DNA of 64,000 nt from Bacteroidales bacterium. GTDB taxonomy: Bacteria; Bacteroidota; Bacteroidia; Bacteroidales; P3. The stretch is from the NCBI GenBank assembly GCA_017439185.1, contig JAFRTM010000013.1:1-64000 (forward strand), given 5' to 3'. Shown piece after piece: positions 1-64,000 of the stretch. The translations under genes were made by a program, and so were the position numbers. A model generated the notes under the pieces. The model saw only the letters and a program-made list of their open reading frames with translations, ran no database searches and was not told the DNA's origin. Positions within the stretch are counted from its first letter, which is position 1. Each line of letters opens with the position of its first letter.

Positions 1-1
1 C

Positions 2-202
2 AAAGACCGCACCTACTGGCACGAACTCAACGCCGACCTGAGCCACTTCTGCGCCGACCGCGGCCTGCGCTACGTACGCAACGACGACACCACCCACGCC
101 CGCCACGGCGAGCCCCCGGTGGTGGTCAACTACTTCTACCACGAAGAGATAATCCCCTCAGCCCGCAAAGAGCAGCTGCGCCAAACCCGCATCTGTTGCT
201 GA
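2..202 (+). CDS. 3' end of an unidentified protein (truncated by window edge)
   Basis: An open frame runs from the left edge to a TGA at 200-202 (66 codons visible). The visible tail is rich in Arg, His and Asp and ends in Thr-Arg-Ile-Cys-Cys. Codon use is C-rich at third positions, as in nearby coding regions, which supports a real gene. I see no motif that names a family; the start and most of the protein lie outside the window. The next gene begins 45 bp downstream on the same strand, so the two may be cotranscribed. Confidence 0.6.
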   Translation, partial: KDRTYWHELNADLSHFCADRGLRYVRNDDTTHARHGEPPVVVNYFYHEEIIPSARKEQLRQTRICC

Positions 203-247
203 GCGTTCGGCCAATGGAGCAGAACAACCATGTAATCCCTAAACCAA

Positions 248-1388
248 ATGAAAAAGACCTTATTAGCGGCCATGCTGCTCGGCGCTGTGCTGACAGCGTG
301 CCACCAGACGACAACAAACGAACAAAAAGAAACGACTATGGCAAAATTGGAACTGACTCAGGAGTGGGACAAGGTGTTCCCGCTGAGCGACAAAGTGAAC
401 CACCGCAAGGTGACGTTTGAGACACAGTATGGGCTGACGTTGGTAGCTGACCTCTACACGCCCAAGGATGCCAAAGGCAAGCTGGCGGCCATAGCCGTTA
501 GCGGTCCCTTCGGCGCCGTCAAGGAACAGAGCAGTGGACTCTATGCCATGCGGATGGCCGAGCGCGGATTTGTGGCGTTGGCCTTCGACCCGTCGTATAC
601 CGGCGAGAGCAGCGGTGAACCCCGCCGCACAGCGTCGCCCGACATCAACACCGAGGACTTTATGGCTGCTGTCGACTATCTGTCGAAAGCTGGACAATGT
701 CGACCCCGAGCGCATCGGCATCATCGGCATTTGTGGCTGGGGTGGCATCGCCCTCAACGCAGCCGCTGCCGACCCGCGCATCAAGGCCACCGTCGCTTCC
801 ACCATGTACGACATGACCCGTATCAGTGGCAATGGCTACTACGACAGCGAGGACAAGGAAGAATCGCGCCATGCTGCCCGCGAGGCGGTGGCCAAGCAGC
901 GCCTCGCCGACCCAATGGCTATGGCCGGTGGCGTCGTTGACCCGCTGCCCGAGGATGTTCCCCAGTTTGTCAAAGACTACCATGCCTATTATAAGACCCC
1001 TCGTGGCTACCACAAACGCAGTGGCAACAGCAACGATGGCTGGCGCACCATCGGCACACAGGCCTACGCCAACGCCCGCTTCCTCTACTACATCAACGAG
1101 ATACGCTCAGCCGTACTCATAATGCACGGCGCAGAAGCCCATTCGCGCTGCTTCGGCGAAGCAGCCTATCACTACATGGTGGAGGGCAAAGCCGAAGGCT
1201 ACAACTTCATCGGCAAACCCAATCCCAACCCCGAGAACAAGCAGCTGCTCATCATCCCCGGCGCCACCCATTGCGACCTCTACGACGGTGGAGTGTGCGA
1301 CCGAAGTGGAGCAAGCTCTACTAAAGGCGAGGGCAACTACATCCCTTGGGACACGCTGGCGGCCTTCTTCCGCGACAATCTAAAATAA
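248..1388 (+). pseudogene. Alpha/beta hydrolase (dienelactone-hydrolase-like) lipoprotein, interrupted by a 1-base frameshift
   Basis: The reading frame from ATG 248 begins with a lipoprotein signal (lipobox LTAC, Cys18) and an alpha/beta-hydrolase N-terminal half. It continues correctly to VDYLSK near 688, then shifts: the frame that restores homology-like sequence (LDNVDPERIGIIG) starts at 690, so base 689 or a neighbour looks like a single extra G. Downstream the second frame carries the nucleophile elbow GICGWGG, with Cys as in dienelactone hydrolases, and a C-terminal GATHCD that supplies the catalytic His. The intact product would be about 379 residues, an exported esterase/hydrolase anchored in a membrane. 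Either the gene is broken, is read by programmed frameshifting, or there is a sequencing error; the rest of the downstream frame is intact, which favours a recent or artefactual change. Confidence 0.8.
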
Positions 1389-1425
1389 GACAACACGGCA
1401 ACCCTAAGAAATCCGAGACCACCAG

Positions 1426-1457
1426 CGTGTTTCGGCTTTCGTCGTTTTAGTGTGTCA
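1426..1457. repeat. Inverted partner of the repeat at 3431-3456
   Basis: Bases 1431-1456 are the reverse complement of 3431-3456 with about one mismatch over 25 bases. The two copies flank the metal-permease/flavodoxin pair in inverted orientation. The half contains the CGGCTTTCG motif that also forms hairpin arms at 3446-3479 and 5223-5256. Confidence 0.7.
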
Positions 1458-1518
1458 ATGTTTTGAGGACAATAAAATCGGGGATGGGACGTTTGGTATA
1501 TAACAAAAAGTGACAAAC

Positions 1519-2799
1519 ATGACGTTGAACGATATTCTAAACGCATTGCTTGAGGTCACGGGCGCGATGAGTCCTTACCTCCTGCTGGGCTTTCTCATTG
1601 CGGGGGTGCTGCACGTGTTCGTGCCGAAAAGGTTTTATGCGAAATACCTCTCACGCGACAACAAATGGTCGGTGCTGTGGGCGGCCCTGCTGGGTGTGCC
1701 GTTGCCACTCTGCTCGTGCGGCGTTATCCCCACTGCTGTGGGGCTGAAGAACGAGGGCGCGTCGAAAGGGGCTGTGGCCTCGTTTCTCATTGCCACTCCG
1801 CAGACGGGCATCGACTCTATCCTCGCCACCTTCTCGCTGATGGGGCTTGGATTCGCCGTGGTGCGCCCGGTGGCAGCGTTGGTGACCGGCGTGTGCGGCG
1901 GACTGCTGGTCAACCGATATGAATGCATGAATGCGTCAATGTGTGAATGCGTGAGTAATACTCAAACAATCAGACATTCAGAAAATCAAGCATTCCATTA
2001 CCGCCTGTGGCGAGTGCTCAAATACGCTTACTTCGATATGATTCAGGACATCGGGCTTCGTCTGCTCATTGGTCTGTTAGTGGCGGCCCTCATCAATGTG
2101 GTCGTTCCCGACGAGTTCTTCCTCTCCTTCGGCAAGCAGCCGTTGTTGCAGATGCTGGTGATACTGGTAGTGGCGGTGCCGATGTATACCTGCTCCACGG
2201 GCAGCATCCCTGTGGCGGCGGCGCTGATGATGAAAGGCCTCTCGCCCGGAGCGGCATTGGTGATGCTGATGGCTGGGCCGGCAGTCAATATCGCCTCCAT
2301 CCTCGTGGTTAAGAAGTCGATGGGCAACCGCTTCACTTGGATCTATCTGCTCACCATTGTGGGATTCTCTGTCCTTTTCGGAATGATTATCAACACCATC
2401 GGCATCGGGGCCGACATCGTGCCCTCTTGCGGCGAGGCCCACGGAGCCTGTTGCGCGGCCAAGTCAGCCACAACCTTTGAAGGAGCCGGCGGGCTGTTCC
2501 GTGCCATCTGTTCTGCATTATTATTACTATTCATTATAACTGCACTAACCATGAAATTCTTAGATAAATTCAAAAAACAGAAAGCTGTCGCAGGGACAGT
2601 GATTTACACAGTGGAAGGTATGCATTGCAACCATTGCAAGGCCGACGTGGAGCAGGCTGTCGGGAAGCTGAAAGGAGTGGAATCCTGCGAGGCCACCCCT
2701 GCTGCCAACACGCTCGTGGTGACGGGAAACGCCCAGGAGAACGACATCCGCAAAGCCGTGGAGCAGGCGGGATTCGAGTTCAAAGGGGTTAAAGAATAA
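1519..2799 (+). CDS. SO_0444-family heavy-metal permease with C-terminal HMA domain
   Basis: Polytopic inner-membrane permease of about 426 residues related to the ArsP/DUF318 group, called SO_0444-type Cu/Zn efflux transporters. Visible features are about eight to ten hydrophobic segments, the family motif PLCSCGVIPTA near residue 60, and a second repeat half around YTCSTGSIPVAAA. A heavy-metal-associated domain at the C-terminus (from about residue 355) has the metal site GMHCNHC. A start at GTG 1510 is possible, but ATG 1519 fits the family and the base composition better. The fused HMA domain could deliver metal to the permease. The flavodoxin-like gene follows 19 bp downstream and is probably cotranscribed. 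Substrate (Cu, Zn or As) cannot be told from sequence. Confidence 0.9.
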   Translation: MTLNDILNALLEVTGAMSPYLLLGFLIAGVLHVFVPKRFYAKYLSRDNKWSVLWAALLGVPLPLCSCGVIPTAVGLKNEGASKGAVASFLIATPQTGIDSILATFSLMGLGFAVVRPVAALVTGVCGGLLVNRYECMNASMCECVSNTQTIRHSENQAFHYRLWRVLKYAYFDMIQDIGLRLLIGLLVAALINVVVPDEFFLSFGKQPLLQMLVILVVAVPMYTCSTGSIPVAAALMMKGLSPGAALVMLMAGPAVNIASILVVKKSMGNRFTWIYLLTIVGFSVLFGMIINTIGIGADIVPSCGEAHGACCAAKSATTFEGAGGLFRAICSALLLLFIITALTMKFLDKFKKQKAVAGTVIYTVEGMHCNHCKADVEQAVGKLKGVESCEATPAANTLVVTGNAQENDIRKAVEQAGFEFKGVKE

Positions 2800-2818
2800 C
2801 ACGTCAAATCAATCCATT

Positions 2819-3355
2819 ATGAAAAAAGTAGTCGTTATATCAACCAGTCTCCGTCCCGGCTCGAACAGCCATGCTCTGGCGGAGCAGTTTGCTCGCGGCG
2901 CTGAAGCCGCCGGCCATCAGGTGGAGCTCATCTCGCTGCGTGGCAAGGATATCAAGTTCTGCGTCGGCTGCCTCTCGTGCCAGCAGACGGGTGCCTGCAT
3001 CTTCAAGGACGATGTGCCCGCCATCATGGAGAGTGTGCTCAACGCCGATGTCGTCTGCTGGGCGACCCCCATCTACTACTATGAGATGAGCGGCCAGATG
3101 AAGACCCTCATAGACCGTATGAACGCCATGTACACAAAGGATTACCGCTTCCGCGACATCTACCTGCTCACCACCGCCTTCGAGAACGAGGCACACGTAC
3201 CCGAGCGAGCCGAGAGCGGTTTGCAGGGCTGGATAGCCTGCTTCGGCAAGTCGGCGCTCAAAGGCCACCTTTTCTGTGGCGGCGTGGGTGCCCCCAACGA
3301 GATTGAAGGCAATGCCAAGCTGCAGGAAGCCTACGGGTTGGGCAAACAAGTGTGA
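2819..3355 (+). CDS. Flavodoxin-fold NAD(P)H-dependent FMN reductase
   Basis: 178-residue cytosolic protein with the FMN phosphate-binding loop near the N-terminus (STSLRPGSNSHALAE) and the motif CVGCLSCQQTGACIFKDD typical of iron-sulfur/flavodoxin-type NADPH:FMN reductases, followed by ADVVCWATPIYYYEMSGQMK. It should bind FMN and carry out two-electron reductions (quinone, nitro- or azo-type substrates). It follows the metal permease by 19 bp, suggesting a shared role in metal or oxidative stress, which is inference. The start is the ATG at 2819 and the length is normal for the family. Confidence 0.9.
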   Translation: MKKVVVISTSLRPGSNSHALAEQFARGAEAAGHQVELISLRGKDIKFCVGCLSCQQTGACIFKDDVPAIMESVLNADVVCWATPIYYYEMSGQMKTLIDRMNAMYTKDYRFRDIYLLTTAFENEAHVPERAESGLQGWIACFGKSALKGHLFCGGVGAPNEIEGNAKLQEAYGLGKQV

Positions 3356-3445
3356 TTATAGCTTCTGAGGGATGAGACAATGTGCTGCCGCAAGGGTTTT
3401 CGTGACATTTGCGAAAGCTAATCCTGCTTCGACACACTAAAACAA

Positions 3446-3479
3446 CGAAAGCCGAGGCCAGTAATGGTTTCGGCTTTCG
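3446..3479. terminator. Bidirectional hairpin terminator
   Basis: A 10-bp perfect stem, CGAAAGCCGA (3446-3455) with TCGGCTTTCG (3470-3479), lies between the convergent flavodoxin gene and the gene ending at 3512. It is followed by a short T-rich tract on the plus strand. The same arms recur at 5223-5256. Confidence 0.7.
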
Positions 3480-3511
3480 GTTTGTATATAGATGCTTCCC
3501 ATGTACCTGTT

Positions 3512-3883
3512 TTAGTCTGAATAAACCACGGCTGCGTTCTTGAAAGTGCCATCGTCATTGAAGTCTATTTCCAAAGAATACATCTGAAGCCCAATCAGCC
3601 CAGGACTTCGCAACCAGTAGCTAAGATGATTCTCTTCTTGAATAAAACCATCCGGTTCGGGGCCCAGCATAGCTGTCGTCTCCTCGCGCGTCGGCCGTTC
3701 GGTGTTCATCTTTTCCACCAAAGAGTTTGACATATAGTAGCGAGTCTTGTGGACGGGATGGTGTTTCCATATCCACTCGTTGAACGGCACCTGCTGTCCG
3801 AGGGTTGGACATATCATGCAGACTATGCACAGGTCTATTATTACAATGAGGATGATGACAATTGCCCTGGTCCCTTTCTTCAT
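3512..3883 (-). CDS. Small membrane-anchored protein, unknown function
   Basis: 123 residues with one N-terminal hydrophobic segment (about residues 6-28) and a polar extracytoplasmic domain. The stretch REETTAMLGPEPDG resembles the SmpA/OmlA-like pattern in which a helix leads into a Leu-Gly-x-Pro turn, and the C-terminal LEIDFNDDGTFKNAAVVYSD looks like a paired beta strand as in that fold. This is a weak structural hint only. It is the last gene before a hairpin terminator and lies 67 bp downstream of the wHTH/membrane pair, so it could be part of that transcription unit. Confidence 0.75.
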   Translation of the reverse strand: MKKGTRAIVIILIVIIDLCIVCMICPTLGQQVPFNEWIWKHHPVHKTRYYMSNSLVEKMNTERPTREETTAMLGPEPDGFIQEENHLSYWLRSPGLIGLQMYSLEIDFNDDGTFKNAAVVYSD

Positions 3884-3950
3884 ATTGTAAAAAGTTAATC
3901 AAAGGGGCACATGGTGCCGGCCGTGGCCACAGCCGGCTTGCTTAGGGTGT

Positions 3951-4241
3951 TTATTTTCCGGCGGCGAGGTATTTTTTCAGGGCTTTCACGTAGGAGGCGA
4001 AGGCTTCGGTGCCTGCCGGGGTGATCCGGCAGGTGGTGCACGGCATCTTGCCTTTGAAGCCTTTCTCGACGGTGATGTAACCAGCGGCTGCCAGCTTGTC
4101 AATCTGCACGCTGAGGTTGCCTGCGGTGGCGCCGGTCTGCTTTTTGAGGTAGGAGAAGTCGGCCTCCTCAACTCCAGCCAGGATGGAGACTAAGGCCAAT
4201 CGCAGTTCCGAGTGCAGAAGCGGATCAAGTTTCGGAAACAT
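3951..4241 (-). CDS. Winged-helix DNA-binding protein
   Basis: 96-residue regulator of the short winged-helix type (PF13601-like). The pattern is SELRLALVSILAGVEEADFSYL, then a recognition-helix region TGATAGNLSVQIDKLAAAGYI, then a wing and a C-terminal helix. Such proteins usually repress the neighbouring membrane-protein gene. It lies 3 bp downstream of the membrane protein at 4245..4874 on the same strand, so the two are cotranscribed and the operon is probably autoregulated. Cys residues in PCTTC could sense a ligand or redox state, but that is speculation. Confidence 0.88.
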   Translation of the reverse strand: MFPKLDPLLHSELRLALVSILAGVEEADFSYLKKQTGATAGNLSVQIDKLAAAGYITVEKGFKGKMPCTTCRITPAGTEAFASYVKALKKYLAAGK

Positions 4242-4244
4242 AGC

Positions 4245-4874
4245 TTACCTGTATTGAAATTTTACAATCAGGCCGGTGGCGACCAGTACTATGCCCGAGA
4301 AGGTGAAGATGAACATCTGCTCTATGGTGGAGCCTGATATATAGTATATGGACAGACCGCCGATGCCAGTCACAAACCCTGCAATCTTTATGGTCCAGTT
4401 TTTAAGGGCGACGCCGGTGATGCACTCGGCCAAACCGAAAAGACTTATTATTCCTGGCGTCATGCTGAGGGCTGCCGCCAAAGGTCCGAAGAGGCCCGAA
4501 CCCATCTCGGTATAGATGACGGTGAAGAGGGCAAGGGCGCAGGAGAAGATGCCGAAGGCGGCCCAAATGCCGCCGATGATGCGGCTGACGTCGTTCTTTG
4601 CCCTGTCGGTTACATCTTTTTTACGGAGCATTCTTTCCAGAATGATGCCAATGGCTGGCATGGCGAACCAGAGGAAGTTCCACTCGCCATGGCCTGTGGT
4701 CTTCCACAAGAGATAGACCAGCAGGGAGAAGATGGTGAGCAGGGCGCCCCACAGGAGGAAGTACTTCCCTCCGCGGCGTGTGATTTCCTTGCGGCTGTTG
4801 TTGAGCGTCTCGGTGATAAGCGACAGGCTCTCCTGAGCTGTCATTTCCTTGTTTTTTTCATTTGTGTTTTCCAT
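4245..4874 (-). CDS. Multi-pass membrane protein paired with a wHTH regulator
   Basis: 209 residues, charged cytoplasmic N-terminus (residues 1-37), then about six hydrophobic segments arranged in pairs. No catalytic motif is visible. In Bacteroidota such proteins are often encoded immediately upstream of a short winged-helix regulator, as here with a 3-bp gap. A promoter with TATCTTTG at 4937-4944 lies about 60 bp upstream. Function unknown. Confidence 0.85.
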   Translation of the reverse strand: MENTNEKNKEMTAQESLSLITETLNNSRKEITRRGGKYFLLWGALLTIFSLLVYLLWKTTGHGEWNFLWFAMPAIGIILERMLRKKDVTDRAKNDVSRIIGGIWAAFGIFSCALALFTVIYTEMGSGLFGPLAAALSMTPGIISLFGLAECITGVALKNWTIKIAGFVTGIGGLSIYYISGSTIEQMFIFTFSGIVLVATGLIVKFQYR

Positions 4875-4936
4875 GACTGTAACTTTTTAAATGGTTAGAA
4901 AAACAAGTGCACTTTTTCTGTTTTAAAACGACGCTG

Positions 4937-4944
4937 CAAAGATA
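4937..4944 (-). promoter_or_regulatory. Bacteroidota -7 element for the membrane protein/wHTH operon
   Basis: TATCTTTG on the minus strand, about 63 bp from the ATG at 4874, with a TTTG-containing AT-rich stretch upstream (around 4963-4970). It fits the known sigma-ABfr consensus TAnnTTTG. Confidence 0.7.
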
Positions 4945-5188
4945 AACAAGTTTATAATATAAACCAAATTTATTTTTCAAAACATGACTTATTCGTCTGA
5001 TTGATAATGAAATATTTTTTCAGAAGCTGTCGGATTTTTGTCAAAAAACGGGCAAAAACAGGAGCGGAATTTCTTAATTTTGGCACAAAAACGGAAGCTT
5101 TTGCCGCGAAATGCGTATAACTTGCAGGAAATAATGAGAATACATGTTTTTGAGGGTCGGCTACAGGAAACAAGCAGGGTAGGGGATT

Positions 5189-5214
5189 GCCTGCAAAATC
5201 CTGCATTAGCAGGC
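5189..5214. repeat. Small inverted repeat
   Basis: GCCTGC (5189-5194) and GCAGGC (5209-5214) can form a 6-bp hairpin in the 488-bp gap 4875-5362. The rest of that gap holds a promoter, a palindromic hairpin at 5223 and a dispersed palindrome at 5279; I see no gene in it. Confidence 0.45.
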
Positions 5215-5222
5215 AAAAATGG

Positions 5223-5256
5223 CGAAAGCCGAAACCAGTACTGGTCTCGGCTTTCG
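5223..5256. terminator. Perfect long hairpin, probable terminator
   Basis: CGAAAGCCGA-A-ACCAGT followed directly by ACTGGT-C-TCGGCTTTCG, giving 16 paired bases with one mismatch. It lies downstream of the ferritin-like/wHTH operon (minus strand). The outer arms are the same as in the hairpin at 3446-3479. Confidence 0.6.
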
Positions 5257-5278
5257 GTTATGTGTGTAAAATGGGAAA

Positions 5279-5333
5279 CGTTTCCGACAAGCGAGAACAG
5301 AAGAACTTGTTCTTATGTCGAGCCAAGGAAACG
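5279..5333. repeat. Dispersed ~55-bp palindromic repeat, copy 1
   Basis: Begins CGTTTCC and ends GGAAACG, with an inner inverted repeat around AAGAACTTGTTCTT. Related copies lie at 12386-12440, 39184-39241 and 61383-61440. Confidence 0.75.
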
Positions 5334-5362
5334 TCTTTTACAGAGTAAAAAACGTCTCAACG

Positions 5363-5536
5363 TCACTTGGCAGGTTCCCACTTACAGCGGACGGGAGAGA
5401 CAATGGCGCATTCCTTCTTCAGTTCGGCAAAGGCTTTGTCCACCTCCTTGCGGTCGGCGTTCAACATCTTGGCCACATCTCCTGCGGAGACTGGCTTGCC
5501 GGCTTCACGCATAGCTTTCAATACTTTCTCTTTCAT
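5363..5536 (-). CDS. 57-residue winged-helix protein
   Basis: A short frame from ATG (minus strand, 5536) to TGA (5363) begins MKEKVLKAMREAGKPVSAGD and ends in KWEPAK. The helix-turn-helix layout is clear: helix 1 (EKVLKAMREAG), then SAGDVAKMLNADRKEVDKAFAEL as the recognition unit, then a short wing. It starts 3 bp after the stop of the ferritin-like gene, so it is translationally linked to it. Small wHTH proteins of this type are common partners of redox or metal-handling genes in anaerobic Bacteroidota; the actual role (DNA-binding regulator or protein-protein adaptor) is not known. Confidence 0.85.
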   Translation of the reverse strand: MKEKVLKAMREAGKPVSAGDVAKMLNADRKEVDKAFAELKKECAIVSPVRCKWEPAK

Positions 5537-5539
5537 GGC

Positions 5540-6007
5540 TTACATCATTTCGGCGAGGAAGGCCTCGTAGCCAAGTTTATCGATATAGTTGAGGTACTGA
5601 GCTTCCCATGCCATGTGATCTTTTTCGCCGTCAATCCACTTGTAGATAAGTTTCTGAGTGGGATAGTCGTCAGAGAGGGCTGCGGCCATCTCGCTCATCA
5701 TCTTTATGGCACCCTTGCCGCCCTCGTAGTCGGTCTCAATCTGCTGCTTGGGGTCGTCGTAGAAGGGGAACTCCATGGTCTTCATCATCTCCTGCAGCTC
5801 GGCGGGCTTGCAGCCGAGTTCCACCAGACGGTTGAGCACCTCTTCAGCCTCGTCCCATTCCTCTTCGGCTTCCTCTTTCCATTTGTCGGCCAGTTTGTTC
5901 CAGCCCTGCAGGCGGCAGTAGGCTGAGAAGGCGAAATGCTGTTTGCTGTTGCCGAACCACGCTGCGCCGAGCATGGCGAAATTCTTTAAAGCTTCTTCTT
6001 TTGTCAT
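5540..6007 (-). CDS. Ferritin-like (four-helix) protein
   Basis: 155-residue, strongly helical and acidic protein. Helix pairs carry possible metal ligands: HFAFSAYCRL in the first helix, EEAEEEWDEAEEV in the second, and DGEKDHMAWEAQYL in the last, with the E-x-x-H spacing of ferritin/bacterioferritin-like diiron proteins. A divergent bacterioferritin or DNA-protection-type protein is likely, cytosolic, for iron or redox handling. A promoter TATTTTTG at 6062-6069 lies about 55 bp upstream. It heads a two-gene operon with the 57-residue wHTH protein and is divergent from the AraC-type regulator. Confidence 0.8.
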   Translation of the reverse strand: MTKEEALKNFAMLGAAWFGNSKQHFAFSAYCRLQGWNKLADKWKEEAEEEWDEAEEVLNRLVELGCKPAELQEMMKTMEFPFYDDPKQQIETDYEGGKGAIKMMSEMAAALSDDYPTQKLIYKWIDGEKDHMAWEAQYLNYIDKLGYEAFLAEMM

Positions 6008-6061
6008 AAAGTTTTCTATTTTAATCGTTTAACAATTATTTATTGTCGCTTAACCAAACTG

Positions 6062-6069
6062 CAAAAATA
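6062..6069 (-). promoter_or_regulatory. -7 element for the ferritin-like operon
   Basis: TATTTTTG on the minus strand, 55 bp from the start codon at 6007. Confidence 0.65.
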
Positions 6070-6144
6070 CGACCTTTTTTCGGAAAGGCAAAACTATTTC
6101 CGAAACAAAAACTGACCGAAACGAAACAGTATGAAAAAAATGTG

Positions 6145-6152
6145 TATCTTTG
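6145..6152 (+). promoter_or_regulatory. -7 element for the AraC-type regulator gene
   Basis: TATCTTTG followed by CA, 23 bp before ATG 6175. Its position inside the longer open frame (from 6043) shows that the upstream in-frame Met codons are not the start. Confidence 0.75.
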
Positions 6153-6174
6153 CATCCGAAAAAAGAATAGAAAA

Positions 6175-7074
6175 ATGTACAGTCTATCGGAAGTATTAAA
6201 GGTATTGCTCGACAAAGGGAGTCCCGACGAGGCCAACGTTATGGTGTTCTGTACGGAGTTGGACCCTGCCGTCACGCTCAGGGTCAATCGTATTCAGGAC
6301 ACCATTGCTTGCTATACTTTCACGCTCGTTGTGCAGGGTTGGCTCACTATTGAATATAACAACCAGCAGTTTACGTTGAATAAGGACGACCTCTATCCCT
6401 ATGCGCCGGGGATGCCTGTGCGCGTCATAGCCGCTTCGGAGGATTACCGGGGAATCTGCCTGCTGACGGACGAGACCTTTACCCTCCGGTCGTCGAATAT
6501 GCTCAGCGCTATACGTGCCGCCTATTTCTCGCTTGTGGAACTGACTGAACCGAAATTCCAGCTAAAGCCTGCCGATGCCGCACACCTGGCAGACCTTATG
6601 AGGCTGGCCATCCACTATGTGAAGGAGCCGCACCCACAGAGGGACGAGAGCCTGCGCCTGCTCTACAACCTGTTCCTGATTGACTTGACTGCCACGCAGG
6701 AGCGGAGCATTGGGCACCACAGATTCCCGAAGCGCGTAGAGGAGATATATCTTGACTTTCTGCGGCTGTTGTCGCAGCATTACTGTGAGCACCACGACAT
6801 CGCCTTCTATGCAAGGGAGCTGTGCATCACCACCACCTACCTCTCGCGGATAGTGCGGCAAGTGTCGGGCCGCACCGTGGTGGAATATATCGACCAGATG
6901 TTGCAGACGGAAGCCGCATGGCTCCTGCGGACGACTCCGCTCACCGTAGCCCAGATTGCCGACCGGCTGCATTTTGCCGAGACGGCCTCTTTCGCCCGCT
7001 TCTTCCGCCGCATGAAAGGCTGCACGCCGAAAGAGTATAGGAACACCAATGCTATTTTGAGCGTTTCAGAGTGA
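6175..7074 (+). CDS. AraC-family transcriptional regulator
   Basis: 299 residues from ATG 6175. The N-terminal ~170 residues look like a cupin-type sensing domain (TIEYNNQQFTLNKDDLYPYAPGMPV). The C-terminal ~100 residues are a double HTH of AraC type: DIAFYARELCITTTYLSRIVRQ for the first, TVAQIADRLHFAETASFARFFRR with GCTPKEYR for the second. It should activate a nearby or unlinked gene in response to a small molecule. The 3' end overlaps the convergent lipoprotein gene by 23 bp. It is divergent from the ferritin-like operon, whose promoter region it could regulate. Confidence 0.93.
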   Translation: MYSLSEVLKVLLDKGSPDEANVMVFCTELDPAVTLRVNRIQDTIACYTFTLVVQGWLTIEYNNQQFTLNKDDLYPYAPGMPVRVIAASEDYRGICLLTDETFTLRSSNMLSAIRAAYFSLVELTEPKFQLKPADAAHLADLMRLAIHYVKEPHPQRDESLRLLYNLFLIDLTATQERSIGHHRFPKRVEEIYLDFLRLLSQHYCEHHDIAFYARELCITTTYLSRIVRQVSGRTVVEYIDQMLQTEAAWLLRTTPLTVAQIADRLHFAETASFARFFRRMKGCTPKEYRNTNAILSVSE

Positions 7075-7534
7075 GGCGGTTTATCTGTTCCCAATGGTGC
7101 TGGTCATACGAGGGGGGGTAGTTGTCGGTGTGTTCTTCGATGACAAGGTTTTTGTTGTCGAGGTCCTTTATCGCGTATTTGGAGCCATCCGCCATGTTGT
7201 TGCTGTAGACAAATAGCGAGTCGCCGTCGATGTGCCACGAGTATTCCCTGTAGTGGTAGTCAAAATGTCCCTCGCTTACGTAGCGGTCGTTCAGATGCCA
7301 CCGCATCGTGCCGTCGGCTTTGAATTCGGCCGAGTCGTAGCCTATGTAGTTGTCGTCGGGCAAGGTCCAGGTGTCTTCCGAGGAAAGATTCTCGTCGGTG
7401 AAATCGTGATACTGGTAGTAATAGCTCGTCAACGCCCATTTGCCGACAATCTGTTCGTCGTTGTCCTTGTCGCCACAGGAAGTCATGGCGGCGGCGGCAA
7501 TGAGTGCCGCGAATATCATCAATGCTTTCTTCAT
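7052..7534 (-). CDS. Lipocalin-like lipoprotein
   Basis: 160 residues with a lipoprotein signal (lipobox MTSC, Cys20). The start GKWALTSYYYQY and a series of alternating beta strands with many Tyr/Trp fit the small lipocalin-like or DUF5004-type beta-barrel lipoproteins of Bacteroidota, which end up in the outer membrane. No catalytic residues are evident. Its 3' end overlaps the 3' end of the AraC-type gene on the other strand, so the two converge without a terminator between them. Confidence 0.82.
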   Translation of the reverse strand: MKKALMIFAALIAAAAMTSCGDKDNDEQIVGKWALTSYYYQYHDFTDENLSSEDTWTLPDDNYIGYDSAEFKADGTMRWHLNDRYVSEGHFDYHYREYSWHIDGDSLFVYSNNMADGSKYAIKDLDNKNLVIEEHTDNYPPSYDQHHWEQINRLTLKRSK

Positions 7535-7640
7535 AGCCTAAACCATTAAAAGTTAGTCATATATATAACGCTGCGAGATGGTTTTTATTGTGTGGCGCTC
7601 TGGAATATATTATATAAATAATACCTTAATATTATATATG

Positions 7641-7706
7641 TCATATTCATGTCACATTCGTATCACATTCGTATCACATTCGTGTTTCATTCGACATTGG
7701 TTTGAC
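7641..7706. repeat. Degenerate 11-bp tandem repeat
   Basis: Six units of 11 bp with core TCACATTCGTA; the second and third units (7652-7673) are identical, the others diverge by a few bases. It lies in the 203-bp gap between two minus-strand genes, downstream of the type IX cargo gene. Confidence 0.75.
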
Positions 7707-7737
7707 ATTGGGCGGACCATAATATCTAGGGGGAGGG

Positions 7738-10461
7738 TTAGCGCAGGAGGGTTACGGTGCCGGTAGCCGTGTGAGGGGCATTGGGGCGGTCTTTGGTGTG
7801 ATAGCGCAGGTGCCATACATAGATGCCCTGTGGACAGGGATGGCCGTTGTGGGTCCCGTCCCATCCGTCGGTTGGCATGCTGCTGCGGAAGACGAGGAGG
7901 CCTTTACGGTTGTAGATGATGAGTTCTTCTTGTACGATGTTTTTTGTTATGATTGAGAAGCGGTTGTTGTTTTCTTGGGATGGGGTGAAGGCGTTTGGAG
8001 TCCAGAGTTCTTCATGGTGAACGAGGAGCCATTGTTGTGCTGTGTCGCTGCATGGCCCTTGTCCTACGACAAGGGTAACGAGGATGCTGTCGGTGTCGCT
8101 GTTGGCGTAATAGATCAGTGGATTGCTGTAATAGGGGAGTGGGAGGTTGTTGATGAACCATTGCCGGTGTTGGGCGTTGTGGCTGTTGTCGTAGGCGGTG
8201 AATCTGTAGTTGTCGGCTTCTAGTTTTTCGGGGGTTATTAGTATTTCGGCAATGGCAGATTCTAGGGGTTCTATGTCTATGGAGAGTTCGGCGGGGCAGA
8301 GGTTGCCGGCGTTAACGGAATAGGTGGTTGTGGATTGAGGAGAAAGGATTAGCGTGTCGTCGTATTCGTGGCCGAGGAGGCTGGTGTCTTCTGGGCTTGA
8401 GGACCAACGGAAAGGTTCGGTGGTGTCGGAGATGATGGAGAGGTGCAAGGTGGTGGTTAGGGTTGAGCAGGCGGGTGTTTCTGATATGTTGAGTTTTGGG
8501 TAGGCTTTGATGCGGAGGTGCAAGTCGAGACAGGAGCAGTGGTTAGGGAGTGTATCGGGGATGGGAATGATATATTTACCTGCATCGGTGGTTGTAAAAC
8601 CATAGATTTCGAAAGTGGTACCTTGACAAACAACGGTGTCGAGGCTGATGGTATCGGAATAGGTTGTCAGTCCGAGATTTATGTTGAGGAATTTGCAGCG
8701 TAGCGGTTGAGGAATGCGAATAGTGTATTGGCCAGAGTCGGCAGTGCTGAAGTCGTATATCTCGAAGAGTGTTCCCGCACATACGATTGTGTCGAGGTCT
8801 GCGGTATCGGGGATAGTGATGAGGTGGAGAGTTACGCTGATGGTGTCACAATATTCTGGTACGAAAACGCCGACATTGTGGTCTCCATCGTCCGTAGGCC
8901 GGAAAAGAAATATCGAGTCATTTATACCAGTCGAGACTCCGTCAACAAACCATTCCATGGAGAGATTGGGCTCCGATGTCCGCAATTGAAACAATATGGA
9001 GTCTTCACGGCATATATCTATGTTATCGGGCAGCGAACTGATGTCTTCACCATTGGCGAGCAACCTGTACGACAGATCGTGCAGAGCCATTCCTGCGATG
9101 TAGGCGTAACTTTCGGCATGGCCTCGGCCATATACATAAGCCACGATGCTGCTATTGTATGAGTTGATTTCGTGTGTGCCTTCGGGCGTATATACGTTGA
9201 TGAAGCTGTAGCCGCAGTCCAAAGGAGTGAAACCAGAGAGAGGGACTCCGTCCATGGAGACTTCGGAAGTGTCGGACGATCGTACCACAATATTGACATA
9301 GTGGTTGCTGATCACTCTTGTGTTGATTGTCTGGAAACGCATGTTGGAGACGCCTTGCTCTGTCGGTTGTATATATACCATCGCCGGGTCGCCGTCACCG
9401 AGGATTCCTTCACCGGTGGTGTCATTATAAATTCGGTCTTTCCCCATGTATAGCATTACACACGAGGGTTTGCTGGTCTCAATATAATAGCCGATTATGG
9501 ATCCCCCTGAATCGGGGATTGTCTGGCGGAGGTCTATAAACAGTGTCTCGCCTTTTCTCAATGTGTCCAATTCTACATGGTTGAGTTTCAGCACGCAATT
9601 GTCGTCAGAGGAAGTGACTTGAACGGCATCGCCACCGTTGATATAGCGTTCAGTGGATATGACTATAAAGTTCCATCCCCAATATTTCAAGGGAATGAGT
9701 TGCTCATATATATGGTCGCAAGTACTTTGTACAGGAATATTCCCAGCGCACATAGCTGCACATTGCCCCCCGCTGAGAGCGACAAACGGTTTCCCGTTTG
9801 AGACTACCGTCATGCCGGAAAACGAGCTGTGAGATGACACCTGATATGTTTGCCCTTTCATTAGCAATACCGACAAACTATCGCCTTGGTGTAGTAGGGT
9901 ACCCATCGGAGCATAAATATCTCGTGGCAAGACAAAGGAGATGAGGGTGCTGCCTTCTGTGGCCAGAAATCCTATCTCATTGGCAGCTTGAATGTCTGGA
10001 GTTTGAACCATATACAGGGTATCGAGCGTTTCTGTCGGCAACACCAATGTCATATCAAAAGAAAATTCGTGGAAGTTGGACGAATAGAGAGAAATCGGGT
10101 TGTCGCTTGTTACATGCAAACCACAGTTGCCAATCTCCCAGTTGTTAAGGCTATATCCAACAGAGGAATCAATCACAAAACGCTCAACGTTTCCGCCTTC
10201 AACAAACACCGTGGTGGAGAAGTCGGTGTTGGGGTTGGTTATTGTGACATTGGTAGGAAACGAAGCTGCCACAACAATCGACAACTCCTTGAAAAGGGTG
10301 TCTTCACTTCTTGCCCAATTCTCCAGAAACATAACCCAGAAATCAGTGCCTTCGGTAGAACTGGCACACTGCCCACGAATAGTTTGGCATGGAAACAACA
10401 ACACTATCGTGGTGGCAACAGCCACAACCAAACGCCGTATATGTTTCCGACCAATGGACAT
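7738..10461 (-). CDS. Large secreted protein with IgGFc-binding-like N-terminus and type-B T9SS sorting domain
   Basis: 907 residues. An N-terminal signal peptide (hydrophobic stretch LVVAVATTIVLLFP) is followed by TDFWVMFLENW, the opening of the IgGFc-binding/adhesin-like domain family, which extends over about residues 35-450. Middle repeats contain CREDSILFQL, VCAGTLFEIYDF and VCQGTTFEIYGF, i.e. Ig-like units of about 60 residues. The end has the gliding-motility C-terminal (CHU_C, type B) signature: IYNRKGLLVFRS, GWDGTHNGHPCPQGIYVW, GTVTLLR. The protein should be exported by the Sec system, moved across the outer membrane by type IX secretion, and displayed or released as an adhesin. It stands alone as a transcription unit. 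Confidence 0.93.
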   Translation of the reverse strand: MSIGRKHIRRLVVAVATTIVLLFPCQTIRGQCASSTEGTDFWVMFLENWARSEDTLFKELSIVVAASFPTNVTITNPNTDFSTTVFVEGGNVERFVIDSSVGYSLNNWEIGNCGLHVTSDNPISLYSSNFHEFSFDMTLVLPTETLDTLYMVQTPDIQAANEIGFLATEGSTLISFVLPRDIYAPMGTLLHQGDSLSVLLMKGQTYQVSSHSSFSGMTVVSNGKPFVALSGGQCAAMCAGNIPVQSTCDHIYEQLIPLKYWGWNFIVISTERYINGGDAVQVTSSDDNCVLKLNHVELDTLRKGETLFIDLRQTIPDSGGSIIGYYIETSKPSCVMLYMGKDRIYNDTTGEGILGDGDPAMVYIQPTEQGVSNMRFQTINTRVISNHYVNIVVRSSDTSEVSMDGVPLSGFTPLDCGYSFINVYTPEGTHEINSYNSSIVAYVYGRGHAESYAYIAGMALHDLSYRLLANGEDISSLPDNIDICREDSILFQLRTSEPNLSMEWFVDGVSTGINDSIFLFRPTDDGDHNVGVFVPEYCDTISVTLHLITIPDTADLDTIVCAGTLFEIYDFSTADSGQYTIRIPQPLRCKFLNINLGLTTYSDTISLDTVVCQGTTFEIYGFTTTDAGKYIIPIPDTLPNHCSCLDLHLRIKAYPKLNISETPACSTLTTTLHLSIISDTTEPFRWSSSPEDTSLLGHEYDDTLILSPQSTTTYSVNAGNLCPAELSIDIEPLESAIAEILITPEKLEADNYRFTAYDNSHNAQHRQWFINNLPLPYYSNPLIYYANSDTDSILVTLVVGQGPCSDTAQQWLLVHHEELWTPNAFTPSQENNNRFSIITKNIVQEELIIYNRKGLLVFRSSMPTDGWDGTHNGHPCPQGIYVWHLRYHTKDRPNAPHTATGTVTLLR

Positions 10462-10604
10462 CCTTAGAATAGTTTTTATATATTAAACGTAAAAAAGTAA
10501 AATAAGTTACAGACAATCAGCATATAATTTGACATAAAAGCATTGGGAAAATTAAACTTTCGGGAGTTTTTTGCTATATCTTGTGTGTGGATTTATTTTG
10601 CATG

Positions 10605-10638
10605 TGTCACGGAATGACATACAACGCCTTTATCTTTG
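10605..10638 (+). promoter_or_regulatory. Dyad-plus-TATCTTTG promoter, copy 1 (AAA+ ATPase)
   Basis: TGTCACGGAATGACA (10605-10619), 11 bp, then TATCTTTG (10631-10638) followed by CA, 28 bp before the ATG. The same dyad, spacing and -7 element occur at 14721, 20278 (minus) and 25260 (minus). Confidence 0.85.
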
Positions 10639-10665
10639 CAAACGTAACATAAAACAATATTTGAT

Positions 10666-12345
10666 ATGGAAAACACAGGTAAGAAACAAAGTAACAGCAA
10701 GTTGGATTTATTGATGGCTGTTGAGAAAATCGCAGATTATGCTATTGATTCGCAATTGTCGGCAGAATTTTACCGCAAGGCTGGTCGCTATATAAAATAT
10801 ATATGTGACCGGCTGGGCCTTACGAAGGAGCAGAGTGTGATGATGGCGCTGTTTGTGGACCAGAGCGACGACACGTCGATACAGGCACGCGACATTGCGA
10901 GGGCTACGGGATGCCGTACCACACGTGTGCTGCGCTACCTGAACGATGTTGACGAGCTGGTGAAGAAGGGGCTTGTGGCGCGCAGGACCTCGTCAGGCAG
11001 GACGACTTATATGGTGCCACTTGATGTGCTGGAGGCGTTCAAGGCGAACAAGGCCTATGAGCCCAAGGAGGTGACGGGCCTGACGTGCCAGGAGCTTTTT
11101 GACGAGATCGCTGCGGTTATGGACAAGGTGCACGACAGGGACCTGGAACCTAAGGATGCACACGAGAAGTTGCGGTTTTTGCTTGCGAGCAACCCGCAGT
11201 TGGGCTTCGTGCAGAAGATGAAGCAGATCTCGACCGAATCGTTATATGGCGAGGACGAATACGTGTTGTTGCTGCTGTTCTGCCACTTTTTTGTGAACGA
11301 GAACGACGATATGATTGGCTTCCACGATTTCGAGGATATGTTTAACCCACCTACAATGCGGGCGATCAGGAGAGAGATGGAGCAGGGGAACCACGCCCTC
11401 CAGGAGGCGAAGCTTATAGAGTTCCAGAACAACGAAGGGATGGGCGACAGGCGCTATTTCCACCTGACGATGAAGGCCAAGCGCGACCTGCTGGACGAGC
11501 TGCAGCTGCCCTCGCTCGAGGAGAAGAAGACCATGCGCAATGTGATAAAATCAGATGATATCAAGCCGAGAAACCTGTTCTACTCCAAAGAGATTGACCA
11601 CAGCATCGATGACCTCGCTCGTCTGCTGGAGGAGGAAAACTACCAGTCGATCCACTCGCGCCTGCAGAAGGAGGGCTTCCGCTGCGGTTTCACGTGCCTT
11701 TTCTATGGTGCTCCCGGCACCGGCAAGACGGAGACGGTCCTCCAGCTGGCCCGCCGCACGGGAAGAGACGTGATGCAGGTGAACTTTGCCGAGCTGAAAA
11801 GTTGTTGGGTGGGCGAGAGTGAGAAGAACGTGAAGGCCCTCTTCGACACCTACCGCGAGCGTGTGAAAACCATGAAGAAGACTCCGATACTCCTGTTCAA
11901 CGAGGCCGACGCCATCATCGGGAAACGCCAGGTGGGAGCCGAGCGTGCCGTGGACAAGATGGAAAACTCCATCCAGAACATCATCCTGCAGGAGATGGAA
12001 ACCCTCGACGGCATCCTCATCGCCACCACCAACCTCGCCGAGAATATGGACAAGGCCTTCGAGCGCCGGTTCCTCTACAAGATAAGGTTCGACAATCCCA
12101 CCCTGGAAGCGCGTGTGGCCATCTGGCAGGAGCAGCTGCCTTCCCTCGCCAAGGGCGAGGCCAGGAAGCTGGCCGAGCGCTACGAGTTCAGCGGCGGACA
12201 GATCGAGAACATCGCACGTCACTACAACATCGACGCCATCCTCCACGGCCTCAGCAAGCCCACGGCCGAAAACCTCGCAGCCCACTGCGACTCGGAGAAG
12301 ATAAGCCAGAAGCCGGAAGGGAAGAAGATAGGCTTCGCCAGATAA
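10666..12345 (+). CDS. AAA+ ATPase with N-terminal winged-helix region
   Basis: 559 residues. About residues 60-115 form a helix-turn-helix-like unit (IQARDIARATGCRTTRVLRYLNDVDELVKKGLV), so the protein may bind DNA. The AAA+ core (from about residue 330) has Walker A GAPGTGKT, a Walker B-like ILLFNEAD in which Asn replaces the usual Asp before Glu, sensor-1 ATTN, and an arginine-finger region FERRF. Cytosolic; substrate unknown. It resembles single-gene, CDC48-like AAA proteins of gut Bacteroidota. The promoter carries the same dyad as the WYL operon, so it may be coregulated with that operon. Confidence 0.9.
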   Translation: MENTGKKQSNSKLDLLMAVEKIADYAIDSQLSAEFYRKAGRYIKYICDRLGLTKEQSVMMALFVDQSDDTSIQARDIARATGCRTTRVLRYLNDVDELVKKGLVARRTSSGRTTYMVPLDVLEAFKANKAYEPKEVTGLTCQELFDEIAAVMDKVHDRDLEPKDAHEKLRFLLASNPQLGFVQKMKQISTESLYGEDEYVLLLLFCHFFVNENDDMIGFHDFEDMFNPPTMRAIRREMEQGNHALQEAKLIEFQNNEGMGDRRYFHLTMKAKRDLLDELQLPSLEEKKTMRNVIKSDDIKPRNLFYSKEIDHSIDDLARLLEEENYQSIHSRLQKEGFRCGFTCLFYGAPGTGKTETVLQLARRTGRDVMQVNFAELKSCWVGESEKNVKALFDTYRERVKTMKKTPILLFNEADAIIGKRQVGAERAVDKMENSIQNIILQEMETLDGILIATTNLAENMDKAFERRFLYKIRFDNPTLEARVAIWQEQLPSLAKGEARKLAERYEFSGGQIENIARHYNIDAILHGLSKPTAENLAAHCDSEKISQKPEGKKIGFAR

Positions 12346-12385
12346 ATGTTCATCAAATAGAAAGAAACAAAAAACCGACCACTGA

Positions 12386-12440
12386 CGTTTCTGAAAAGCG
12401 GGTACAGAGGAGTTTACTCTTATGTTGCGCCAAGGAAACG
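12386..12440. repeat. Dispersed palindromic repeat, copy 2
   Basis: CGTTTCT...GGAAACG with an inner inverted repeat around GAGGAGTTTACTC. It has the same orientation as the copy at 5279. Confidence 0.7.
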
Positions 12441-12605
12441 TCTTGCTTATATAGTAAACCACTACTGGTTACTGGCTACTGACAACTAAAAGTTATTTGC
12501 CCGCTTCCGTAAAAAAATTAAAAAAAATTTTCATCCTCACACAATATTTAATTTAATCGCTCGTTATATGACTAAAAAGATAATTACGGAATAAAACATA
12601 TAGTT

Positions 12606-12971
12606 ATGAGCACAACAGAAACGAAAGAACTCACCAAGGCCGAAGAGCAGGTCATGCAAGCCATCTGGAAGATAGGCAAAGGCTTCGCCAACGAGATTGT
12701 GGCCGCTGTGGAGGTCGATGTGGCCTACAACACAGTGCTGACCGTAGTCCGAATCCTCGAGCAGAAAGGATTCGTGGCCCACGAGACCTTCAACCGCTCC
12801 AACCGCTACTATCCTCTTGTCAGCCGTGAGGAATACATGCAGCAGATGCTCCTCCGCATGACGCGCAACTATTTCGGCTCCTCACCTCGCGCACTCGTCT
12901 CGTTCCTCGTCAACAAAAACGAGGTCTCCCTCCAGGACCTCGAAGCCATCACCAAAGAAATTGAACGTTAA
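12606..12971 (+). CDS. BlaI/MecI/CopY-family repressor
   Basis: 121 residues with the family layout: LTKAEEQVMQAIWKIGKGFANEIVAAVEVDVAYNTVLTVVRILEQKGFVAHE is the winged helix, and a C-terminal dimerisation helix region follows. BlaI-type repressors dimerise on a TACA-n-TGTA-like dyad and are cleaved or released when the M56 partner senses a signal. The M56 metallopeptidase gene begins 21 bp downstream, confirming the sensor-repressor pair. No beta-lactamase gene lies in the neighbourhood, so the controlled genes are elsewhere or the pair is self-regulated. Confidence 0.95.
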   Translation: MSTTETKELTKAEEQVMQAIWKIGKGFANEIVAAVEVDVAYNTVLTVVRILEQKGFVAHETFNRSNRYYPLVSREEYMQQMLLRMTRNYFGSSPRALVSFLVNKNEVSLQDLEAITKEIER

Positions 12972-12992
12972 ACCCTTAAAACCCCTACTGAA

Positions 12993-14246
12993 ATGTTACG
13001 CTGGATAATTTTCTCCACCTTGGCAGCAGGCCTCTTCTACGTTCTCTACTGCCTCACCTTCAAGCGCGACCGATGGCTGCAGCTCTCTCGCGCCTATCTT
13101 ATACTTACCCTGGCTTTCAGCCTTGCGTTCCCGCTGGTACAACTGCCGGCCTCCTTTTCCGCACCCTTCGTGTCCGACTTGTCCTCCGGCACCGGCATGT
13201 TGAATGCCGACCTCCCCGAAATCGTCATTTCCTCGGGCAACACCAGCGCAACTCACCCGTCGCTCCTCACCTTGGCTTACCAAATCGGCTTGGCTGTCAC
13301 CGTCGCCTTCCTCCTGACACAGCTGATGCTCCAGCTCCTTTCCATTCTCCGGCTCCGCCGGAAACACTCGGCCTTCGGCGCCCGCGACGGCTTCTCCATA
13401 CCGCAACACGCCTACCTAATCATGCCGCCCGACGACACAGCCCCCTACTCCTTCTTCAACCACATCGTCGTCGGCACACGCGACCTCTCCAACGAGGAAC
13501 TGCGCTGCATCCTCGCCCACGAGTCCCTCCACGTCAGGCAAAGCCACTCCCTCGACCTCACTCTCATGCGCCTGCTCTGCTGCCTGGCATGGTTCAACCC
13601 CTTCGCCTGGCTCATGCTCCGCGAACTCCGTGCCGTCCACGAGTTCCAGGCCGATGGCGCCTCCCTCGACGCCTGCGGCCGCCAGGACTATCTCCACCTG
13701 CTCTACCGCCAGGTGACCTCCATCGGATATGGCCATATCACAAATAATTTTCAAAGTATTAACCTCAAAAAACGTATTGCCATGATGAACAAAACGAAAA
13801 CGCGCCTCGGCGCATGGAAACTGCTGGCAGCACTGCCCCTCGCGGCACTGCTCATGATGTTCGGCTGCAAAAACAACGCCAGCCCCGAACCCGACAACAG
13901 CACGGCAGCCGTCAACGACACCGTCTATGACGCACTCGAGAATCCCGCCGAAGTCCAGCCCGCCTTCCCGGGTGGCGAGGAGGCAATGTACCAGTACCTC
14001 GCCGAAAACATCAACTACCCTGAACAGGCCAAGAAAGACCACATCCAGGGCAGGGTAATCGTCTCCTTTGTTGTGGACGCTGAAGGCAATCTGGTCGAAA
14101 CCGCCGTAGCCAAAGGCATCGGCGGCGGATGTGACGAAGAAGCCCTCCGCGTAGTCAACGCCATGCCCAAGTGGACTCCCGGCCAAGTCCGTGGCGAGAA
14201 TGTCCGCGTAAAGTACAACCTCCCGATAGTCTTCAAACTGCAATAG
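12993..14246 (+). CDS. M56 (BlaR1-like) membrane metallopeptidase fused to a TonB C-terminal domain
   Basis: 417 residues. Hydrophobic segments at about residues 1-50 and 85-115, then the zinc site HESLH within CILAHESLHVRQSHSLDL (about residue 170), then a further membrane segment near residue 290. Instead of the penicillin-binding sensor of BlaR1, the extracytoplasmic end carries a TonB C-terminal domain (QPAFPGGEEAMYQYLAENINYP... IQGRVIVSFVVDAEGNLV), ending in YNLPIVFKLQ. The protein probably cleaves or inactivates the BlaI-like repressor encoded just upstream when the periplasmic domain detects a signal. This fusion is common in Bacteroidota; the ligand is unknown. Confidence 0.93.
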   Translation: MLRWIIFSTLAAGLFYVLYCLTFKRDRWLQLSRAYLILTLAFSLAFPLVQLPASFSAPFVSDLSSGTGMLNADLPEIVISSGNTSATHPSLLTLAYQIGLAVTVAFLLTQLMLQLLSILRLRRKHSAFGARDGFSIPQHAYLIMPPDDTAPYSFFNHIVVGTRDLSNEELRCILAHESLHVRQSHSLDLTLMRLLCCLAWFNPFAWLMLRELRAVHEFQADGASLDACGRQDYLHLLYRQVTSIGYGHITNNFQSINLKKRIAMMNKTKTRLGAWKLLAALPLAALLMMFGCKNNASPEPDNSTAAVNDTVYDALENPAEVQPAFPGGEEAMYQYLAENINYPEQAKKDHIQGRVIVSFVVDAEGNLVETAVAKGIGGGCDEEALRVVNAMPKWTPGQVRGENVRVKYNLPIVFKLQ

Positions 14247-14409
14247 TCGCCAACAGACCATTGCGGTACACCCACGCCCTCCTGCCCGTGGGCCGCGGAT
14301 TCCCCGCGGCCCACAGCAGCGAAGGTCCACATCCCGTGTGCCAAAGCGCACCACCTCAGTATCCCCACACATCCCAATGCGTGGGGATATGTTTTAATGT
14401 TTTGCCATT

Positions 14410-14466
14410 AGGCAAGACATTATCTCGGCTTTGCGGTGTAAGCAAGCTTCCATTGCTCTCGCCTTG
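14410..14466. repeat. Partial palindromic repeat
   Basis: The stretch includes CTCGGCTTTGC and AGCTTCCATTGCTCTCGC, half-similar to the palindrome at 61383-61440. It precedes the long dispersed repeat copy at 14474. Confidence 0.5.
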
Positions 14467-14473
14467 CAATAAT

Positions 14474-14645
14474 GTTAAAATTTGAGTTAAGAGACTGATT
14501 ATCAAAAGAAATTCAATGGTGATACTTTTTTGATAAAAAATTGAGGGAAGGGCAATTATTGGCTAATGCTAACTAGCTGACAACTAGGACACAACTAGGT
14601 ATCAACTCTATGTTAAGTATATGTTTAAATTGTAACCAGTGGTGG
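14474..14645 (+). repeat. Dispersed intergenic repeat A, copy 1
   Basis: Starts GTTAAAATTTGAG and contains the conserved core 14568-14631, which matches 61289-61352 at 59 of 64 positions by direct comparison. It fills most of the 610-bp gap 14247-14856; the remainder of that gap is the palindrome fragment before it and the WYL operon promoter after it. Confidence 0.85.
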
Positions 14646-14720
14646 TAGTCTCCCGAACCCTCTAAACCCTCCAGCCGCACCCCAAATGTTAAAAAATCTC
14701 CTGTGTTTTTCGTAGGGGTG

Positions 14721-14754
14721 TGTCACAGAGTGGCACCCCCTTTCCCTATTTTTG
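14721..14754 (+). promoter_or_regulatory. Dyad-plus-TATTTTTG promoter, copy 2 (WYL-DUF262 operon)
   Basis: TGTCACAGAGTGGCA (14721-14735), 11 bp, TATTTTTG (14747-14754), CA. It lies 103 bp before the WYL start codon, in the right place for autoregulation. Confidence 0.85.
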
Positions 14755-14856
14755 CACCCCGGAACAGTGCAGGACGGTAACCTAAAATTCCTGCCCCAAC
14801 TGGGTGGACCACAATAAATTGACCTTTCGTGCGTTATTCTATAAAATTAATTGGCA

Positions 14857-15762
14857 ATGAACATCCTGAAAAAATACATCTGGCTCGTGGACACACTGCT
14901 CCGCGCCGGCGAAAAGGGTCTGACCCTCAGTCAGATAGCCGATAAGTATGACTATGACGACGACATCAGCAACGGCGACAAGTTCAACGGGCGCACCTTC
15001 CACCGCCACCGCAAAGAGATAAAGACCATCTTCGGCATCGAAATCGAATGCTACCCCACCGGCAACGAGTTCCGTTACCGCATTGCCGACGGGGGCGACA
15101 ACGAGTATTTCCGCCGCTGGCTCCTCGACTCCATCTCCGTGAACCGCATAGTCAGCGACAGCCGCGAGGCCGCCCAGTTCATCGCCATCGAGCACAGCAA
15201 CACCGAGCAGCTCCCGGCACTCCTCCACGCCCTGAAAGACCAGAACCTGATAGAGTTCAAGTATAAACCCTTCTGGACCACCGCCGAAATCCCCTACCAC
15301 GACTTCCAGCCCTATGCCCTCAAGATGTTCGAGCACCGCTGGTACCTGATAGGGAAATCCAAGCCCGAGATGCCATGCAAGATCTACGCCCTTGACCGCA
15401 TCGGTCAGTTGGAAGTCAAGAAGGAGCAGTTCCAGCGCGACCCCGACTTCGACCTCGAAGCCATGTTCGACGGCTCCTTCGGAATCATCGTGGAAACGGG
15501 CGAAGTGGAAAGCGTATGGCTGAAAGTCGAGGCCAAGCAGGCCAACTACCTCCGCTCCCTGCCCCTCCACAGCTCCCAGATGGAGCTGCGCCAAAACGAC
15601 TCCTACTCGGTGTTCTCCCTGCGTGTCCGTCCCACCTTCGACCTGCGGCAGCGAATCCTCTCACTCGGCAGCACCACCGAAGTATTGAAGCCGGAATCGT
15701 TTCGCCAGGAGATTGCGGAGGAAGCAATGAAGATGGCTGCAAAATATCATGAAAATGAATAA
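14857..15762 (+). CDS. WYL-domain transcriptional regulator
   Basis: 301 residues from ATG 14857; an in-frame TTG at 14851 is less likely. The N-terminus carries a helix-turn-helix region (LTLSQIADKYDYDDDIS... NGRTFHRHRKEIKTIF). The central WYL-fold domain spans about residues 128-210 (ALKDQNLIEFKYKPF ... FEHRWYLIGKSKPE, with W-Y-L in order), and a C-terminal WCX-like region follows (VWLKVEAKQANYLRSLPL). WYL proteins bind nucleic acid or nucleotide ligands and often control phage-defence genes. It heads an operon with two DUF262 proteins and has a dyad promoter shared with three other sites in the window, so it is the likely regulator, which is inference. Confidence 0.93.
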   Translation: MNILKKYIWLVDTLLRAGEKGLTLSQIADKYDYDDDISNGDKFNGRTFHRHRKEIKTIFGIEIECYPTGNEFRYRIADGGDNEYFRRWLLDSISVNRIVSDSREAAQFIAIEHSNTEQLPALLHALKDQNLIEFKYKPFWTTAEIPYHDFQPYALKMFEHRWYLIGKSKPEMPCKIYALDRIGQLEVKKEQFQRDPDFDLEAMFDGSFGIIVETGEVESVWLKVEAKQANYLRSLPLHSSQMELRQNDSYSVFSLRVRPTFDLRQRILSLGSTTEVLKPESFRQEIAEEAMKMAAKYHENE

Positions 15763-15779
15763 TAATAAACAATACAACA

Positions 15780-17474
15780 ATGAGTAATATAGTCCTAAAA
15801 GCCAAACTTGTAGGTAAAATATCTGGTGATTTTATCATTCCAGCATATCAAAGAGGATACCGATGGCAAGAAGAGGTGGATATGCTTCTCAACGACCTCC
15901 ATCAAATACCCGCAAACGAAAACTATTGTCTTCAACCAATTGTGGTAAAAAAACTTGGAGACAACAAATATGAGCTAATTGACGGGCAACAACGCCTTAC
16001 GACTTTATTCTTATTATTGAGTTATATCAAAACATATAGACCAAAATTGGTAGTAAATTATACTATGGACTATATTATAAGAGAGAGGAGCCGTGAATTC
16101 CTTAACAATATAGACTTTGACAATATTGATGACCAAGCTTCCAATATTGACGAATATTTTATTAAACAAGCGTCAATCCGGATACGTGATTGGTTTGCAA
16201 ATACAGGAGATGAGGACAATATTGCAAGTCAGATTGCGGACAAACTAAACAACCATGTGAGTGTTATCTGGTATGAAATTGACAACACCGATGATGCGGT
16301 GTCGCTTTTCACCAGATTAAACATCGGCAAAATCCCACTTACAAACGCAGAACTGGTACGAGCGCTCTTTTTAAGCAAAAACAACGGAATTGACGAGAGG
16401 TATCAACTTGAAATATCAACTCAATGGGACGCAATTGAGAAAGAGCTGCACAATAATCGCTTGTGGTATTTCATAACAAACAAGAAGGCAGAAAACTACC
16501 CCACTCGCATCGAGTTGTTGTTTGACATAATGGCAGACAAAAAAGAAAGCGATAGAGAAAGATTACGTACATTCTTTTGGTTTTTTGACAAGACAAACTT
16601 TTTTTCCGGTAATAAAATAGAGCTATGGAAAGATGTTATTGCGAATTTCCAGCGCTTAAAAGAATGGTATAGCGACTCCGAACTATATCATAAAATTGGT
16701 TATCTAATTGCGGTTGGTGAAACATCTTTACAGGACTTAATAAAAGATTCTGCAGCCATAACAAAAGACGCTTTCTTCGCATCTCTCGACAAAAAAATTG
16801 CCAATAGTATTAATTATAGGGAAGACTATGACGAATTGTCCTATGATAAACATTACTGGCAGATTGAGCGGTTATTATTACTCTTTAATGTTGAAAGTGT
16901 ACGACAGAATGGAGACAAGACCATGCGATTCCCATTTGACAAACACAAAAACAAAAAAGACGGATGGTCTCTCGAACATATCCATGCGCAGCAATCGCAA
17001 GGACTTAACACACAATTGCAATGGAACGAATGGCTTGATTTGCATGTCAAATCATTAAAAAATATTTTAGGAAATAGCCAAGCAATCCTTATCAATGAAA
17101 TTGAGTTGCGAGACAGAAACAACGTGACAAAAGAGCAATTTGAAGATTTATTTGAAAAAGTAATCACGGCATTTGGATTTGAAACTAATCTTGAATACCT
17201 TCATACAATCGGGAACATGGCTTTGCTAGGGAAAACCAACAATTCAGCCTTGAACAATTCCACTTTCGATGTAAAACGTGATAAGATAATTGAAATGGAT
17301 CGCACCGGTGACTATATTCCTATTTGTACCAGACGTGTCTTCCTTAAATATTATTCATCATCCGAGAACAATCAACTTCATTTCTGGAGTACAGAAGACC
17401 GTAAAGCCTACCTCAAAGCAATGAACAACACATTAGGTCAATACCTTTCAATAATCAACAAGGAGATAAAATAA
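15780..17474 (+). CDS. DUF262/DUF1524 (GmrSD-like) protein
   Basis: 564 residues. The N-terminal DUF262 domain has the nucleotide-binding/ParB-like motif DGQQRLTT (about residue 64) after the entry IPAYQRGYRW. The C-terminal half carries WSLEHIHAQQ (about residue 400), matching the HxI-type nuclease signature of DUF1524. Such proteins include GmrSD, type IV restriction enzymes that cut modified phage DNA. It lies 17 bp after the WYL gene and overlaps the start of the next DUF262 gene by one base (TAATG), so the three form one operon. Confidence 0.93.
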   Translation: MSNIVLKAKLVGKISGDFIIPAYQRGYRWQEEVDMLLNDLHQIPANENYCLQPIVVKKLGDNKYELIDGQQRLTTLFLLLSYIKTYRPKLVVNYTMDYIIRERSREFLNNIDFDNIDDQASNIDEYFIKQASIRIRDWFANTGDEDNIASQIADKLNNHVSVIWYEIDNTDDAVSLFTRLNIGKIPLTNAELVRALFLSKNNGIDERYQLEISTQWDAIEKELHNNRLWYFITNKKAENYPTRIELLFDIMADKKESDRERLRTFFWFFDKTNFFSGNKIELWKDVIANFQRLKEWYSDSELYHKIGYLIAVGETSLQDLIKDSAAITKDAFFASLDKKIANSINYREDYDELSYDKHYWQIERLLLLFNVESVRQNGDKTMRFPFDKHKNKKDGWSLEHIHAQQSQGLNTQLQWNEWLDLHVKSLKNILGNSQAILINEIELRDRNNVTKEQFEDLFEKVITAFGFETNLEYLHTIGNMALLGKTNNSALNNSTFDVKRDKIIEMDRTGDYIPICTRRVFLKYYSSSENNQLHFWSTEDRKAYLKAMNNTLGQYLSIINKEIK

Positions 17475-19654
17475 TGGACATCAACGAATATACTTTCAGC
17501 AACTTATTTGGCAAGCATACTTCCGAGGATGGTTCAGAATTTGAAATCAGCTGCGTTGAGATTCCGATCATACAACGTGACTATGCGCAAGGACGAACCT
17601 CGGATAAAGTCAATCGTGTCAGGGGGCGCTTCCTGGACACAATCTATAATGCACTGACAAACCATAAGAAACTGACCCTCGACTTTGTATACGGAGAAAT
17701 CACAGAGGGAAAACTAATTCCACTTGATGGACAACAGCGACTCACAACCCTATTCTTGTTGCATTGGTACGCAGCCCAAAAAGAAGGGATTGACCCATCG
17801 GATTATCAATTTCTCAAAGGTTTCTCCTACTATACCCGGCCAAGTTCACGCGATTTTTGCAAGGAATTAGTGGAATTCACTTCTGATGACAGCAAACCTT
17901 CCTTGTCAGAAATAATAATAAACCAACCTTGGTTTCAATACCACTGGTTGAGCGACCCAACAATCAACAGTATGTTGGTAATGTTGGATGCCATAAGCAA
18001 AAGATTTTCCACTCTGGAAAATATATGGGGCGCATTAGTAAACGAACAACTCATAACCTTCTACTTCTTACCGATAGATAAGATGGGAATGAGCGACGAA
18101 CTTTATATCAAAATGAACTCCCGGGGCAAACCATTAACAGAGTTTGAACACTTCAAGGCTGAGTTTGAGACTTTAGTGGCACAGCAAGATGAAAAGATGT
18201 CAAACAGCTTTAACAAAAAGTTTGACCTCGACTGGACAGATATGCTTTTTCCCTATCGTGGAGGAAACAAAATCATCGATGACGAGTTTATGCGATATTT
18301 CTTTTTTATTAGTGATATTCTTTGTTACAGGCAAGGAATCCCACTTGAAAAAGACGAGTTCAGGCTGGCTGAGAAACTCTATGGGAAAGGGAACTCACGC
18401 TCAAAAGAAAATCTCTCGTTTCTTGAAAGTTCATTTGACTGTTGGTGTCATCTCGATATTGATGCCTTCTTTGAAAAGCATTTCTCTCTCATGCAATATG
18501 AAAGTGGAAAAACAAAGATTTTCCAAGATGACAGGAATCTGTTCAAACAATGCTGTGATAACTATGGCGAATACGAAGGCCGTAATCGCAAATTCCCTTT
18601 GAATGTCACATTGTTGCTATTTGCAATTTTGATTTACCGGCAGAATATTGATTCAATCTCCGAAGAGGATTTCCAGAAACGTGTACGCATTGTTAGGAAT
18701 CTCATCTGGAACTCCCAATATGAAATACGCGCTGACGGTCAACGAAACAATATGCCTAAATTGCTTGAAGAAACGAAAACAATTATGCTCTCTGGGGAAA
18801 TTCCGATGACAGAAACATCCGGTAGCTATGGTTATAACAAATTGCAGAAAGAAGAGGAAGTATTGAAGATTGAATGGCTTAAAAAGAATGAAGAATATCG
18901 AGACGAACTCAATCATCTGGAAGACTATGATTTACTCTTCGGGTGTATATCTATCGTTGGCTTGGATAATCCGGAACTATTCGGAAGATTTAGAGAATTG
19001 TTTAATAACTGTGATAAAATGCTGATTTCAAAAGCCTTGCTATGTATTGGTGATTATTCCCAAACAACATCTGAAAACTGGCAAGGTGAAAACTGGCAGC
19101 TTGGAACCGAAAATAAATCAACGTGGCGTGAATTATTCCATCCTACAAATCGGCGGAATGGATTCGACAATACAAAGAAAACGCTTAATACGCTACTTTC
19201 AACAAGCAACAGTTTTGACAATACTCTCCTAAATAATATTATCAACGGTTATTTAACCAATCCTGATACGAAGAAAACATGGAGATATTATTTCGTCAAA
19301 TATCCTCAGATGCTTTCGGAATCATACGGTATGTATTTCACTTACAACGATGGTGATTATCATACATTGAAGATGAATGCACTACAGAAAAATGGCAAGA
19401 CGTGGAATGTGTTTTTGATTGCTCTCTATTATGTGTTGAATGAGAAATATGAGCTGGGAGATTACGCTTATCAAGGTGACAAGATGTACATAACCGATAA
19501 TTTGCAATTGGATTGCGACCAAAATGAATATATAGTGTACCATAAGGATGATGATACTAGTGAATGGTTTCCTATACCACAAGAAGGTGAAGGAATCGAT
19601 GAGGAAGACAGAGTCGAGATGGGAGTTGAGATTGTCAACAAGCTAACTGAATAG
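17474..19654 (+). CDS. Large DUF262-domain protein
   Basis: 726 residues. The N-terminal DUF262 domain has IPIIQRDYAQGR and DGQQRLTT (residues about 88-95). It has MNSRGKPLTEFEHFKAEFE near residue 217, a motif that is typical of this large DUF262 subfamily. I see no HNH/DUF1524 motif at the C-terminus, so it may be the partner that senses or binds while the preceding protein cuts. The pair of DUF262 proteins after a WYL regulator is a candidate anti-phage module. The start overlaps the upstream stop by one base; the operon ends in a strong terminator at 19681. Confidence 0.92.
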   Translation: MDINEYTFSNLFGKHTSEDGSEFEISCVEIPIIQRDYAQGRTSDKVNRVRGRFLDTIYNALTNHKKLTLDFVYGEITEGKLIPLDGQQRLTTLFLLHWYAAQKEGIDPSDYQFLKGFSYYTRPSSRDFCKELVEFTSDDSKPSLSEIIINQPWFQYHWLSDPTINSMLVMLDAISKRFSTLENIWGALVNEQLITFYFLPIDKMGMSDELYIKMNSRGKPLTEFEHFKAEFETLVAQQDEKMSNSFNKKFDLDWTDMLFPYRGGNKIIDDEFMRYFFFISDILCYRQGIPLEKDEFRLAEKLYGKGNSRSKENLSFLESSFDCWCHLDIDAFFEKHFSLMQYESGKTKIFQDDRNLFKQCCDNYGEYEGRNRKFPLNVTLLLFAILIYRQNIDSISEEDFQKRVRIVRNLIWNSQYEIRADGQRNNMPKLLEETKTIMLSGEIPMTETSGSYGYNKLQKEEEVLKIEWLKKNEEYRDELNHLEDYDLLFGCISIVGLDNPELFGRFRELFNNCDKMLISKALLCIGDYSQTTSENWQGENWQLGTENKSTWRELFHPTNRRNGFDNTKKTLNTLLSTSNSFDNTLLNNIINGYLTNPDTKKTWRYYFVKYPQMLSESYGMYFTYNDGDYHTLKMNALQKNGKTWNVFLIALYYVLNEKYELGDYAYQGDKMYITDNLQLDCDQNEYIVYHKDDDTSEWFPIPQEGEGIDEEDRVEMGVEIVNKLTE

Positions 19655-19667
19655 GATACATTACAAA

Positions 19668-19714
19668 CTCAAAAAAAGACAACGGGCCCCCGAAAGGTTG
19701 CCCGTTATCTTTTA
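19668..19714. terminator. Bidirectional terminator
   Basis: AACGGGC (19681-19687) pairs with GCCCGTT (19700-19706). It is flanked by a run of A on the left (T-run for minus transcripts) and TCTTTTAT on the right, between the convergent DUF262 and exonuclease genes. Confidence 0.85.
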
Positions 19715-19726
19715 TCACAAATTAAA

Positions 19727-20221
19727 TCAAATTCCAAGCTTAATAGCGATAACTGCACAAGCCTCCGCATCCGCCAATGCATGGTGGTGGTTTTCAAGGC
19801 AGTATCCGCACGCAGCCGACACCGTGTGCAGTTGGTAGTCCTCCAGTCCTCGCAGCTTCCTCCGCGATGCCTGAAGCGTACAGTGGAACTCATATCCCGG
19901 CCAGTCCATCTGATAGACCTCCATCACAGCCCGCAGGCACCCCTCGTCGAACTGTTTATTGTGTGCCACCAGCGGCAGCCCCTCAATCATCGGAGCCACC
20001 TTCGCCCACACCTCCGGGAACACCTCCGCACCGTCGGTGTCCTCGTGGCATAGGCCGTGCACCTCCTGGCAGAACCAGGCGTAGTAGTTCGGCTCCAGCT
20101 TGATGAGGCTATAAAAACGGTCAGTCACCACGCCATTTCTGACCACTACCACACCCACGCTGCACACGCTGGTCCGGCACCCGTTAGCCGTCTCAAAATC
20201 TATAGCTGCAAAATCCTGCAT
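19727..20221 (-). CDS. DnaQ-type 3'-5' exonuclease (DEDDh)
   Basis: 164-residue single-domain exonuclease. Exo I motif IDFETANG (Asp8, Glu10), Exo II AHNKQFDEGCL with Asp, and Exo III HALADAEACA with His and Asp are all present, so the DEDDh active site is complete. It should degrade single-stranded DNA or RNA ends in the cytosol, with two metal ions. Family members include the DNA polymerase III epsilon-like proteins. It has the dyad promoter (20245-20278), which ties it to the WYL operon converging on it from the left. Confidence 0.93.
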   Translation of the reverse strand: MQDFAAIDFETANGCRTSVCSVGVVVVRNGVVTDRFYSLIKLEPNYYAWFCQEVHGLCHEDTDGAEVFPEVWAKVAPMIEGLPLVAHNKQFDEGCLRAVMEVYQMDWPGYEFHCTLQASRRKLRGLEDYQLHTVSAACGYCLENHHHALADAEACAVIAIKLGI

Positions 20222-20244
20222 AGTTTATCTTTATTTTTCGGCTG

Positions 20245-20278
20245 CAAAAATACAAACGCGCTGCGCCAAATCATGACA
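20245..20278 (-). promoter_or_regulatory. Dyad-plus-TATTTTTG promoter, copy 3 (exonuclease)
   Basis: On the minus strand TGTCATGATTTGGCG (20278-20264), 11 bp, then TATTTTTG (20252-20245) followed by CA, 23 bp before the ATG at 20221. The right half-site is weaker (TGGCG). Confidence 0.8.
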
Positions 20279-20312
20279 TAGGGTGTTTTTTATTGCCGCA
20301 GGGAGTATGGAA

Positions 20313-21452
20313 TCAAGATAGTATAACAGTTTTTATCCATAAACCGAAGAATCTGTCACTGACCCGGTAGCGTTTTCCTTCTTCTATTACCCAATCCTCC
20401 TCTAATAGTTTCTTAATGGCCGATTGTACTGAACTTGCAGAGATCAACTTGTGCCGTTTGATAAAAGCGCCCGATGTGATTTGCGTTGCCCATCCATCCA
20501 AAGCGATGGCATACAGTAGGGACTTGTGCCTCAACGTCATCTTTGACAGGTGCTCTTTGTAAAGGCCGTCATTGTCGTTGAGAATTGATTGTAAAGAGTC
20601 CATTACCACATCGAGACCACACTCCTCACCGGGAAATGTGTTAGAAAACGCCTCATTCATAATTTTTTGTATGTAGTAGGTATGGCCTTCAAACATATCA
20701 TAAACTTTCTTGGCGGTCTCTGGCTCAATTTTCCTGCCCTTATCAGAAAATTTCTCACAAATGAATTTCACGTATTCCTCACAAGGTATGGCGTTTAGGT
20801 CCATATTGTCAGCGCTTTTGTAGAATGGCCTGCTGCGGTTGCCAAACATTAGTCTGAGCATATTTTTTTCGCTGCCGGCAAAAATAAAATGGCAGTTGTC
20901 TATTTCCTGTATATGCCCCCTAAGCAGTGCTTCAATATTCTTTTCGGGGTATTTGCCAATCTGTTGAAATTCATCTATTGCCACTATACAGGGTCGGTCT
21001 GCCTGCTGTAGGTACCCGAATATTTCTTCCAGCGTATATTCTGGATGTTCAATGTCACCCAATCCAATGCTGAAGGTCGGTGTACCCGATATAGTGTCGA
21101 ATCCAAACTTCCCATTGAGGCTCCGCAAGGCTTTCAAGAATCTCTGCCCCATCTTCTTTCCGCGAGGGACTGTCTGCTCATAGACCGCGCGCCCTAGTTC
21201 ATGCACCAATTCCTGTAAACAGGTGGTATGAAGAATATCAATAAAAAATGTGTAATAGTTCTCGGTAAAAGTCGGATTGTTGAAACAATATTGTATTAGT
21301 CCCGTCTTACCCATACGACGGTCCGATTTTATAACTATATTATTTCCGTTAAGCAGCAATTTTATCAGCCTTTCCGATTCTTCTTTTCTGTCACAGAAAT
21401 ACTCGGGTTTTATTCGCCCCGTCACGATAAAAGGATTGTCATTGTTATTCAT
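20313..21452 (-). CDS. P-loop ATPase of the archaeal-ATPase/STAND-like type
   Basis: 379 residues. The N-terminal segment PFIVTGRIKPEYFCDRKEESERL is the opening of the ATPase_2 (PF01637-like) group; Walker A is SDRRMGKTGL (about residue 45) and Walker B CIVAIDEFQQI (about residue 158). A C-terminal winged-helix region (ITSGAFIKRHKLISASSVQSAIKKLLEEDWV) completes the layout. Such ATPases are often regulators or parts of conflict systems. It has its own promoter (TACTTTTG at 21502-21509) with an 11-bp inverted repeat just upstream. Confidence 0.88.
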   Translation of the reverse strand: MNNNDNPFIVTGRIKPEYFCDRKEESERLIKLLLNGNNIVIKSDRRMGKTGLIQYCFNNPTFTENYYTFFIDILHTTCLQELVHELGRAVYEQTVPRGKKMGQRFLKALRSLNGKFGFDTISGTPTFSIGLGDIEHPEYTLEEIFGYLQQADRPCIVAIDEFQQIGKYPEKNIEALLRGHIQEIDNCHFIFAGSEKNMLRLMFGNRSRPFYKSADNMDLNAIPCEEYVKFICEKFSDKGRKIEPETAKKVYDMFEGHTYYIQKIMNEAFSNTFPGEECGLDVVMDSLQSILNDNDGLYKEHLSKMTLRHKSLLYAIALDGWATQITSGAFIKRHKLISASSVQSAIKKLLEEDWVIEEGKRYRVSDRFFGLWIKTVILS

Positions 21453-21501
21453 TTGAATTATTTTATAATGAGAGAATACGTGTCAGACTCTTTTCCAGGT
21501 G

Positions 21502-21509
21502 CAAAAGTA
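21502..21509 (-). promoter_or_regulatory. -7 element for the STAND-like ATPase gene
   Basis: TACTTTTG on the minus strand, 50 bp upstream of ATG 21452. TTTG-containing sequence lies upstream at 21531-21535. Confidence 0.6.
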
Positions 21510-21523
21510 CAAATATTTTTTGT

Positions 21524-21558
21524 AATTATGCAAATTAAATTATTTGTTTTGCATAATT
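21524..21558. repeat. 11-bp inverted repeat at the ATPase promoter
   Basis: AATTATGCAAA (21524-21534) and TTTGCATAATT (21548-21558) are perfect reverse complements separated by 13 bp. It overlaps the -33 region of the ATPase promoter and could be an operator. Confidence 0.7.
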
Positions 21559-21634
21559 TAACATCAATAATGTGGTAAAAAACTGATAATCAGCAGTTAT
21601 TAGTAAAACAATATTATTGATATTTCTGCCATAT

Positions 21635-22147
21635 TCATTGTATTCTGTCGCCGCAGAAGTCCTTCCGTTTGCATTTCTTGCAATGTGCCCCTTGCCACAC
21701 GCTGTCGATATGGTTGGCGGCGGCATCCACCAAGGAAGGTTCGTCTGTGAGTATTCCAGCCTCGAAGTTGCGGTTGCCTTCACCTTTCATACCGATACCG
21801 GCTCCTGTGAGGTTGGCGGAGCCGATGTACGCCACAGAGCAATCGAATATCATTATCTTGAAGTGTACTCGTGGACAAAGTTTTCGTTCCAGTTTCGACC
21901 ACAGTCCAGGGTATTTGTCGAAGTCCTCGCGAAAGTTCTCGCCTGGCTCTTTTGCGTGGAGCAAACGTACCTCGACACCTCGTTTGAGTAGTTTGTCGAG
22001 GACCGATAAGAATGGTATTACATTTTTTCCACTGCTAACATACAGGTCTTTCAAGTCAGCCGTGCCTATCCATAGGTCGTGATTGACCTTCTCGCATAGC
22101 GAGAGGACTTGAGTATAATGTTCTTTATCTGAAATATATCGAATCAT
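21635..22147 (-). CDS. Phospholipase D-like (HKD) protein, probable nuclease
   Basis: 170 residues with a single HKD motif, HFKIMIFD followed by SAYIGSANLTGAG-like sequence (the visible pattern is VHFKIMIFDCSVAYIGSANL). Single-HKD proteins work as dimers, and in bacteria they are often nucleases (Nuc, restriction enzyme BfiI type). The C-terminus has a Cys cluster (CKKCKRKDFCGD) that may bind zinc or an iron-sulfur cluster. It starts 13 bp after the stop of the PD-(D/E)XK gene, so the two are cotranscribed and may act together. Confidence 0.88.
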   Translation of the reverse strand: MIRYISDKEHYTQVLSLCEKVNHDLWIGTADLKDLYVSSGKNVIPFLSVLDKLLKRGVEVRLLHAKEPGENFREDFDKYPGLWSKLERKLCPRVHFKIMIFDCSVAYIGSANLTGAGIGMKGEGNRNFEAGILTDEPSLVDAAANHIDSVWQGAHCKKCKRKDFCGDRIQ

Positions 22148-22160
22148 TTCAGAGGTATAT

Positions 22161-23402
22161 TTATTGATTTAGCTCTAAACCATCATTAATACGCCTAAAT
22201 ACATCTTGATTCCTTATGTTGTCAATTATCTTTCTGACAAAAGAAAACATTTTCCCATCAGCCATATCCTTTAAGGTGTTCCAATCATCCCACCGCCACC
22301 ATCTACCACTGCCACCTATTCCAGATTCACTCCAGAAGTATGCCCAACCTATTGGATTATTATCAGTAGGTTTAGCCGCATCCGGCCAAATAGTGAATTC
22401 CATTCTATTTTTTATTTTGTATGAACTTGGAATTGTGACATCCATAAGAAAACCACCATTATTTGTATGTTCAACTACTCCGATTCTAAAAATAACATTT
22501 TTGTACGGCTCCTCGAAAATTCTAATCCATTTATCATGCTCACAATTTATTATTTCTTCATCATATTCACATCGGTAATTCAAATCATCACAATAAGTTT
22601 TTATCTGATTTACAAAATTTGCCCTTATCCGTTTCTGTATCTCCCAACTTTGTTCAATAATGCTAATGGTAGTTTCAACATTTTCTTTGGAGGTGAGAAC
22701 ATTCATCAACACTTCTGTATTGTTGTTATCCATAATCGAAAAAATGGTTTTAAGGTTATTGATATATTGTTGTATTGTTTCTCTAACAAGTGGTTGCAAT
22801 ACTGCTATACATAAACAATGTTTCAACCAAGTCAAAATATCTTTTCTGTAACTTATGCTGTAATACCTGAAATCCTCTTTACCAACAGAATCCTCACTTG
22901 CTTGTCCACCATCCAATGTAAGATACAAAATGACATATTCCTCATTTGATAGTGCTGCACATTGACGAGCATAATTATGGTATCTTAACAATTGATACTT
23001 TTGGTCCCCCGCATATATTTTATTCTCAATAATTATTGTTTGCTTGTATTTGTCTTTAAGCAAGATGTCTATTCGTCCACCCTCGGTGTACCCTTCCGAA
23101 ATTGGGCCAATAGGATATTCCACAAAAACATCCGTGGAGGATGTGTCTAAGTTGAACGACAATTGCTTGGCAATAATATCATCAATAAAAGCTTTCAAGA
23201 ATTTATCGCCTAATCCGTGATTTCCATTTGGATTCAATAATTCTGCAATAATAGCAGAATGAAGGCGAACCTCTGATGTTTGAAGTCCTAGTATTTCAAA
23301 AATATTGAAACACTCCCCTCTTCCCCTCTTTTCTTCCCGCTGGGTCCTCTCTTGTACAAGTATTTCGGATACTTGCTTTAACAATCCATTTAACTTCTCC
23401 AT
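22161..23402 (-). CDS. PD-(D/E)XK nuclease-superfamily protein
   Basis: 413 residues. The catalytic core sits at about residues 110-145: GRIDILLKD gives the Asp, IIIENKIYAGDQ gives the E-x-K, and the following QLLRYHNYA helix is typical of the PDDEXK_4 group. The N-terminal LHSAIIAELLNPNGNHGLG is the family's opening motif. The C-terminal ~170 residues have a Trp-rich segment (GWAYFWSESGIGGSGRWWRW) that may be a target-sensing domain. The 88-bp gap to the membrane protein upstream has no obvious promoter, so it is probably read through. Confidence 0.88.
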   Translation of the reverse strand: MEKLNGLLKQVSEILVQERTQREEKRGRGECFNIFEILGLQTSEVRLHSAIIAELLNPNGNHGLGDKFLKAFIDDIIAKQLSFNLDTSSTDVFVEYPIGPISEGYTEGGRIDILLKDKYKQTIIIENKIYAGDQKYQLLRYHNYARQCAALSNEEYVILYLTLDGGQASEDSVGKEDFRYYSISYRKDILTWLKHCLCIAVLQPLVRETIQQYINNLKTIFSIMDNNNTEVLMNVLTSKENVETTISIIEQSWEIQKRIRANFVNQIKTYCDDLNYRCEYDEEIINCEHDKWIRIFEEPYKNVIFRIGVVEHTNNGGFLMDVTIPSSYKIKNRMEFTIWPDAAKPTDNNPIGWAYFWSESGIGGSGRWWRWDDWNTLKDMADGKMFSFVRKIIDNIRNQDVFRRINDGLELNQ

Positions 23403-23490
23403 ATTATATTTAGTTTATTTGGCTGTGACGGAAAAACTCACATTAGTTGCTTTGTCTGTGTACGATGAGTTTTTATTACAGGATTTGTCT

Positions 23491-24678
23491 CTATTTTAGA
23501 CTAAACCATTCATACAACGTGCTTGCATAACTAGCATCATACCTCGAAATAGTACGACGATAAACGCCACCGGGATTACCAACACCATCTGGTATGTATT
23601 TAAGTGGTTCGACAATCAGATTTGTACATAGGTCAGCACCATCATCACGTCCCCCATAAATATCAAATTCATTTACATCTTCGTCGGAGATAGATACAAC
23701 TTGCTCTTGTTTGTTGAAACGATGTATGGTTTCTTTTTGTTCTTTGTAATCAAAGATACGCCAACCGAGAGGTTTGAATGCGCCAATATAGCCAAACCCA
23801 CCACGACGGAACAGGAAGACAATATCGTTATCACCAACCTGCTTAATTAAATTCGTACGCCAAGATTCCCCATATTCAATTAGTGATAACTCGTTGATTT
23901 TTCCATCACCAATAGCATCCAGTTGCTTGTCTCCTAACATTGCAAAGTGCCAGGCCTGATTGTATTCCATTTTATTGGGGGAGTTTTGGACAGGCTCTTC
24001 TGAAGACTCCACAGTTGCTGGTGTGGTTATGGATTGAGCGTTGTCGTCTTTCTTGGATAATTGATTCAGTTTCATCTCCTCTTTTCCCGAAACCGCTGTT
24101 AATATCGGAGGAAGTGCGAAGTTTCTCCAGAGGGCGGATAACTCCTCAGTAGCATTGTCATTGTTTTTATTAATGTCATTTCGCAACACCTCAGTTATTT
24201 CCGAGTAGCTTGTTATAATACCACCTGATGCTTTATAAAAGGCTTTGCCATCTTCGTCTTTTTGCAAGTTTTTTCGCAGTTCTGTTATTTTGTTGATTTT
24301 CTCGCCAAGCACCTTTATGTCATTAATGCCGAGGTAAAAAATGAGCCTGTTGAACACTTCTGAACGGATTTCTCTCAACTCTTCTTCGGTAAGGTTGCCG
24401 TCCTTCATCGTATCCCATAACTTGGAGATGAAATCCGAGTATACAACAATCTTGTTCTCGTAAATCTTTATGTTTTTTTCTTTTTCCTCCTCGGCTTTTT
24501 TCTGACTGTCCAACAATAGCCTAGTAATCCATGCCGTAGCACCAGCCCCAAGACATGCACTAGCTATGATTGCCAAAATTTGTGGATAAAAATCGGGAAT
24601 GTGAAAAACAAAAAAACAGATTGCTAGTACTGCTAGAAAAATCCCGATTCCTAATAAAATATTAAAAAAATTCTTCAT
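23491..24678 (-). CDS. Membrane-anchored coiled-coil protein with a possible PUA/EVE-like C-terminal domain
   Basis: 395 residues. Two hydrophobic segments at about residues 5-25 and 32-50 are followed by a charged helical stretch (DSQKKAEEEKEKNIK). A long helical middle comes next, then a low-complexity linker near residue 215 (AQSITTPATVESSEEPVQN). The C-terminal ~150 residues start NQAWHFAMLGDKQLDAIGDG and contain VGDNDIVFLFRRGGFGYIGA, which resembles the GDxVFLY core of PUA/EVE-type folds that read modified bases. That comparison is tentative. It lies between a repeat protein and a PD-(D/E)XK nuclease, all on the same strand, which fits a membrane-linked defence role. Confidence 0.75.
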   Translation of the reverse strand: MKNFFNILLGIGIFLAVLAICFFVFHIPDFYPQILAIIASACLGAGATAWITRLLLDSQKKAEEEKEKNIKIYENKIVVYSDFISKLWDTMKDGNLTEEELREIRSEVFNRLIFYLGINDIKVLGEKINKITELRKNLQKDEDGKAFYKASGGIITSYSEITEVLRNDINKNNDNATEELSALWRNFALPPILTAVSGKEEMKLNQLSKKDDNAQSITTPATVESSEEPVQNSPNKMEYNQAWHFAMLGDKQLDAIGDGKINELSLIEYGESWRTNLIKQVGDNDIVFLFRRGGFGYIGAFKPLGWRIFDYKEQKETIHRFNKQEQVVSISDEDVNEFDIYGGRDDGADLCTNLIVEPLKYIPDGVGNPGGVYRRTISRYDASYASTLYEWFSLK

Positions 24679-24722
24679 GGTTGGAGATTTTAATATATAA
24701 TTAATTGATTTAGTTGAAGATT

Positions 24723-25064
24723 TTAACTCCTTTTCATCCAGCTACGGCCGGCACTGGTGGAATAATATAGTCCTTTGCTGGTGTTGGCCAAGAGTTCGCG
24801 GCCACCGTCAGAAAGGCTATAAAAAGTGCCGCAGGAAGTACCTGTATAGCGGGATAACCAGGAGCGGCCCTGACTGGTTGAATAATATACTCCTTTTGTT
24901 GTTACTGCAAGTAACTCGTTGCCGTAGGGCAAAAGGTCAAGGAAGGTCCCATACGATGAACCGCTGTAACGTGTCATCCACGAGCGACCTCCGCTGGTTG
25001 AATACTCAATTCCTTTGTCCGAGATTCTAAGCATCTCATTTCCATAATTGATTAACTGTGGCAT
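24723..25064 (-). CDS. Small repeat protein with three Asp-box-like units
   Basis: 113 residues built of three units of about 40 residues. Each contains the motif YSTS-x-GRSW (IEYSTSGGRSWM, VYYSTSQGRSWL, LYYSTSAGRSWM), which is like the BNR/Asp-box S-x-D-x-G-x-x-W with Ser in place of Asp. The units also share SGSSYGTFLDL or TGTSCGTFYSL. It lacks a signal peptide, and three units are too few for a closed propeller, so it may oligomerise. It has a normal promoter at 25098 and a second upstream dyad promoter at 25227-25260. The membrane protein gene follows 44 bp downstream. Confidence 0.8.
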   Translation of the reverse strand: MPQLINYGNEMLRISDKGIEYSTSGGRSWMTRYSGSSYGTFLDLLPYGNELLAVTTKGVYYSTSQGRSWLSRYTGTSCGTFYSLSDGGRELLANTSKGLYYSTSAGRSWMKRS

Positions 25065-25097
25065 AATATTAAGGTATTATTTATTAATTTCACGGTG

Positions 25098-25105
25098 CAA
25101 AGATA
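25098..25105 (-). promoter_or_regulatory. -7 element for the Asp-box repeat gene
   Basis: TATCTTTG on the minus strand, 34 bp from ATG 25064. Confidence 0.6.
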
Positions 25106-25226
25106 ATCATTTTTTATCAATTAGTCTGTGATTCTTTCCTTAAATCCATCAATCCGATAGGCAATACGCTGATTAATAGTATATTATATTTGTCACGGTA
25201 TAATTATTCTCTATCTTTTCGATTTG

Positions 25227-25260
25227 CAAAGATAGGCACCGGCTATGCCAGAGCGTGACA
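25227..25260 (-). promoter_or_regulatory. Dyad-plus-TATCTTTG promoter, copy 4 (leftward, no gene directly after it)
   Basis: On the minus strand TGTCACGCTCTGGCA (25260-25246), 11 bp, TATCTTTG (25234-25227) followed by CA. Transcription would start near 25220, about 155 bp before the repeat-protein ATG. The leader holds only a 10-codon ATG frame, so it is a long 5' UTR or a small RNA. Confidence 0.8.
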
Positions 25261-25283
25261 TACCACTCGGTAAGGTTGCAAAA

Positions 25284-26195
25284 TTAAGGAAGGAGTTGCA
25301 GCACTTGCTCTATTTGCTGGTCGAAGGGGAGGGTGCCGTCGATCCAATGGATGGTTACTCCGTTGCGCTCCATACGGCGGAGCCAGGTCATCTGGCGTTT
25401 GGCAAAGCGGCGGATGTCGGTGAAGAGGTTGGTGAACATCTCGTCGTAGGAACACTGGGCGGTGAGGTAGAGGGTGAGGTGCTTGTATTCGAGGCCGTAG
25501 CGGAGCAGGCGCTCAACTGGTGTGCCGGAGTCAAGGAGTTGCCGCACTTCTTCGACCATCCCCTCCTCGAGGCGTTGCCGCAGACGCAGTTCTATGCGTT
25601 GGATTATCTCGGAGCGTTCGAAGAGTGGCGCCACCACGGTATGGGTCATCTCGGGCATCTGGGTGAAACTGTCGGGATGGGCAAGGCGGTATTCGGCAAT
25701 CTCGAGTGCGCGGATGAGGCGTGCCCGGTCTTCGGTGTCGGTGTGGTTGTGGAGGTGTATTAGTTGGGCGAGCCGCTCGGTGAGTTGCTGGTCGGAGAGG
25801 TTTTCCAGGCTCTGACGGAAGGCCGGGTCGATGGGCGCGTCGGGGAGGCTGTAGCGCCGGACTACTGCGTCTATGTACATCCCTGTGCCGCCGCAGAGGA
25901 TGGGACGTCTGCCACGGGACACTATGTCGTCCATGGCGTGGGCGAAATCGGTGAGGAACTGGTAGAGGTTGTATTCTTCGCCTGCGTCGCGTATGTCAAT
26001 GAGGTGGTAAGGGATGTCGGTGCCGTGGACGTCGTGGTAGTCCTGGAGGTCTTTGCCCGTGCCGATATCCATGCCGCGGAAGACCTGGCGGGAGTCGGCA
26101 CTGATGACTTCTCCCCCGAGCCTATAAGCAAGCTCCACCGCCAGCCGGGTCTTCCCGGAGGCGGTGGTGCCAGTGATTGTCAGCAGGTGCTGCAT
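25284..26195 (-). CDS. miaA: tRNA dimethylallyltransferase
   Basis: 303 residues. MiaA transfers a dimethylallyl group to N6 of A37 in tRNAs that read codons starting with U. P-loop GTTASGKT near residue 8, the substrate loop SADSRQVFRGMDIGTGK, and CGGTGMYIDA are all present. The gene starts 3 bp after the stop of the PorE-like gene and is cotranscribed with it. Length and motifs are typical. Confidence 0.96.
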   Translation of the reverse strand: MQHLLTITGTTASGKTRLAVELAYRLGGEVISADSRQVFRGMDIGTGKDLQDYHDVHGTDIPYHLIDIRDAGEEYNLYQFLTDFAHAMDDIVSRGRRPILCGGTGMYIDAVVRRYSLPDAPIDPAFRQSLENLSDQQLTERLAQLIHLHNHTDTEDRARLIRALEIAEYRLAHPDSFTQMPEMTHTVVAPLFERSEIIQRIELRLRQRLEEGMVEEVRQLLDSGTPVERLLRYGLEYKHLTLYLTAQCSYDEMFTNLFTDIRRFAKRQMTWLRRMERNGVTIHWIDGTLPFDQQIEQVLQLLP

Positions 26196-26198
26196 ATC

Positions 26199-28880
26199 TT
26201 AATCTACGAAGTAGAGTTTGCCTCTCTGTTTGTCGAACTCGTATTTGCCGAACATATTGAGTCCTTCGCGGTTGACGATGAACTTGTAGTCAACACCTTT
26301 GACCACTACGACTTCTACGTTGTGGACCACCTTCTCGCCGATCTTCATCTCCTTGAAGATGATGGTGGACTTGTCGAGGATGTTGCCTTCGGGGTCGAAA
26401 GCGTTGTCGCGGTCGGGGAAGTCCTCTTTGGTGATACGGCGCTGGTAGAGGAAGTTCATGGCCTCTTCCCATGAGATGGCGATGGGTTCCACAGAACGCT
26501 CGTCGATGAGCATAGGCATGGCGGAACCGTTGATGATGCAGCTGATCTCGCCTTTGGCGGAGTGAATCATTGTGACGGGGATGGTGCCCTCGTCATGTAT
26601 GATGTCAGGCTCGGGGTTGCCTTCCTCGATGGGTGCGTTGACGAGGTCTATGACATGGCCGTCGTCGGTATATTTCACCTGAGGCTGGTCGGACTGCATA
26701 TTGTCGATGAGGCGTTTGCTAACGAAGTCGGTGCGGAGAACCAGGAACTCGATGCGACGGTTGAGCTGGTGGGCAGCTTCGCGGCGGTCGTCTTCCTTGA
26801 TGGAGTTCACATAATCGCATTCCAGCACGGTACCTTTCGAGAAGGAGTGCTTTTTGCCGTTGACCTTGATGGTCATATTGCGGTCAAGAGTTCTTGGTAC
26901 TCGTTCGGCATAACCTTTGGGTACGAGACGTTCACGTTCGATGCCACGGGATATGAGGTAGTCCACCACCGACTGGGCACGACGCTGGGAGAGGGTGTCG
27001 TTGGTGAGTCCTATGAAGGGACGGCAGTCGGTATGGGCACGTATCTCCACCACCACGTTGGGGTTGTTGACCATTATGAGGTAGAGGTCCATCAAAGAGT
27101 CCATAAACTCTTCTTTGAGGTCCCATTTGGCGAGGTCGTAACGAATCTCAGGCAGTACCACCGGCATCTTCGGCACCGGCTCGAGGCGGAAGTCGTGGAC
27201 GAGGTCCTTGCTGACGTTGTAGCCCTTGGTGCTCTCGCTGCCCTCGGTGGTGAAATAGTCCACCTTGGAGACGTACATTTTATAGACCACGTTGCGCTTC
27301 ACCTTATCGACATCGAAACGGTAGAAACCTTTCTTGTCGGTATAGGTCTCATATTCTGTGCCGTTGGAGCCCACAAGTTTCACCTTGGCTTTCTGTACGA
27401 GCTGCATGCTCTTCTCGTCGCGTACGGTTCCTTGGATGCTGTAGAGCAGTGGCTCGAGCTCGAAGGCGTAGAGGTCGTCGTTGATGGGTGGTATTTTTTG
27501 ACCTTTTTTCTGAGTGTCTTTGCTGTGAGGATCGTCGAAGGGACGGTTGGAGGAGAAATAGCCGCGTTCCTCGTATTTTATGTTGTTCTCGTCGGGGTAG
27601 AAGATGATGCTCATCTCGTCGTAGGAGGAGTTGAGAGGTACGCCCAGGTTCTCTGGCTCCGACCAGCGGCGTCCTTCGAGTTCGGTGCGGAAGAGGTCAT
27701 ATCCGCCGATGCCGGGAAGTCCGTTGGAGGAGTAGTACATCACCGAGTCGTTACGTAGGACGGGGAAGCCCTCGCGGCCTCCGGTGTTGATCTTGCGGCC
27801 GAGGTTCACAGGGTTGGAGAACTCGTCGGAAGTGGACTTACGTGTCACCATCCAGATGTCGTAGTCTCCCTGTCCACCGGGCATATCGGAGGAGAAATAC
27901 ATGGTGAGTCCGTCGCGGGTGACAGCGGGATAGAGGTAGTTGAAGGCGGTGTCGCCCAGGTCCACGCGAACCGAAGCTCCCCATTCGCCAGAGGGCTGGT
28001 TCTCGGTGGCTGCCTTTTTCTTGCTCTTCTTCTTGTCGAGGGTGTTGTTGTTGCGGGTGGCGGTATAGATGTAGCAGCCTTCGGTTTTGTTCTTACGCAC
28101 GTCGCAACGGCTGAACCATACCGTCCTGCCGTCGGGGGAGAAGACTGCCTCTCCTTCGTTCACGCTGGTGTTGATATGTCCTTCGGTCTCGAAGAGTTCG
28201 GGTTCTTGTGACCAGTTGCCTTTACGGTCGCGGAAGACATAGTAGATTTCGGAGAAAGCCTGGCCGGTCCATGCGTCGGTCGAGCCTGCGGCTCCTTCGG
28301 GGGTGCCGGCTCCATAGCGGGAAGAGGAGAAGGTGATGGTGTTGGTGTCGTCGCCGAGGAACCGGGGTGCCCAGTCGTTCCATTGGGTGGACCATTGGGT
28401 CAGCTTTCTGATGGTATGGCGGGTACGGTCGTGTACGAGCCAGCGGACATAGTCGAGACTCTCAAGGCGCGACTTGGCCAGCTTGTCGTCGGGGACTATC
28501 TTCAGGTATTCTTTGTAGTTCTGCTCGGCATCGTCGAAATGACCGTTGAAACGGCAAACCTCGGCGAGGTGGAAGTAGATGATGGGTTCGGTCTTGTAGT
28601 ATTTCGAAGCGACAAGCTGCTTGTACACCACCTCGGCTTTGTTGTAGTAGTGTACCAGGCGGTAGCATTCACCAATCTGAAAATAGATGCGGTTTTTCTC
28701 GGCTTTATTGTCCTTCACTTTCTTGTATGCATCCTCGTATTTGTCTATGGCTTCGAGGTAACGTTTCTGCTCGAAGAGAGCATCAGCCTTTTCGGCATAG
28801 TTATTTTGAGCCACAACGCCCAGCGGGGCAAAAAAGAGGAGGGCCAACAATGGAAGTAAACCTTTTTTCAACATATTCAT
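26199..28880 (-). CDS. PorE-like type IX secretion protein: TPR, PD40 propeller, CarboxypepD-reg, OmpA domains
   Basis: 893 residues. Signal peptide (LLPLLALLFFAPLGVVA), TPR-like helices (residues about 25-140), PD40/WD40-like blades (ITFSSSRYGAGTPEG, VWFSRCDV, MYFSSDMPGGQGDYDIW, MYYSSNGLPGIGGYDLF, about residues 150-455), and a carboxypeptidase-regulatory-like domain (YSIQGTVRDEKSMQ). An OmpA peptidoglycan-binding domain follows (PNVVVEIRAHTDCRPF, LSQRRAQSVVDYLISRGI, about residues 590-690). This four-domain order matches PorE of the type IX system. About 200 residues extend beyond the OmpA domain, which is longer than usual. It is periplasmic, linking the secretion machine to peptidoglycan. 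Confidence 0.88.
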   Translation of the reverse strand: MNMLKKGLLPLLALLFFAPLGVVAQNNYAEKADALFEQKRYLEAIDKYEDAYKKVKDNKAEKNRIYFQIGECYRLVHYYNKAEVVYKQLVASKYYKTEPIIYFHLAEVCRFNGHFDDAEQNYKEYLKIVPDDKLAKSRLESLDYVRWLVHDRTRHTIRKLTQWSTQWNDWAPRFLGDDTNTITFSSSRYGAGTPEGAAGSTDAWTGQAFSEIYYVFRDRKGNWSQEPELFETEGHINTSVNEGEAVFSPDGRTVWFSRCDVRKNKTEGCYIYTATRNNNTLDKKKSKKKAATENQPSGEWGASVRVDLGDTAFNYLYPAVTRDGLTMYFSSDMPGGQGDYDIWMVTRKSTSDEFSNPVNLGRKINTGGREGFPVLRNDSVMYYSSNGLPGIGGYDLFRTELEGRRWSEPENLGVPLNSSYDEMSIIFYPDENNIKYEERGYFSSNRPFDDPHSKDTQKKGQKIPPINDDLYAFELEPLLYSIQGTVRDEKSMQLVQKAKVKLVGSNGTEYETYTDKKGFYRFDVDKVKRNVVYKMYVSKVDYFTTEGSESTKGYNVSKDLVHDFRLEPVPKMPVVLPEIRYDLAKWDLKEEFMDSLMDLYLIMVNNPNVVVEIRAHTDCRPFIGLTNDTLSQRRAQSVVDYLISRGIERERLVPKGYAERVPRTLDRNMTIKVNGKKHSFSKGTVLECDYVNSIKEDDRREAAHQLNRRIEFLVLRTDFVSKRLIDNMQSDQPQVKYTDDGHVIDLVNAPIEEGNPEPDIIHDEGTIPVTMIHSAKGEISCIINGSAMPMLIDERSVEPIAISWEEAMNFLYQRRITKEDFPDRDNAFDPEGNILDKSTIIFKEMKIGEKVVHNVEVVVVKGVDYKFIVNREGLNMFGKYEFDKQRGKLYFVD

Positions 28881-29059
28881 AGATGCTTACTATTTTTGTA
28901 ATTATATATATACCAATTCGTTAACCTCAGTTTTGGGGTTTCTGAACCGGTAGTTATTCGAGTGCTAATATACAATATATTTTTTTCTTGACGATATTTT
29001 TGGGCAATTTTTTAATGACAACCAATTGTTAATATGTCGAGTAATGGAAGTAGGCATTG

Positions 29060-29722
29060 TCAGATTTCGGTGCCGAAAAGGAAACGGCGAAATAGGGTTT
29101 CAGCCGCCTCGTTACCGAACATTTCGCGTATGGTGTTGATGGCCGGTCCTCCGTTGCTGATAAGACTTTCGACGTAGTTGCTGTTGCGTGCGACCTTGGA
29201 AGGAATATCGGCATTGCGTGAGGATGGTAAGAGGTCGAGATAGGCGGAGGCCATAGAGGAGGGAAGGGCAGTCATACGTGTTCCGCGACCCACCTTGAAG
29301 GTGCAGGGCGGAAGCCGTAGGGAGTCGTACCAGGCGGGTTTCAGGGTCTTGCCTTTCAAGTCGCTATATGATTCTTTTACGGCCATCAGGGGGGAGAGGT
29401 CGACGGGCTCTAATAGGGTGTCGTAGAATTCGAGGAAGACGGTCTGCTTGCCGAAGGCCGAGATTCCGTCGTAGGAGAAGAGGGGAAGGTCTTTGGAATA
29501 GGGGGTGCAGATGACTGTCTCCATCTTCATAAGCCCCAGGGCGGCACGCATAGAGAGGTGGGAGAGGCAGGCGCAGTGCCCCCAGTCGTATGATTCCAAT
29601 TGGAAATGCATGCCTCTGCCGGAGAATGTCTGCCAAGGGGTAACGTCTTTCTTGACGAGCGTCTCCCGTTGGGCGAAGAGGTCTATGATGGAAGTGTTCA
29701 TCGTGTTTGTGTTAGTGGACAT
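29060..29722 (-). CDS. Protein of unknown function downstream of a SulP transporter
   Basis: 220 residues, no signal peptide or membrane segment. It starts 3 bp after the SulP stop, so the genes are cotranscribed. Visible conserved-looking stretches are WQTFSGRGMHFQLESYDWG, PLFSYDGISAFGKQTVFLEFYD, and a helical C-terminus ending FRRFLFGTEI. The LEFYDTLLEP region and overall length recall ferredoxin-dependent bilin reductase-like folds, but I cannot confirm it from sequence and do not assign it. Confidence 0.75.
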   Translation of the reverse strand: MSTNTNTMNTSIIDLFAQRETLVKKDVTPWQTFSGRGMHFQLESYDWGHCACLSHLSMRAALGLMKMETVICTPYSKDLPLFSYDGISAFGKQTVFLEFYDTLLEPVDLSPLMAVKESYSDLKGKTLKPAWYDSLRLPPCTFKVGRGTRMTALPSSMASAYLDLLPSSRNADIPSKVARNSNYVESLISNGGPAINTIREMFGNEAAETLFRRFLFGTEI

Positions 29723-29725
29723 TGA

Positions 29726-31453
29726 TTAGGCCTGTTGGGAAGAGGTATCGGTATATCGCTGGCTGCGCTGGCGGAGCCATTCGGTGCAATCTTTGAAGGT
29801 CTTGAAGGTGTAGTCCTCGTGGACGAGCTCGGGTATGACTTTCATACGTTTGAGCATATACATTGGCTGTGGCTGTATGATGGTCATAAGGACGATGGCT
29901 CCACGGGACTGTATCTCTTTGATGGCGGTCTCCATGGCGTATAGACCGCTTTGGTCCATAAAGCTGACGAGACGCATACGGATGATGACTATCTTGGCAT
30001 CGGTGGGCACGGTGGTCATTACTTCCTTGAACTTGTTGATGGTGCCGAAAAAGATGGGTCCGTTGAGTCGCTGGATGTAGATGTGGTGCTTCATCTCTTC
30101 GGGTATTCCTCCCTCGTCGGGCCACGGGCTTTCCTTGTCAAATGCCTTCATCTCGCTGGAGCTGTAGCCTCCTTCAACGAGGTCGCTGGCGCGTTTCATG
30201 AAGAGGACGCAGGCTATGACCATACCGATGCCGACAGCAGTGAGCAGGTCGACAAATACTGTCACAAGGAACACGACGATGAGAACCACGGCGTCGGCAC
30301 GGGGAATCTTGAAGAGGTCGCGGAAGCCTTTGAAGTCTATAATGCCCCAGCCGACAGTGATGAGGATTCCGGCGAGGACAGAGAGTGGCACATATTTGAC
30401 GAGGCTGCCGAGACCGAGCATGACAGCAAGGAGTAGGAGGGCGTGGACAACACCGCTGAGGCGGGTACGTCCGCCACTGCGTACGTTGACGACGGTACGC
30501 ATAGTTGCACCTGCTCCCGGGAGTCCGCAGAAAAGACCTGCGATGGCGTTGCCTATGCCTTGTCCTATGAGCTCGCGGTTGGAGTTGTGGTGGGTTTTGG
30601 TGATGTTGTCAGCTACCACCGAGGTGAGGAGGGTATCTATAGAGCCGAGGCCGGCGAGGGTAAGTCCGGGGATGATAGAGGCTTTGAGCACGAGGAGCCA
30701 GTTGATGGAGGAGAGATCTACTCCCGATTTGGCGAAGATGGGGAGTGGGATGCCCGAGGGAATGGCTCCGATGGTGAGGGAGTCGGGGAGTTTGCAAAGG
30801 AGGGAGACACCGGTCATCACAACGAGGGCGATGAGCGTGGCAGGGATTTTCTTGGAGATGAGTGGCAGAAGCAGTATGATGGCGACGGTGCCGAGTCCGA
30901 GGAGTAAAGCGGTCAAGCTGAAGGAGGAGGCTACAGCGGCAGGGAAGCCGGTGAGCATATCTATCATAGATCCTGAGCCTTTGGCTCCCACAAGGGGATA
31001 GATTTGCTGGAGTATGATGATGATTCCGATGCCGCTCATAAAACCGCTGAGCACGGGGTAAGGAATATAGCGTACATATTTTCCGAGTTTGATGATGCCG
31101 AAGAGTATCTGGAAGAGGCCGCAGAACATGGCGGCAAGGGAGATGGAGACTAAGACGTCGGAAAGACTTCCCGAGCTGCCGGCCCATGCCGAAGCGACGA
31201 GCCCTGCGGCGACAACGGTCATAGGTCCGGTGGGTCCGCTGATCTGACTGGGTGTGCCTCCAAAGATGGCTGCGAAGAGTCCGAGGAGGGTGGCGCCAAT
31301 GAGTCCTGCGAGGGCTCCGATGGAGGCTGCGTCAGGACTGTCGATGCCTGCAAAAGCCTGTATGCCGAAGGCCAGGGCAAGGGGAAGTGCCACAATGCCG
31401 GCGGTAAGACCGCCGAAGATATCACCTTTGAGGTTGCTGAACATTTTTGCCAT
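29726..31453 (-). CDS. SulP-family anion transporter with STAS domain
   Basis: 575 residues. About 11-12 hydrophobic segments from residue 10 to 430, opening with GDIFGGLTAGIVALPLALAFG, the typical SulP signature, and GLFCGLPGAGATMRTVVN in the second half. A C-terminal STAS domain (about residues 455-555) has HIYIQRLNGPIFFGTINKF and MRLVSFMDQSGLYAME. It moves sulfate, bicarbonate or other anions across the inner membrane; which one cannot be told. It is divergent from the LytTR regulator gene and is cotranscribed with the unknown gene at 29060..29722. Confidence 0.95.
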   Translation of the reverse strand: MAKMFSNLKGDIFGGLTAGIVALPLALAFGIQAFAGIDSPDAASIGALAGLIGATLLGLFAAIFGGTPSQISGPTGPMTVVAAGLVASAWAGSSGSLSDVLVSISLAAMFCGLFQILFGIIKLGKYVRYIPYPVLSGFMSGIGIIIILQQIYPLVGAKGSGSMIDMLTGFPAAVASSFSLTALLLGLGTVAIILLLPLISKKIPATLIALVVMTGVSLLCKLPDSLTIGAIPSGIPLPIFAKSGVDLSSINWLLVLKASIIPGLTLAGLGSIDTLLTSVVADNITKTHHNSNRELIGQGIGNAIAGLFCGLPGAGATMRTVVNVRSGGRTRLSGVVHALLLLAVMLGLGSLVKYVPLSVLAGILITVGWGIIDFKGFRDLFKIPRADAVVLIVVFLVTVFVDLLTAVGIGMVIACVLFMKRASDLVEGGYSSSEMKAFDKESPWPDEGGIPEEMKHHIYIQRLNGPIFFGTINKFKEVMTTVPTDAKIVIIRMRLVSFMDQSGLYAMETAIKEIQSRGAIVLMTIIQPQPMYMLKRMKVIPELVHEDYTFKTFKDCTEWLRQRSQRYTDTSSQQA

Positions 31454-31573
31454 AATAGTACATTATATTAATATCATATAACGGCAAAAGAAGGGATTTA
31501 TTGCCTGAAAGGAAGAAAAAAATTGCGAAGAGGCACAATAAAAGGGGCACTTGGGCGTTATGATAGGGAGTTA

Positions 31574-31933
31574 ATGAAAGAATATCTTGTCATATCCACT
31601 AGCGTAGAACTCGTAAGGACACCGTCGGAAGGGGTGATATACATTACTTCTGACGGGAATTATTCTACGTTCATGCTGACCTCGGGCACCACCTATACCA
31701 TTGCTTTACAGCTTGGGCAGGTGGAAAGGTTGCTTGACAAGCAACTGGCACGAACGGGTTCCGACTTTATCAGGATAGGGAAAAGCCTTATTATCAATAG
31801 GCATTACATAACTTATATAAATCCTTCGCGGCAGCAGCTGACTCTCTCCGACGGGAGGTCGAGCCACAATCAGACTGCCTCAAAGGAAGCATTGAAACAG
31901 CTCAAAGACCTTATAGATAAAGACTTGAAATGA
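31574..31933 (+). CDS. LytTR DNA-binding domain protein
   Basis: 119 residues starting at ATG 31574 (an upstream in-frame TTG at 31523 is rejected because it falls in non-coding sequence). It is a stand-alone LytTR domain: IYITSDGNYSTFMLTSG, then the recognition strand region GSDFIRIGKSLIINRHYITYINP, then a C-terminal helix. No receiver domain is present, so it senses or is controlled differently from response regulators. Its stop overlaps the start of the next gene by 4 bp (ATGA), so the two are translationally coupled. Confidence 0.9.
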   Translation: MKEYLVISTSVELVRTPSEGVIYITSDGNYSTFMLTSGTTYTIALQLGQVERLLDKQLARTGSDFIRIGKSLIINRHYITYINPSRQQLTLSDGRSSHNQTASKEALKQLKDLIDKDLK

Positions 31934-32781
31934 AACACGTACGAGATATAAATGAAGACGAAATCCGCGTGGTGGGCGGCAAAGGAGGTCGCAGGAGACC
32001 TCCTCGGTGGCTGTGGTTTGCTATAGCGGGAATATTTCTTATTGTAGTTATCGCTGTTCTGGTGGTGCTGTTGCTGCGTCACGGGAATGCTCCGGAACCA
32101 CCGGTGACCGACACCGTCGCTACTCTTGACTCGGTATGGCTTTCAAACACGAGCGACGATTTGCCTTCGTGCACTCTTATCGCCGACACGGTTATAGACA
32201 CTCTGCCGCTGACTATATATACGCCCTACAATGCCGTGCCTGAACTGCATGTGGGTAATCTCGACACTACGGACAGCGAGATAGTGTTTGCCGCCATGGC
32301 CGCAGACTTGAGGAAAGACAACGGGAAGATCGTGGGAGCCTTTGTCCTCGCCGGCGAGCCGCTCTCGTGGGGCCTTTCCAAGCGTGGCTATTGTGCTATC
32401 CTCGACAACCAGATCACGATAGGGACTGCGGAGAATTCGCCACTCTTCGAGCAGGCCACCGAGCAGGGGGGCTACTTCTTCAGGCAATATCCGGCAGTGG
32501 AAGGCGGACAGATGGTTCACAACAACCCGCAGAATGCTGCTCCTCGAAGAGCCCTCTGCACACTGAACGGCAATATCGTCATCGTTTCCTGCAACAGCCG
32601 TGTGCTGATGGATACGTTCAGCCAGGCTCTTGTGAGTTTGGGCGTTTCTGATGCTATCCTCCTTGTGGGCGGCACTGCTGAAGGATGGTGCCGAACGGCC
32701 GACGGCAACCTTGTTGTGATAAGTCCGAAGCATCCTAAAAGCAAGAAATATACGAATCATATAGTTTTTCGGAGACAATAG
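31930..32781 (+). CDS. Membrane-anchored protein with NAGPA/phosphodiester-glycosidase-like domain
   Basis: 283 residues. A basic cytoplasmic N-terminus (GGKGGRRRPPRW) precedes one transmembrane helix (residues 29-51), then an extracytoplasmic domain. The C-terminal ~170 residues follow the NAGPA (PF09992-like) pattern: VGAFVLAGEPLSWGLSKRGY, RRALCTLNGNIVIVSC, GVSDAILLVGGTAEGWCR. Cleaving sugar-phosphodiester links in the periplasm is the family role, but the substrate here is unknown. It is translationally coupled to the LytTR gene (4-bp overlap), so that regulator and this enzyme probably work together. Confidence 0.8.
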   Translation: MKHVRDINEDEIRVVGGKGGRRRPPRWLWFAIAGIFLIVVIAVLVVLLLRHGNAPEPPVTDTVATLDSVWLSNTSDDLPSCTLIADTVIDTLPLTIYTPYNAVPELHVGNLDTTDSEIVFAAMAADLRKDNGKIVGAFVLAGEPLSWGLSKRGYCAILDNQITIGTAENSPLFEQATEQGGYFFRQYPAVEGGQMVHNNPQNAAPRRALCTLNGNIVIVSCNSRVLMDTFSQALVSLGVSDAILLVGGTAEGWCRTADGNLVVISPKHPKSKKYTNHIVFRRQ

Positions 32782-32824
32782 TACCGAAAACCCAAGAGTT
32801 TTTCGGAAGCAATAACACCGAAAA
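32763..32824 (+). repeat. Short direct repeat spanning a stop codon
   Basis: Two 26-base copies with the pattern TTTTTCGGA-CAATA-ACCGAAAA (32764-32789 and 32799-32824), about 22 of 26 identical, offset by 35 bp. The first overlaps the end of the NAGPA-like gene. Confidence 0.55.
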
Positions 32825-32965
32825 TCACTCATATAAGCCAGAAAAAAGACGCGAATCGAGAGGAGGAAGAAAATCATTTGGTACAGCCCAAGGCTATTTT
32901 GTACAAAAAAGCACCCATTTCATACAATAGTGGGTTTGGGATGCTTGTAATAATATAATTGTGTG

Positions 32966-32973
32966 TATTTTTG
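32966..32973 (+). promoter_or_regulatory. -7 element for the lipoprotein gene at 33001
   Basis: TATTTTTG, 28 bp before ATG 33001; it rules out the upstream ATG at 32959 as the start. Confidence 0.65.
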
Positions 32974-33000
32974 CGTCATGAAACTCAAAAATACATCACT

Positions 33001-34011
33001 ATGAAAAAGGTACGAAGTATAGTAATCGTTCTGCTCTTCATTGCTATGCTCTCTGGCTGTGATAAAAGACAGGGGGAGGGACCGGCTCACCGCGGCATCT
33101 ACCATTGGAAGACGACCTACGACCCTTCGGATTGGGAGTTGCAATGGATGAAGAAACACAAGGTGGACCGGCTATATGTGAGACTCTTCGACGTGGAGCC
33201 GGGAGCCGACAACGGCTATGATGACTGGTCGATGGTGCCGGTGGCAACCACTCGGTTCAATCAGGCGTTGCCCGAGGACATAGATGTGGTGCCGGTGGTT
33301 TATATCACGGTGGACGCAATACGGGCATTGGAAAAAAGCACAGACTATTGCCTCTCGTGGAGGTATGCCAAGATGTTGGTGGACCGCATAGAGAGCATGA
33401 TGGCCGCCCACTGGGGTGGGGAACTGCGAGAGGTGCAGCTGGACTGCGACTGGACGTCAAGCACAAGAGCAATATATTTTGAACTCTGCCATGAGGTAAA
33501 AGAGCGGCTGAGTGAAAAAAACATCATTCTAAGCGGCACCCTGCGGCTGCATCAGTTGAACCAAGTGGGGCCGCGAGGATTATTGTATGAAGGGGAATTG
33601 CCTTTCGACCGCTTGTTACTCATGTGCTACAACACAGGCCGGCTGCAGGATCTAAACACGGAGAATTCTATCTTGGACTTCAACGACGTGAAGCCCTATC
33701 TGGACCGATATCACTATTATAACCTGCCAAACTGCGATGTGGCGTACCCTATCTACGGCTGGGGTGTGGCCTTCGACGAGCAGGGGAACTTCGTAAAGCT
33801 AATAAATTCGCACCATCTGACACCTCTGCCGGATAGCATAGAGCGAGACATGTATGTACGTAAAGAGTGGGGCAGAAAAGACGACATAGTCAAGACCCAG
33901 AAAGCCCTCCCGGAACTGGACAGCGAGCACACCACCATCCTCTTTCACCTCGATTCGTTAAACCTTGCAAATTACAGATATGAAGACATTGAGACTTTTT
34001 ATAGCCGTTAG
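33001..34011 (+). CDS. Lipoprotein with a putative TIM-barrel, glycosidase-like domain
   Basis: 336 residues from ATG 33001. Lipobox LSGC gives Cys20 as the lipidation site. The mature part has alternating strands and helices with barrel-like motifs: VDRLYVRLFDVEPG, DVVPVVYITVD, EVQLDCDWT (acidic residues at a strand end), IILSGTLRLHQ, and FDRLLLMCYNTG. A DUF3142-type barrel is a plausible relative, but I do not assign activity. It overlaps the following gene by 32 bp and is cotranscribed with it. Confidence 0.8.
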   Translation: MKKVRSIVIVLLFIAMLSGCDKRQGEGPAHRGIYHWKTTYDPSDWELQWMKKHKVDRLYVRLFDVEPGADNGYDDWSMVPVATTRFNQALPEDIDVVPVVYITVDAIRALEKSTDYCLSWRYAKMLVDRIESMMAAHWGGELREVQLDCDWTSSTRAIYFELCHEVKERLSEKNIILSGTLRLHQLNQVGPRGLLYEGELPFDRLLLMCYNTGRLQDLNTENSILDFNDVKPYLDRYHYYNLPNCDVAYPIYGWGVAFDEQGNFVKLINSHHLTPLPDSIERDMYVRKEWGRKDDIVKTQKALPELDSEHTTILFHLDSLNLANYRYEDIETFYSR

Positions 34012-36223
34012 TCTGCTTTTTTCAGCAGTGAGCGCAGCTGCTTGTGGTCCGTGGTACTACTCGGCTGCTGACAACCGAATATATTACATCGAGTCTCCTC
34101 TGTGGACTCCTCCTGCAACAGACGACGACTTTGAATCCCAGAACATAAAGCTCTGGAGCCGGCAGACGAAATGCAAGGACACTGCCGCTATAAGGCAAGC
34201 CATATACGACGGCACTCTTGGCGAATGGGAGGCGGTATATCTTGTGATTAAAGGACACAAGGCCGATATGGGTGCCTTGGGGAAGAACAAGTTCGTGCGT
34301 CACCTCTGCAAACACAAGGACATCAAAGCCGTGAAGGTGCTTTACGGGTCGAAGAAATACGAATATATACGCAATGTGCAACGCTCGCCGTGGTACTATG
34401 ACAGCCACCTCGACAACGACGAGAAGGCCGAGCTCAGGAGTATCTACAAGCTTATAGACCGGGACTATCTGAACGACCCCCTTTACGGCGACCGCTTCAA
34501 GCTCCTTGCCCTAAAATGCTCTTGGGCGCTGGGAAATGACGCAGTAACGCTGCTGATGTGGGAGAAGTTGGGCAAGACGATGAAGAACGAACTGCTCCAC
34601 GATGCAACGGAGGACTACGTTGCTCGCACATTTGAGCGGGCAGGGGTCCAGCGGTTGGCCGACTCGATATATCTCAGCCATGGCAACACTGTCGAGCTGG
34701 TGCCCGACGGAAGCTCGACACCAACTGCGCTGAACATTATATTGCAACTTGACCCCAACTCGCCTGAGCTCTCGTCGTACTTGCAGCGCTATTTGACAAG
34801 GATCGACAAAGAGCAGGCGGCAGTCACCTATGGCTGCAGTGCTCCTTCGGAACTGAAAGAGGACTCGGTGCAGATGATAGCACGCCAGGCGATAGCCAAT
34901 CCGAAAGTGAAAAACAAGGCGATGTGGCGCTATGCGGCGGCCTGCATCCTGGACTATAAGGGGCATCCGAAAGAGGCTTTGGCGATATTGAGAGGAACTC
35001 CCAATGGCGGTGGCGACGCTTTTTTACGGCGCTCGACGAGGGTGCTCACTCTCTACCTGCGGGCCAAGACCGAGAAGATAGACCAGAAATTTGTGGACTA
35101 CAGCGTGGGCGAGGCTCGCTGGCTTGCAAAAGAGATGAAGAAGGAGTGGAATATGCTGTCGGACTCCCTCAAGAACGAAATCTCCCATATTCGCTGCTGG
35201 CAATGGATATGTGGATATGACGAGTTGTACTCCTACAACGTCATGCGGCGCATTTTTCTGACCGACAGCATAGGATTGGCATGGCGTATGGCCGAGGCCG
35301 GCTATGGCGTCCGGGCACTGCAGATAGCCAACCTTGCTGACAACTATATAATTAAGCTGAGCGACAACCATGTGATAGACAGCTGTCGTCGTTTTGGGAA
35401 ATGGGAAGAGGCGTCGTGGGGGTACTACTATAAAGCTTACGAGAGCGAGAACTATCACGACTACTGCAACGGCCTCTTCGCCTTGGCCGACCGTATGGGC
35501 GCAAAGACCATCGAAGACTACCTCCATCGGCTGAAACACCCCAAAGGCACCACCGACCGCTGGTTCAACTCGCATGGTTACACAAGCAAAGACTATTGGG
35601 AGGACATCGTCGGCACACACTATCTTAGAGAACAGAACTACGCTAAGGCGGCACAGCACCTGAAACAGGTCTCGCCGGAATATCAGCGGCTCATGAACAT
35701 CCGCTTCTGCCGCGACGCGTTCGCCTTGGACTATAACACCCCCTCCTACGACAGCACTCACTACAAGCTGCATTTCGCCCAAGCCATGGATTCCCTGCGG
35801 CAAGTCATACTGCACTACAAGGACAAAGACCGTAAGGGCATGGCAATGATAGAATACAGCATCGGACTGGCAAACAGCTTCGACATGTGCTGGTACCTCA
35901 CCTCGTATCAGAAAGGATGGGTAGGTGCCAACCTGATTGATATAGGCGAGTCCAAATATGGCAAACAGGCCTTCAGCAAGGCCAAGAAGCTACGTGCCGA
36001 GGCCCTCAAACTCATGCAGACCGACGAGACAAAGGCACAGGCCTACGCCCGACTGGCGATGCTCAGCAAAGTGATGCACGACTACCCATTCACCGCCACG
36101 GCACAACACTATGCCCTCGTATGCGACCATTGGAAAGACTACCGCGTCACCATACCCCCCTCATACAGCAGGACGCTCCACCCCTCCCACTTCCTCCTGC
36201 CCGACCTCTCCCAGCAATGGTAG
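33980..36223 (+). CDS. Large exported protein, partner of the upstream lipoprotein
   Basis: 747 residues from ATG 33980 (an in-frame TTG at 33965 is not used). Signal peptide LRLFIAVSLLFSAVSAAAC gives either a lipoprotein (Cys22) or cleavage after Ala. The rest is mostly helical, with repeat-like stretches (AAACILDYKGHPKEALAIL, LREQNYAKAAQHLKQVSPEYQRL) that suggest TPR-like or SEL1-like superhelices, giving a protein-interaction role in the cell envelope. No catalytic motif is seen. It overlaps the preceding gene by 32 bp. Confidence 0.85.
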   Translation: MKTLRLFIAVSLLFSAVSAAACGPWYYSAADNRIYYIESPLWTPPATDDDFESQNIKLWSRQTKCKDTAAIRQAIYDGTLGEWEAVYLVIKGHKADMGALGKNKFVRHLCKHKDIKAVKVLYGSKKYEYIRNVQRSPWYYDSHLDNDEKAELRSIYKLIDRDYLNDPLYGDRFKLLALKCSWALGNDAVTLLMWEKLGKTMKNELLHDATEDYVARTFERAGVQRLADSIYLSHGNTVELVPDGSSTPTALNIILQLDPNSPELSSYLQRYLTRIDKEQAAVTYGCSAPSELKEDSVQMIARQAIANPKVKNKAMWRYAAACILDYKGHPKEALAILRGTPNGGGDAFLRRSTRVLTLYLRAKTEKIDQKFVDYSVGEARWLAKEMKKEWNMLSDSLKNEISHIRCWQWICGYDELYSYNVMRRIFLTDSIGLAWRMAEAGYGVRALQIANLADNYIIKLSDNHVIDSCRRFGKWEEASWGYYYKAYESENYHDYCNGLFALADRMGAKTIEDYLHRLKHPKGTTDRWFNSHGYTSKDYWEDIVGTHYLREQNYAKAAQHLKQVSPEYQRLMNIRFCRDAFALDYNTPSYDSTHYKLHFAQAMDSLRQVILHYKDKDRKGMAMIEYSIGLANSFDMCWYLTSYQKGWVGANLIDIGESKYGKQAFSKAKKLRAEALKLMQTDETKAQAYARLAMLSKVMHDYPFTATAQHYALVCDHWKDYRVTIPPSYSRTLHPSHFLLPDLSQQW

Positions 36224-36247
36224 TCGTAATAAGCCTATTGAATTAAG

Positions 36248-36349
36248 ATGGAAAACAGCAATAAAGATTATAATTACAATTTTGTTGGAAGTATATTTGA
36301 AAAATTATTTTTAATACTTTTAGCAATACCAATATTAATAATTATTTAA
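36248..36349 (+). CDS. Possible 33-residue hydrophobic peptide
   Basis: An ATG frame of 34 codons including stop. The first 14 residues are polar (MENSNKDYNYNF), the rest is a hydrophobic helix (LFLILLAIPILIII). It is AT-rich, unlike its neighbours. It could be a type I toxin-like or regulatory membrane peptide, or just AT-rich chance sequence. No clear promoter is visible. The 282-bp gap 36224-36505 holds otherwise only the terminator at 36478. Confidence 0.35.
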   Translation: MENSNKDYNYNFVGSIFEKLFLILLAIPILIII

Positions 36350-36477
36350 TCGAATACAATAACTTTTGTACTTCTTTTTCTCTGGTGCCTTGCACTTTTA
36401 TTATAATAATTTTTCCAACAACTGTAAATTCAATCTTTTTGCCGTAAATATAGAGTTTTTAAGATATGGTATATAGA

Positions 36478-36502
36478 AAAGGGCCGCGAGAAGCGACCCT
36501 TT
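36478..36502 (-). terminator. Terminator of the DUF262-HNH gene
   Basis: AAAGGG-CGC/GCG-CCCTTT stem with loop GAGAA, then TTTTC on the minus strand, directly after the stop at 36506. Confidence 0.7.
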
Positions 36503-36505
36503 ATG

Positions 36506-37672
36506 TTATCTGTTCCCTTTTGCTCTATTGTGAGTTTTACACAACATCTGGCAGTTTTTTTCAGTGGTTGTCCCCCCTTTGCTCCATGCCGTCACATGGT
36601 CTGCATCCATCTCTTCCATTTTATAAATGCGATGACTATTAGCCTCGTGCCCCACTGCGCAAAGAGGACAGTTGCTTACTCCTTCCTTTTTAGCTTTCTC
36701 CGTTTGCTTCTCATACACACGCCTCATCGTTGGTTTATCAAATAGACGGATATTCAATAATTTCGTATCCTTACATCCCCCAAGCACATACTCAAAAACT
36801 CCTCGCCGGTTTTCTACAAAGTCGTCTTGCATCAATTCTCTCACTTTTGCTGTCACCTCAGTATGGTCGTATGGTTTTTTACCGTATTTGTCGTATAACT
36901 CACCCCACGGTTGTCCGCACATTTCTGGCCACTCTTCATCGAAAGTCTGCTTTATCCACTCTATCACTGTCTCGAAACGACGCACAAGCGGTTCTATTGT
37001 CGTATCAAAGCGGTGCTCCATCATATAATCGCTCACATTGTCGCCGCTCACCCATTCGAGGGCTGTCTGCAGATAGTCCTGTCGCTTGACGTTGCCCTTT
37101 ACGTAGGCACTCCACTTGTGGATGTTACTGTTCTTGCTGTTACTGAACTGCTCACGCGCCAGCGTCACGAATGGGCCGCTGTATATAGCGTTCAGCTTCT
37201 CCTGCTCATTGAGAGTGATTCCTTGTTTATTGATTATCAGAAACCACTCTTTTATTTCGCTTTCGTCGCCTTCGCAGATATAGGTCAAAATGCGAGTGTC
37301 TCTAACCAACTGCTTTAGGTTGTCGGGCAATGCACCGAACTTGTATGGCCTTCCGTCCAGCATATATGAGAAATGGTCGGTCAGGAATCGTCCAAGTGAG
37401 GTAATTCTCTGCTGCCCGTCAAGCACCTCCAGTTTACCATCAGGACGGCGGTTAAAGTAGAGCAGCCCCAGCGGATAGTGCTTCATCACCGAGTCTATCA
37501 CCGAAAGTTCCCTCTTGCCTCCCTCCTCAGCATATAGATAGTTCCTTTGGTATTCGGGCTGGACCACCAATTGTCCCTTCAAACCGTAGAGACCTTTGCC
37601 CTCCTCTTGGCTATAAACAAAACCGTCGCACAACTCCGCGACAGTGTACTGCTTGAATTCTGGTTCTTTCAT
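36506..37672 (-). CDS. DUF262 protein with C-terminal HNH nuclease
   Basis: 388 residues. DUF262 N-terminal part with [11 protein letters not shown] and DGQQRITS (about residues 95-102). The C-terminal HNH nuclease has [15 protein letters not shown] and [14 protein letters not shown] (about residues 335-388). The combination is like GmrSD or a stand-alone restriction nuclease. It overlaps the methyltransferase gene by 4 bp and is downstream of it, so the pair looks like a modification-dependent or modification-protected restriction system. DNA cutting specificity is unknown. Confidence 0.93.
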
Positions 37673-38748
37673 TTGCGTTTGCGGATTAAAAGTTCAGCGA
37701 AGCCACTGATATATTGATTATTTTGTTTAATAACGCCCCGTCTGTTTAAGTCGCTGTATTTAGGAGTTTCCTCTTTAGTATATTCTTTACTTTTTAGACC
37801 ATACCTATTCCCCCTGTCTGTTATCCCTACTATCTCAAATTGCGTAGGACAATATTTTTGCAAAAAGGATAAAGGAACAGCCATTACTCCTTCATAATCA
37901 TTCGGAATTGCATCAACAAAAGGAACTTTTATAGCAAAATAATTGTCATATTGTAGATAAGCAAAACTCCATCTTCTATCGTTCTTATGCTGGGTGTACC
38001 GCCTATTATCTTCCATTGTCATCAATTGTAGCGGCTGATGACGATGGCCGTGGTCAATATTGGTAAACCAGCACGTGTTGCCCATTTTCTGAACTCCACC
38101 TTCTGGTTTAATATATTCCTTTGCCCCACTACTCACTCCAAGCCATACCTTGTTTTCCATTATAAATGGAAAAAACTCTTTGTACGAGATAGCACTCATA
38201 TTTCCTATGATGAGGAACTCCTTGCCAGCCTCCATTATCCAGGCAAAAAAATCTCGAAACAGCGAAAATGGCGGATTGGTGATTATTACATCAGCCTCGT
38301 CACGAAGAGACTTAACTTCATCGCTACGGAAGTCTCCATCATCGTGAAGATATTTCCATTGCAAGTCGTCGAGGTCTATACGCCCGTCTCCTGTACGGTC
38401 ACTGTCCAGTATAAAGATTTTCCCATTGGTCTTGCTTTTGTCAGGATCATACTGTGGCGATTGTTCCTCAAGCAATGAGGTTTGTAAGCCAATTTTATAC
38501 TGCTTGCTCTCTATGGCATAGCTTGTGCTGATAAGTTTTTTTAACCCCAATCGCTCGAAGTTCTGTGCAAAATAGCGGGTAAAGTTACTACAGTCAGGAT
38601 CGTCGCACGGCAGTAGCACCGTCTTGCCGCGGAAGACATCCTGGTTGTACTGCACGTAGGCTTCCACCTCACGCTCAATGTCATAAAATTGAGTGTAAAA
38701 CTCGTCATTTTTAGCCGCTCTTGCAGCCTGCAATGTTGTGTTTGGCAT
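37669..38748 (-). CDS. EcoRI-family adenine-specific DNA methyltransferase
   Basis: 359 residues. N-terminal [20 protein letters not shown] and [18 protein letters not shown] match the MT_EcoRI domain (PF13651), and the N6-adenine catalytic motif IV is NPPF (about residue 159). It should add methyl groups to adenine in a site unknown here, using S-adenosylmethionine. It is the first gene of a pair with a DUF262-HNH nuclease. An inverted repeat at 38756-38785 sits 8 bp upstream of the start and a structured element further upstream, which suggests controlled expression. Confidence 0.95.
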
Positions 38749-38755
38749 TGTATTG

Positions 38756-38785
38756 GTGATTGATTAACGCATCGCTATCAATCAC
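38756..38785. repeat. 9-bp inverted repeat next to the methyltransferase start
   Basis: GTGATTGAT (38756-38764) and ATCAATCAC (38777-38785) are perfect reverse complements with a 12-bp spacer. It is in the leader of the methyltransferase mRNA, near the ribosome-binding region. It may be an operator or a translation-controlling hairpin. Confidence 0.65.
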
Positions 38786-38807
38786 TCAATGCGGAGGAAA
38801 AGAAAAA

Positions 38808-38976
38808 GGCGTGAACCTCTTGTTGCGTTCAGGGAAAGCCTAGGAAAAACCCCCTGTAAGACCTCAGTTCACGCCAAAGGCGTTTGCTACCGGTCTTACA
38901 GGGTTTACCTATACGGCTCACCTCGAACTAACTACTCCGATTGTCAAAATCAGTTTCCTAGGCTTATTTTGAACGC
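38808..38976. other. Structured non-coding element with nested inverted repeats
   Basis: Three sets of exact inverted repeats are nested: AAGCCTAGGAAA (38836-38847) with TTTCCTAGGCTT (38954-38965); CCCTGTAAGACC (38852-38863) with GGTCTTACAGGG (38892-38903); and GCGTTC (38825-38830) with GAACGC (38971-38976). An alternative pairing is GGCGTGAAC (38808-38816) with GTTCACGCC (38867-38875), which competes with the hairpin ACGCC-AAA-GGCGT (38871-38883). It lies 60 bp upstream of the methyltransferase, in a gap of 807 bp (38749-39555) without a gene. An RNA with alternative folds, or a DNA-level element, is likely. Confidence 0.75.
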
Positions 38977-39075
38977 GAAATGGTAGTCAATGCTCTATTA
39001 TTCTTTTTTTTACTTATTCTTTCTTCGTGTATGACAATTAATTATATTTAATATATAATACCTTATTACAACTTG

Positions 39076-39083
39076 CAAAAATA
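39076..39083 (-). promoter_or_regulatory. -7 element upstream of the structured element and methyltransferase
   Basis: TATTTTTG on the minus strand followed by CAAG. A transcript from here would contain the whole structured element before the methyltransferase start (about 325-nt leader). Confidence 0.5.
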
Positions 39084-39183
39084 CAAATAAATTTCAAATC
39101 AGCAATACCCCACCCCTAAATTTAACATTTAACCCACTCCCTCCGACCACACAAAAGCTGACCACCGACTACTGGCCACTGGC

Positions 39184-39241
39184 CGTTTCCGAAAAGCGAG
39201 AGTAATGGAAGCTTGCTTACATTGCCGAGCCGAAGGAAACG
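39184..39241 (-). repeat. Dispersed palindromic repeat, copy 3
   Basis: CGTTTCC...GGAAACG. Read on the minus strand it nearly matches 61383-61440 base for base, including CTTCGGCTCGGCAATG. Confidence 0.8.
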
Positions 39242-39285
39242 TCTTTCGCAAAGCGAAAACTACTAAACATGCCATAGCCTAACAT

Positions 39286-39336
39286 TTTTTCAAGCGAGAG
39301 CAGAATAGTTTACTATTATGCTGAGCCATAAAAACG
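39286..39336 (-). repeat. Degenerate palindromic repeat
   Basis: AAGCGAGAGCAG...CTATTATGCTGAGCC resembles the palindrome family but has lost one outer arm. Confidence 0.5.
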
Positions 39337-39340
39337 TCAC

Positions 39341-39502
39341 TCATAGAGGAACCATAGAGTTGATACCTATTTGTGTCCTATGTATCAGCTATTTAGAATT
39401 ATGCACAAACGAGCATTCTACGACAAAATCATCATTTTTGTCGCACTTGACATATATTACTGAATATCAATAACTAAACCTCTTATTGGCTCAAATTTTA
39501 AC
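39341..39502 (-). repeat. Dispersed intergenic repeat A, copy 3
   Basis: Read on the minus strand it begins GTTAAAATTTGAG (39502-39490), like copy 1, and ends with TAGGACACAAATAGG and TATCAACTCTATGG. It lies between the tRNA terminator and the palindromes. Confidence 0.8.
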
Positions 39503-39510
39503 AAAACAAG

Positions 39511-39540
39511 AAGCCGCAAGTATTTTTATACTTGCGGCTC
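39511..39540 (-). terminator. Hairpin terminator downstream of tRNA-Ser
   Basis: AGCCGCAAGTAT (39512-39523), loop TTTT, ATACTTGCGGCT (39528-39539); 12-bp stem. It follows the tRNA 3' end by 16 bp. Confidence 0.7.
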
Positions 39541-39555
39541 CCTTCTTAACCTCAG

Positions 39556-39643
39556 CGGAAAGGGCGGGATTCGAACCCGCGAAGCGCTTTTAACGCTTAC
39601 TCGCTTTCCAGGCGGGCCTCTTCAACCACTCGAGCACCTTTCC
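39556..39643 (-). tRNA. tRNA-Ser (anticodon GGA)
   Basis: 88-nt class II tRNA. Acceptor stem GGAAAGG pairs with CCTTTCC, the discriminator is G, the T-loop is GGTTCGAATCC, the anticodon loop is CTGGAAA with GGA, and a long variable arm is formed by GCGTTAAAAGCGC-like sequence. CCA is not encoded. A TATCTTTG promoter lies 57 bp upstream (39700-39707). It reads UCC and UCU serine codons. Confidence 0.96.
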
Positions 39644-39699
39644 GTCTCTTGGCTTTCTCTCCCCGTCGCAACTTTTGCGGGGGCTGTCGAAATCGGCTG

Positions 39700-39707
39700 C
39701 AAAGATA
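39700..39707 (-). promoter_or_regulatory. -7 element of tRNA-Ser
   Basis: TATCTTTG on the minus strand, followed by CAGCC, 57 bp upstream of the tRNA. Confidence 0.6.
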
Positions 39708-39805
39708 CTACTTTTTTTCTTCTCCACCGTTTTTTCTTGAAAAAAAATCTTGCCCCGGAGCCTAACTCCCTATCGCTCACCACTTTTATGGGCTTTACAA
39801 AATAA

Positions 39806-39840
39806 GAGTGGCGGCAGGACTTCCAGCCCTGCCGCCACCT
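39806..39840 (-). terminator. Terminator of tnaA
   Basis: GTGGCGGCAGG (39808-39818) pairs with CCTGCCGCCAC (39828-39838), 11 bp, and a T-rich tail follows on the minus strand. Confidence 0.75.
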
Positions 39841-39862
39841 TGTTCGCGGTATATTTCATTAT

Positions 39863-41239
39863 TTATCTGAGTCTCTTGAACTGGCAGGTGAAGTGACGCA
39901 TCAGCTCGGCTTCCCAAGTGATTTCCAGACCGCGCTTGATGGTGTCGCGACGGTCATACACGTTCTTCAGTGCAGCGGCAATCACGTCCATATGGTTGTT
40001 GGTATAGACGCGGCGCGGGATGCAGAGACGTACGAAATCGTTGCCGCCGAAGCGGTTCTCGCGGGTCACGGGGTCACGGTCGGCCAACACATATCCGATC
40101 TCGCAGGCACGTATGCCGGCTTCGAGGTAAAGCTCGCAGGTGAGCGTCTGGGCCGGGAACTCCTCTTTGGGAATCTGGGTGAGCACCTTGTCGGCATCCA
40201 CGAAGATGGCATGACCACCGGCGGGACGCTGGTAGGGGATACCGTACTCGTCGAGTTTCTGGGCGAGGTAGTGGACCTGCTTGATACGGGTCTCCACCAT
40301 GTCGAATTCGATGTTCTCTTTCAGTCCGACAGCCAGTGCGTCCATGTCGCGGCCGTTCATACCACCATAGGTGAGGAATCCTTCGAAGGGAATGCAGAAG
40401 AGTTTGGCGCCTTCGTACCACTCCTTCTTGTTGGTGGCGATGAAACCGCCCATATTCACGAGACCGTCTTTCTTGGCGCTCATGGTCATCGAGTCGGCAT
40501 AGCTGAACATCTCTTTGCAGATCTCGCGAAGGGTCTTGTTCTCATAGCCTTTCTCGCGGGTCTTGATGAAATAGGCGTTCTCGATAAAACGGGCACTGTC
40601 GATGTTCACGGGTACGCCGTATTTGTGGCAGAGCTCACAGGTCTCGCGGATGTTCTGCATCGACACGGGCTGTCCTCCCACGGTGTTGTTGGTCACCGTC
40701 AGCACCATAAACGGCACTTTGCCCTTGTTCTCGTCCAACACCTTCTGCAGCTTCTCGAGGCTCACATTGCCTTTGAAAGGTACTTCGAGTTGGGTGTCAT
40801 AGGCCTCGGGGACGGTGACATCGATGGCAAAAGCCTTGCGGCTCTCGATGTGGCCCTTGGTGGTGTCGAAGTGGGCGTTGCCGGGGATAACCATACCCGG
40901 CTTCACCAGATAGCTGAACAGCACATTCTCTGCAGCACGGCCTTGGTGGGTGGGGATTACATATTCAAAGCCGGTGAGTTCGGTGATGGTGTCCTTCATG
41001 TGGTAGAAGGAGCGGGCTCCGCCGTAGCTCTCGTCGCCCATCATCATGGCGCTCCACTGGCGGTCGCTCATGGCGCCTGTGCCACTGTCGGTGAGCAGGT
41101 CGATATAGACATAGTCGCTCTTCAGCATGAAGATGTTGTTGTGGGCTTCAAGGAGCCACTTCTCGCGCTCTTCGCGGGTAGATTTCTTAATGGGTTCGAC
41201 CATCTTGATTTTCCAAGCTTCTGCAAACGGTAGTTCCAT
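39863..41239 (-). CDS. tnaA: Tryptophanase (tryptophan indole-lyase)
   Basis: 458 residues, PLP-dependent, makes indole, pyruvate and ammonia from tryptophan. Motifs: IDLLTDSGTGAMSDRQW, PTHQGRAAEN, IDSARFIENAYFIK, and SAKKDGLVNMGG with the PLP lysine. It is told from tyrosine phenol-lyase by GIRACEIG, where tyrosine phenol-lyase has an Arg at the last part of the motif (MERG), and by DSARF rather than DATRC. The 5' leader (promoter TATATTTG at 41456) is long and may carry a regulatory peptide. The hairpin terminator follows. Indole production fits a gut anaerobe. Confidence 0.95.
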   Translation of the reverse strand: MELPFAEAWKIKMVEPIKKSTREEREKWLLEAHNNIFMLKSDYVYIDLLTDSGTGAMSDRQWSAMMMGDESYGGARSFYHMKDTITELTGFEYVIPTHQGRAAENVLFSYLVKPGMVIPGNAHFDTTKGHIESRKAFAIDVTVPEAYDTQLEVPFKGNVSLEKLQKVLDENKGKVPFMVLTVTNNTVGGQPVSMQNIRETCELCHKYGVPVNIDSARFIENAYFIKTREKGYENKTLREICKEMFSYADSMTMSAKKDGLVNMGGFIATNKKEWYEGAKLFCIPFEGFLTYGGMNGRDMDALAVGLKENIEFDMVETRIKQVHYLAQKLDEYGIPYQRPAGGHAIFVDADKVLTQIPKEEFPAQTLTCELYLEAGIRACEIGYVLADRDPVTRENRFGGNDFVRLCIPRRVYTNNHMDVIAAALKNVYDRRDTIKRGLEITWEAELMRHFTCQFKRLR

Positions 41240-41366
41240 AATTATTGTTTTTTAGGTGTTTATATTATTATTTGTTCATTATTTTCTCGTGTATGGCACC
41301 GCAGCCACTCCCCACGATTCCTTGGGTGGCGCCGAACAAAGCCGTTATCTGGCCTTGAAAAACTAA

Positions 41367-41441
41367 AATATATAGATATCTCTTTTCTTAATATTCAAGA
41401 AAAGGGCTGATAATGAAATATCTACGTGTCTTCTGACCATA
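41367..41441 (-). promoter_or_regulatory. tnaA leader with a possible 24-26 residue peptide
   Basis: On the minus strand an ATG at 41441 opens a frame starting MVRRHVDISLSALFLNIKKR and ending near 41364 in TAG. It contains a hairpin CTTTTCTT/AAGAAAAG. No Trp codon is present, unlike TnaC of E. coli. Control by attenuation or leader translation is inference. Confidence 0.4.
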
Positions 41442-41455
41442 ATTATCTCCACTGC

Positions 41456-41463
41456 AAATATAC
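41456..41463 (-). promoter_or_regulatory. -7 element for tnaA
   Basis: TATATTTG on the minus strand, 216 bp from the tnaA start, giving a leader of about 210 nt. Confidence 0.5.
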
Positions 41464-41590
41464 ATTTTTTTTTCAATACAGCAAATTTTTAGTGCAAAAA
41501 CTTTCGTTTCCGTGTCGCCCCATCGGCAAGTGAACCATCAAAAAGAGATTGGTTGCCTCCCCTATCCATCGTTCATCAGCCACAAAAAAA

Positions 41591-41760
41591 CTGACCACTA
41601 AAAAAAGATAGACTTACCATAGAGTTGATACCTACTTGAGTGCTAGTTACCAGTAACTTAGCTCCTATCATAAATTGGCTTCCCGCCAAAAAATCATCAA
41701 AAAAACGTCGACATCGAATACCTATTGATTATCAACCATTTATTGCTAAATTTTAGTTAC
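41591..41760 (-). repeat. Dispersed intergenic repeat A, copy 4
   Basis: Read on the minus strand it holds TTTTTTGATGATTTTTTGGC, AAGTAGGTATCAACTCTATG and AGTGGTCAG in the same order as copy 2. With the tnaA leader (41240-41460) it fills the 711-bp gap 41240-41950; the remaining part is the small palindrome half at 41806-41823 and the terminator at 41891. Confidence 0.8.
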
Positions 41761-41890
41761 TTTACCCCTCTCCCCCCTCTAAGAGCCAGTTTTCAGTAGT
41801 CGGTGGTTTTCGCTTCTCGGAAATGGTGTCAAGGGTTGGCATTTCTGGAGAGGGGAGGAGGTGCCGGAGAATTGCCTGTTGGGTTATATA

Positions 41891-41925
41891 AAAAAGAAAC
41901 GGGGACCACCTTAGGTGATCCCCGT
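41891..41925 (-). terminator. Terminator of the small lipoprotein gene
   Basis: ACGGGGACCACC (41899-41910), loop TTA, GGTGATCCCCGT; then a run of T on the minus strand (TTCTTTTTT). Confidence 0.85.
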
Positions 41926-41950
41926 TTTCAATTGCTTGATGGGTACTGTC

Positions 41951-42160
41951 TTATTGAGCAGCCTCTTCTTCAGCAACAGCCTCAACCTCGAGGGTAGCGG
42001 TGTCAAGAGCGTTGTCGAGGTTCTCGGTAGCCTCGTCGATAAGGCTCTCGATCGAAGTGGTGGTCATTTCTTCTTCGGGTTGCTCAGCGGGTTTGGTGTT
42101 GTTGCAAGCTGCGAAAGCGAACATGCCAGCAACTGCCATCAGTAACATTACTTTTTTCAT
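41951..42160 (-). CDS. Small acidic lipoprotein
   Basis: 69 residues from ATG 42160. An upstream in-frame ATG at 42223 is rejected because the promoter TACTTTTG at 42210-42217 lies between them. Signal peptide with lipobox FAAC (Cys20), then an acidic, Thr- and Glu-rich mature part of about 50 residues (TTTSIESLIDEATENLDNAL, EAVAEEEAAQ), typical of abundant small surface lipoproteins of Bacteroidota. No function can be assigned. A strong terminator follows, so the gene is monocistronic and probably highly expressed. Confidence 0.85.
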   Translation of the reverse strand: MKKVMLLMAVAGMFAFAACNNTKPAEQPEEEMTTTSIESLIDEATENLDNALDTATLEVEAVAEEEAAQ

Positions 42161-42209
42161 TTTGTTTTGTGTTTTAAGGTTATAATATTCTTTTTCTGTT
42201 TTCGGGTTG

Positions 42210-42217
42210 CAAAAGTA
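42210..42217 (-). promoter_or_regulatory. -7 element for the small lipoprotein gene
   Basis: TACTTTTG on the minus strand, about 50 bp upstream of ATG 42160. Confidence 0.6.
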
Positions 42218-42373
42218 CATCAAATTATTTATAGGTGTTAAAAATAAAAAGTGAAAATTTCCTAAAATTTTCTTAAATAGCTGATTTATAGTGTGTGTAT
42301 TTAGGCGTTTTCTTTCCTTCTTTTTATAAAATTAACACAAAATCCGATGCTGTTGTACTGATTTTGAGCGTTT

Positions 42374-42961
42374 TTAGGGCAGAGGAACGAGGCCGTTGAA
42401 ACCCATGAAAGCCATGGCGAGGATGCCGGCGGAGACAAGTGCGATGGGAATACCTTTCATTCCCTTGGGTACACCGGTAAGTTCCATCTGCTCACGGATG
42501 CCGGCGAAAATGACGAGGGCCAGCGTGAAGCCTACCGAGATGGCAGCGGCATAGATAAGGCTCTGGCCGAGGGTCATCTGCTTCTGCACTACGAGTATGG
42601 CGACACCGAGTACCGCACAGTTGGTGGTGATCAACGGCAGAAACACTCCAAGCGCCTGATACAACGCTGGAGCAATCTTTTTGAGTATGATCTCGACCAT
42701 CTGCACCAAGGCGGCAATCACGAGGATATAGGCGATGGTTTGGAGGTAACCCAAACCAAACGGCACAAGCACATACTGATTCAACAGCCACGTCACCAAA
42801 GTGGCAAGTATCATGACGAACAGCACTGCGCCGCCCATTCCGACGGAACTCTTAACATCTTTGGAGACTCCGAGGAAGGGGCATATTCCGAGGAACTGCG
42901 AAAGAACCACGTTGTTGACAAAGATGGCTCCGATGATGAGTGCAAAAATTCCAATTTCCAT
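42374..42961 (-). CDS. rnfA: RnfA, electron transport complex subunit A
   Basis: 195 residues with six transmembrane helices. Motifs FVNNVVLSQFLGICPFLGVS and LPLITTNCAVLGVA fit RnfA (NqrE differs in the second motif). RnfA is one of the two membrane subunits holding the Fe-S or flavin link of the Rnf complex, which couples ferredoxin oxidation by NAD+ to Na+ or H+ export. The other rnf genes are not in this window; the next gene upstream is an oxaloacetate decarboxylase-type carboxyltransferase 31 bp away, so rnfA is separated from the usual rnfBCDGE set or ends a mixed operon. Confidence 0.95.
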   Translation of the reverse strand: MEIGIFALIIGAIFVNNVVLSQFLGICPFLGVSKDVKSSVGMGGAVLFVMILATLVTWLLNQYVLVPFGLGYLQTIAYILVIAALVQMVEIILKKIAPALYQALGVFLPLITTNCAVLGVAILVVQKQMTLGQSLIYAAAISVGFTLALVIFAGIREQMELTGVPKGMKGIPIALVSAGILAMAFMGFNGLVPLP

Positions 42962-42992
42962 TGTTCTTGTATTTTGTGTTGTTTACTTCTTT

Positions 42993-44768
42993 TTATTCGA
43001 TCCAGCCGAGGATGTCGCCTTTCTTGACCATCTGGCCTTGTTTTACACATGTTCCCACAATGCTGCCGGCTCTGGTGGCGGGGACAGTCATCATGCCGTA
43101 GGAGGCTTCGATGAAGCATATCACTGCGCCTTCGGCATATTTGGTACCGGGCACGGGCGGCACCGAGGTGTCTTTGAAATCCATCTCCCACAGCAGTCGT
43201 CCAGTGGCTGACGCCACTATCGGGGTTGCGTTGGGACGGTTGATGTCAATATAGTTGAATGCGCGCTCGGAAGCTTGCGTGGGAGCCAGCATGACCGGTG
43301 CGTTCTTCGCGGCACGCAGTTTCTCGACTTCCTTGTTGAAGCGGTCTTTGGCGATACCGCTCTTGTAGTCGCGATACTGACGGTCGTGCATGGCCAGCTC
43401 GAAGAGCTCTTCGTCGTCTTCGCCGCGATCCCAGCCGTTCTCCTCCATCTCCTTGATATATTCGGGCAGTGCGTCGGGATAGAACTCCTGCGGGTTGCCG
43501 GTGTAGAACTCCTGGCCGCTCTGTTTGGCGAGTTCCACGATTTCGGGAGCCAACGGTCCGGGCAACTTGCCGGCACGGCCTAATATCATGCTCCACGAGT
43601 CTTTGTCTATCTGGCTGAAGCGCGGCTTGCCCTGTGCAAGCGACAGCAGGTTCATCACGGCGATGTTTTTGGTGTATTGGCTGAACGGCGTCACCAGTGG
43701 GGGATATCCAAGCATAGGCCAGATATGCTCCACTTCTTGGAACAGCTGTACGGTGAGTTCCTCAAACGACACTTCGGGTTTGCCCGCTTTTTTCAGTGCC
43801 ATATTGATGGCTCCGTGAACTCCTTTCAGGTCGCTCATCATGCTTCCCATCATACCGCCCGGCAGGCCGCAGCCAACCAGCAGAGAGGTGCTTATGCGGT
43901 TGCCCGGGTTGATGTAAAGTCCGAGGAAGTCATCGACGAACTCCTGGGTAAGCTTGCGGGCTTCCATATAGGCTTCCATGTTGATGTCTTTCACCAGGAA
44001 TCCTGCATCTTTCAGCATCGCCTGAACTGAGATGACATCGGGATGGACCATTCCCCACGACAGCGGCTCCATGGCGCAGTCGATAACGTCGGCACCGGCT
44101 TTGGCCACTTCGAGAGTCGAGGCCATAGAGAGTCCGGGACCCGTGTGACCGTGGTACTGCACTTTGATGTGCGGATATTTCTTCTTCATCTCGTAGACGA
44201 GTTTGCCGAGCGTAGCCGGACGGCCGACGCCTGCCATGTCTTTCAGGGCAATTTCGTCAGCTCCGAACTCGACCAGCTTATCGACGATGGACATGTAATA
44301 TTCAACAGTGTGTATCGGAGAGTGGGTAATAGAGAGTGCAGCCTGCGATATCATTCCGGCCTCTTTGGCATATTTCACCGAGAGTTCGAGATTGCGGGGG
44401 TCGTTCAGTCCGCAGAAGGAACGCATGATATCTACACCTTGCGCTTTCTTTACCTTGCACATCAGTTGGCGGACATCTTTCGGCACGCCGTACATACGCA
44501 GTCCGTTGAGGGCACGCTCGAGCATGTGGGTCTGTATTCCGGCCTTGTTGAACTCTTTGGTCCAGGCCCTTACTGCCTTGTTGGGATTCTCGCCATACAT
44601 AAGGTTTACCTGCTCGAAGGCGCCTCCATTGGTCTCGATGCGGTCAAAACAGCCCATGGAAACGATAACCGGGGCGATTCTTACCAACTGGTCGACACGT
44701 GGCTGATATTTTCCTGAAGACTGCCACATATCACGGTAAACAAGGCTAAATTGTATTTCTCGTGCCAT
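42993..44768 (-). CDS. Oxaloacetate decarboxylase/pyruvate carboxylase-type carboxyltransferase with a degenerate biotinyl domain
   Basis: 591 residues. The N-terminal ~470 residues form the carboxyltransferase barrel: metal and substrate motifs YRDMWQSS, IALKDMAGVG with the catalytic Lys, and VQYHGHTGPGLSMA. The C-terminal lipoyl/biotinyl-like fold ends IEASYGMMTVPATRAGSIVG. Where a biotin acceptor would have EAMKM, this has EASYGM, so no biotin Lys is present. The enzyme would move carboxyl groups between oxaloacetate and a separate biotin carrier, or the domain has another role. The promoter TATCTTTG lies at 44847-44854. It is upstream of rnfA, consistent with Na+-coupled energy metabolism. 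Confidence 0.93.
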   Translation of the reverse strand: MAREIQFSLVYRDMWQSSGKYQPRVDQLVRIAPVIVSMGCFDRIETNGGAFEQVNLMYGENPNKAVRAWTKEFNKAGIQTHMLERALNGLRMYGVPKDVRQLMCKVKKAQGVDIMRSFCGLNDPRNLELSVKYAKEAGMISQAALSITHSPIHTVEYYMSIVDKLVEFGADEIALKDMAGVGRPATLGKLVYEMKKKYPHIKVQYHGHTGPGLSMASTLEVAKAGADVIDCAMEPLSWGMVHPDVISVQAMLKDAGFLVKDINMEAYMEARKLTQEFVDDFLGLYINPGNRISTSLLVGCGLPGGMMGSMMSDLKGVHGAINMALKKAGKPEVSFEELTVQLFQEVEHIWPMLGYPPLVTPFSQYTKNIAVMNLLSLAQGKPRFSQIDKDSWSMILGRAGKLPGPLAPEIVELAKQSGQEFYTGNPQEFYPDALPEYIKEMEENGWDRGEDDEELFELAMHDRQYRDYKSGIAKDRFNKEVEKLRAAKNAPVMLAPTQASERAFNYIDINRPNATPIVASATGRLLWEMDFKDTSVPPVPGTKYAEGAVICFIEASYGMMTVPATRAGSIVGTCVKQGQMVKKGDILGWIE

Positions 44769-44846
44769 AAAATATTACCTTTCTTTATATCTATTATACT
44801 GATTCACAACTGGTCGCATAATTTTATGCGACTTTTATTCCGATAG

Positions 44847-44854
44847 CAAAGATA
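44847..44854 (-). promoter_or_regulatory. -7 element for the carboxyltransferase-rnfA operon
   Basis: TATCTTTG on the minus strand, 78 bp upstream of ATG 44768. Confidence 0.65.
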
Positions 44855-44865
44855 CGAATTATTTT

Positions 44866-45681
44866 TTATAATACGCAAGAAAAAAATAATTTTTCTGCAT
44901 TTTGTGTTGTCTGCCGAGCCACTTCGTCAAGTGTCAAATCCTTTATGGCAGCCACTTTTCGGGCCACTTCAACGATGTAGGCCGACTCGTTGCGCTTGCC
45001 TCTGTGGGGAACGGGGGCGAGGTAGGGTGCGTCGGTTTCGAGGACGATATTTTCAATGGGGACAGCGGCAACAACGTCGGCCATAAGGGATTTTTTATAG
45101 GTGACCACTCCGCCGATGCCGAGATAAAAGCCGTGTGAGACAGCGCATAACGCTTGCTTCACTGTGCCGCTGAAGCAGTGGAGAACACCTCCCGGTTGCT
45201 GCTCTGCAAACTCTTTTTCGATGAGGTGGAAGAAGTCGTCGTATGCGTCGGATTCCCCGTCTTTGGCATTGCGCAGGTGCAGGCTCACTGGCAGATGACG
45301 CTCCAGTGCCCAGCGTAATTGACAACGCAGAACTTCATTCTGCTCTGCGGCGTAGGTCATATCCCAATAATAGTCGAGGCCAATCTCTCCAATGGCGACG
45401 AAACGTTCTGGATATTCCGCCAGCCAACGCGACACTTCCGCCAACTCTGACTGGTAATTTGCGTCAACAGAGGTCGGGTGCAGCCCCATCATAGGGTAAC
45501 AGACACCTTCATAGTCATCGACCATGCTCATCAGGGCGGAATGTTCTTTGCTATCTACGGCTGGAAGCAGTATCTTAGATACTCCACACTCAAGTGCCCG
45601 TGCCATCACCTCACGCCGATCAGCATCAAACTCTTCGCTGTAGAGATGAGAATGAGTGTCTATCAGTACGTGGCTGTTCAT
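44866..45681 (-). CDS. TatD-family metal-dependent hydrolase
   Basis: 271 residues. Metal ligands are visible in DTHSHLY, GEIGLDYYW, SLHLRNA, LHCFSG, and LETDAPYLAP, the standard TatD order. TatD enzymes act as metal-dependent DNases (3'-5' exonuclease, DNA repair and fragmentation) in the cytosol. Its start overlaps the end of the DUF2520 gene by 4 bp, and the two are cotranscribed. Confidence 0.95.
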   Translation of the reverse strand: MNSHVLIDTHSHLYSEEFDADRREVMARALECGVSKILLPAVDSKEHSALMSMVDDYEGVCYPMMGLHPTSVDANYQSELAEVSRWLAEYPERFVAIGEIGLDYYWDMTYAAEQNEVLRCQLRWALERHLPVSLHLRNAKDGESDAYDDFFHLIEKEFAEQQPGGVLHCFSGTVKQALCAVSHGFYLGIGGVVTYKKSLMADVVAAVPIENIVLETDAPYLAPVPHRGKRNESAYIVEVARKVAAIKDLTLDEVARQTTQNAEKLFFSCVL

Positions 45682-46442
45682 TGTTTTTGGTATCTTATAA
45701 GTTCGGTGAGCGCATCATAAACGTGCAGTAGTTCGGGGTTCCCTTCCAGCATCGCCCGCTGGCGCTCAATGGTGGCGCGGTCGTCCCTGGCGGCAGGACC
45801 GGTTTGCAGTGTGCTGAGGTTGCCAGATGACACTTGGCTGGCGGTGGCTTGGATGATTGGTAGGAGTACTGAAAAATCGATATTTCTGGAAGACAGAAAC
45901 TGTTCTGCTGAAGCATTCAGTGAATTTACAAAGTTGTTGACGAACACTGCCGCCAGATGTGTCCACTTCCGTTGCTCGCAGTTCATCGTATAGATATGTT
46001 CTGAAATCATGGATGCGAGTAGTCGTATTGCGCGGAAAGTCTTGTCGTCGCTGCCTTCTATGCAGATCGGTAATGAAGAATAGTCCATAACCTTGCCTTT
46101 CACAAAGGAGGTGGGACTCCAAAGCACTCCGTATGAACTCGATGTGTCGCGGAGAATATCTGCCGAAACGCTGCCGGAAGTGTGTACTACCAACGAGTCG
46201 CCAAGTTTCAGCTGGTCAGCAACGCAGGAAATGGCATCGTCGGTTACTGCTATGATGTAACAGTCTGCCAATCCCACAGTCTCTTGCAGCGAGGTGGTAG
46301 CACGACAACCAAGAACTTTAGCCAAGTCATCGGCGTGATCGGCATTTCTTGACCATACAACCGTCACCACTGCTCCTGCCTGCTTGAAAGCCAATCCTAA
46401 ATGGGTTGCCACATTGCCGGAGCCGATCAGTGCGATTTCCAT
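45678..46442 (-). CDS. Rossmann-fold/DUF2520 NAD(P)-binding protein
   Basis: 254 residues. The N-terminus IALIGSGNVATHLGLAFKQAG is a dinucleotide-binding motif, followed by a DUF2520-type C-terminal domain of helices (QRKWTHLAAVFVNNFVNSLNA). The family resembles pyrroline-5-carboxylate or 2-dehydropantoate reductase-like enzymes; the substrate is unknown. It overlaps tatD by 4 bp, and the coupling to tatD is common in this phylum. Confidence 0.92.
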   Translation of the reverse strand: MEIALIGSGNVATHLGLAFKQAGAVVTVVWSRNADHADDLAKVLGCRATTSLQETVGLADCYIIAVTDDAISCVADQLKLGDSLVVHTSGSVSADILRDTSSSYGVLWSPTSFVKGKVMDYSSLPICIEGSDDKTFRAIRLLASMISEHIYTMNCEQRKWTHLAAVFVNNFVNSLNASAEQFLSSRNIDFSVLLPIIQATASQVSSGNLSTLQTGPAARDDRATIERQRAMLEGNPELLHVYDALTELIRYQKQ

Positions 46443-46521
46443 TGGTCAGAATAAAGGTAAATCTCTATTTCGAGGATGCGAGGTTTATTCTATAATGATA
46501 TTTGCAAGTTGATGGCCGCAA

Positions 46522-46743
46522 TCAATATTCGTCTTCTTCAAAGAAGAAATCCTCTTTTGTCGGGTAGTCTGGCCATATATCTTCGATTGTTTCGTATTGC
46601 TCACCCTCATCCTCAATCTCTTGTAAATTCTCAATCACCTCCATAGGGGCACCTGTACGCTGAGCATAGTCTATAAGTTCTTCCTTGGTGGCAGGCCAAG
46701 GCGCATCTTCCAATTTTGAAGCCAATTCAAGTGTCCAATACAT
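46522..46743 (-). CDS. DUF2795-like small acidic protein
   Basis: 73 residues. LELASKLEDAPWPATKEELIDYAQRTGAPMEVIENLQ fits the DUF2795 pattern (a small helical fold), and the C-terminal half is very acidic (EIEDEGEQYETIEDIW). The family is widespread but uncharacterised. The promoter TATTTTTG at 46822-46829 and the start at 46743 give a leader of about 80 nt, so it is monocistronic. Confidence 0.85.
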   Translation of the reverse strand: MYWTLELASKLEDAPWPATKEELIDYAQRTGAPMEVIENLQEIEDEGEQYETIEDIWPDYPTKEDFFFEEDEY

Positions 46744-46821
46744 AATTAATACGATCTAGTTGTTATCTATATTATTGTGTTTCAGTTATTAGTTAGCGAT
46801 ATATGCGCTACAATTATTTTG

Positions 46822-46829
46822 CAAAAATA
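46822..46829 (-). promoter_or_regulatory. -7 element for the DUF2795 gene
   Basis: TATTTTTG on the minus strand, about 80 bp from the start codon. Confidence 0.6.
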
Positions 46830-46860
46830 CACCTTTTCTTATAAAAGACAAACTATAATG

Positions 46861-47409
46861 CTATATTTTTTTGAAAGTTTCTTCAAATCCTTGTGCTACA
46901 ACCAGTTTGCGTGATAACACAAAGAGGTAGTCCGACAAACGGTTGAGATACCTCATCAACAACGGCTCCACTGGGGCTTCTTCGGCCAACGAGACCACTC
47001 TCCTCTCGGCTCGCCGGCACACACAGCGTGCCACATGGCATTGTGCTCCGGCTACACTCCCTCCAGCGGTAACGAAACTCCTCAACTTTGGCAGCTCTGT
47101 CTCGTATGCGTCAATCCATTGTTCCAATTTTGCTATGTCAGATTCGGACAGTTGCGGCATCTTGTCGTAAAGGTCCCCCGGCTCGGTGGCAAGGAGGGTC
47201 TGCACGGTGAAGAGGTCGTCCTGTATGGTTTTCAGTTGGGTGTAGATTGCCTCGCTGAGGGGCTTGGCATATTCGGCCACAAGTCCCACATGGGAGTTCA
47301 ATTCATCGACTGTCCCGTACGATTCTACCCTCAGGTCGTCTTTCTTCACTCGGGTTCCTCCTACCAGTGAGGTGGTCCCTTTGTCTCCGGTCTTTGTATA
47401 TACGCCCAT
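46861..47409 (-). CDS. ATP:cob(I)alamin adenosyltransferase, PduO type
   Basis: 182 residues. The N-terminal ATP-binding motif YTKTGDKGTTSLVGG and VESYGTVDELNSHVG are diagnostic of PduO-type adenosyltransferases. HVARCVCRRAERRV and the C-terminal LNRLSDYLFVLSR complete the family pattern. The enzyme makes adenosylcobalamin, used by methylmalonyl-CoA mutase and related enzymes. It overlaps the NifU-like gene by one base, at the end of a long operon. Confidence 0.95.
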   Translation of the reverse strand: MGVYTKTGDKGTTSLVGGTRVKKDDLRVESYGTVDELNSHVGLVAEYAKPLSEAIYTQLKTIQDDLFTVQTLLATEPGDLYDKMPQLSESDIAKLEQWIDAYETELPKLRSFVTAGGSVAGAQCHVARCVCRRAERRVVSLAEEAPVEPLLMRYLNRLSDYLFVLSRKLVVAQGFEETFKKI

Positions 47410-47657
47410 TACATAACCCTTTCTACTGACTTCACTTCAGGGATGGCATTTTTTACTGCGGTCTCTATGCCTTGCTTCAGCGTCATCATGGCGTGTGGGC
47501 AGGTTCCGCAATGGCCTTGCAACCTGACCATCACCACCCCTTCGTTGGTCATATCTACATATTCTACATCGCCTCCGTCCTGTTGGAGATATACCCTTAT
47601 CTGGTCGAGGGCGTTCTTTACTTTTCTTTCTATTACTACTTTCTCCTCGTCTGTCAT
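47409..47657 (-). CDS. NifU-like (C-terminal domain) Fe-S scaffold protein
   Basis: 82 residues. The NifU C-terminal domain has GHCGTCPHAMMTLKQGIE, with the CxxC pair that holds a transient iron-sulfur cluster. It is a stand-alone Nfu-type carrier, cytosolic, passing clusters to target enzymes. Its gene lies 7 bp after mrp and overlaps the adenosyltransferase gene by one base. Mrp and Nfu are both Fe-S assembly factors, so this pairing is functionally sensible. Confidence 0.95.
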   Translation of the reverse strand: MTDEEKVVIERKVKNALDQIRVYLQQDGGDVEYVDMTNEGVVMVRLQGHCGTCPHAMMTLKQGIETAVKNAIPEVKSVERVM

Positions 47658-47664
47658 GGTTGTG

Positions 47665-48738
47665 TTATTTAGTGTTCTCTAATTTGCAAATCTCTTTTAT
47701 CGTGTTTTCGGCCACTGCCATAAAGGCCTCGCTTTCGGGAGTGGAAGTGTCGGACCACAGCGCCACCGGCTTGCCGTTGTCGCCGCTCTCGGCTATGCTC
47801 TGCACCAACGGGATTTCGCCCAGCAACGGTATCTCCATCTCTTCGGCCAGTCTGCGGCAACCGCCTTTGCCGAAAATGTAATACTTGTTATTGGGCAACT
47901 CGGCGGGCGTGAAATAGGCCATATTCTCCACAAATCCCAACACGGGTATGTCTATGCCCGGATTGCGGAACATCTCTACGCCTCTCACCACATCGGCCAG
48001 CGCCACTTGCTGCGGCGTGCTCACGATGATGGCTCCGGTCACGGGCAGGGTTTGCGCTATGGTGAGCTGTATGTCTCCTGTTCCCGGAGGCATATCCACC
48101 ACGAGGTAGTCGATCTCGTCCCACCACGTCTCGGTGAGGAGTTGCTTGAGTGCCCCGCTGGCCATCGGCCCTCTCCACACTATGGCTTTGTCAGTGTCTA
48201 CCAGGAATCCGACGGACATCAGTTTTATGTTGTATTTCTCCACGGGCACCATATAGGTCTTGTCGCCGTGTTTCTCGCCGTATATGTCTTCTTGCTGGAT
48301 GTTAAACATGATAGGAATGGAAGGGCCGTAGATGTCGGCGTCTATCAGTCCCACTTTGGCTCCGGTCTTGGCCAGAGATACAGCCAAATTCACCGCTACG
48401 GTGCTCTTTCCTACTCCTCCTTTGCCGCTGGCTACCAGTATGGTGTGCTTTATGTTGGGGAACATCTCCTCGGGACTTGGCTGCTCTATCTTACGGATGG
48501 TGAGGTTCACCGTGACGTTGGCGTTGCGGTCCACATATTCGTGTATTGCATTCACACAATCGTCGCTCATCCGTTGCTTCATCGGACATCCGGCGGTGGT
48601 AAGCACCAGGTCGAAGGTGACTTTCAATCCCTCGATGGCGATATTCTCAATCATCCCTAACTCTATGAGATTTCTCCCGAGGTCGGGGTCGTTCACATGG
48701 CTCAATGCCATTTCTATTTGTGTCTTTGTAATGCTCAT
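47665..48738 (-). CDS. Mrp/NBP35-type ATP-binding protein
   Basis: 357 residues from ATG 48738. The longer open frame to 48978 is excluded, as its N-terminal part has an unnatural Arg-rich composition and overlaps the upstream tlpA-like gene. The DUF59 domain comes first (residues about 1-90, DPDLGRNLIELGMI, LTTAGCP), then the deviant Walker A VASGKGGVGKSTVAVNL. The usual C-terminal CxxC is missing: GFVENMAYFTPAELPNNKYY has no Cys, as in other Bacteroidota members. Mrp proteins move Fe-S clusters. It lies 35 bp after the TlpA-like gene. Confidence 0.95.
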   Translation of the reverse strand: MSITKTQIEMALSHVNDPDLGRNLIELGMIENIAIEGLKVTFDLVLTTAGCPMKQRMSDDCVNAIHEYVDRNANVTVNLTIRKIEQPSPEEMFPNIKHTILVASGKGGVGKSTVAVNLAVSLAKTGAKVGLIDADIYGPSIPIMFNIQQEDIYGEKHGDKTYMVPVEKYNIKLMSVGFLVDTDKAIVWRGPMASGALKQLLTETWWDEIDYLVVDMPPGTGDIQLTIAQTLPVTGAIIVSTPQQVALADVVRGVEMFRNPGIDIPVLGFVENMAYFTPAELPNNKYYIFGKGGCRRLAEEMEIPLLGEIPLVQSIAESGDNGKPVALWSDTSTPESEAFMAVAENTIKEICKLENTK

Positions 48739-48773
48739 TTTTATTGTGTTTATGTTTTCTCTATTCGATTTCG

Positions 48774-49895
48774 TCAGTCTCCCAGCAGTTCTGCCAGTTT
48801 GGCCGCCAGTTCTTCTCCTCTCAGTTTGGTGGCGATCACTCGCCCTTCTCTGTCGATCAATACGGTGTGCGGTATCGAGCTCACGCCGTATGACCGTCCT
48901 CCGCTGGAGGTCCATCCGTTGAGGTCGCTTACATGGTTCTCCCATACTTGCCCCGTGTTTGCTATGGCATTTATCCATGCGTTGCGGTCTTTGTCGAGCG
49001 ACACGCTATAGACGTCGAAGCCTTTGTCTTTGTATTTATTGTACAACCTCACCACGTTGGGCATCTCGGCTCGGCAGGGAGCGCACCACGAGGCCCAGAA
49101 GTCTATCAGCACCACTTTCCCTCTCAGCGAGCTGAGCTTCCTGATGTTTCCGTCCTTGTCTTTCATCGCTATTTCGGGGGCCTGTGAGCCTGCCTTCATC
49201 GTGGTAGCCACTTTCTGCGCCACATTAGCTACAAAGATGTCGTCGGAATTGTCTTTCTCCAGACTGTGTAGCACTTTCTCGTACAGCTCTATGTTGTTCT
49301 GGTAGTCGTCGTCGAAGTAGGTTACCAGGAATGCGGCCATCAGGCAGTCGCTATTGTTGGCTATCAGCTGTTTAATGTTTTGACGTTCTTTCAGCTGTAT
49401 CTGCTGCTGTTCCCGGGTTATCTCTTGCCTGCGGGCTTCGCTGGTCTCGGGGGCTGAGTATTCTGCATTCGTGCGTTTGAGGCCGGCGAGCGTGGCATAG
49501 CGCTCGGCGTTGAATTGCTGGTACAGCGTCATGTTTTTCGACCCTTTGGCTCCCTCCAGTTTCAGGTAGCCGAAGTCTTTGTCGTATCTTATGGTAAGGT
49601 CTATTTCTTTGTCTTTCGGCGTTATCATCACATGCAACCGGTCGCGTCCCACTCCGTCGGGTTGTAGCAGGAAGAGGGTGTTTTTCGTTACCTCAAGTGT
49701 CAGGCTGAATTTCCCGTCTTTCGGCAGTTGCAGCCTTGCCCGTTCCTGTAGTTTGTTGCCCACTGCTTCGAGCACCATCATGTTGGTCCCTTCGTCTATC
49801 CCTTTTATTACACCTTTCAGCGTCACGGACTTCGCACTCAGCGGAAGGGCTGCTATCAGCGCTATGATTACTATTATCAGTTGCCTTATCTTCAT
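48774..49895 (-). CDS. TlpA-like thiol-disulfide protein with DUF4369 N-terminus
   Basis: 373 residues. Signal peptide (LIIVIIALIAALPLSA), a DUF4369-type N-terminal beta domain (VTLKGVIKGIDEGTNMMV), a helical linker, then a C-terminal thioredoxin fold with the redox motif ASWCAPCRAEMPNV (about residue 272). It works in the periplasm to reduce or exchange disulfides, often for cytochrome maturation or envelope homeostasis. It overlaps the S41 peptidase gene by 4 bp and is translated after it. Confidence 0.93.
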   Translation of the reverse strand: MKIRQLIIVIIALIAALPLSAKSVTLKGVIKGIDEGTNMMVLEAVGNKLQERARLQLPKDGKFSLTLEVTKNTLFLLQPDGVGRDRLHVMITPKDKEIDLTIRYDKDFGYLKLEGAKGSKNMTLYQQFNAERYATLAGLKRTNAEYSAPETSEARRQEITREQQQIQLKERQNIKQLIANNSDCLMAAFLVTYFDDDYQNNIELYEKVLHSLEKDNSDDIFVANVAQKVATTMKAGSQAPEIAMKDKDGNIRKLSSLRGKVVLIDFWASWCAPCRAEMPNVVRLYNKYKDKGFDVYSVSLDKDRNAWINAIANTGQVWENHVSDLNGWTSSGGRSYGVSSIPHTVLIDREGRVIATKLRGEELAAKLAELLGD

Positions 49896-51502
49896 TGTTT
49901 CTTTGTTTTTGTTGTCTTACTGCCCAGCACCTGCGCCAGCTCATGGTCGGTGGTGGCATATATCTTGTAGAAGGTGGCGGTGCCGAAGAGGTTGTCGGCA
50001 ATGTAGGCCTTCAATGTAGTTCGTATCAGTTTGTCGTATTTTCTTGCACTCTTGGCGTCATATTTTGCATTTTTTCTTTCTCCATATGCTACAAGTTCCT
50101 GTAGTAGCACGTCGCTCACCTCGAAGTTCTTCACAAAGGCATCGGCACTCGGATAGCTCTTTCTCAGCTCTTTGAGGTTCTTGGCTACGTAGTCCAGCGC
50201 CAGGTCGTTTATGCACGACTTGTTCAGCAAGGCGTTGAAATATATAAGGTTGGAGTCTTTGAGGTAGGAGAGGACCTTGTCGGGGAATATGCCGCCTCCG
50301 CCGTATACAACACGCCCTTTCTTGGTGTAGTATTTGGTGGAATCGGTCAACTCCGACACTATCGAGTCGCTTTCCATCTCTTCCAGCATCCTCGTGAGGT
50401 AGCTGGTGTAATACTCGTCGGTCCCTTTGTCGTAGGGCCTCTGGATACAGCGCCCCGAAGGGGTGTAGTATCTCGCTATTGTGAGCCACACGGCACTTCC
50501 GTCGGCGAGGTCGAATTGTTGTTGTACCAGCCCTTTGCCGAAACTACGCCGCCCCACAATGATTCCTCTGTCGTTGTCTTGTATGGCTCCAGCCACCACC
50601 TCGCTGGCGCTCGCCGACATCTCGTCGATCATCACCACCACTTCGCCGCTGTAGAAGGACTCCCGGTCTGAATAGGTGTTCCTCCTCCTCTGATGGGCTC
50701 CGTCGGTATACACTATCAAGTCACCCTTGTCGAGGAGGTCGTTGGCCATCTGCACTGCTATCTCCAGCAGTCCGCCCCCGTTGCCGCGCAGGTCTATTAT
50801 CAGGCGGGTCATCCCTTGCTCTTTCAATGAGGCAAGGGCTTTATGGAAATCCCGGTAGGTGGGGCCAATGAATTTCGTGACTTTTATGTAGCCGGTCTCC
50901 CCGTCTATCATTCCACTATAGGGAACGCTGGGCGTGTTTATCGCGTCGCGTGTGATTTCGCACCTCAGCGGCTTTGACTCTCCGTAGCGTTCCAGGGTCA
51001 GCACCACCTTGGTGCCGCGGTTCCCTCTTATCTTCTTCACCACGTCATCGCTCTTCATCTTCACTCCGCTCACCGTCGTAGTGTCTACTTTTATGATCCG
51101 GTCGCCCGGCTCCACTCCGGCTCTCGCGGCGGGACTTCCCTCCATCACCTGGCTGGCTCTCACCGTGTCGTTGATATGCCGCAACACCACTCCGATGCCG
51201 TCAAAGCCGCCTTGCAGCTCTTCTTCTTGCTTTGACAGCTCTTCTTTTGAGAAATAATGGCTGTGAGGGTCCATACCCATAAGCAGTCCGTTGAGCATCG
51301 CGCTCTGCGCAGAGTCGCTCTCTATCTTATCTACATATTCGTTGTCGATAAGTCTTGTGAGTTCCTCGAGCTTGCTCACCTGCTCTTCCGTTCCTCCCTT
51401 CTTGTCTTTGCTCAGCAGCGGCGCCAGCATAACGCCGCCTACCACACCCAGCAACATCGCCAGCAACACTATACTTTTCCCTGTGGTGTTGTTCTCGTTC
51501 AT
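49892..51502 (-). CDS. S41-family C-terminal processing peptidase
   Basis: 536 residues. One N-terminal transmembrane helix (residues 8-28), a PDZ domain (GFDGIGVVLRHINDTVRASQVMEGSPAARAGVEPGDRI, about residues 95-160), and the peptidase core with MSASASEVVAGAI (catalytic Ser) and SFGKGLVQ (Lys). CtpA-type proteases cut C-termini of envelope proteins. It is the first gene of the chain S41-tlpA-mrp-nfu-adenosyltransferase; three junctions overlap or are under 10 bp and the tlpA-mrp gap is 35 bp. Confidence 0.95.
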   Translation of the reverse strand: MNENNTTGKSIVLLAMLLGVVGGVMLAPLLSKDKKGGTEEQVSKLEELTRLIDNEYVDKIESDSAQSAMLNGLLMGMDPHSHYFSKEELSKQEEELQGGFDGIGVVLRHINDTVRASQVMEGSPAARAGVEPGDRIIKVDTTTVSGVKMKSDDVVKKIRGNRGTKVVLTLERYGESKPLRCEITRDAINTPSVPYSGMIDGETGYIKVTKFIGPTYRDFHKALASLKEQGMTRLIIDLRGNGGGLLEIAVQMANDLLDKGDLIVYTDGAHQRRRNTYSDRESFYSGEVVVMIDEMSASASEVVAGAIQDNDRGIIVGRRSFGKGLVQQQFDLADGSAVWLTIARYYTPSGRCIQRPYDKGTDEYYTSYLTRMLEEMESDSIVSELTDSTKYYTKKGRVVYGGGGIFPDKVLSYLKDSNLIYFNALLNKSCINDLALDYVAKNLKELRKSYPSADAFVKNFEVSDVLLQELVAYGERKNAKYDAKSARKYDKLIRTTLKAYIADNLFGTATFYKIYATTDHELAQVLGSKTTKTKKQ

Positions 51503-51520
51503 CTTCCTCTATTTTTGCAA

Positions 51521-51549
51521 AAAGGTGCAACCGCAGCGGCTGCACCTTT
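51521..51549 (-). terminator. Hairpin terminator between tdh and the S41 gene
   Basis: AAAGGTGCA (51521-51529) pairs with TGCACCTTT (51541-51549), and a run of T follows on the minus strand. It lies after the tdh stop at 51572. Confidence 0.75.
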
Positions 51550-51571
51550 GCCGTATCTCTCCTGCCTCCGC

Positions 51572-52519
51572 TTACAGCAGCTTTTTCTTCAGGTTCAATA
51601 TCATGTCCTCGGTCATCTTCGCCAAGTCGTACTGCGGGTTCCAGCCCCACTCTTTCCTGGCGCACGAGTCGTCCATCTTGTTCGGCCAGCTGTCGGCTAT
51701 AGCCTGCTTGATGGGTTCGGGCTCATAGCGCATCACGAAGTTGGGGTAGTGCTTCTTTATCTCGGCGTATATGATTTCGGGGTCGAAACTCATCGACGTC
51801 ACGTTGAACGAGTTGCGGTGCTGCAGCTTGCTCGCATCGGCCTCCATGATATCGACCATCGCCTTCAGCGCGTCGGGCATGTACATCATGTCCATATAGG
51901 TCCCCTGCTTCAGCGGGCACACAAACTCTTCGCCCTTCACTGCCGCATAGTAGATCTCCACTGCGTAGTCCGTCGTGCCGCCGCCGGGAAGCGTCTGGTG
52001 ACTGATCAGTCCAGGGAACCTCACCGACCTCGTGTCAACGCCGAACCTCGTGAAATAGTAGTCGCTCAGCAGCTCGCCTGTGACTTTCGTCACGCCGTAT
52101 ATGGTGTTGGGCCTCTGTATCGTGTCCTGTGGCGTGTTGTCGTGTGGCGTCGAAGGACCGAAGGCTCCTATAGAGCTCGGCGTGAACACAGCACATCCGA
52201 ACAGCCTCGCCACCTCTAGGCAGTTCACCAGCGAGCCGATTCCCACATTCCATCCCAGCATCGGGTTCAACTCTGCCGTGGCACTCAGGATGGCAGCCAG
52301 ATTATAGATCGTGTCTATTTGGTAATTCTTTACCGCAGCTGCAATCTGCATGATCTGTGTTGAGTCTATCCTCTCTATCGGGCCTCTCTCGTAGGGATCT
52401 CCCTTCAGCGGCCTCAAGTCGCTGCACACCACATTGTCGTTGCCGTAGATGTCGCGCAGCACTCTCGTCAGTTCCGAACCGATCTGTCCGCCTGCGCCCA
52501 CAATCAATATCTTTTTCAT
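51572..52519 (-). CDS. NAD-dependent L-threonine 3-dehydrogenase, short-chain epimerase-like
   Basis: 315 residues. SDR extended fold: KILIVGAGGQIGSEL for NAD binding, SSIGAFG, and YGVTKVTGELLSDYYFTRFG with the catalytic Tyr-x-x-x-Lys. The set of motifs (FTPSSIGAFGPSTPHDNTPQ, YMDMMYMPDALKAM) matches the bacterial SDR-type threonine dehydrogenase rather than a sugar epimerase. Kbl, the next enzyme of the pathway, is encoded directly upstream, giving threonine to 2-amino-3-ketobutyrate to glycine plus acetyl-CoA. Confidence 0.93.
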   Translation of the reverse strand: MKKILIVGAGGQIGSELTRVLRDIYGNDNVVCSDLRPLKGDPYERGPIERIDSTQIMQIAAAVKNYQIDTIYNLAAILSATAELNPMLGWNVGIGSLVNCLEVARLFGCAVFTPSSIGAFGPSTPHDNTPQDTIQRPNTIYGVTKVTGELLSDYYFTRFGVDTRSVRFPGLISHQTLPGGGTTDYAVEIYYAAVKGEEFVCPLKQGTYMDMMYMPDALKAMVDIMEADASKLQHRNSFNVTSMSFDPEIIYAEIKKHYPNFVMRYEPEPIKQAIADSWPNKMDDSCARKEWGWNPQYDLAKMTEDMILNLKKKLL

Positions 52520-52548
52520 AATCTCTAAATGTTATAGTTTCGGCTTCC

Positions 52549-52575
52549 GGGGCGGTGGCCCTTGGCCGCCGCCCC
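52549..52575. repeat. GC-rich hairpin between kbl and tdh
   Basis: GGGGCGGTGGCC (52549-52560), loop CTT, GGCCGCCGCCCC; a 12-bp stem with one G-T pair. It has no T-run, so it may set mRNA stability or partial attenuation in the operon, not full termination. Confidence 0.6.
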
Positions 52576-52585
52576 TCCGCCATTC

Positions 52586-53767
52586 TTATCCTTCTATCTC
52601 TTTTCTTACCTTCTTGAACGCCTCGATGCACTTGTCCAGATGCTCATGCTCGTGCGCAGCACTTATCTGCACCCTGATTCTCGCCTGACCCTTCGGAACA
52701 ACAGGATAGTAGAAACCAGTCACAAAAATACCCTCCTCCTGCATCTTCGCCGCATACTTCTGGCTCTTAGCAGCGTCGTAAATCATCACCGCACAGATTG
52801 CGCTCTCGCTCGGCTTGCAGTCAAAGCCCTCCTCCTTCATCCTTCTCAGGAAGTAGTCCGTGTTTTCATGCAGCTTGTCCTGCAACGCGTTCGTCTCGCT
52901 CATCATCTCAAACATCCTGATACCTGCCGCCACAAGGCCCGGCGCCATCGAGTTCGAGAACAGATAAGGACGGCTCCTCTGCCTCAGCATGTCTATAATC
53001 TCCTTCCGTCCAGTGGTAAATCCGCCCATGGCACCGCCAAACGCCTTGCCCAGCGTGCCGGTCAGTATCTCAATCTTGCCCCTCAAATTGTAACGCTCCG
53101 TAACACCACGGCCCGTCTTGCCCACCACTCCGGCCGAATGGCTCTCGTCAACCATTACCATCGCGTCATATTTCTGCGCCAGCTCATAAATCTTGTCCAA
53201 CGGGCACACATTGCCGTCCATCGAGAACACTCCGTCCGTCACTATCACCCTGAACCGGTTCTTCTGCGCAGCCTTCAGCTGCTCCTCCAAATCTGCCATG
53301 TCAGCATTCGCATAACGGTACCTCTGAGCCTTGCACAGCCTCACACCGTCAATAATCGAGGCATGGTTTAGCGCATCGCTGATGATAGCGTCCTCCTCCG
53401 TCAGCAGCGGCTCAAACACACCACCGTTAGCGTCAAAGCACGCCGCATAAAGAATCGTGTCCTCCGTGCCGAAAAACTCGGCAATCTTCCTCTCTAGCTC
53501 CTTGTGCAGATCCTGGCAGCCGCAGATAAAGCGGACGCTAGCCATACCGTAGCCCCTTGCATCCATACCCTTCTTCGCAGCCTCTATCAGCTCCTTGTTA
53601 TCAGCAAGACCCAGGTAATTGTTCGCGCAGAAGTTCAGGCACTTCTTGCCCTTCACCATAATTTCGGCTCCCTGAGCACTCTCAATGATTCTTTCGTGCT
53701 TGTAAAGTCCGGCAGCTTCGATTTCTGCCAACTCTTTCTGAAGATGTTCCTGAAATTTAGTGTACAT
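52586..53767 (-). CDS. kbl: Glycine C-acetyltransferase (2-amino-3-ketobutyrate CoA ligase)
   Basis: 393 residues, PLP-dependent alpha-oxoamine synthase fold. LNFCANNYLGLADNKELIEAA, VMVDESHSAGVVGKTGRGV, and the Schiff-base Lys in TGTLGKAFGGAMGG are visible. It cleaves 2-amino-3-ketobutyrate to glycine and acetyl-CoA in the cytosol. It precedes tdh on the same strand with a 66-bp gap that contains the hairpin at 52549. A promoter TATCTTTG lies at 53824-53831. Confidence 0.97.
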   Translation of the reverse strand: MYTKFQEHLQKELAEIEAAGLYKHERIIESAQGAEIMVKGKKCLNFCANNYLGLADNKELIEAAKKGMDARGYGMASVRFICGCQDLHKELERKIAEFFGTEDTILYAACFDANGGVFEPLLTEEDAIISDALNHASIIDGVRLCKAQRYRYANADMADLEEQLKAAQKNRFRVIVTDGVFSMDGNVCPLDKIYELAQKYDAMVMVDESHSAGVVGKTGRGVTERYNLRGKIEILTGTLGKAFGGAMGGFTTGRKEIIDMLRQRSRPYLFSNSMAPGLVAAGIRMFEMMSETNALQDKLHENTDYFLRRMKEEGFDCKPSESAICAVMIYDAAKSQKYAAKMQEEGIFVTGFYYPVVPKGQARIRVQISAAHEHEHLDKCIEAFKKVRKEIEG

Positions 53768-53823
53768 AATTTCAATATTTTAGTTAATACTTATTATAAG
53801 TTAATCCTTAATATAATAGACTG

Positions 53824-53831
53824 CAAAGATA
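53824..53831 (-). promoter_or_regulatory. -7 element for kbl-tdh
   Basis: TATCTTTG on the minus strand, 57 bp from ATG 53767; TTTG-like sequence lies upstream. Confidence 0.65.
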
Positions 53832-53983
53832 CACATTATTTTCAAATAAACAACACCGACCCCCAATTTTAACATTTTCCCCCAGTTCCATAATTTCTAT
53901 AGGTTATATAATTTCTATAGTACCTATAGTGACCATAGTTACTATTGCTCTCTCCTCTCAATACCACGCCGCCACAATAAAAC

Positions 53984-54910
53984 CTATGCCTCTACCACAA
54001 TGATGCGGCTCTCTTCAATTTTACCCCTCTCGGGAGCCGGAAGTCCGTGGCCAAACTCATGCGGACCACGCAGGATGCGCACCTCGTCGTAGAGGCTGCT
54101 CGCCAGAAATGCGTCCAGTATCTGACGTCCTCCCTCTATTATAACACTCTGAATCTTACGCTTATATAACTCGTCCAACACCACTTGAGGACTCTCTGCC
54201 CCCAGGTGTAGCCAATGTTCCGGCACCCCCCTCAGTCTCCCCCTCCGGTCGAGCACCACAGGCTGCGGTGCCGGCCCGCAGTAATGCCTCGGCGTCAGGC
54301 GCGGCTGGTCATCAATGAAAGTCTGCGAACCAACCACTATTGCCGCCTCCTCTGTCCGCCATCTGTGCGAAAGGCGATCCTGCTCGGGAGTCGTAATCCA
54401 ATAAGGCTTGTAGTCGGGAGCCATGAATCCGTCGGCGCTCTCGGCCCATTTCAGTATCACGTAGGGCCGTCTCTTCTCCATGAAGGTAAAAAACCTCTTG
54501 TTGAGTTTTCTTCCCTCCTCTTCCAGCACATGCCGCACCACCTCGATGCCTGCGGCATCAAGTTTGGCGAAGCCGCCGCCGTCAACCAGCGGGTTGGGGT
54601 CGTCGTTGCAGCACACCACTCGCCGGATGCCTTTCTCCACCACCAAGTCGGCACATGGCGGCGTCTTCCCGTAGTGGCTGCAGGGTTCCAGGTTGACATA
54701 GAGTGTCGCGCCGCGCGCTGTCTCGTCGTCAAGCCTCAGCAGGGCGTTCCTCTCGGCATGGTTGCCGCCATATTGCTGGTGGAAGCCTTCGGACAGCACT
54801 TCGCCATCCTTCACCACCACACAGCCCACCATCGGATTGGGCCTTACCCTCCCAAGTCCGTTGGCTGCCAGCTGCAGGCAGCGACGTATATGCCGCTCGT
54901 CGTCGGTCAT
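53984..54910 (-). CDS. ribD: Bifunctional riboflavin biosynthesis deaminase/reductase
   Basis: 308 residues. The N-terminal deaminase domain has the zinc site HAERNAL with the Glu, and EPCSHYGKTPPCADL. The C-terminal reductase domain (about residues 145-300) starts RRPYVILKWAESADGFM. It carries out steps two and three of riboflavin biosynthesis from the GTP product. Its start lies immediately after the asnS stop, so it ends a chain of flippase, thyA, manC and asnS. The reductase part is a little shorter than usual (typically total near 350), but motifs are intact. Confidence 0.95.
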   Translation of the reverse strand: MTDDERHIRRCLQLAANGLGRVRPNPMVGCVVVKDGEVLSEGFHQQYGGNHAERNALLRLDDETARGATLYVNLEPCSHYGKTPPCADLVVEKGIRRVVCCNDDPNPLVDGGGFAKLDAAGIEVVRHVLEEEGRKLNKRFFTFMEKRRPYVILKWAESADGFMAPDYKPYWITTPEQDRLSHRWRTEEAAIVVGSQTFIDDQPRLTPRHYCGPAPQPVVLDRRGRLRGVPEHWLHLGAESPQVVLDELYKRKIQSVIIEGGRQILDAFLASSLYDEVRILRGPHEFGHGLPAPERGKIEESRIIVVEA

Positions 54911-56317
54911 TTAGAACTCTGCGGTCTTGGGAGTTCTCGGGAACGGTATGACGTCGCGGATGTTCGCCATGCCGGTAACGAAGAGAATCAGACGCTCGAA
55001 GCCGAGTCCGAAACCTGCATGGGGGCAGGTGCCGTAGCGGCGGGTGTCGAGATACCACCACATATCTTTCATCGGTATGTTGAGCTCGTTGATGCGGGTC
55101 ATCAGCTTGTCGTAGTCCTCCTCTCTCACCGAGCCGCCTATGATCTCGCCGATCTGCGGGAACAGCACGTCGGTGCCTTGCACCGTCTTGCCGTCGGCGT
55201 TCTGCTTCATGTAGAAAGCCTTTATCTCCTTGGGATAGTCGACCATGATGACGGGCTTCTTGAAATGCTCCTCCACGAGGAAACGCTCGTGCTCGCTGGC
55301 GAGGTCCACGCCCCAATAGACGGGGAACTCGAACTTGTGGCCTTTCGCCACGGCCTCTTCCAGTATGGTGATAGCCTCGGTGTAGGGCAGGCGCACAAAG
55401 TCGGTAGAGATTACGCTCTGCAGACGTTCTATGAGCCCTTTGTCGATCATCTTGTTCAGGAAGTCGAGGTCGTCCTTGCAGTGGTCAAGTGCCCATTTCA
55501 CGCAGAACTTGATGAATTCCTCTTCCAGTGCCGTCAGGTCGTCGAGGTCGTAGAATGCCATCTCGGGCTCCACCATCCAGAACTCGGCGAGGTGGCGCGG
55601 AGTGTTGCTGTTCTCGGCACGGAAGGTGGGGCCGAAGGTGTAGATGGAACCCAGAGCCGTGGCTCCCAGCTCGCCTTCCAGTTGTCCGCTGACGGTCAGC
55701 GATGTCTGCTTGCCGAAGAAGTCCTGCTCGTAGTCTATGCTGCCGTCCTCTTTCTTGGGCAGGTTGTTGAGGTCCATCGTGGTCACTTGGAACATCTCGC
55801 CGGCTCCTTCGCAGTCGGAGGCGGTGATGAGTGGGGTGTGGAAATAGTAGAAGCCTTTCTGGTGGAAGAAGGTGTGAATGGCGTAAGCCATCTCGTGGCG
55901 TATGCGGCACACGGCGCCGAAGGTGTTGGTGCGCATGCGCAGGTGTCCTATCTCGCGCAGGAACTCCATGGAGTGTCCTTTCTTCTGCAGGGGATAGGTC
56001 TCGGGGTCGGCAGTGCCGTAGAGCTCGAGGCTCTGGGCCTGCATCTCCACGCTCTGGCCGGCTCCCTGGCTCTCCACCAGTGTTCCGACGGCTCCGATGC
56101 ACGCTCCCGTGGTGATTTTCTTCATCAGTTCTTCGTCAACTTGCGTTGGGTCTATGACTATCTGCAGGTTGAGAATGGTGGAACCGTCGTTGAGGGCGAT
56201 GAAGGCTACATTTTTGTTGCCGCGCTTGGTCCTCACCCAGCCTTTCACACATATCGTGCTTCCTATCGCCACATTTGCGCTCCCGTCCAGGAGTTTCTTT
56301 ATCTCTATCCGTTTCAT
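54911..56317 (-). CDS. asnS: Asparagine--tRNA ligase
   Basis: 468 residues, class IIb synthetase. The N-terminal OB-fold anticodon-binding domain contains [15 protein letters not shown]. The catalytic core contains [38 protein letters not shown] (motif 2 region given in part), [15 protein letters not shown] and GFGLGFERL (motif 3). It charges tRNA-Asn with asparagine in the cytosol. Length and order are typical. The following ribD gene begins directly after the stop. Confidence 0.97.
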
Positions 56318-56347
56318 TGGTATTTTATGTTTTTTTGTTGCGTATAA

Positions 56348-57460
56348 TTATTTTTGTTCTTTATGCAATTTGCTCATTTCCACGTCGAAGCTGTATTTCA
56401 CGAGTTGGTCTTCCTTATCGCGCCGGCACACGAGTAGAGTGTCCTCGTCGGCTGCCACGATATATCCGTCAAGCCCTTCGAGCACCACGGCACGGCTCTT
56501 GTTCTCGGAGATATGCACCACACAGTTCTTCAGGTCATAGGAGAACACGTTGCCGCCGAGGATGACATTGCCGTTGGAGTCTTTGGTGCAGGTCTCATAG
56601 AGCGAATCCCAGGTTTCCACGTCGCTCCATCCGAATCCGGCTTCCATCACCTCCACATTGTCGGCCTTCTCCATGATGCCGTAGTCGGTGGATATGGATT
56701 CGCAGATGGAATAGACTCGCTCTACCTCCTCGTCGCTCGAGAGGCTTCCCAGTCTCCGTTGGCCGGTCTCCTCGTTGCCGAAGAAGAGGTTGGAGACTCC
56801 GGGCAGATATTGCTCGAAGGCTTTCTTCAGCACGTCAAGACGCCAAATCAGGATACCCGTGTTCCAGAAGAACTCGCCGCTTATGATGAACTGGCGAGCC
56901 ATCTCCACTGGCGGCTTCTCGGTGAAGGTCACCACCGTGTGGACATTCTTGGCTGACTCAAGGGTCGGTTCTTCACGGTATTGGATATAGCCGTATTTTG
57001 TATTGGGATTGGTGGGTTTGGCTCCCACGGTAAGAATCCAGTCGTGCTCTGCTGCCAACTCCAAGGCCTGCTTCATATTCTCGACATAGCGGTTCTCGCC
57101 GAACACGGCGTGGTCCGACGGGGTCACTATTATCTCGGCATCCTTGCAGCGCTCTTCTATGACGCTGGCTGCGTAGGCTATGCATGCTGCGGTGCCGCGC
57201 CGTATGGGTTCGCCCAGCACCTGGTAGTCTTCCAGATTGCCTATCTGCTGGCGTACCTTGTCCTCATAGCCGTGTGAAGTGACTATGATTATATTCTTGC
57301 GAGGGCAGATCTTCTCCATGCGGCGGAAAGTGGTCTGCAGCATTGATTCGCCAGTTCCCATGATGTCGAGGAACTGCTTGGGACGGTCGGCTTTGGCCAT
57401 AGGCCAGAAACGTGTGCCCACGCCACCGGCCATAATAATGCAATAGTAGTTGTCTTTCAT
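56348..57460 (-). CDS. Mannose-1-phosphate guanylyltransferase
   Basis: 370 residues. The signature [20 protein letters not shown] binds the nucleotide, and [13 protein letters not shown] and [10 protein letters not shown] are conserved family motifs. It makes GDP-mannose for surface polysaccharides and glycoproteins. The isomerase domain of longer bifunctional forms is absent, so it is a single-function ManC-type enzyme. It overlaps thyA by 4 bp. Confidence 0.94.
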
Positions 57461-58251
57461 ACACTTACCTCCCCTTTGATATGTGGATGCGGGTCATAGC
57501 CCACAAGTGTGAAATCGTCGTAGTCGAAGGCGAGAATGTCTTTCTTCTCGGGATTGAGGAGCATCTGCGGTAGCTGACGCGGCTCGCGTGTGAGCTGGAG
57601 GCGGCACTGGTCGAGGTGGTTCTTGTAGATGTGGGCGTCGCCGAGAGTGTGGACGAACTCGCCGGGCTTCAGGTCACAGACCTGTGTCATCATCAAGGTG
57701 AGGAGGGCGTAGCTGGCGATGTTGAAGGGGACGCCGAGGAATATGTCGGCACTGCGTTGGTAGAGCTGGCAGCTCAGACGGCCGTTGGCCACGTAGAACT
57801 GGAAGAGTATGTGGCAGGGCGGGAGAGCCATCTCGTCGAGCTCGCCGACGTTCCACGCCGAGACGAGGAGCCTGCGGGAGTCGGGGTTATGCTTTATCTG
57901 GTCAACCACCTGGAGAATCTGGTCAACCGTCTCGCCGTTCTTTTTGCCCCAGCTACGCCACTGATGGCCGTATATGGGACCCAGACTGCCGTCGGGGCGC
58001 GCCCACTCGTCCCATATTGTGACTTTGTGGTCGTGGAGATACTTCACATTGGTGTCGCCTTGCAGGAACCACAGCAGTTCGTATATAATGGAACGCAGGT
58101 GCAACTTCTTGGTGGTGAGGAGAGGAAATCCCTCCTCGAGGTTGAAACGCATCTGATGGCCGAACACGCTGACGGTGCCCGTTCCCGTGCGGTCTTCCTT
58201 CTCCACTCCCTCGCTCAACACCCGTTCCAGCAAATCCAAATATTGTCTCAT
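57457..58251 (-). CDS. thyA: Thymidylate synthase
   Basis: 264 residues, the standard ThyA length. The catalytic Cys is in [12 protein letters not shown], and the dUMP-binding [18 protein letters not shown] is intact, as is the N-terminal [12 protein letters not shown]. It makes dTMP from dUMP with methylenetetrahydrofolate, in the cytosol. It lies 45 bp after the flippase and overlaps manC by 4 bp. Confidence 0.98.
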
Positions 58252-58296
58252 TATTTCTTCGTATTCTTACTTAAGTATAACGTTCAATTGATGTTT

Positions 58297-59841
58297 TTAT
58301 TGTGTGTCGCCGTCATCTTTTTTGGAGAGTTTGGCCAAACCCACCTTGGCCAAGGCTTTGGATATAATGGCGTTGACCTCCTGGGAGATGCGCAGGCGGT
58401 AGATGGCCCACACGGCGAGCAAGCCTATGAGAAGGCTTTTTGCCACGGCATCGGAGATGATGAGCCATACGTTGCCGGATGTGGTAAACCTGCCGATGGT
58501 AAGACGCCAGAGCCAGTCGAGTCCTACCACTGCTGCGGCGACGCCGAGGACTTTCAGGTGGCCGAGAGTCAGGATGTTCACATGCTCCTTTATGGCGAGG
58601 AAGAGGAGCAGCACAGAGAAATATACGAAATAGGAGAAGAGAGTGGCAGTGGCCGCCCCGTTGATTTCCCAGAAGGGGATGAGGAGTGCGTTGAAGGCGA
58701 TGGCGGAGGCTGTGAGCAGGATGACCATGGCGAGAGTCCAGCGGTAGCGGCGGGAGTAGGTCAGCACGTCGGTGCTGATGGAGAGAGTGCTGTTGACCAC
58801 CTTGGCGAAGCCGAGGATGAGGACCACGCCGATGCCGTCCACATATTCGCTGCCGTTGGGGATGACGGCGAAGAGGGCAGAGAGATTGATCCAGATGAAA
58901 GCCAAGAGAATGGCGCTTACGAGGAACTGGTGGAGAGAGATTTTTTTGCAGAGGCGGGAAATCTCAGAGGGGATTCCGGCTTTGACCGCTTCGGCCACGA
59001 GAGGACGGCTTATGGCACCGAGGGAGCGGTAGGGTACCTCGACAACATTGGCGATGTAGAAGCCGATGGTATAGACACCCGTGGCTGCGAGACCCACCTT
59101 GGCACCGAGGAAGAGAGTGTTAAGGAGCGGGACGTTGCCGGCCATGATGGTGACAGTCATAAAGAGAGTGTAGCGCAGCATGTCGGAGAGGAGCCCGCCT
59201 TTGACGTAGGGCCAGTCGATACGCCAGGAGATATTGCCGATGCGTATAAGGTAGAAGAAGTTGAGAATCATGGCGAAGCCCCAGGAGCAGCAGAATATAC
59301 ACACGAAAACGTCGAGAGAGATGACACCGTGGCCGTAGAGGAGGTAGGCAGCGAGATTGACCACGCGGACTACGATTTCACGCACCACACGTGGGACGGT
59401 GATTCGCATGAGGACGTTGGCGTTGGTCTCGAAGACCGTCATATAGAGCGTGAAAAAGGTGAGAGGGAGCAGGAGGTAGTAGTAGTTGGCGAGGAGAGGG
59501 GAGCGTTCGGAGTAGAAGCCTGTAATCCATTGGCGACCGAGGAGGAGGACGGCGGAGACTGCGATGAGTCCCACCATGGGGATGAGGAGGCTCCAGCCGA
59601 AGATGCCGTGGTTTTTGTTGCCGTCTTTGAAGTAGGGAAAGAAGCGGATGATGGAGGCGTTGGTGCCCAGCTGTGCGATGGCGGCGAAGAGAACGGCGGC
59701 GTCGACCATCACGCGGGTGAGGCCGATTTCCTCCTTGGAGAGGCAGTCGGTGAGGACAAAGAAGGTGGTAAAGAAGCCGATGGCCACGCCGATGTAGTTG
59801 GCGATGGCCCCTTTGATGCTTTGTCTGGCTACGATACCCAT
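58297..59841 (-). CDS. Polysaccharide flippase (MATE/MOP superfamily)
   Basis: 514 residues with about 12-14 transmembrane segments. The start VARQSIKGAIANYIGVAIGFF is typical of Wzx/O-antigen flippases of the MOP superfamily. It should move lipid-linked sugar units across the inner membrane for surface polysaccharide. It sits upstream of thyA and manC, and the manC product (GDP-mannose) could feed such a polysaccharide, which is inference. Confidence 0.93.
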   Translation of the reverse strand: MGIVARQSIKGAIANYIGVAIGFFTTFFVLTDCLSKEEIGLTRVMVDAAVLFAAIAQLGTNASIIRFFPYFKDGNKNHGIFGWSLLIPMVGLIAVSAVLLLGRQWITGFYSERSPLLANYYYLLLPLTFFTLYMTVFETNANVLMRITVPRVVREIVVRVVNLAAYLLYGHGVISLDVFVCIFCCSWGFAMILNFFYLIRIGNISWRIDWPYVKGGLLSDMLRYTLFMTVTIMAGNVPLLNTLFLGAKVGLAATGVYTIGFYIANVVEVPYRSLGAISRPLVAEAVKAGIPSEISRLCKKISLHQFLVSAILLAFIWINLSALFAVIPNGSEYVDGIGVVLILGFAKVVNSTLSISTDVLTYSRRYRWTLAMVILLTASAIAFNALLIPFWEINGAATATLFSYFVYFSVLLLFLAIKEHVNILTLGHLKVLGVAAAVVGLDWLWRLTIGRFTTSGNVWLIISDAVAKSLLIGLLAVWAIYRLRISQEVNAIISKALAKVGLAKLSKKDDGDTQ

Positions 59842-59952
59842 TTTTTATAATTCAAAAATAGTAAAAAGAATAACGGAGAAAAAAGGGATTTATTGCCTTG
59901 AGGAGCAAAAAAGACTATAAAAAGCCGAGAAAGGGTTTATGGGAGAGGGTTT

Positions 59953-61029
59953 TTATTGAGAGATTGGCGGCTGGGGAGAGTCGGGGACGACGACAGTCCG
60001 GGTGTCGGGAGAGGGGAGGAGGAACTGGAGAGAGGAGCCGTCGGGGCGGACTTCGAGGGAGACGGGCGAGCCTAGGAGTAGCGGGAGGTTGGGGGAGCCG
60101 TGTCCGGCGGGGAAGCCGCAGAGGACGGGGATATTGTAGGCCTGGAGATATTGCAGGAGCATGGCTTCGGGAGAGGGGAAGGAGAACTCGTCGTTGCAGT
60201 CGGTGAACTGGCCGAGGATGACAGCGCTGCAGCGGTCGAGGACGCCGGCACGGAGGAGGAGAGTGAACTGGCGGTCGATGTTGTGCATGGTCTCTTCGAC
60301 ATCCTCGATGAAGAGGACGAGGCTGTCGGAGGTTGTGGGGTCGGCAGGAGTGTGGAGGTTGGCGGAGAGAGTGGAGAGGTTGCCGCCGACGAGAATGCCG
60401 GAGGCTTTGCCGGTGACGTTGAGAGGATGTGGCGGGAGCTGGTAGAGCGGGAGAGAGCCGAAGAGGAGGTCGCGGAGGAGGAGAGAGGAGGAGTCGTTGC
60501 CGCCGAGTGCGAGGAATGAGGACATGGTGGCGTGGAGCGAAGGGACACGGGCGTTGGATAGGAGGCCGTGGAGGGTGGTGATGTCGCTGAATCCTACGAG
60601 CCACTTGGGATGGGAGGCCCAGAGAGAGGGAGGGAGGCTGTCGATGAGGTGGATTGTGCCGTAGCCGCCGCGGTTGCAGATGACGGCCTTGATGGAAGAG
60701 TCGGCGAGAGCCCAACGGATGTCGGCGAGACGCTCGGCGACGGTTCCGGCGTATTCGCCGGCGAAAGATTTGCCGACATTGGGGCCGATGAGAGGTTCGA
60801 GGTTCCAGGAGCGGAGGAGGTCGGCGGTGCGGAGGACGTTGTCCATGGGTGTGAAATAGGCCGGGGAGATGAGAGCGACGCGGTCGCCGGGTTGGAGGAA
60901 GGGAGGCTGTTGGATGGAAGAGGCGATAGGATGTGTCATCGGCTGAAGGGATTTTTTGCTGCAAGAGATTAAAAGACAGACGATTGTCAGGAGAAGGAGT
61001 GCTGGGAAGAGGGTTCTCAGGGTGCGCAT
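59953..61029 (-). CDS. LD-carboxypeptidase (peptidase S66) lipoprotein
   Basis: 358 residues. N-terminal lipoprotein signal (lipobox LISC, Cys23). S66 core: GDRVALISPA, the nucleophile in GFSDIT (Ser), VGGNLS, the catalytic Glu region IEDVEE, and GFPAGHG with the His, so the Ser-His-Glu triad is complete. It trims the terminal D-Ala from tetrapeptides of peptidoglycan, on the periplasmic face. Codons are pyrimidine-rich on the coding strand, opposite to the next gene, because the plus strand here is strongly purine-rich. Confidence 0.94.
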   Translation of the reverse strand: MRTLRTLFPALLLLTIVCLLISCSKKSLQPMTHPIASSIQQPPFLQPGDRVALISPAYFTPMDNVLRTADLLRSWNLEPLIGPNVGKSFAGEYAGTVAERLADIRWALADSSIKAVICNRGGYGTIHLIDSLPPSLWASHPKWLVGFSDITTLHGLLSNARVPSLHATMSSFLALGGNDSSSLLLRDLLFGSLPLYQLPPHPLNVTGKASGILVGGNLSTLSANLHTPADPTTSDSLVLFIEDVEETMHNIDRQFTLLLRAGVLDRCSAVILGQFTDCNDEFSFPSPEAMLLQYLQAYNIPVLCGFPAGHGSPNLPLLLGSPVSLEVRPDGSSLQFLLPSPDTRTVVVPDSPQPPISQ

Positions 61030-61207
61030 GTGGCGGAGATGAAAGGTTGATGTTGTGAAAGGAATAACGGCGAGGGGAGTTTTTTATTGTGCGAAGGGGG
61101 TAAATGTTTGGGGAAGGAGGGGCGAAAACTTGAAGGTGGTTTTGAGTTTTCTGATAGGGAAATACAGAAAAGGTGTACGGGAGACGCATAATAGGCGGGA
61201 ATTGGGG

Positions 61208-61370
61208 TTAAGAGACTGATAATAGGAGTATTACGTTTGTGGAACTTTTTTTGATGATTTTTTGACGAGAGGGCTATTTTTGGTAAATGCTAACTAGCTG
61301 GCAACTAGGACACAAGTAGGTATCAACTCTATGGTAAGTCTATGGTTAAATTAGTGGTCAGTGGTTTGCT
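61208..61370 (+). repeat. Dispersed intergenic repeat A, copy 2
   Basis: Begins TTAAGAGACTGATAAT and contains 61289-61352, the 59-of-64 match to copy 1. It fills much of the 603-bp gap 61030-61632, which also contains a palindrome copy after it and a tandem-like stretch at 61500-61590. Confidence 0.85.
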
Positions 61371-61382
61371 CTTTGAGCAAGA

Positions 61383-61440
61383 CGTTTCCTTCGGCTCGGC
61401 AATGGAATCCAGCTTCCATTGCTCTCGCTTTTCGGAAACG
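61383..61440 (+). repeat. Dispersed palindromic repeat, copy 4
   Basis: CGTTTCC...GGAAACG with inner arms GCAATGGAA and TTCCATTGC. It directly follows repeat A copy 2, in the same order as at 39184-39502 on the minus strand. Confidence 0.8.
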
Positions 61441-61499
61441 GTCAGTAATCAGTAGTCAGTTTTTGGAGGGGGAAATTATGGGGTGGAGGGACAATATTT

Positions 61500-61580
61500 T
61501 TGGAAAGGTGACGTTATATTTTTGGAAAGGTGACGATATATTTTTGGAAAGGTGACGATAGATATTTGGAAGGGTGACAA
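61500..61580 (+). repeat. Short tandem repeat in the gap before the M28 gene
   Basis: Units of about 20 bp with the pattern TTTTTGGAAAGGTGACGATATA recur three to four times (the second and third are nearly identical). It lies about 50 bp upstream of the M28 start. Confidence 0.65.
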
Positions 61581-61632
61581 TATATATAATGTATAAGGGG
61601 CGCTCGGAGGAGGGCTTGAGAAAAGTAAAGAT

Positions 61633-63363
61633 ATGAGTATGAAAAGATTGTCGGTTTTGATGGTTGTCGTGGTGCTGGCCACGATGACGGTGGAAGGGCA
61701 GGATCTGGCTGGTTATAAGCGGATTGTGAAAGAGTTGAGCTCGTCGAAGTATCAGGGAAGAGGCTACGCGATGGATGGGGCGAACAAGGCTGGGGAGTGG
61801 CTGGTGAAGGAGTTCAAGAGGGTTGGAGCCGACGAGGTGGTGAAGCAACCTTTCAAGTTGAGTATCAACACTTTTCCCGGGAAGATGGAGCTAAAAGTCG
61901 ATGGGAAGAAGCAGAAGCCGGGAGTGGATTTCACGATGAGAGAGTTCTCGCCCGGGGTGAGAGGGAGCTTCCCGCTGTACTATATAGACACGGCGAATTA
62001 CGATAGTGGCAAGATATTCAAGGACTTGGAGAAAGAGGAGTATAAGGATTGCTTTGTGGTGTGCGACTTTCTGTTCTCGTACAGGCACAGAGGGGACTTC
62101 GGGCGGCTGCAGAAGAAGGGAGAGTGCGGGAACGCCGGATTGCTGTTCACGTGGGAGGAGCCGCTGAAGTTTTACAAGGCCTACGGAGAGAAGGTGGTGG
62201 AGAAGCCGATAATATGGGTGCCGGAGCGATTCCCGAAAGACGCCAAGAGGATTGACGTGGACATAGAGAACAGATTTCTGGAGGATTACGAGTGCTTCAA
62301 CGTGGTGGCGAAAGTGGAGGGGAGGAGGCACGACAGCTGTTATGTGTTCACGGCGCACTACGACCATCTGGGGAACTTGGGGAAGAAGGTGTATTACGCA
62401 GGCGCGAACGACAACGCGTCGGGAGTGGCGGCGATAGTGACGCTGGCGGCCTATTACGCGAAAGAGAAGCCCGAATGGGACATGTATTTCATAGCGTTCT
62501 CGGGAGAAGACGCGAACCTGAGAGGGTCGGAATGGTATGTGGGGCATCCTACGGTGGATCTTAAGGAGATAAAATATCTGTTCAACCTGGACATGATAGG
62601 CGACAATAACCCGGTGCAGTACTGCGAAGTGAGCGACGAAGGGCTGAAAGGCTACGAGCAGATGGAGCGGCTGAACGAGCAGAACGGCTATTTCAAGGGC
62701 CTCAACCGTGGGAAGTCGGGAGAGAACAGCGACCACTACCCATTTGCGGTGAAGGGAGTGCCGTGTATCCTGTTCGAAAACGAGGGTGGCGACGCGTTCA
62801 AGTATTACCACACCGTTTACGACACGTACGAGAGAGGAGAGTTCGGCACCTACGAGCCGATATTCAGGATAGTGAGAGACTTTGTGGAGAGTTACGGAGC
62901 GCAAGTGGAAGGAGGTTACAGATACCAGCACGGATGGGAATATGACACCAAAGAGGGGCACATAAAGGTGCATGAAGTCGGCACGATGACCTTCGGAAAA
63001 GAAGGAAAGGCGATGGACTGTGCAGTGCAGGAGTACACGATGAAGCTGAACGAGGGAGGAGAAGTGAAGTGGACCTTTTACTATGCGAGCCCGAGCAAAT
63101 GGAGAGTGGAAGGAGACGACTTCTATTTTGCCGGAGAGGAGAAGACATTCAAGATGGAGGTGAAAGAGAGCACGGTGAAAGGCTGCAGCGAGGAGAGAGG
63201 GCGAGAGCTGGCACAGAAGATAATCGAGAGCGTGAGGAGTTCGATAGGGAGAGAGATAAAGTTCAAGATGACCAAGCTGACGAGTAAAGAGCTGCGGTGG
63301 AGCTACACATACGGCGACGGACATACGGACACGTGGGAATTCTACAGGAACAGAAGACAATGA
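61633..63363 (+). CDS. M28-family zinc aminopeptidase, exported
   Basis: 576 residues; signal peptide LSVLMVVVVLATMTVEG. M28 ligands: TAHYDHLG (His, Asp), GANDNASGVA (bridging Asp), FSGEDANLRGS (catalytic Glu), LDMIGD, and a final His in KYYHTVYDT. It likely cleaves peptides in the periplasm or at the surface. Base composition is strongly purine-rich on the coding strand (AGA and AGG arginine, GAG glutamate), unlike most genes in the window. A second start at 61639 is possible. Confidence 0.94.
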   Translation: MSMKRLSVLMVVVVLATMTVEGQDLAGYKRIVKELSSSKYQGRGYAMDGANKAGEWLVKEFKRVGADEVVKQPFKLSINTFPGKMELKVDGKKQKPGVDFTMREFSPGVRGSFPLYYIDTANYDSGKIFKDLEKEEYKDCFVVCDFLFSYRHRGDFGRLQKKGECGNAGLLFTWEEPLKFYKAYGEKVVEKPIIWVPERFPKDAKRIDVDIENRFLEDYECFNVVAKVEGRRHDSCYVFTAHYDHLGNLGKKVYYAGANDNASGVAAIVTLAAYYAKEKPEWDMYFIAFSGEDANLRGSEWYVGHPTVDLKEIKYLFNLDMIGDNNPVQYCEVSDEGLKGYEQMERLNEQNGYFKGLNRGKSGENSDHYPFAVKGVPCILFENEGGDAFKYYHTVYDTYERGEFGTYEPIFRIVRDFVESYGAQVEGGYRYQHGWEYDTKEGHIKVHEVGTMTFGKEGKAMDCAVQEYTMKLNEGGEVKWTFYYASPSKWRVEGDDFYFAGEEKTFKMEVKESTVKGCSEERGRELAQKIIESVRSSIGREIKFKMTKLTSKELRWSYTYGDGHTDTWEFYRNRRQ

Positions 63364-63517
63364 AGAGATACCGGATGGAGCTGGGTTTGCGTTGTGCCAC
63401 CTGATTTCGGGGACTTGGGGACAGTGGCGTAGAACGATATTAGGGAAAATCGGGAAGAGGGGGCAATAAAAAGAGGGATTTGACGTTAATAACAAAGAAA
63501 ACAAAAATAAAAAGATT

Positions 63518-64000
63518 ATGACAGAACTGCTTATCCTTTTGGGAGTGTCGCTGCTGGTGTCGGCAGTGGGGTGGAAATATTTCATATACTTTTTCAGCCT
63601 GGGTTATGGCTATGGCGTCACGGCCTTGGCGGTGGCACTGCTGGTGATGTTCAGAGAGACGCTGACGTGGCCCACAGTGGCATTGTGTACGCTGCTTATA
63701 GTGTTCGGATGCCGTCTGGGGACCTATCTCCTCGTGAGAGAGAGGAAAGCGGCGGCCTATCGCAAGATACTGTACGACCCGTCGTTGCAGAAGAAGAAAC
63801 CGATAGGAGTGATACTGACGGTGTGGGTGTTCTGCGCACTGCTGTATGTGCTGCAGGTAAGTCCGGTGGCGTTCAGGATGATGAATGCGGATAAAGGAGT
63901 GGAAGTCAACGACCTGTGGGCATGGATAGGAGCCGGCCTTATGGCGTGCGGGATACTGCTTGAAGCCCTTAGCGACATGCAGAAATCGGCAGCCAAGAAG
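63518..64000 (+). CDS. DUF1295/steroid 5-alpha reductase-like membrane protein, 5' part
   Basis: 161 residues are visible from ATG 63518; the gene runs off the right edge. About four to five hydrophobic segments are seen, with the DUF1295 motifs FGCRLGTYLLVRERK and WAWIGAGLMACGILLEALSDMQK. It is probably a membrane oxidoreductase of lipid metabolism, related to steroid 5-alpha reductases and isoprenylcysteine methyltransferases; the substrate is unknown. No operon link is visible to the M28 gene 154 bp upstream. Confidence 0.88.
   Translation, partial: MTELLILLGVSLLVSAVGWKYFIYFFSLGYGYGVTALAVALLVMFRETLTWPTVALCTLLIVFGCRLGTYLLVRERKAAAYRKILYDPSLQKKKPIGVILTVWVFCALLYVLQVSPVAFRMMNADKGVEVNDLWAWIGAGLMACGILLEALSDMQKSAAKK

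Follow-up and report, generated by a model that had tools for sequence, protein, structure and literature searches.

Four copies of a dyad-bearing promoter in a Bacteroidales defence island, with a WYL-domain protein as their most likely reader

The closest described parallels to the locus considered here are promoters governed by WYL-domain regulators. DriD of Caulobacter crescentus is reported to be a homodimeric WYL-domain activator with a pseudo-palindromic site at the bapE, didA, recJ and dnaG promoters, its sites overlapping the -35 element at a fixed distance from the -10 element (PMC12340889). SiwR of Mycobacterium smegmatis, likewise described as a homodimeric activator, binds a 19-bp imperfect palindrome between the -35 and -10 elements and requires the -26 region (PMC10693628), and the mycobacterial PafBC is reported to act with the housekeeping sigma factor via a -26 element (PMC11804915). 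The WYL regulators known from defence islands, BrxR (PMC9122601) and CapW (PMC9122588), are described as repressors: CapW sites overlap the -10 element (PMC9122588), whereas the BrxR repeat of E. fergusonii is located downstream of a predicted -10, the BrxR operator has its arms separated by a 5-bp spacer, and 338 of 347 BrxR homologues are reported from Proteobacteria (PMC9122601). No WYL regulon from Bacteroidales was among the matches listed by our searches of the open literature.

The locus lies in a 64,000-nucleotide stretch of a Bacteroidales genome, to which we refer as the window (Table 1). An earlier note on this DNA had described a composite promoter in four copies, identically spaced and with no other promoter in the window carrying the dyad, ahead of an ATPase, a WYL–DUF262 operon, an exonuclease and a nuclease/membrane cluster, and each of these points is borne out. 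The window matches the 36-letter pattern TGTCAYNNNNTGRCR-N11-TATYTTTGCA at exactly four places, each time without a mismatch (10605-10640 and 14721-14756 on the forward strand, 20243-20278 and 25225-25260 on the reverse strand), with no further match when up to three mismatches are allowed and none in any of 100 dinucleotide shuffles of the window; the dyad stands 11 bp from the -7 element in all four. Pfam and PADLOC agree with the named gene units and place defence-type families downstream of the sites, as the note had supposed. Site 4 is tied less firmly to its genes than the other sites are, because of the 162-bp distance and because a dyad-less TTATCTTTGCA lies between this site and the first ORF, nearer to the ORF; likewise, since a 182-bp gap precedes the ATPase_2 gene, its place on the nuclease-cluster transcript is uncertain. 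Of ten proteins scanned, either linked to a site or encoded in the island, six lacked any Pfam match at 0.01.

Table 1. Dyad-bearing promoter sites and associated genes in the window
Feature	Coordinates	Strand	Remarks
Site 1: dyad and -7 element TATCTTTGCA, 11 bp apart	10603..10640	+	TTTG to AAA ATPase ATG, 27 bp
AAA ATPase, 559 aa	10666..12345	+	Pfam PF00004 6.5e-24; PADLOC IetA 2.6e-29 (best), then TRIP13 1.7e-12
Site 2: dyad and -7 element	14719..14756	+	TTTG to WYL ATG, 102 bp; autoregulatory position
WYL-WCX protein, 301 aa counted from ATG	14857..15762	+	Pfam WYL PF13280 1.8e-08, WCX PF25583 3.1e-11
GmrSD_N/GmrSD_C (DUF262) protein	15780..17474	+	Pfam 6.8e-33
Second GmrSD_N (DUF262) protein	17474..19654	+	Pfam 1e-20
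DEDDh exonuclease (RNase_T), 164 aa	19727..20221	-	Pfam 7.5e-15; PADLOC DEDDh 2.8e-22
Site 3: dyad and -7 element	20243..20280	-	TTTG to exonuclease ATG, 23 bp
ATPase_2 protein	20313..21452	-	Pfam 4.6e-10
PLD-like nuclease, 170 aa	21635..22147	-	Pfam 1.7e-11; PADLOC DrmC models weak, 2.8e-08
PD-(D/E)XK nuclease, PDDEXK_4	22161..23402	-	Pfam 5e-40; PADLOC candidate PDC-S26 3.7e-102
395-aa protein, N-terminal hydrophobic segment	23491..24678	-	No Pfam family
Repeat protein, 113 aa, BNR-like	24723..25064	-	Pfam match below cut-off
Site 4: dyad and -7 element	25225..25262	-	Next ORF 162 bp downstream

The site consists of an imperfect 19-bp dyad, TRTGTCAY-N4-TGRCAYA, lying over the -33 region and 11 bp upstream of TAnnTTTG, which we take to be the housekeeping -7 element. 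The spacing is fixed: across 60 fetched regions (985 kb), most of them picked for having a site or a WYL gene, 67, 27 and 9 sites with zero, one and two mismatches had a spacing of 11 bp, and no site with zero or one mismatch had a spacing of 8-10 or 12-14 bp. When dyads were sought with no promoter requirement, TAnnTTTG stood at 11 bp in 55 of 67. Symmetric conservation extends to outer positions beyond the search pattern, with T at position -1 in 68/82 and A or G at position 0 in 72/82 non-redundant sites, and with C or T at position 16 in 90/97 and A at position 17 in 69/97 unique sites. Positions 0 and 16 also covary (G-C in 26, A-T in 15, crossed in 17; Fisher p 0.0023, 58 of 63 sites), and the arms are incompletely complementary, position 13 being G in 70 of 97 unique sites. 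A direct repeat, TGTCAY/TGRCRY with a period of 10, was considered and rejected: position 16 agrees with both arrangements, whereas the letters at positions -1 and 0, like the covariation of 0 with 16, agree with the dyad. These features also bear on the alternative raised in the earlier note, a dedicated sigma factor that reads the dyad as an unusual -33 element. Such a factor would account for the fixed spacing to the -7 element, but the covariation of symmetric outer positions is the mark of a dimer, and the CA that follows TTTG, unused in selection, is common to 134 dyad-less promoters (TAnnTTTG itself was a selection criterion in both promoter sets); we consider this explanation very improbable.

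The same promoter recurs beyond the window. In its own genome a fifth exact site lies on another contig, 48 bp before sbcD-sbcC, so that four of the five sites stand ahead of genes in the island and the remaining one ahead of sbcDC; the scatter before random housekeeping genes that the earlier note had named as speaking against a regulon was not seen there. Among 120 genomes of the genus we found 63 exact sites, in 39 genomes, and no site for the reversed control pattern. Together with the shuffles, these counts uphold the claim of a shared regulatory pattern rather than a chance one. Numerous related bacteria of the rumen thus carry the site nearly unchanged.

As judged by co-occurrence and physical linkage, the WYL protein of the window is the most likely reader of these sites. 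A close orthologue is present in 27 of 39 site-bearing genomes compared with 14 of 81 others (odds ratio 10.8, p 3.5e-8, kinship ignored), and in genomes with the WYL gene 45 of 50 sites lie no more than 14 kb from it. Where the WYL gene is present and the exact pattern is not, 9 of 14 genomes carry variant sites within the 7-20 kb surrounding that gene, and the reversed control gave variant sites in 0 of the same 14; no site was present in the fetched WYL surroundings of 5 of the 41 genomes with a close WYL. The autoregulatory placement is also found elsewhere: a site starts 75 bp upstream of a WYL gene whose product is 33% identical (locus L135, from a MAG titled Rikenellaceae), and a one-mismatch site lies 78 bp upstream of another WYL gene of the genus (L097). 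Having some WYL protein is no rarity in any case: among genomes of site loci that could not be matched to the genus list, 19 of 35 have one, as against 9 of 16 order-level relatives (E 1e-10). A relation between site letters and WYL clade is visible in raw counts, and after strict dereplication it is not significant (6/8 vs 2/7, p 0.13).

It could instead be that the site is read by some other regulator that every site-bearing genome has, those without WYL among them, and that the WYL gene is merely a frequent neighbour in the island. The close WYL orthologue is absent from 12 of the 39 site-bearing genomes, and six of these 12 give no WYL profile match at E 1e-4; several of the 12 are 93-98% complete, and incomplete genomes may miss genes. 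Sites in genomes without close WYL are at least as intact as those in WYL genomes, the outer positions being kept in 12, 12, 12 and 11 of 12 sites (from 11 of the 12 genomes, G056 left out) compared with 39, 47, 47 and 35 of 47. The island AAA protein, with close homologues defined at E 1e-200 or better, also co-occurs with the site (13/39 site-bearing vs 4/81 other genomes, p 7.8e-5), and to the eye its N-terminal stretch looks like a winged helix. However, the close AAA protein reaches only those 13 site-bearing genomes where WYL reaches 27, and the WYL link persists in the 103 genomes without close AAA (15/26 vs 11/77, p 3.4e-5), whereas the AAA link does not do so among the 79 genomes without close WYL (1/12 vs 1/67, p 0.28; few cases). 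The site moreover recurs before more distant WYL genes. The DEDDh exonuclease, present in 86 of 120 genomes, is uninformative as a linkage marker. We regard another reader as improbable, and the WYL protein of the window quite probably binds the sites. The earlier note's proposal that this centrally encoded protein does so, with a site before its own gene, is thus strengthened by co-occurrence, linkage and the own-gene site at L135, and is weakened by the 12 genomes without close WYL and by the co-occurring AAA protein.

In sequence, the WYL protein matches DriD and PafBC better than the repressors. A PDB profile search gave DriD at 2.8e-17 over a single stretch and PafBC at 8.5e-25 summed over two stretches (best single 6.8e-9), with CapW and BrxR at 9.8e-7 to 2e-5 over shorter, partial stretches. 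The WYL and WCX domains both exceed the Pfam cut-off; no HTH domain was matched in Pfam, and across the 11 closest rows, among them that of the window, the N-terminal stretch shows good conservation. The ssDNA sensors PafBC and DriD have two conserved arginines (R-x-x-R) in the WYL pocket, a motif that is half present here: the first position is A, S or G, and the second arginine is invariant in 21 of 21 rows. At the aligned place PafBC reads FRLSR and FRLDR, whose arginines we infer to be those of the published motif. PafBC further differs in being a heterodimer. The architecture resembles that of DriD in having a palindromic site upstream of the -10/-7 element, over the -35/-33 region and at a fixed distance (here 11 bp); the DriD consensus, ATACGAC-N7-GTCGTAT, is unlike the present dyad, and here the genes are mainly those of a defence island, with activation and ssDNA sensing only putative. 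SiwR also has a 19-bp imperfect palindrome, but was shown to act on an adjacent operon, whereas here there are several operons per island.

Because the position of the site resembles those of DriD, SiwR and PafBC more than those of CapW and BrxR, activation rather than repression is the likely mode of control. In the mechanism we propose, a dimer of the WYL-WCX protein would bind the dyad over the -33 region and, held at a fixed position, would aid RNA polymerase at the TAnnTTTGCA -7 element in starting transcription, in what would be a Bacteroidales version of DriD, SiwR and PafBC action. The WYL domain may sense something produced when phages attack or DNA is damaged, an assignment that we put forward as doubtful. 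The regulon would comprise the ATPase, the WYL gene with the GmrSD pair, the exonuclease and the nuclease cluster, plus the distant sbcDC. On balance we lean towards this explanation as a whole, with the four sites as operators of one WYL-read regulon under activation.

The same WYL protein might instead be a repressor that blocks RNA polymerase at -33 until released by a ligand made during infection, in the manner of CapW and BrxR. As in those defence-island systems, a WYL gene here stands beside defence genes with a palindromic operator before its own operon (the BrxR operator having two boxes and, as here, a 5-bp spacer), and the dyad covers the -33 region. The CapW and BrxR operators, however, are described as lying over or after -10, while here 11 bp separate the end of the core dyad from the downstream -7 element; a simple repressor would need no fixed 11-bp spacing, the profile search favours DriD and PafBC, and the BrxR homologues reported are nearly all proteobacterial. 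Repression is therefore unlikely in our estimation.

If the activator reading is true, unrelated modules of the island share a promoter and are controlled as a single regulon, several genes for defence and DNA repair may be turned on or off jointly, and new modules, including proteins without a known domain, could be found by their promoter alone; activation would then also take place from the -33 region of the phylum's unusual promoter. A broader version is tentative and falls somewhat short of what we would assert: a WYL activator would have adapted the phylum's -33/-7 promoter, and island modules together with repair genes such as sbcDC would join a regulon induced by damage or infection, each island module either bringing a copy of the 34-bp promoter with it or gaining one.

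The sbcDC site, together with that of the DEDDh exonuclease, brings in one further candidate, the non-canonical LexA (S24-type) SOS repressor of Bacteroidetes. Its reported networks, with palindromic motifs likewise built around a 5-bp spacer, include DNA-repair genes, among them an exonuclease, DNA polymerase III alpha and topoisomerase IV (PMC8565304). The motifs given there, GGA-N5-TCC and CTAA-N5-TTAG, nevertheless differ from the present dyad, and in a search of 20 genomes an S24 peptidase was absent at E 0.01 from five, all of them site-bearing (G014, G054, G056, G112 and the window's own genome, G000), which disfavours LexA for the own genome; control of these genes by LexA has, in our view, hardly any likelihood. 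sbcDC is present in 34 of the 120 genus genomes, and the sbcD site does not appear to be an ancestral feature: among 29 sbcD loci fetched from the 33 other genomes with sbcD, none carried a site at spacing 11 with up to two mismatches. We note in passing a few sites that may be due to chance or binning, namely those before dnaE (L014, G027; the gene named by eye) and those in records titled Fibrobacter (two), Clostridia, Bacilli and one archaeal MAG; a site in G030 (L164), which may also be chance, lacks the GCA end.

The earlier note had proposed that four copies of one composite promoter, a dyad followed by a -7 element of the TATYTTTGCA type, lie in the window, and that a WYL protein encoded there may read them. 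A search with the 36-letter pattern (dyad and -7 element at 11 bp) bore out the count, giving exactly four matches (sites 1 to 4) across the 64 kb, no additional site at up to three mismatches, and none in 100 shuffles of the window. The window's own genome (2.15 Mb in 28 contigs, 92% complete) holds one further exact site, before sbcD and sbcC; the sbcC product has an SbcC Walker B match (1.7e-07). Because the site is absent from all 29 other sbcD loci fetched from the genus, this operator was probably gained recently. Allowing two mismatches yielded three more matches in this genome, of poor quality, which look like chance, and the reversed control (the same looser pattern read backwards) gave none.

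Sites of the window's genome (G000), the genes behind them, and two further window features
Feature	Position	Genes	Remark
Site 1		AAA ATPase, 10666..12345 (+)	IetA/TRIP13 models
Site 2		WYL-WCX protein, 14857..15762 (+), then two GmrSD/DUF262 proteins
Site 3		DEDDh exonuclease
Site 4		113-aa protein, 395-aa protein, PD-(D/E)XK nuclease, PLD nuclease	162 bp from site to ORF
Fifth site	G000:C24:244665 (fetched region L163, 9.7-14.5 kb)	sbcD, then sbcC	48 bp before sbcD, which was named by eye
-7-like element without dyad	25096-25106
BlaI-like repressor and M56/TonB_C protein pair	12606-14246		no site

Judged by their protein families, the site-linked genes may serve in defence. Within the site 4 cluster, the 395-aa protein has a hydrophobic stretch at its N-terminus and the PD-(D/E)XK nuclease is a PADLOC candidate (PDC-S26). 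The dyad-less element, TTATCTTTGCA, lies between site 4 and the first ORF, nearer to the ORF; the BlaI-like pair lies inside the island, between units 1 and 2.

Beyond this genome, the pattern recurs as 63 exact sites in 39 of the 120 genomes of the genus set, with no match for the reversed control. In a collection of 84,980 species (one genome each) it is matched by 85 stretches, and, of the 80 record titles shown, 75 refer to Bacteroidetes, Bacteroidales or one of their families or genera, many of them from rumen; no stretch of the viral contigs matched. Thirty-five of the 85 loci lack any site sequence of the genus list; some of them may nevertheless come from the genus (for example L083, with a 56%-identical WYL protein).

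From 97 unique strict sites and 82 non-redundant flanks (of 101), the site extends to TRTGTCAY-N4-TGRCAYA, its outer letters lying outside the search pattern. With near duplicates removed (63 of 103 sites), positions 0 and 16 pair as G-C in 26, A-T in 15, G-T in 12, A-C in 5 and A-A in 5, and they covary (2x2 test, p 0.0023, the five A-A sites excluded); the arms are imperfect, with T at position 3 opposite G at 13 in 39 of the 63. The identical spacing claimed for the window copies held over 60 regions (985 kb, 441 TAnnTTTGC, most regions picked for a site or WYL gene): at 11 bp there were 67, 27 and 9 sites with 0, 1 and 2 mismatches, whereas spacings of 8, 9, 10, 12, 13 and 14 gave none with 0 or 1 mismatch and five in total with 2. 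When the dyad was searched alone, TAnnTTTG stood at 11 bp in 55 of 67; by our reading, the remaining 12 comprise six symmetric sites read from the opposite strand, five whose -7 element stands at that distance but is imperfect, and one of neither kind. The median site-to-gene distance is 30 bp, with 60 of 82 below 60 bp (gene assignment is missing for 21 of 103 sites).

As proposed, the dyad covers the -33 region, its centre falling 19 bp before the -7 element. Both promoter sets compared here were selected for TAnnTTTG: the 134 dyad-less promoters of the same regions share the CA extension with site-bearing ones and carry a weak TTG at -22 to -25 in 31 cases, and in the 44 site-bearing promoters the dyad takes the place of that TTG. 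According to the published accounts, the activators DriD (whose site overlaps -35 and keeps a constant distance; PMC12340889), SiwR (which requires the -26 region and has its palindrome between -35 and -10; PMC10693628) and PafBC (-26 motif; PMC11804915) act in this same promoter area, whereas the repressors CapW (over -10; PMC9122588) and E. fergusonii BrxR (beyond the predicted -10; PMC9122601) bind elsewhere; BrxR of Acinetobacter is cited as a further WYL repressor case (PMC9122589). A profile search with the WYL protein likewise placed DriD and PafBC above BrxR and CapW, and the fixed spacing argues for polymerase contact. Dyad position, profile rank and invariant spacing thus favour activation by this protein. 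The protein keeps one of two arginines and lacks the other, so any signal that it senses may be other than ssDNA.

Close WYL orthologues (at least 54% identity, E 1e-100 or better) occur in 41 of the 120 genus genomes, in 27 of 39 site-bearing versus 14 of 81 other genomes (odds ratio 10.8, p 3.5e-8, kinship not corrected for). In WYL genomes, 45 of 50 sites lie 0.1-14 kb from the WYL gene and 5 on other contigs, and the gene often follows, in the same orientation, within the row begun by the site (e.g. L146, L156, L160). The exact pattern is missing from 14 WYL genomes; in nine of these, the 7-20 kb retrieved around the WYL gene contain sites with at most two mismatches, against none in the reversed control. 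Exact sites also precede the genes of two more distant WYL homologues, at L135 (33% identity, in a MAG titled Rikenellaceae, with a GmrSD pair farther along) and, by 714 bp, at L061; that before WYL at L164 (G030) may be chance. Among 30 WYL loci from genomes of the 35 loci lacking genus-list sites, six carry a site with no more than one mismatch, though that at L229 is likely chance. Presence of any WYL protein does not discriminate (19 of 35 of these genomes versus 9 of 16 order-level relatives).

The AAA protein of unit 1 is also associated with the site (E 1e-200 or better: 13/39 versus 4/81 genomes, p 7.8e-5; E 1e-60: 18/39 versus 15/81). In genomes without it the WYL link holds (15/26 versus 11/77), whereas without WYL the AAA link does not (1/12 versus 1/67, few cases). 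What weighs most heavily against WYL being the sole reader is that 12 of 39 site-bearing genomes lack a close orthologue; in six of the 12 the WYL profile matches nothing at E 1e-4. Possible reasons are contigs absent from the assemblies, loss of the regulator, or a second reader. Twelve sites from 11 of the 12 genomes are intact, and in six genomes the first gene is the same, encoding an 80-odd-aa protein, followed in three mapped regions by a 380-aa protein (in one region split between two frames) and another protein whose weak GIY-YIG match falls below the cut-off. Such operons with a site (L147, L158, L159, L268, L269, L271, L103) are mostly in genomes without close WYL.

That WYL proteins can control defence genes, and that some are activators, is already known. 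Searches of the open-access literature listed no such regulon in Bacteroidales; an island regulon of several operons sharing this promoter, as the sequences suggest, would extend the known cases in a new form.

A small-protein family (d0; 48 occurrences in the 60 regions), two scanned members of which had no Pfam match over cut-off, is the commonest first gene after a site (17 of 82). At L109 and L144 the site precedes a gene whose start resembles RtcB RNA ligase by eye; L144 additionally contains a WYL stretch of 39% identity and an AAA protein of 31% identity. At L342 and L343 (G004, G125), the AAA gene and its one-mismatch site face away from umuD-like (S24) genes, beside which a umuC-like gene was recognised by eye.
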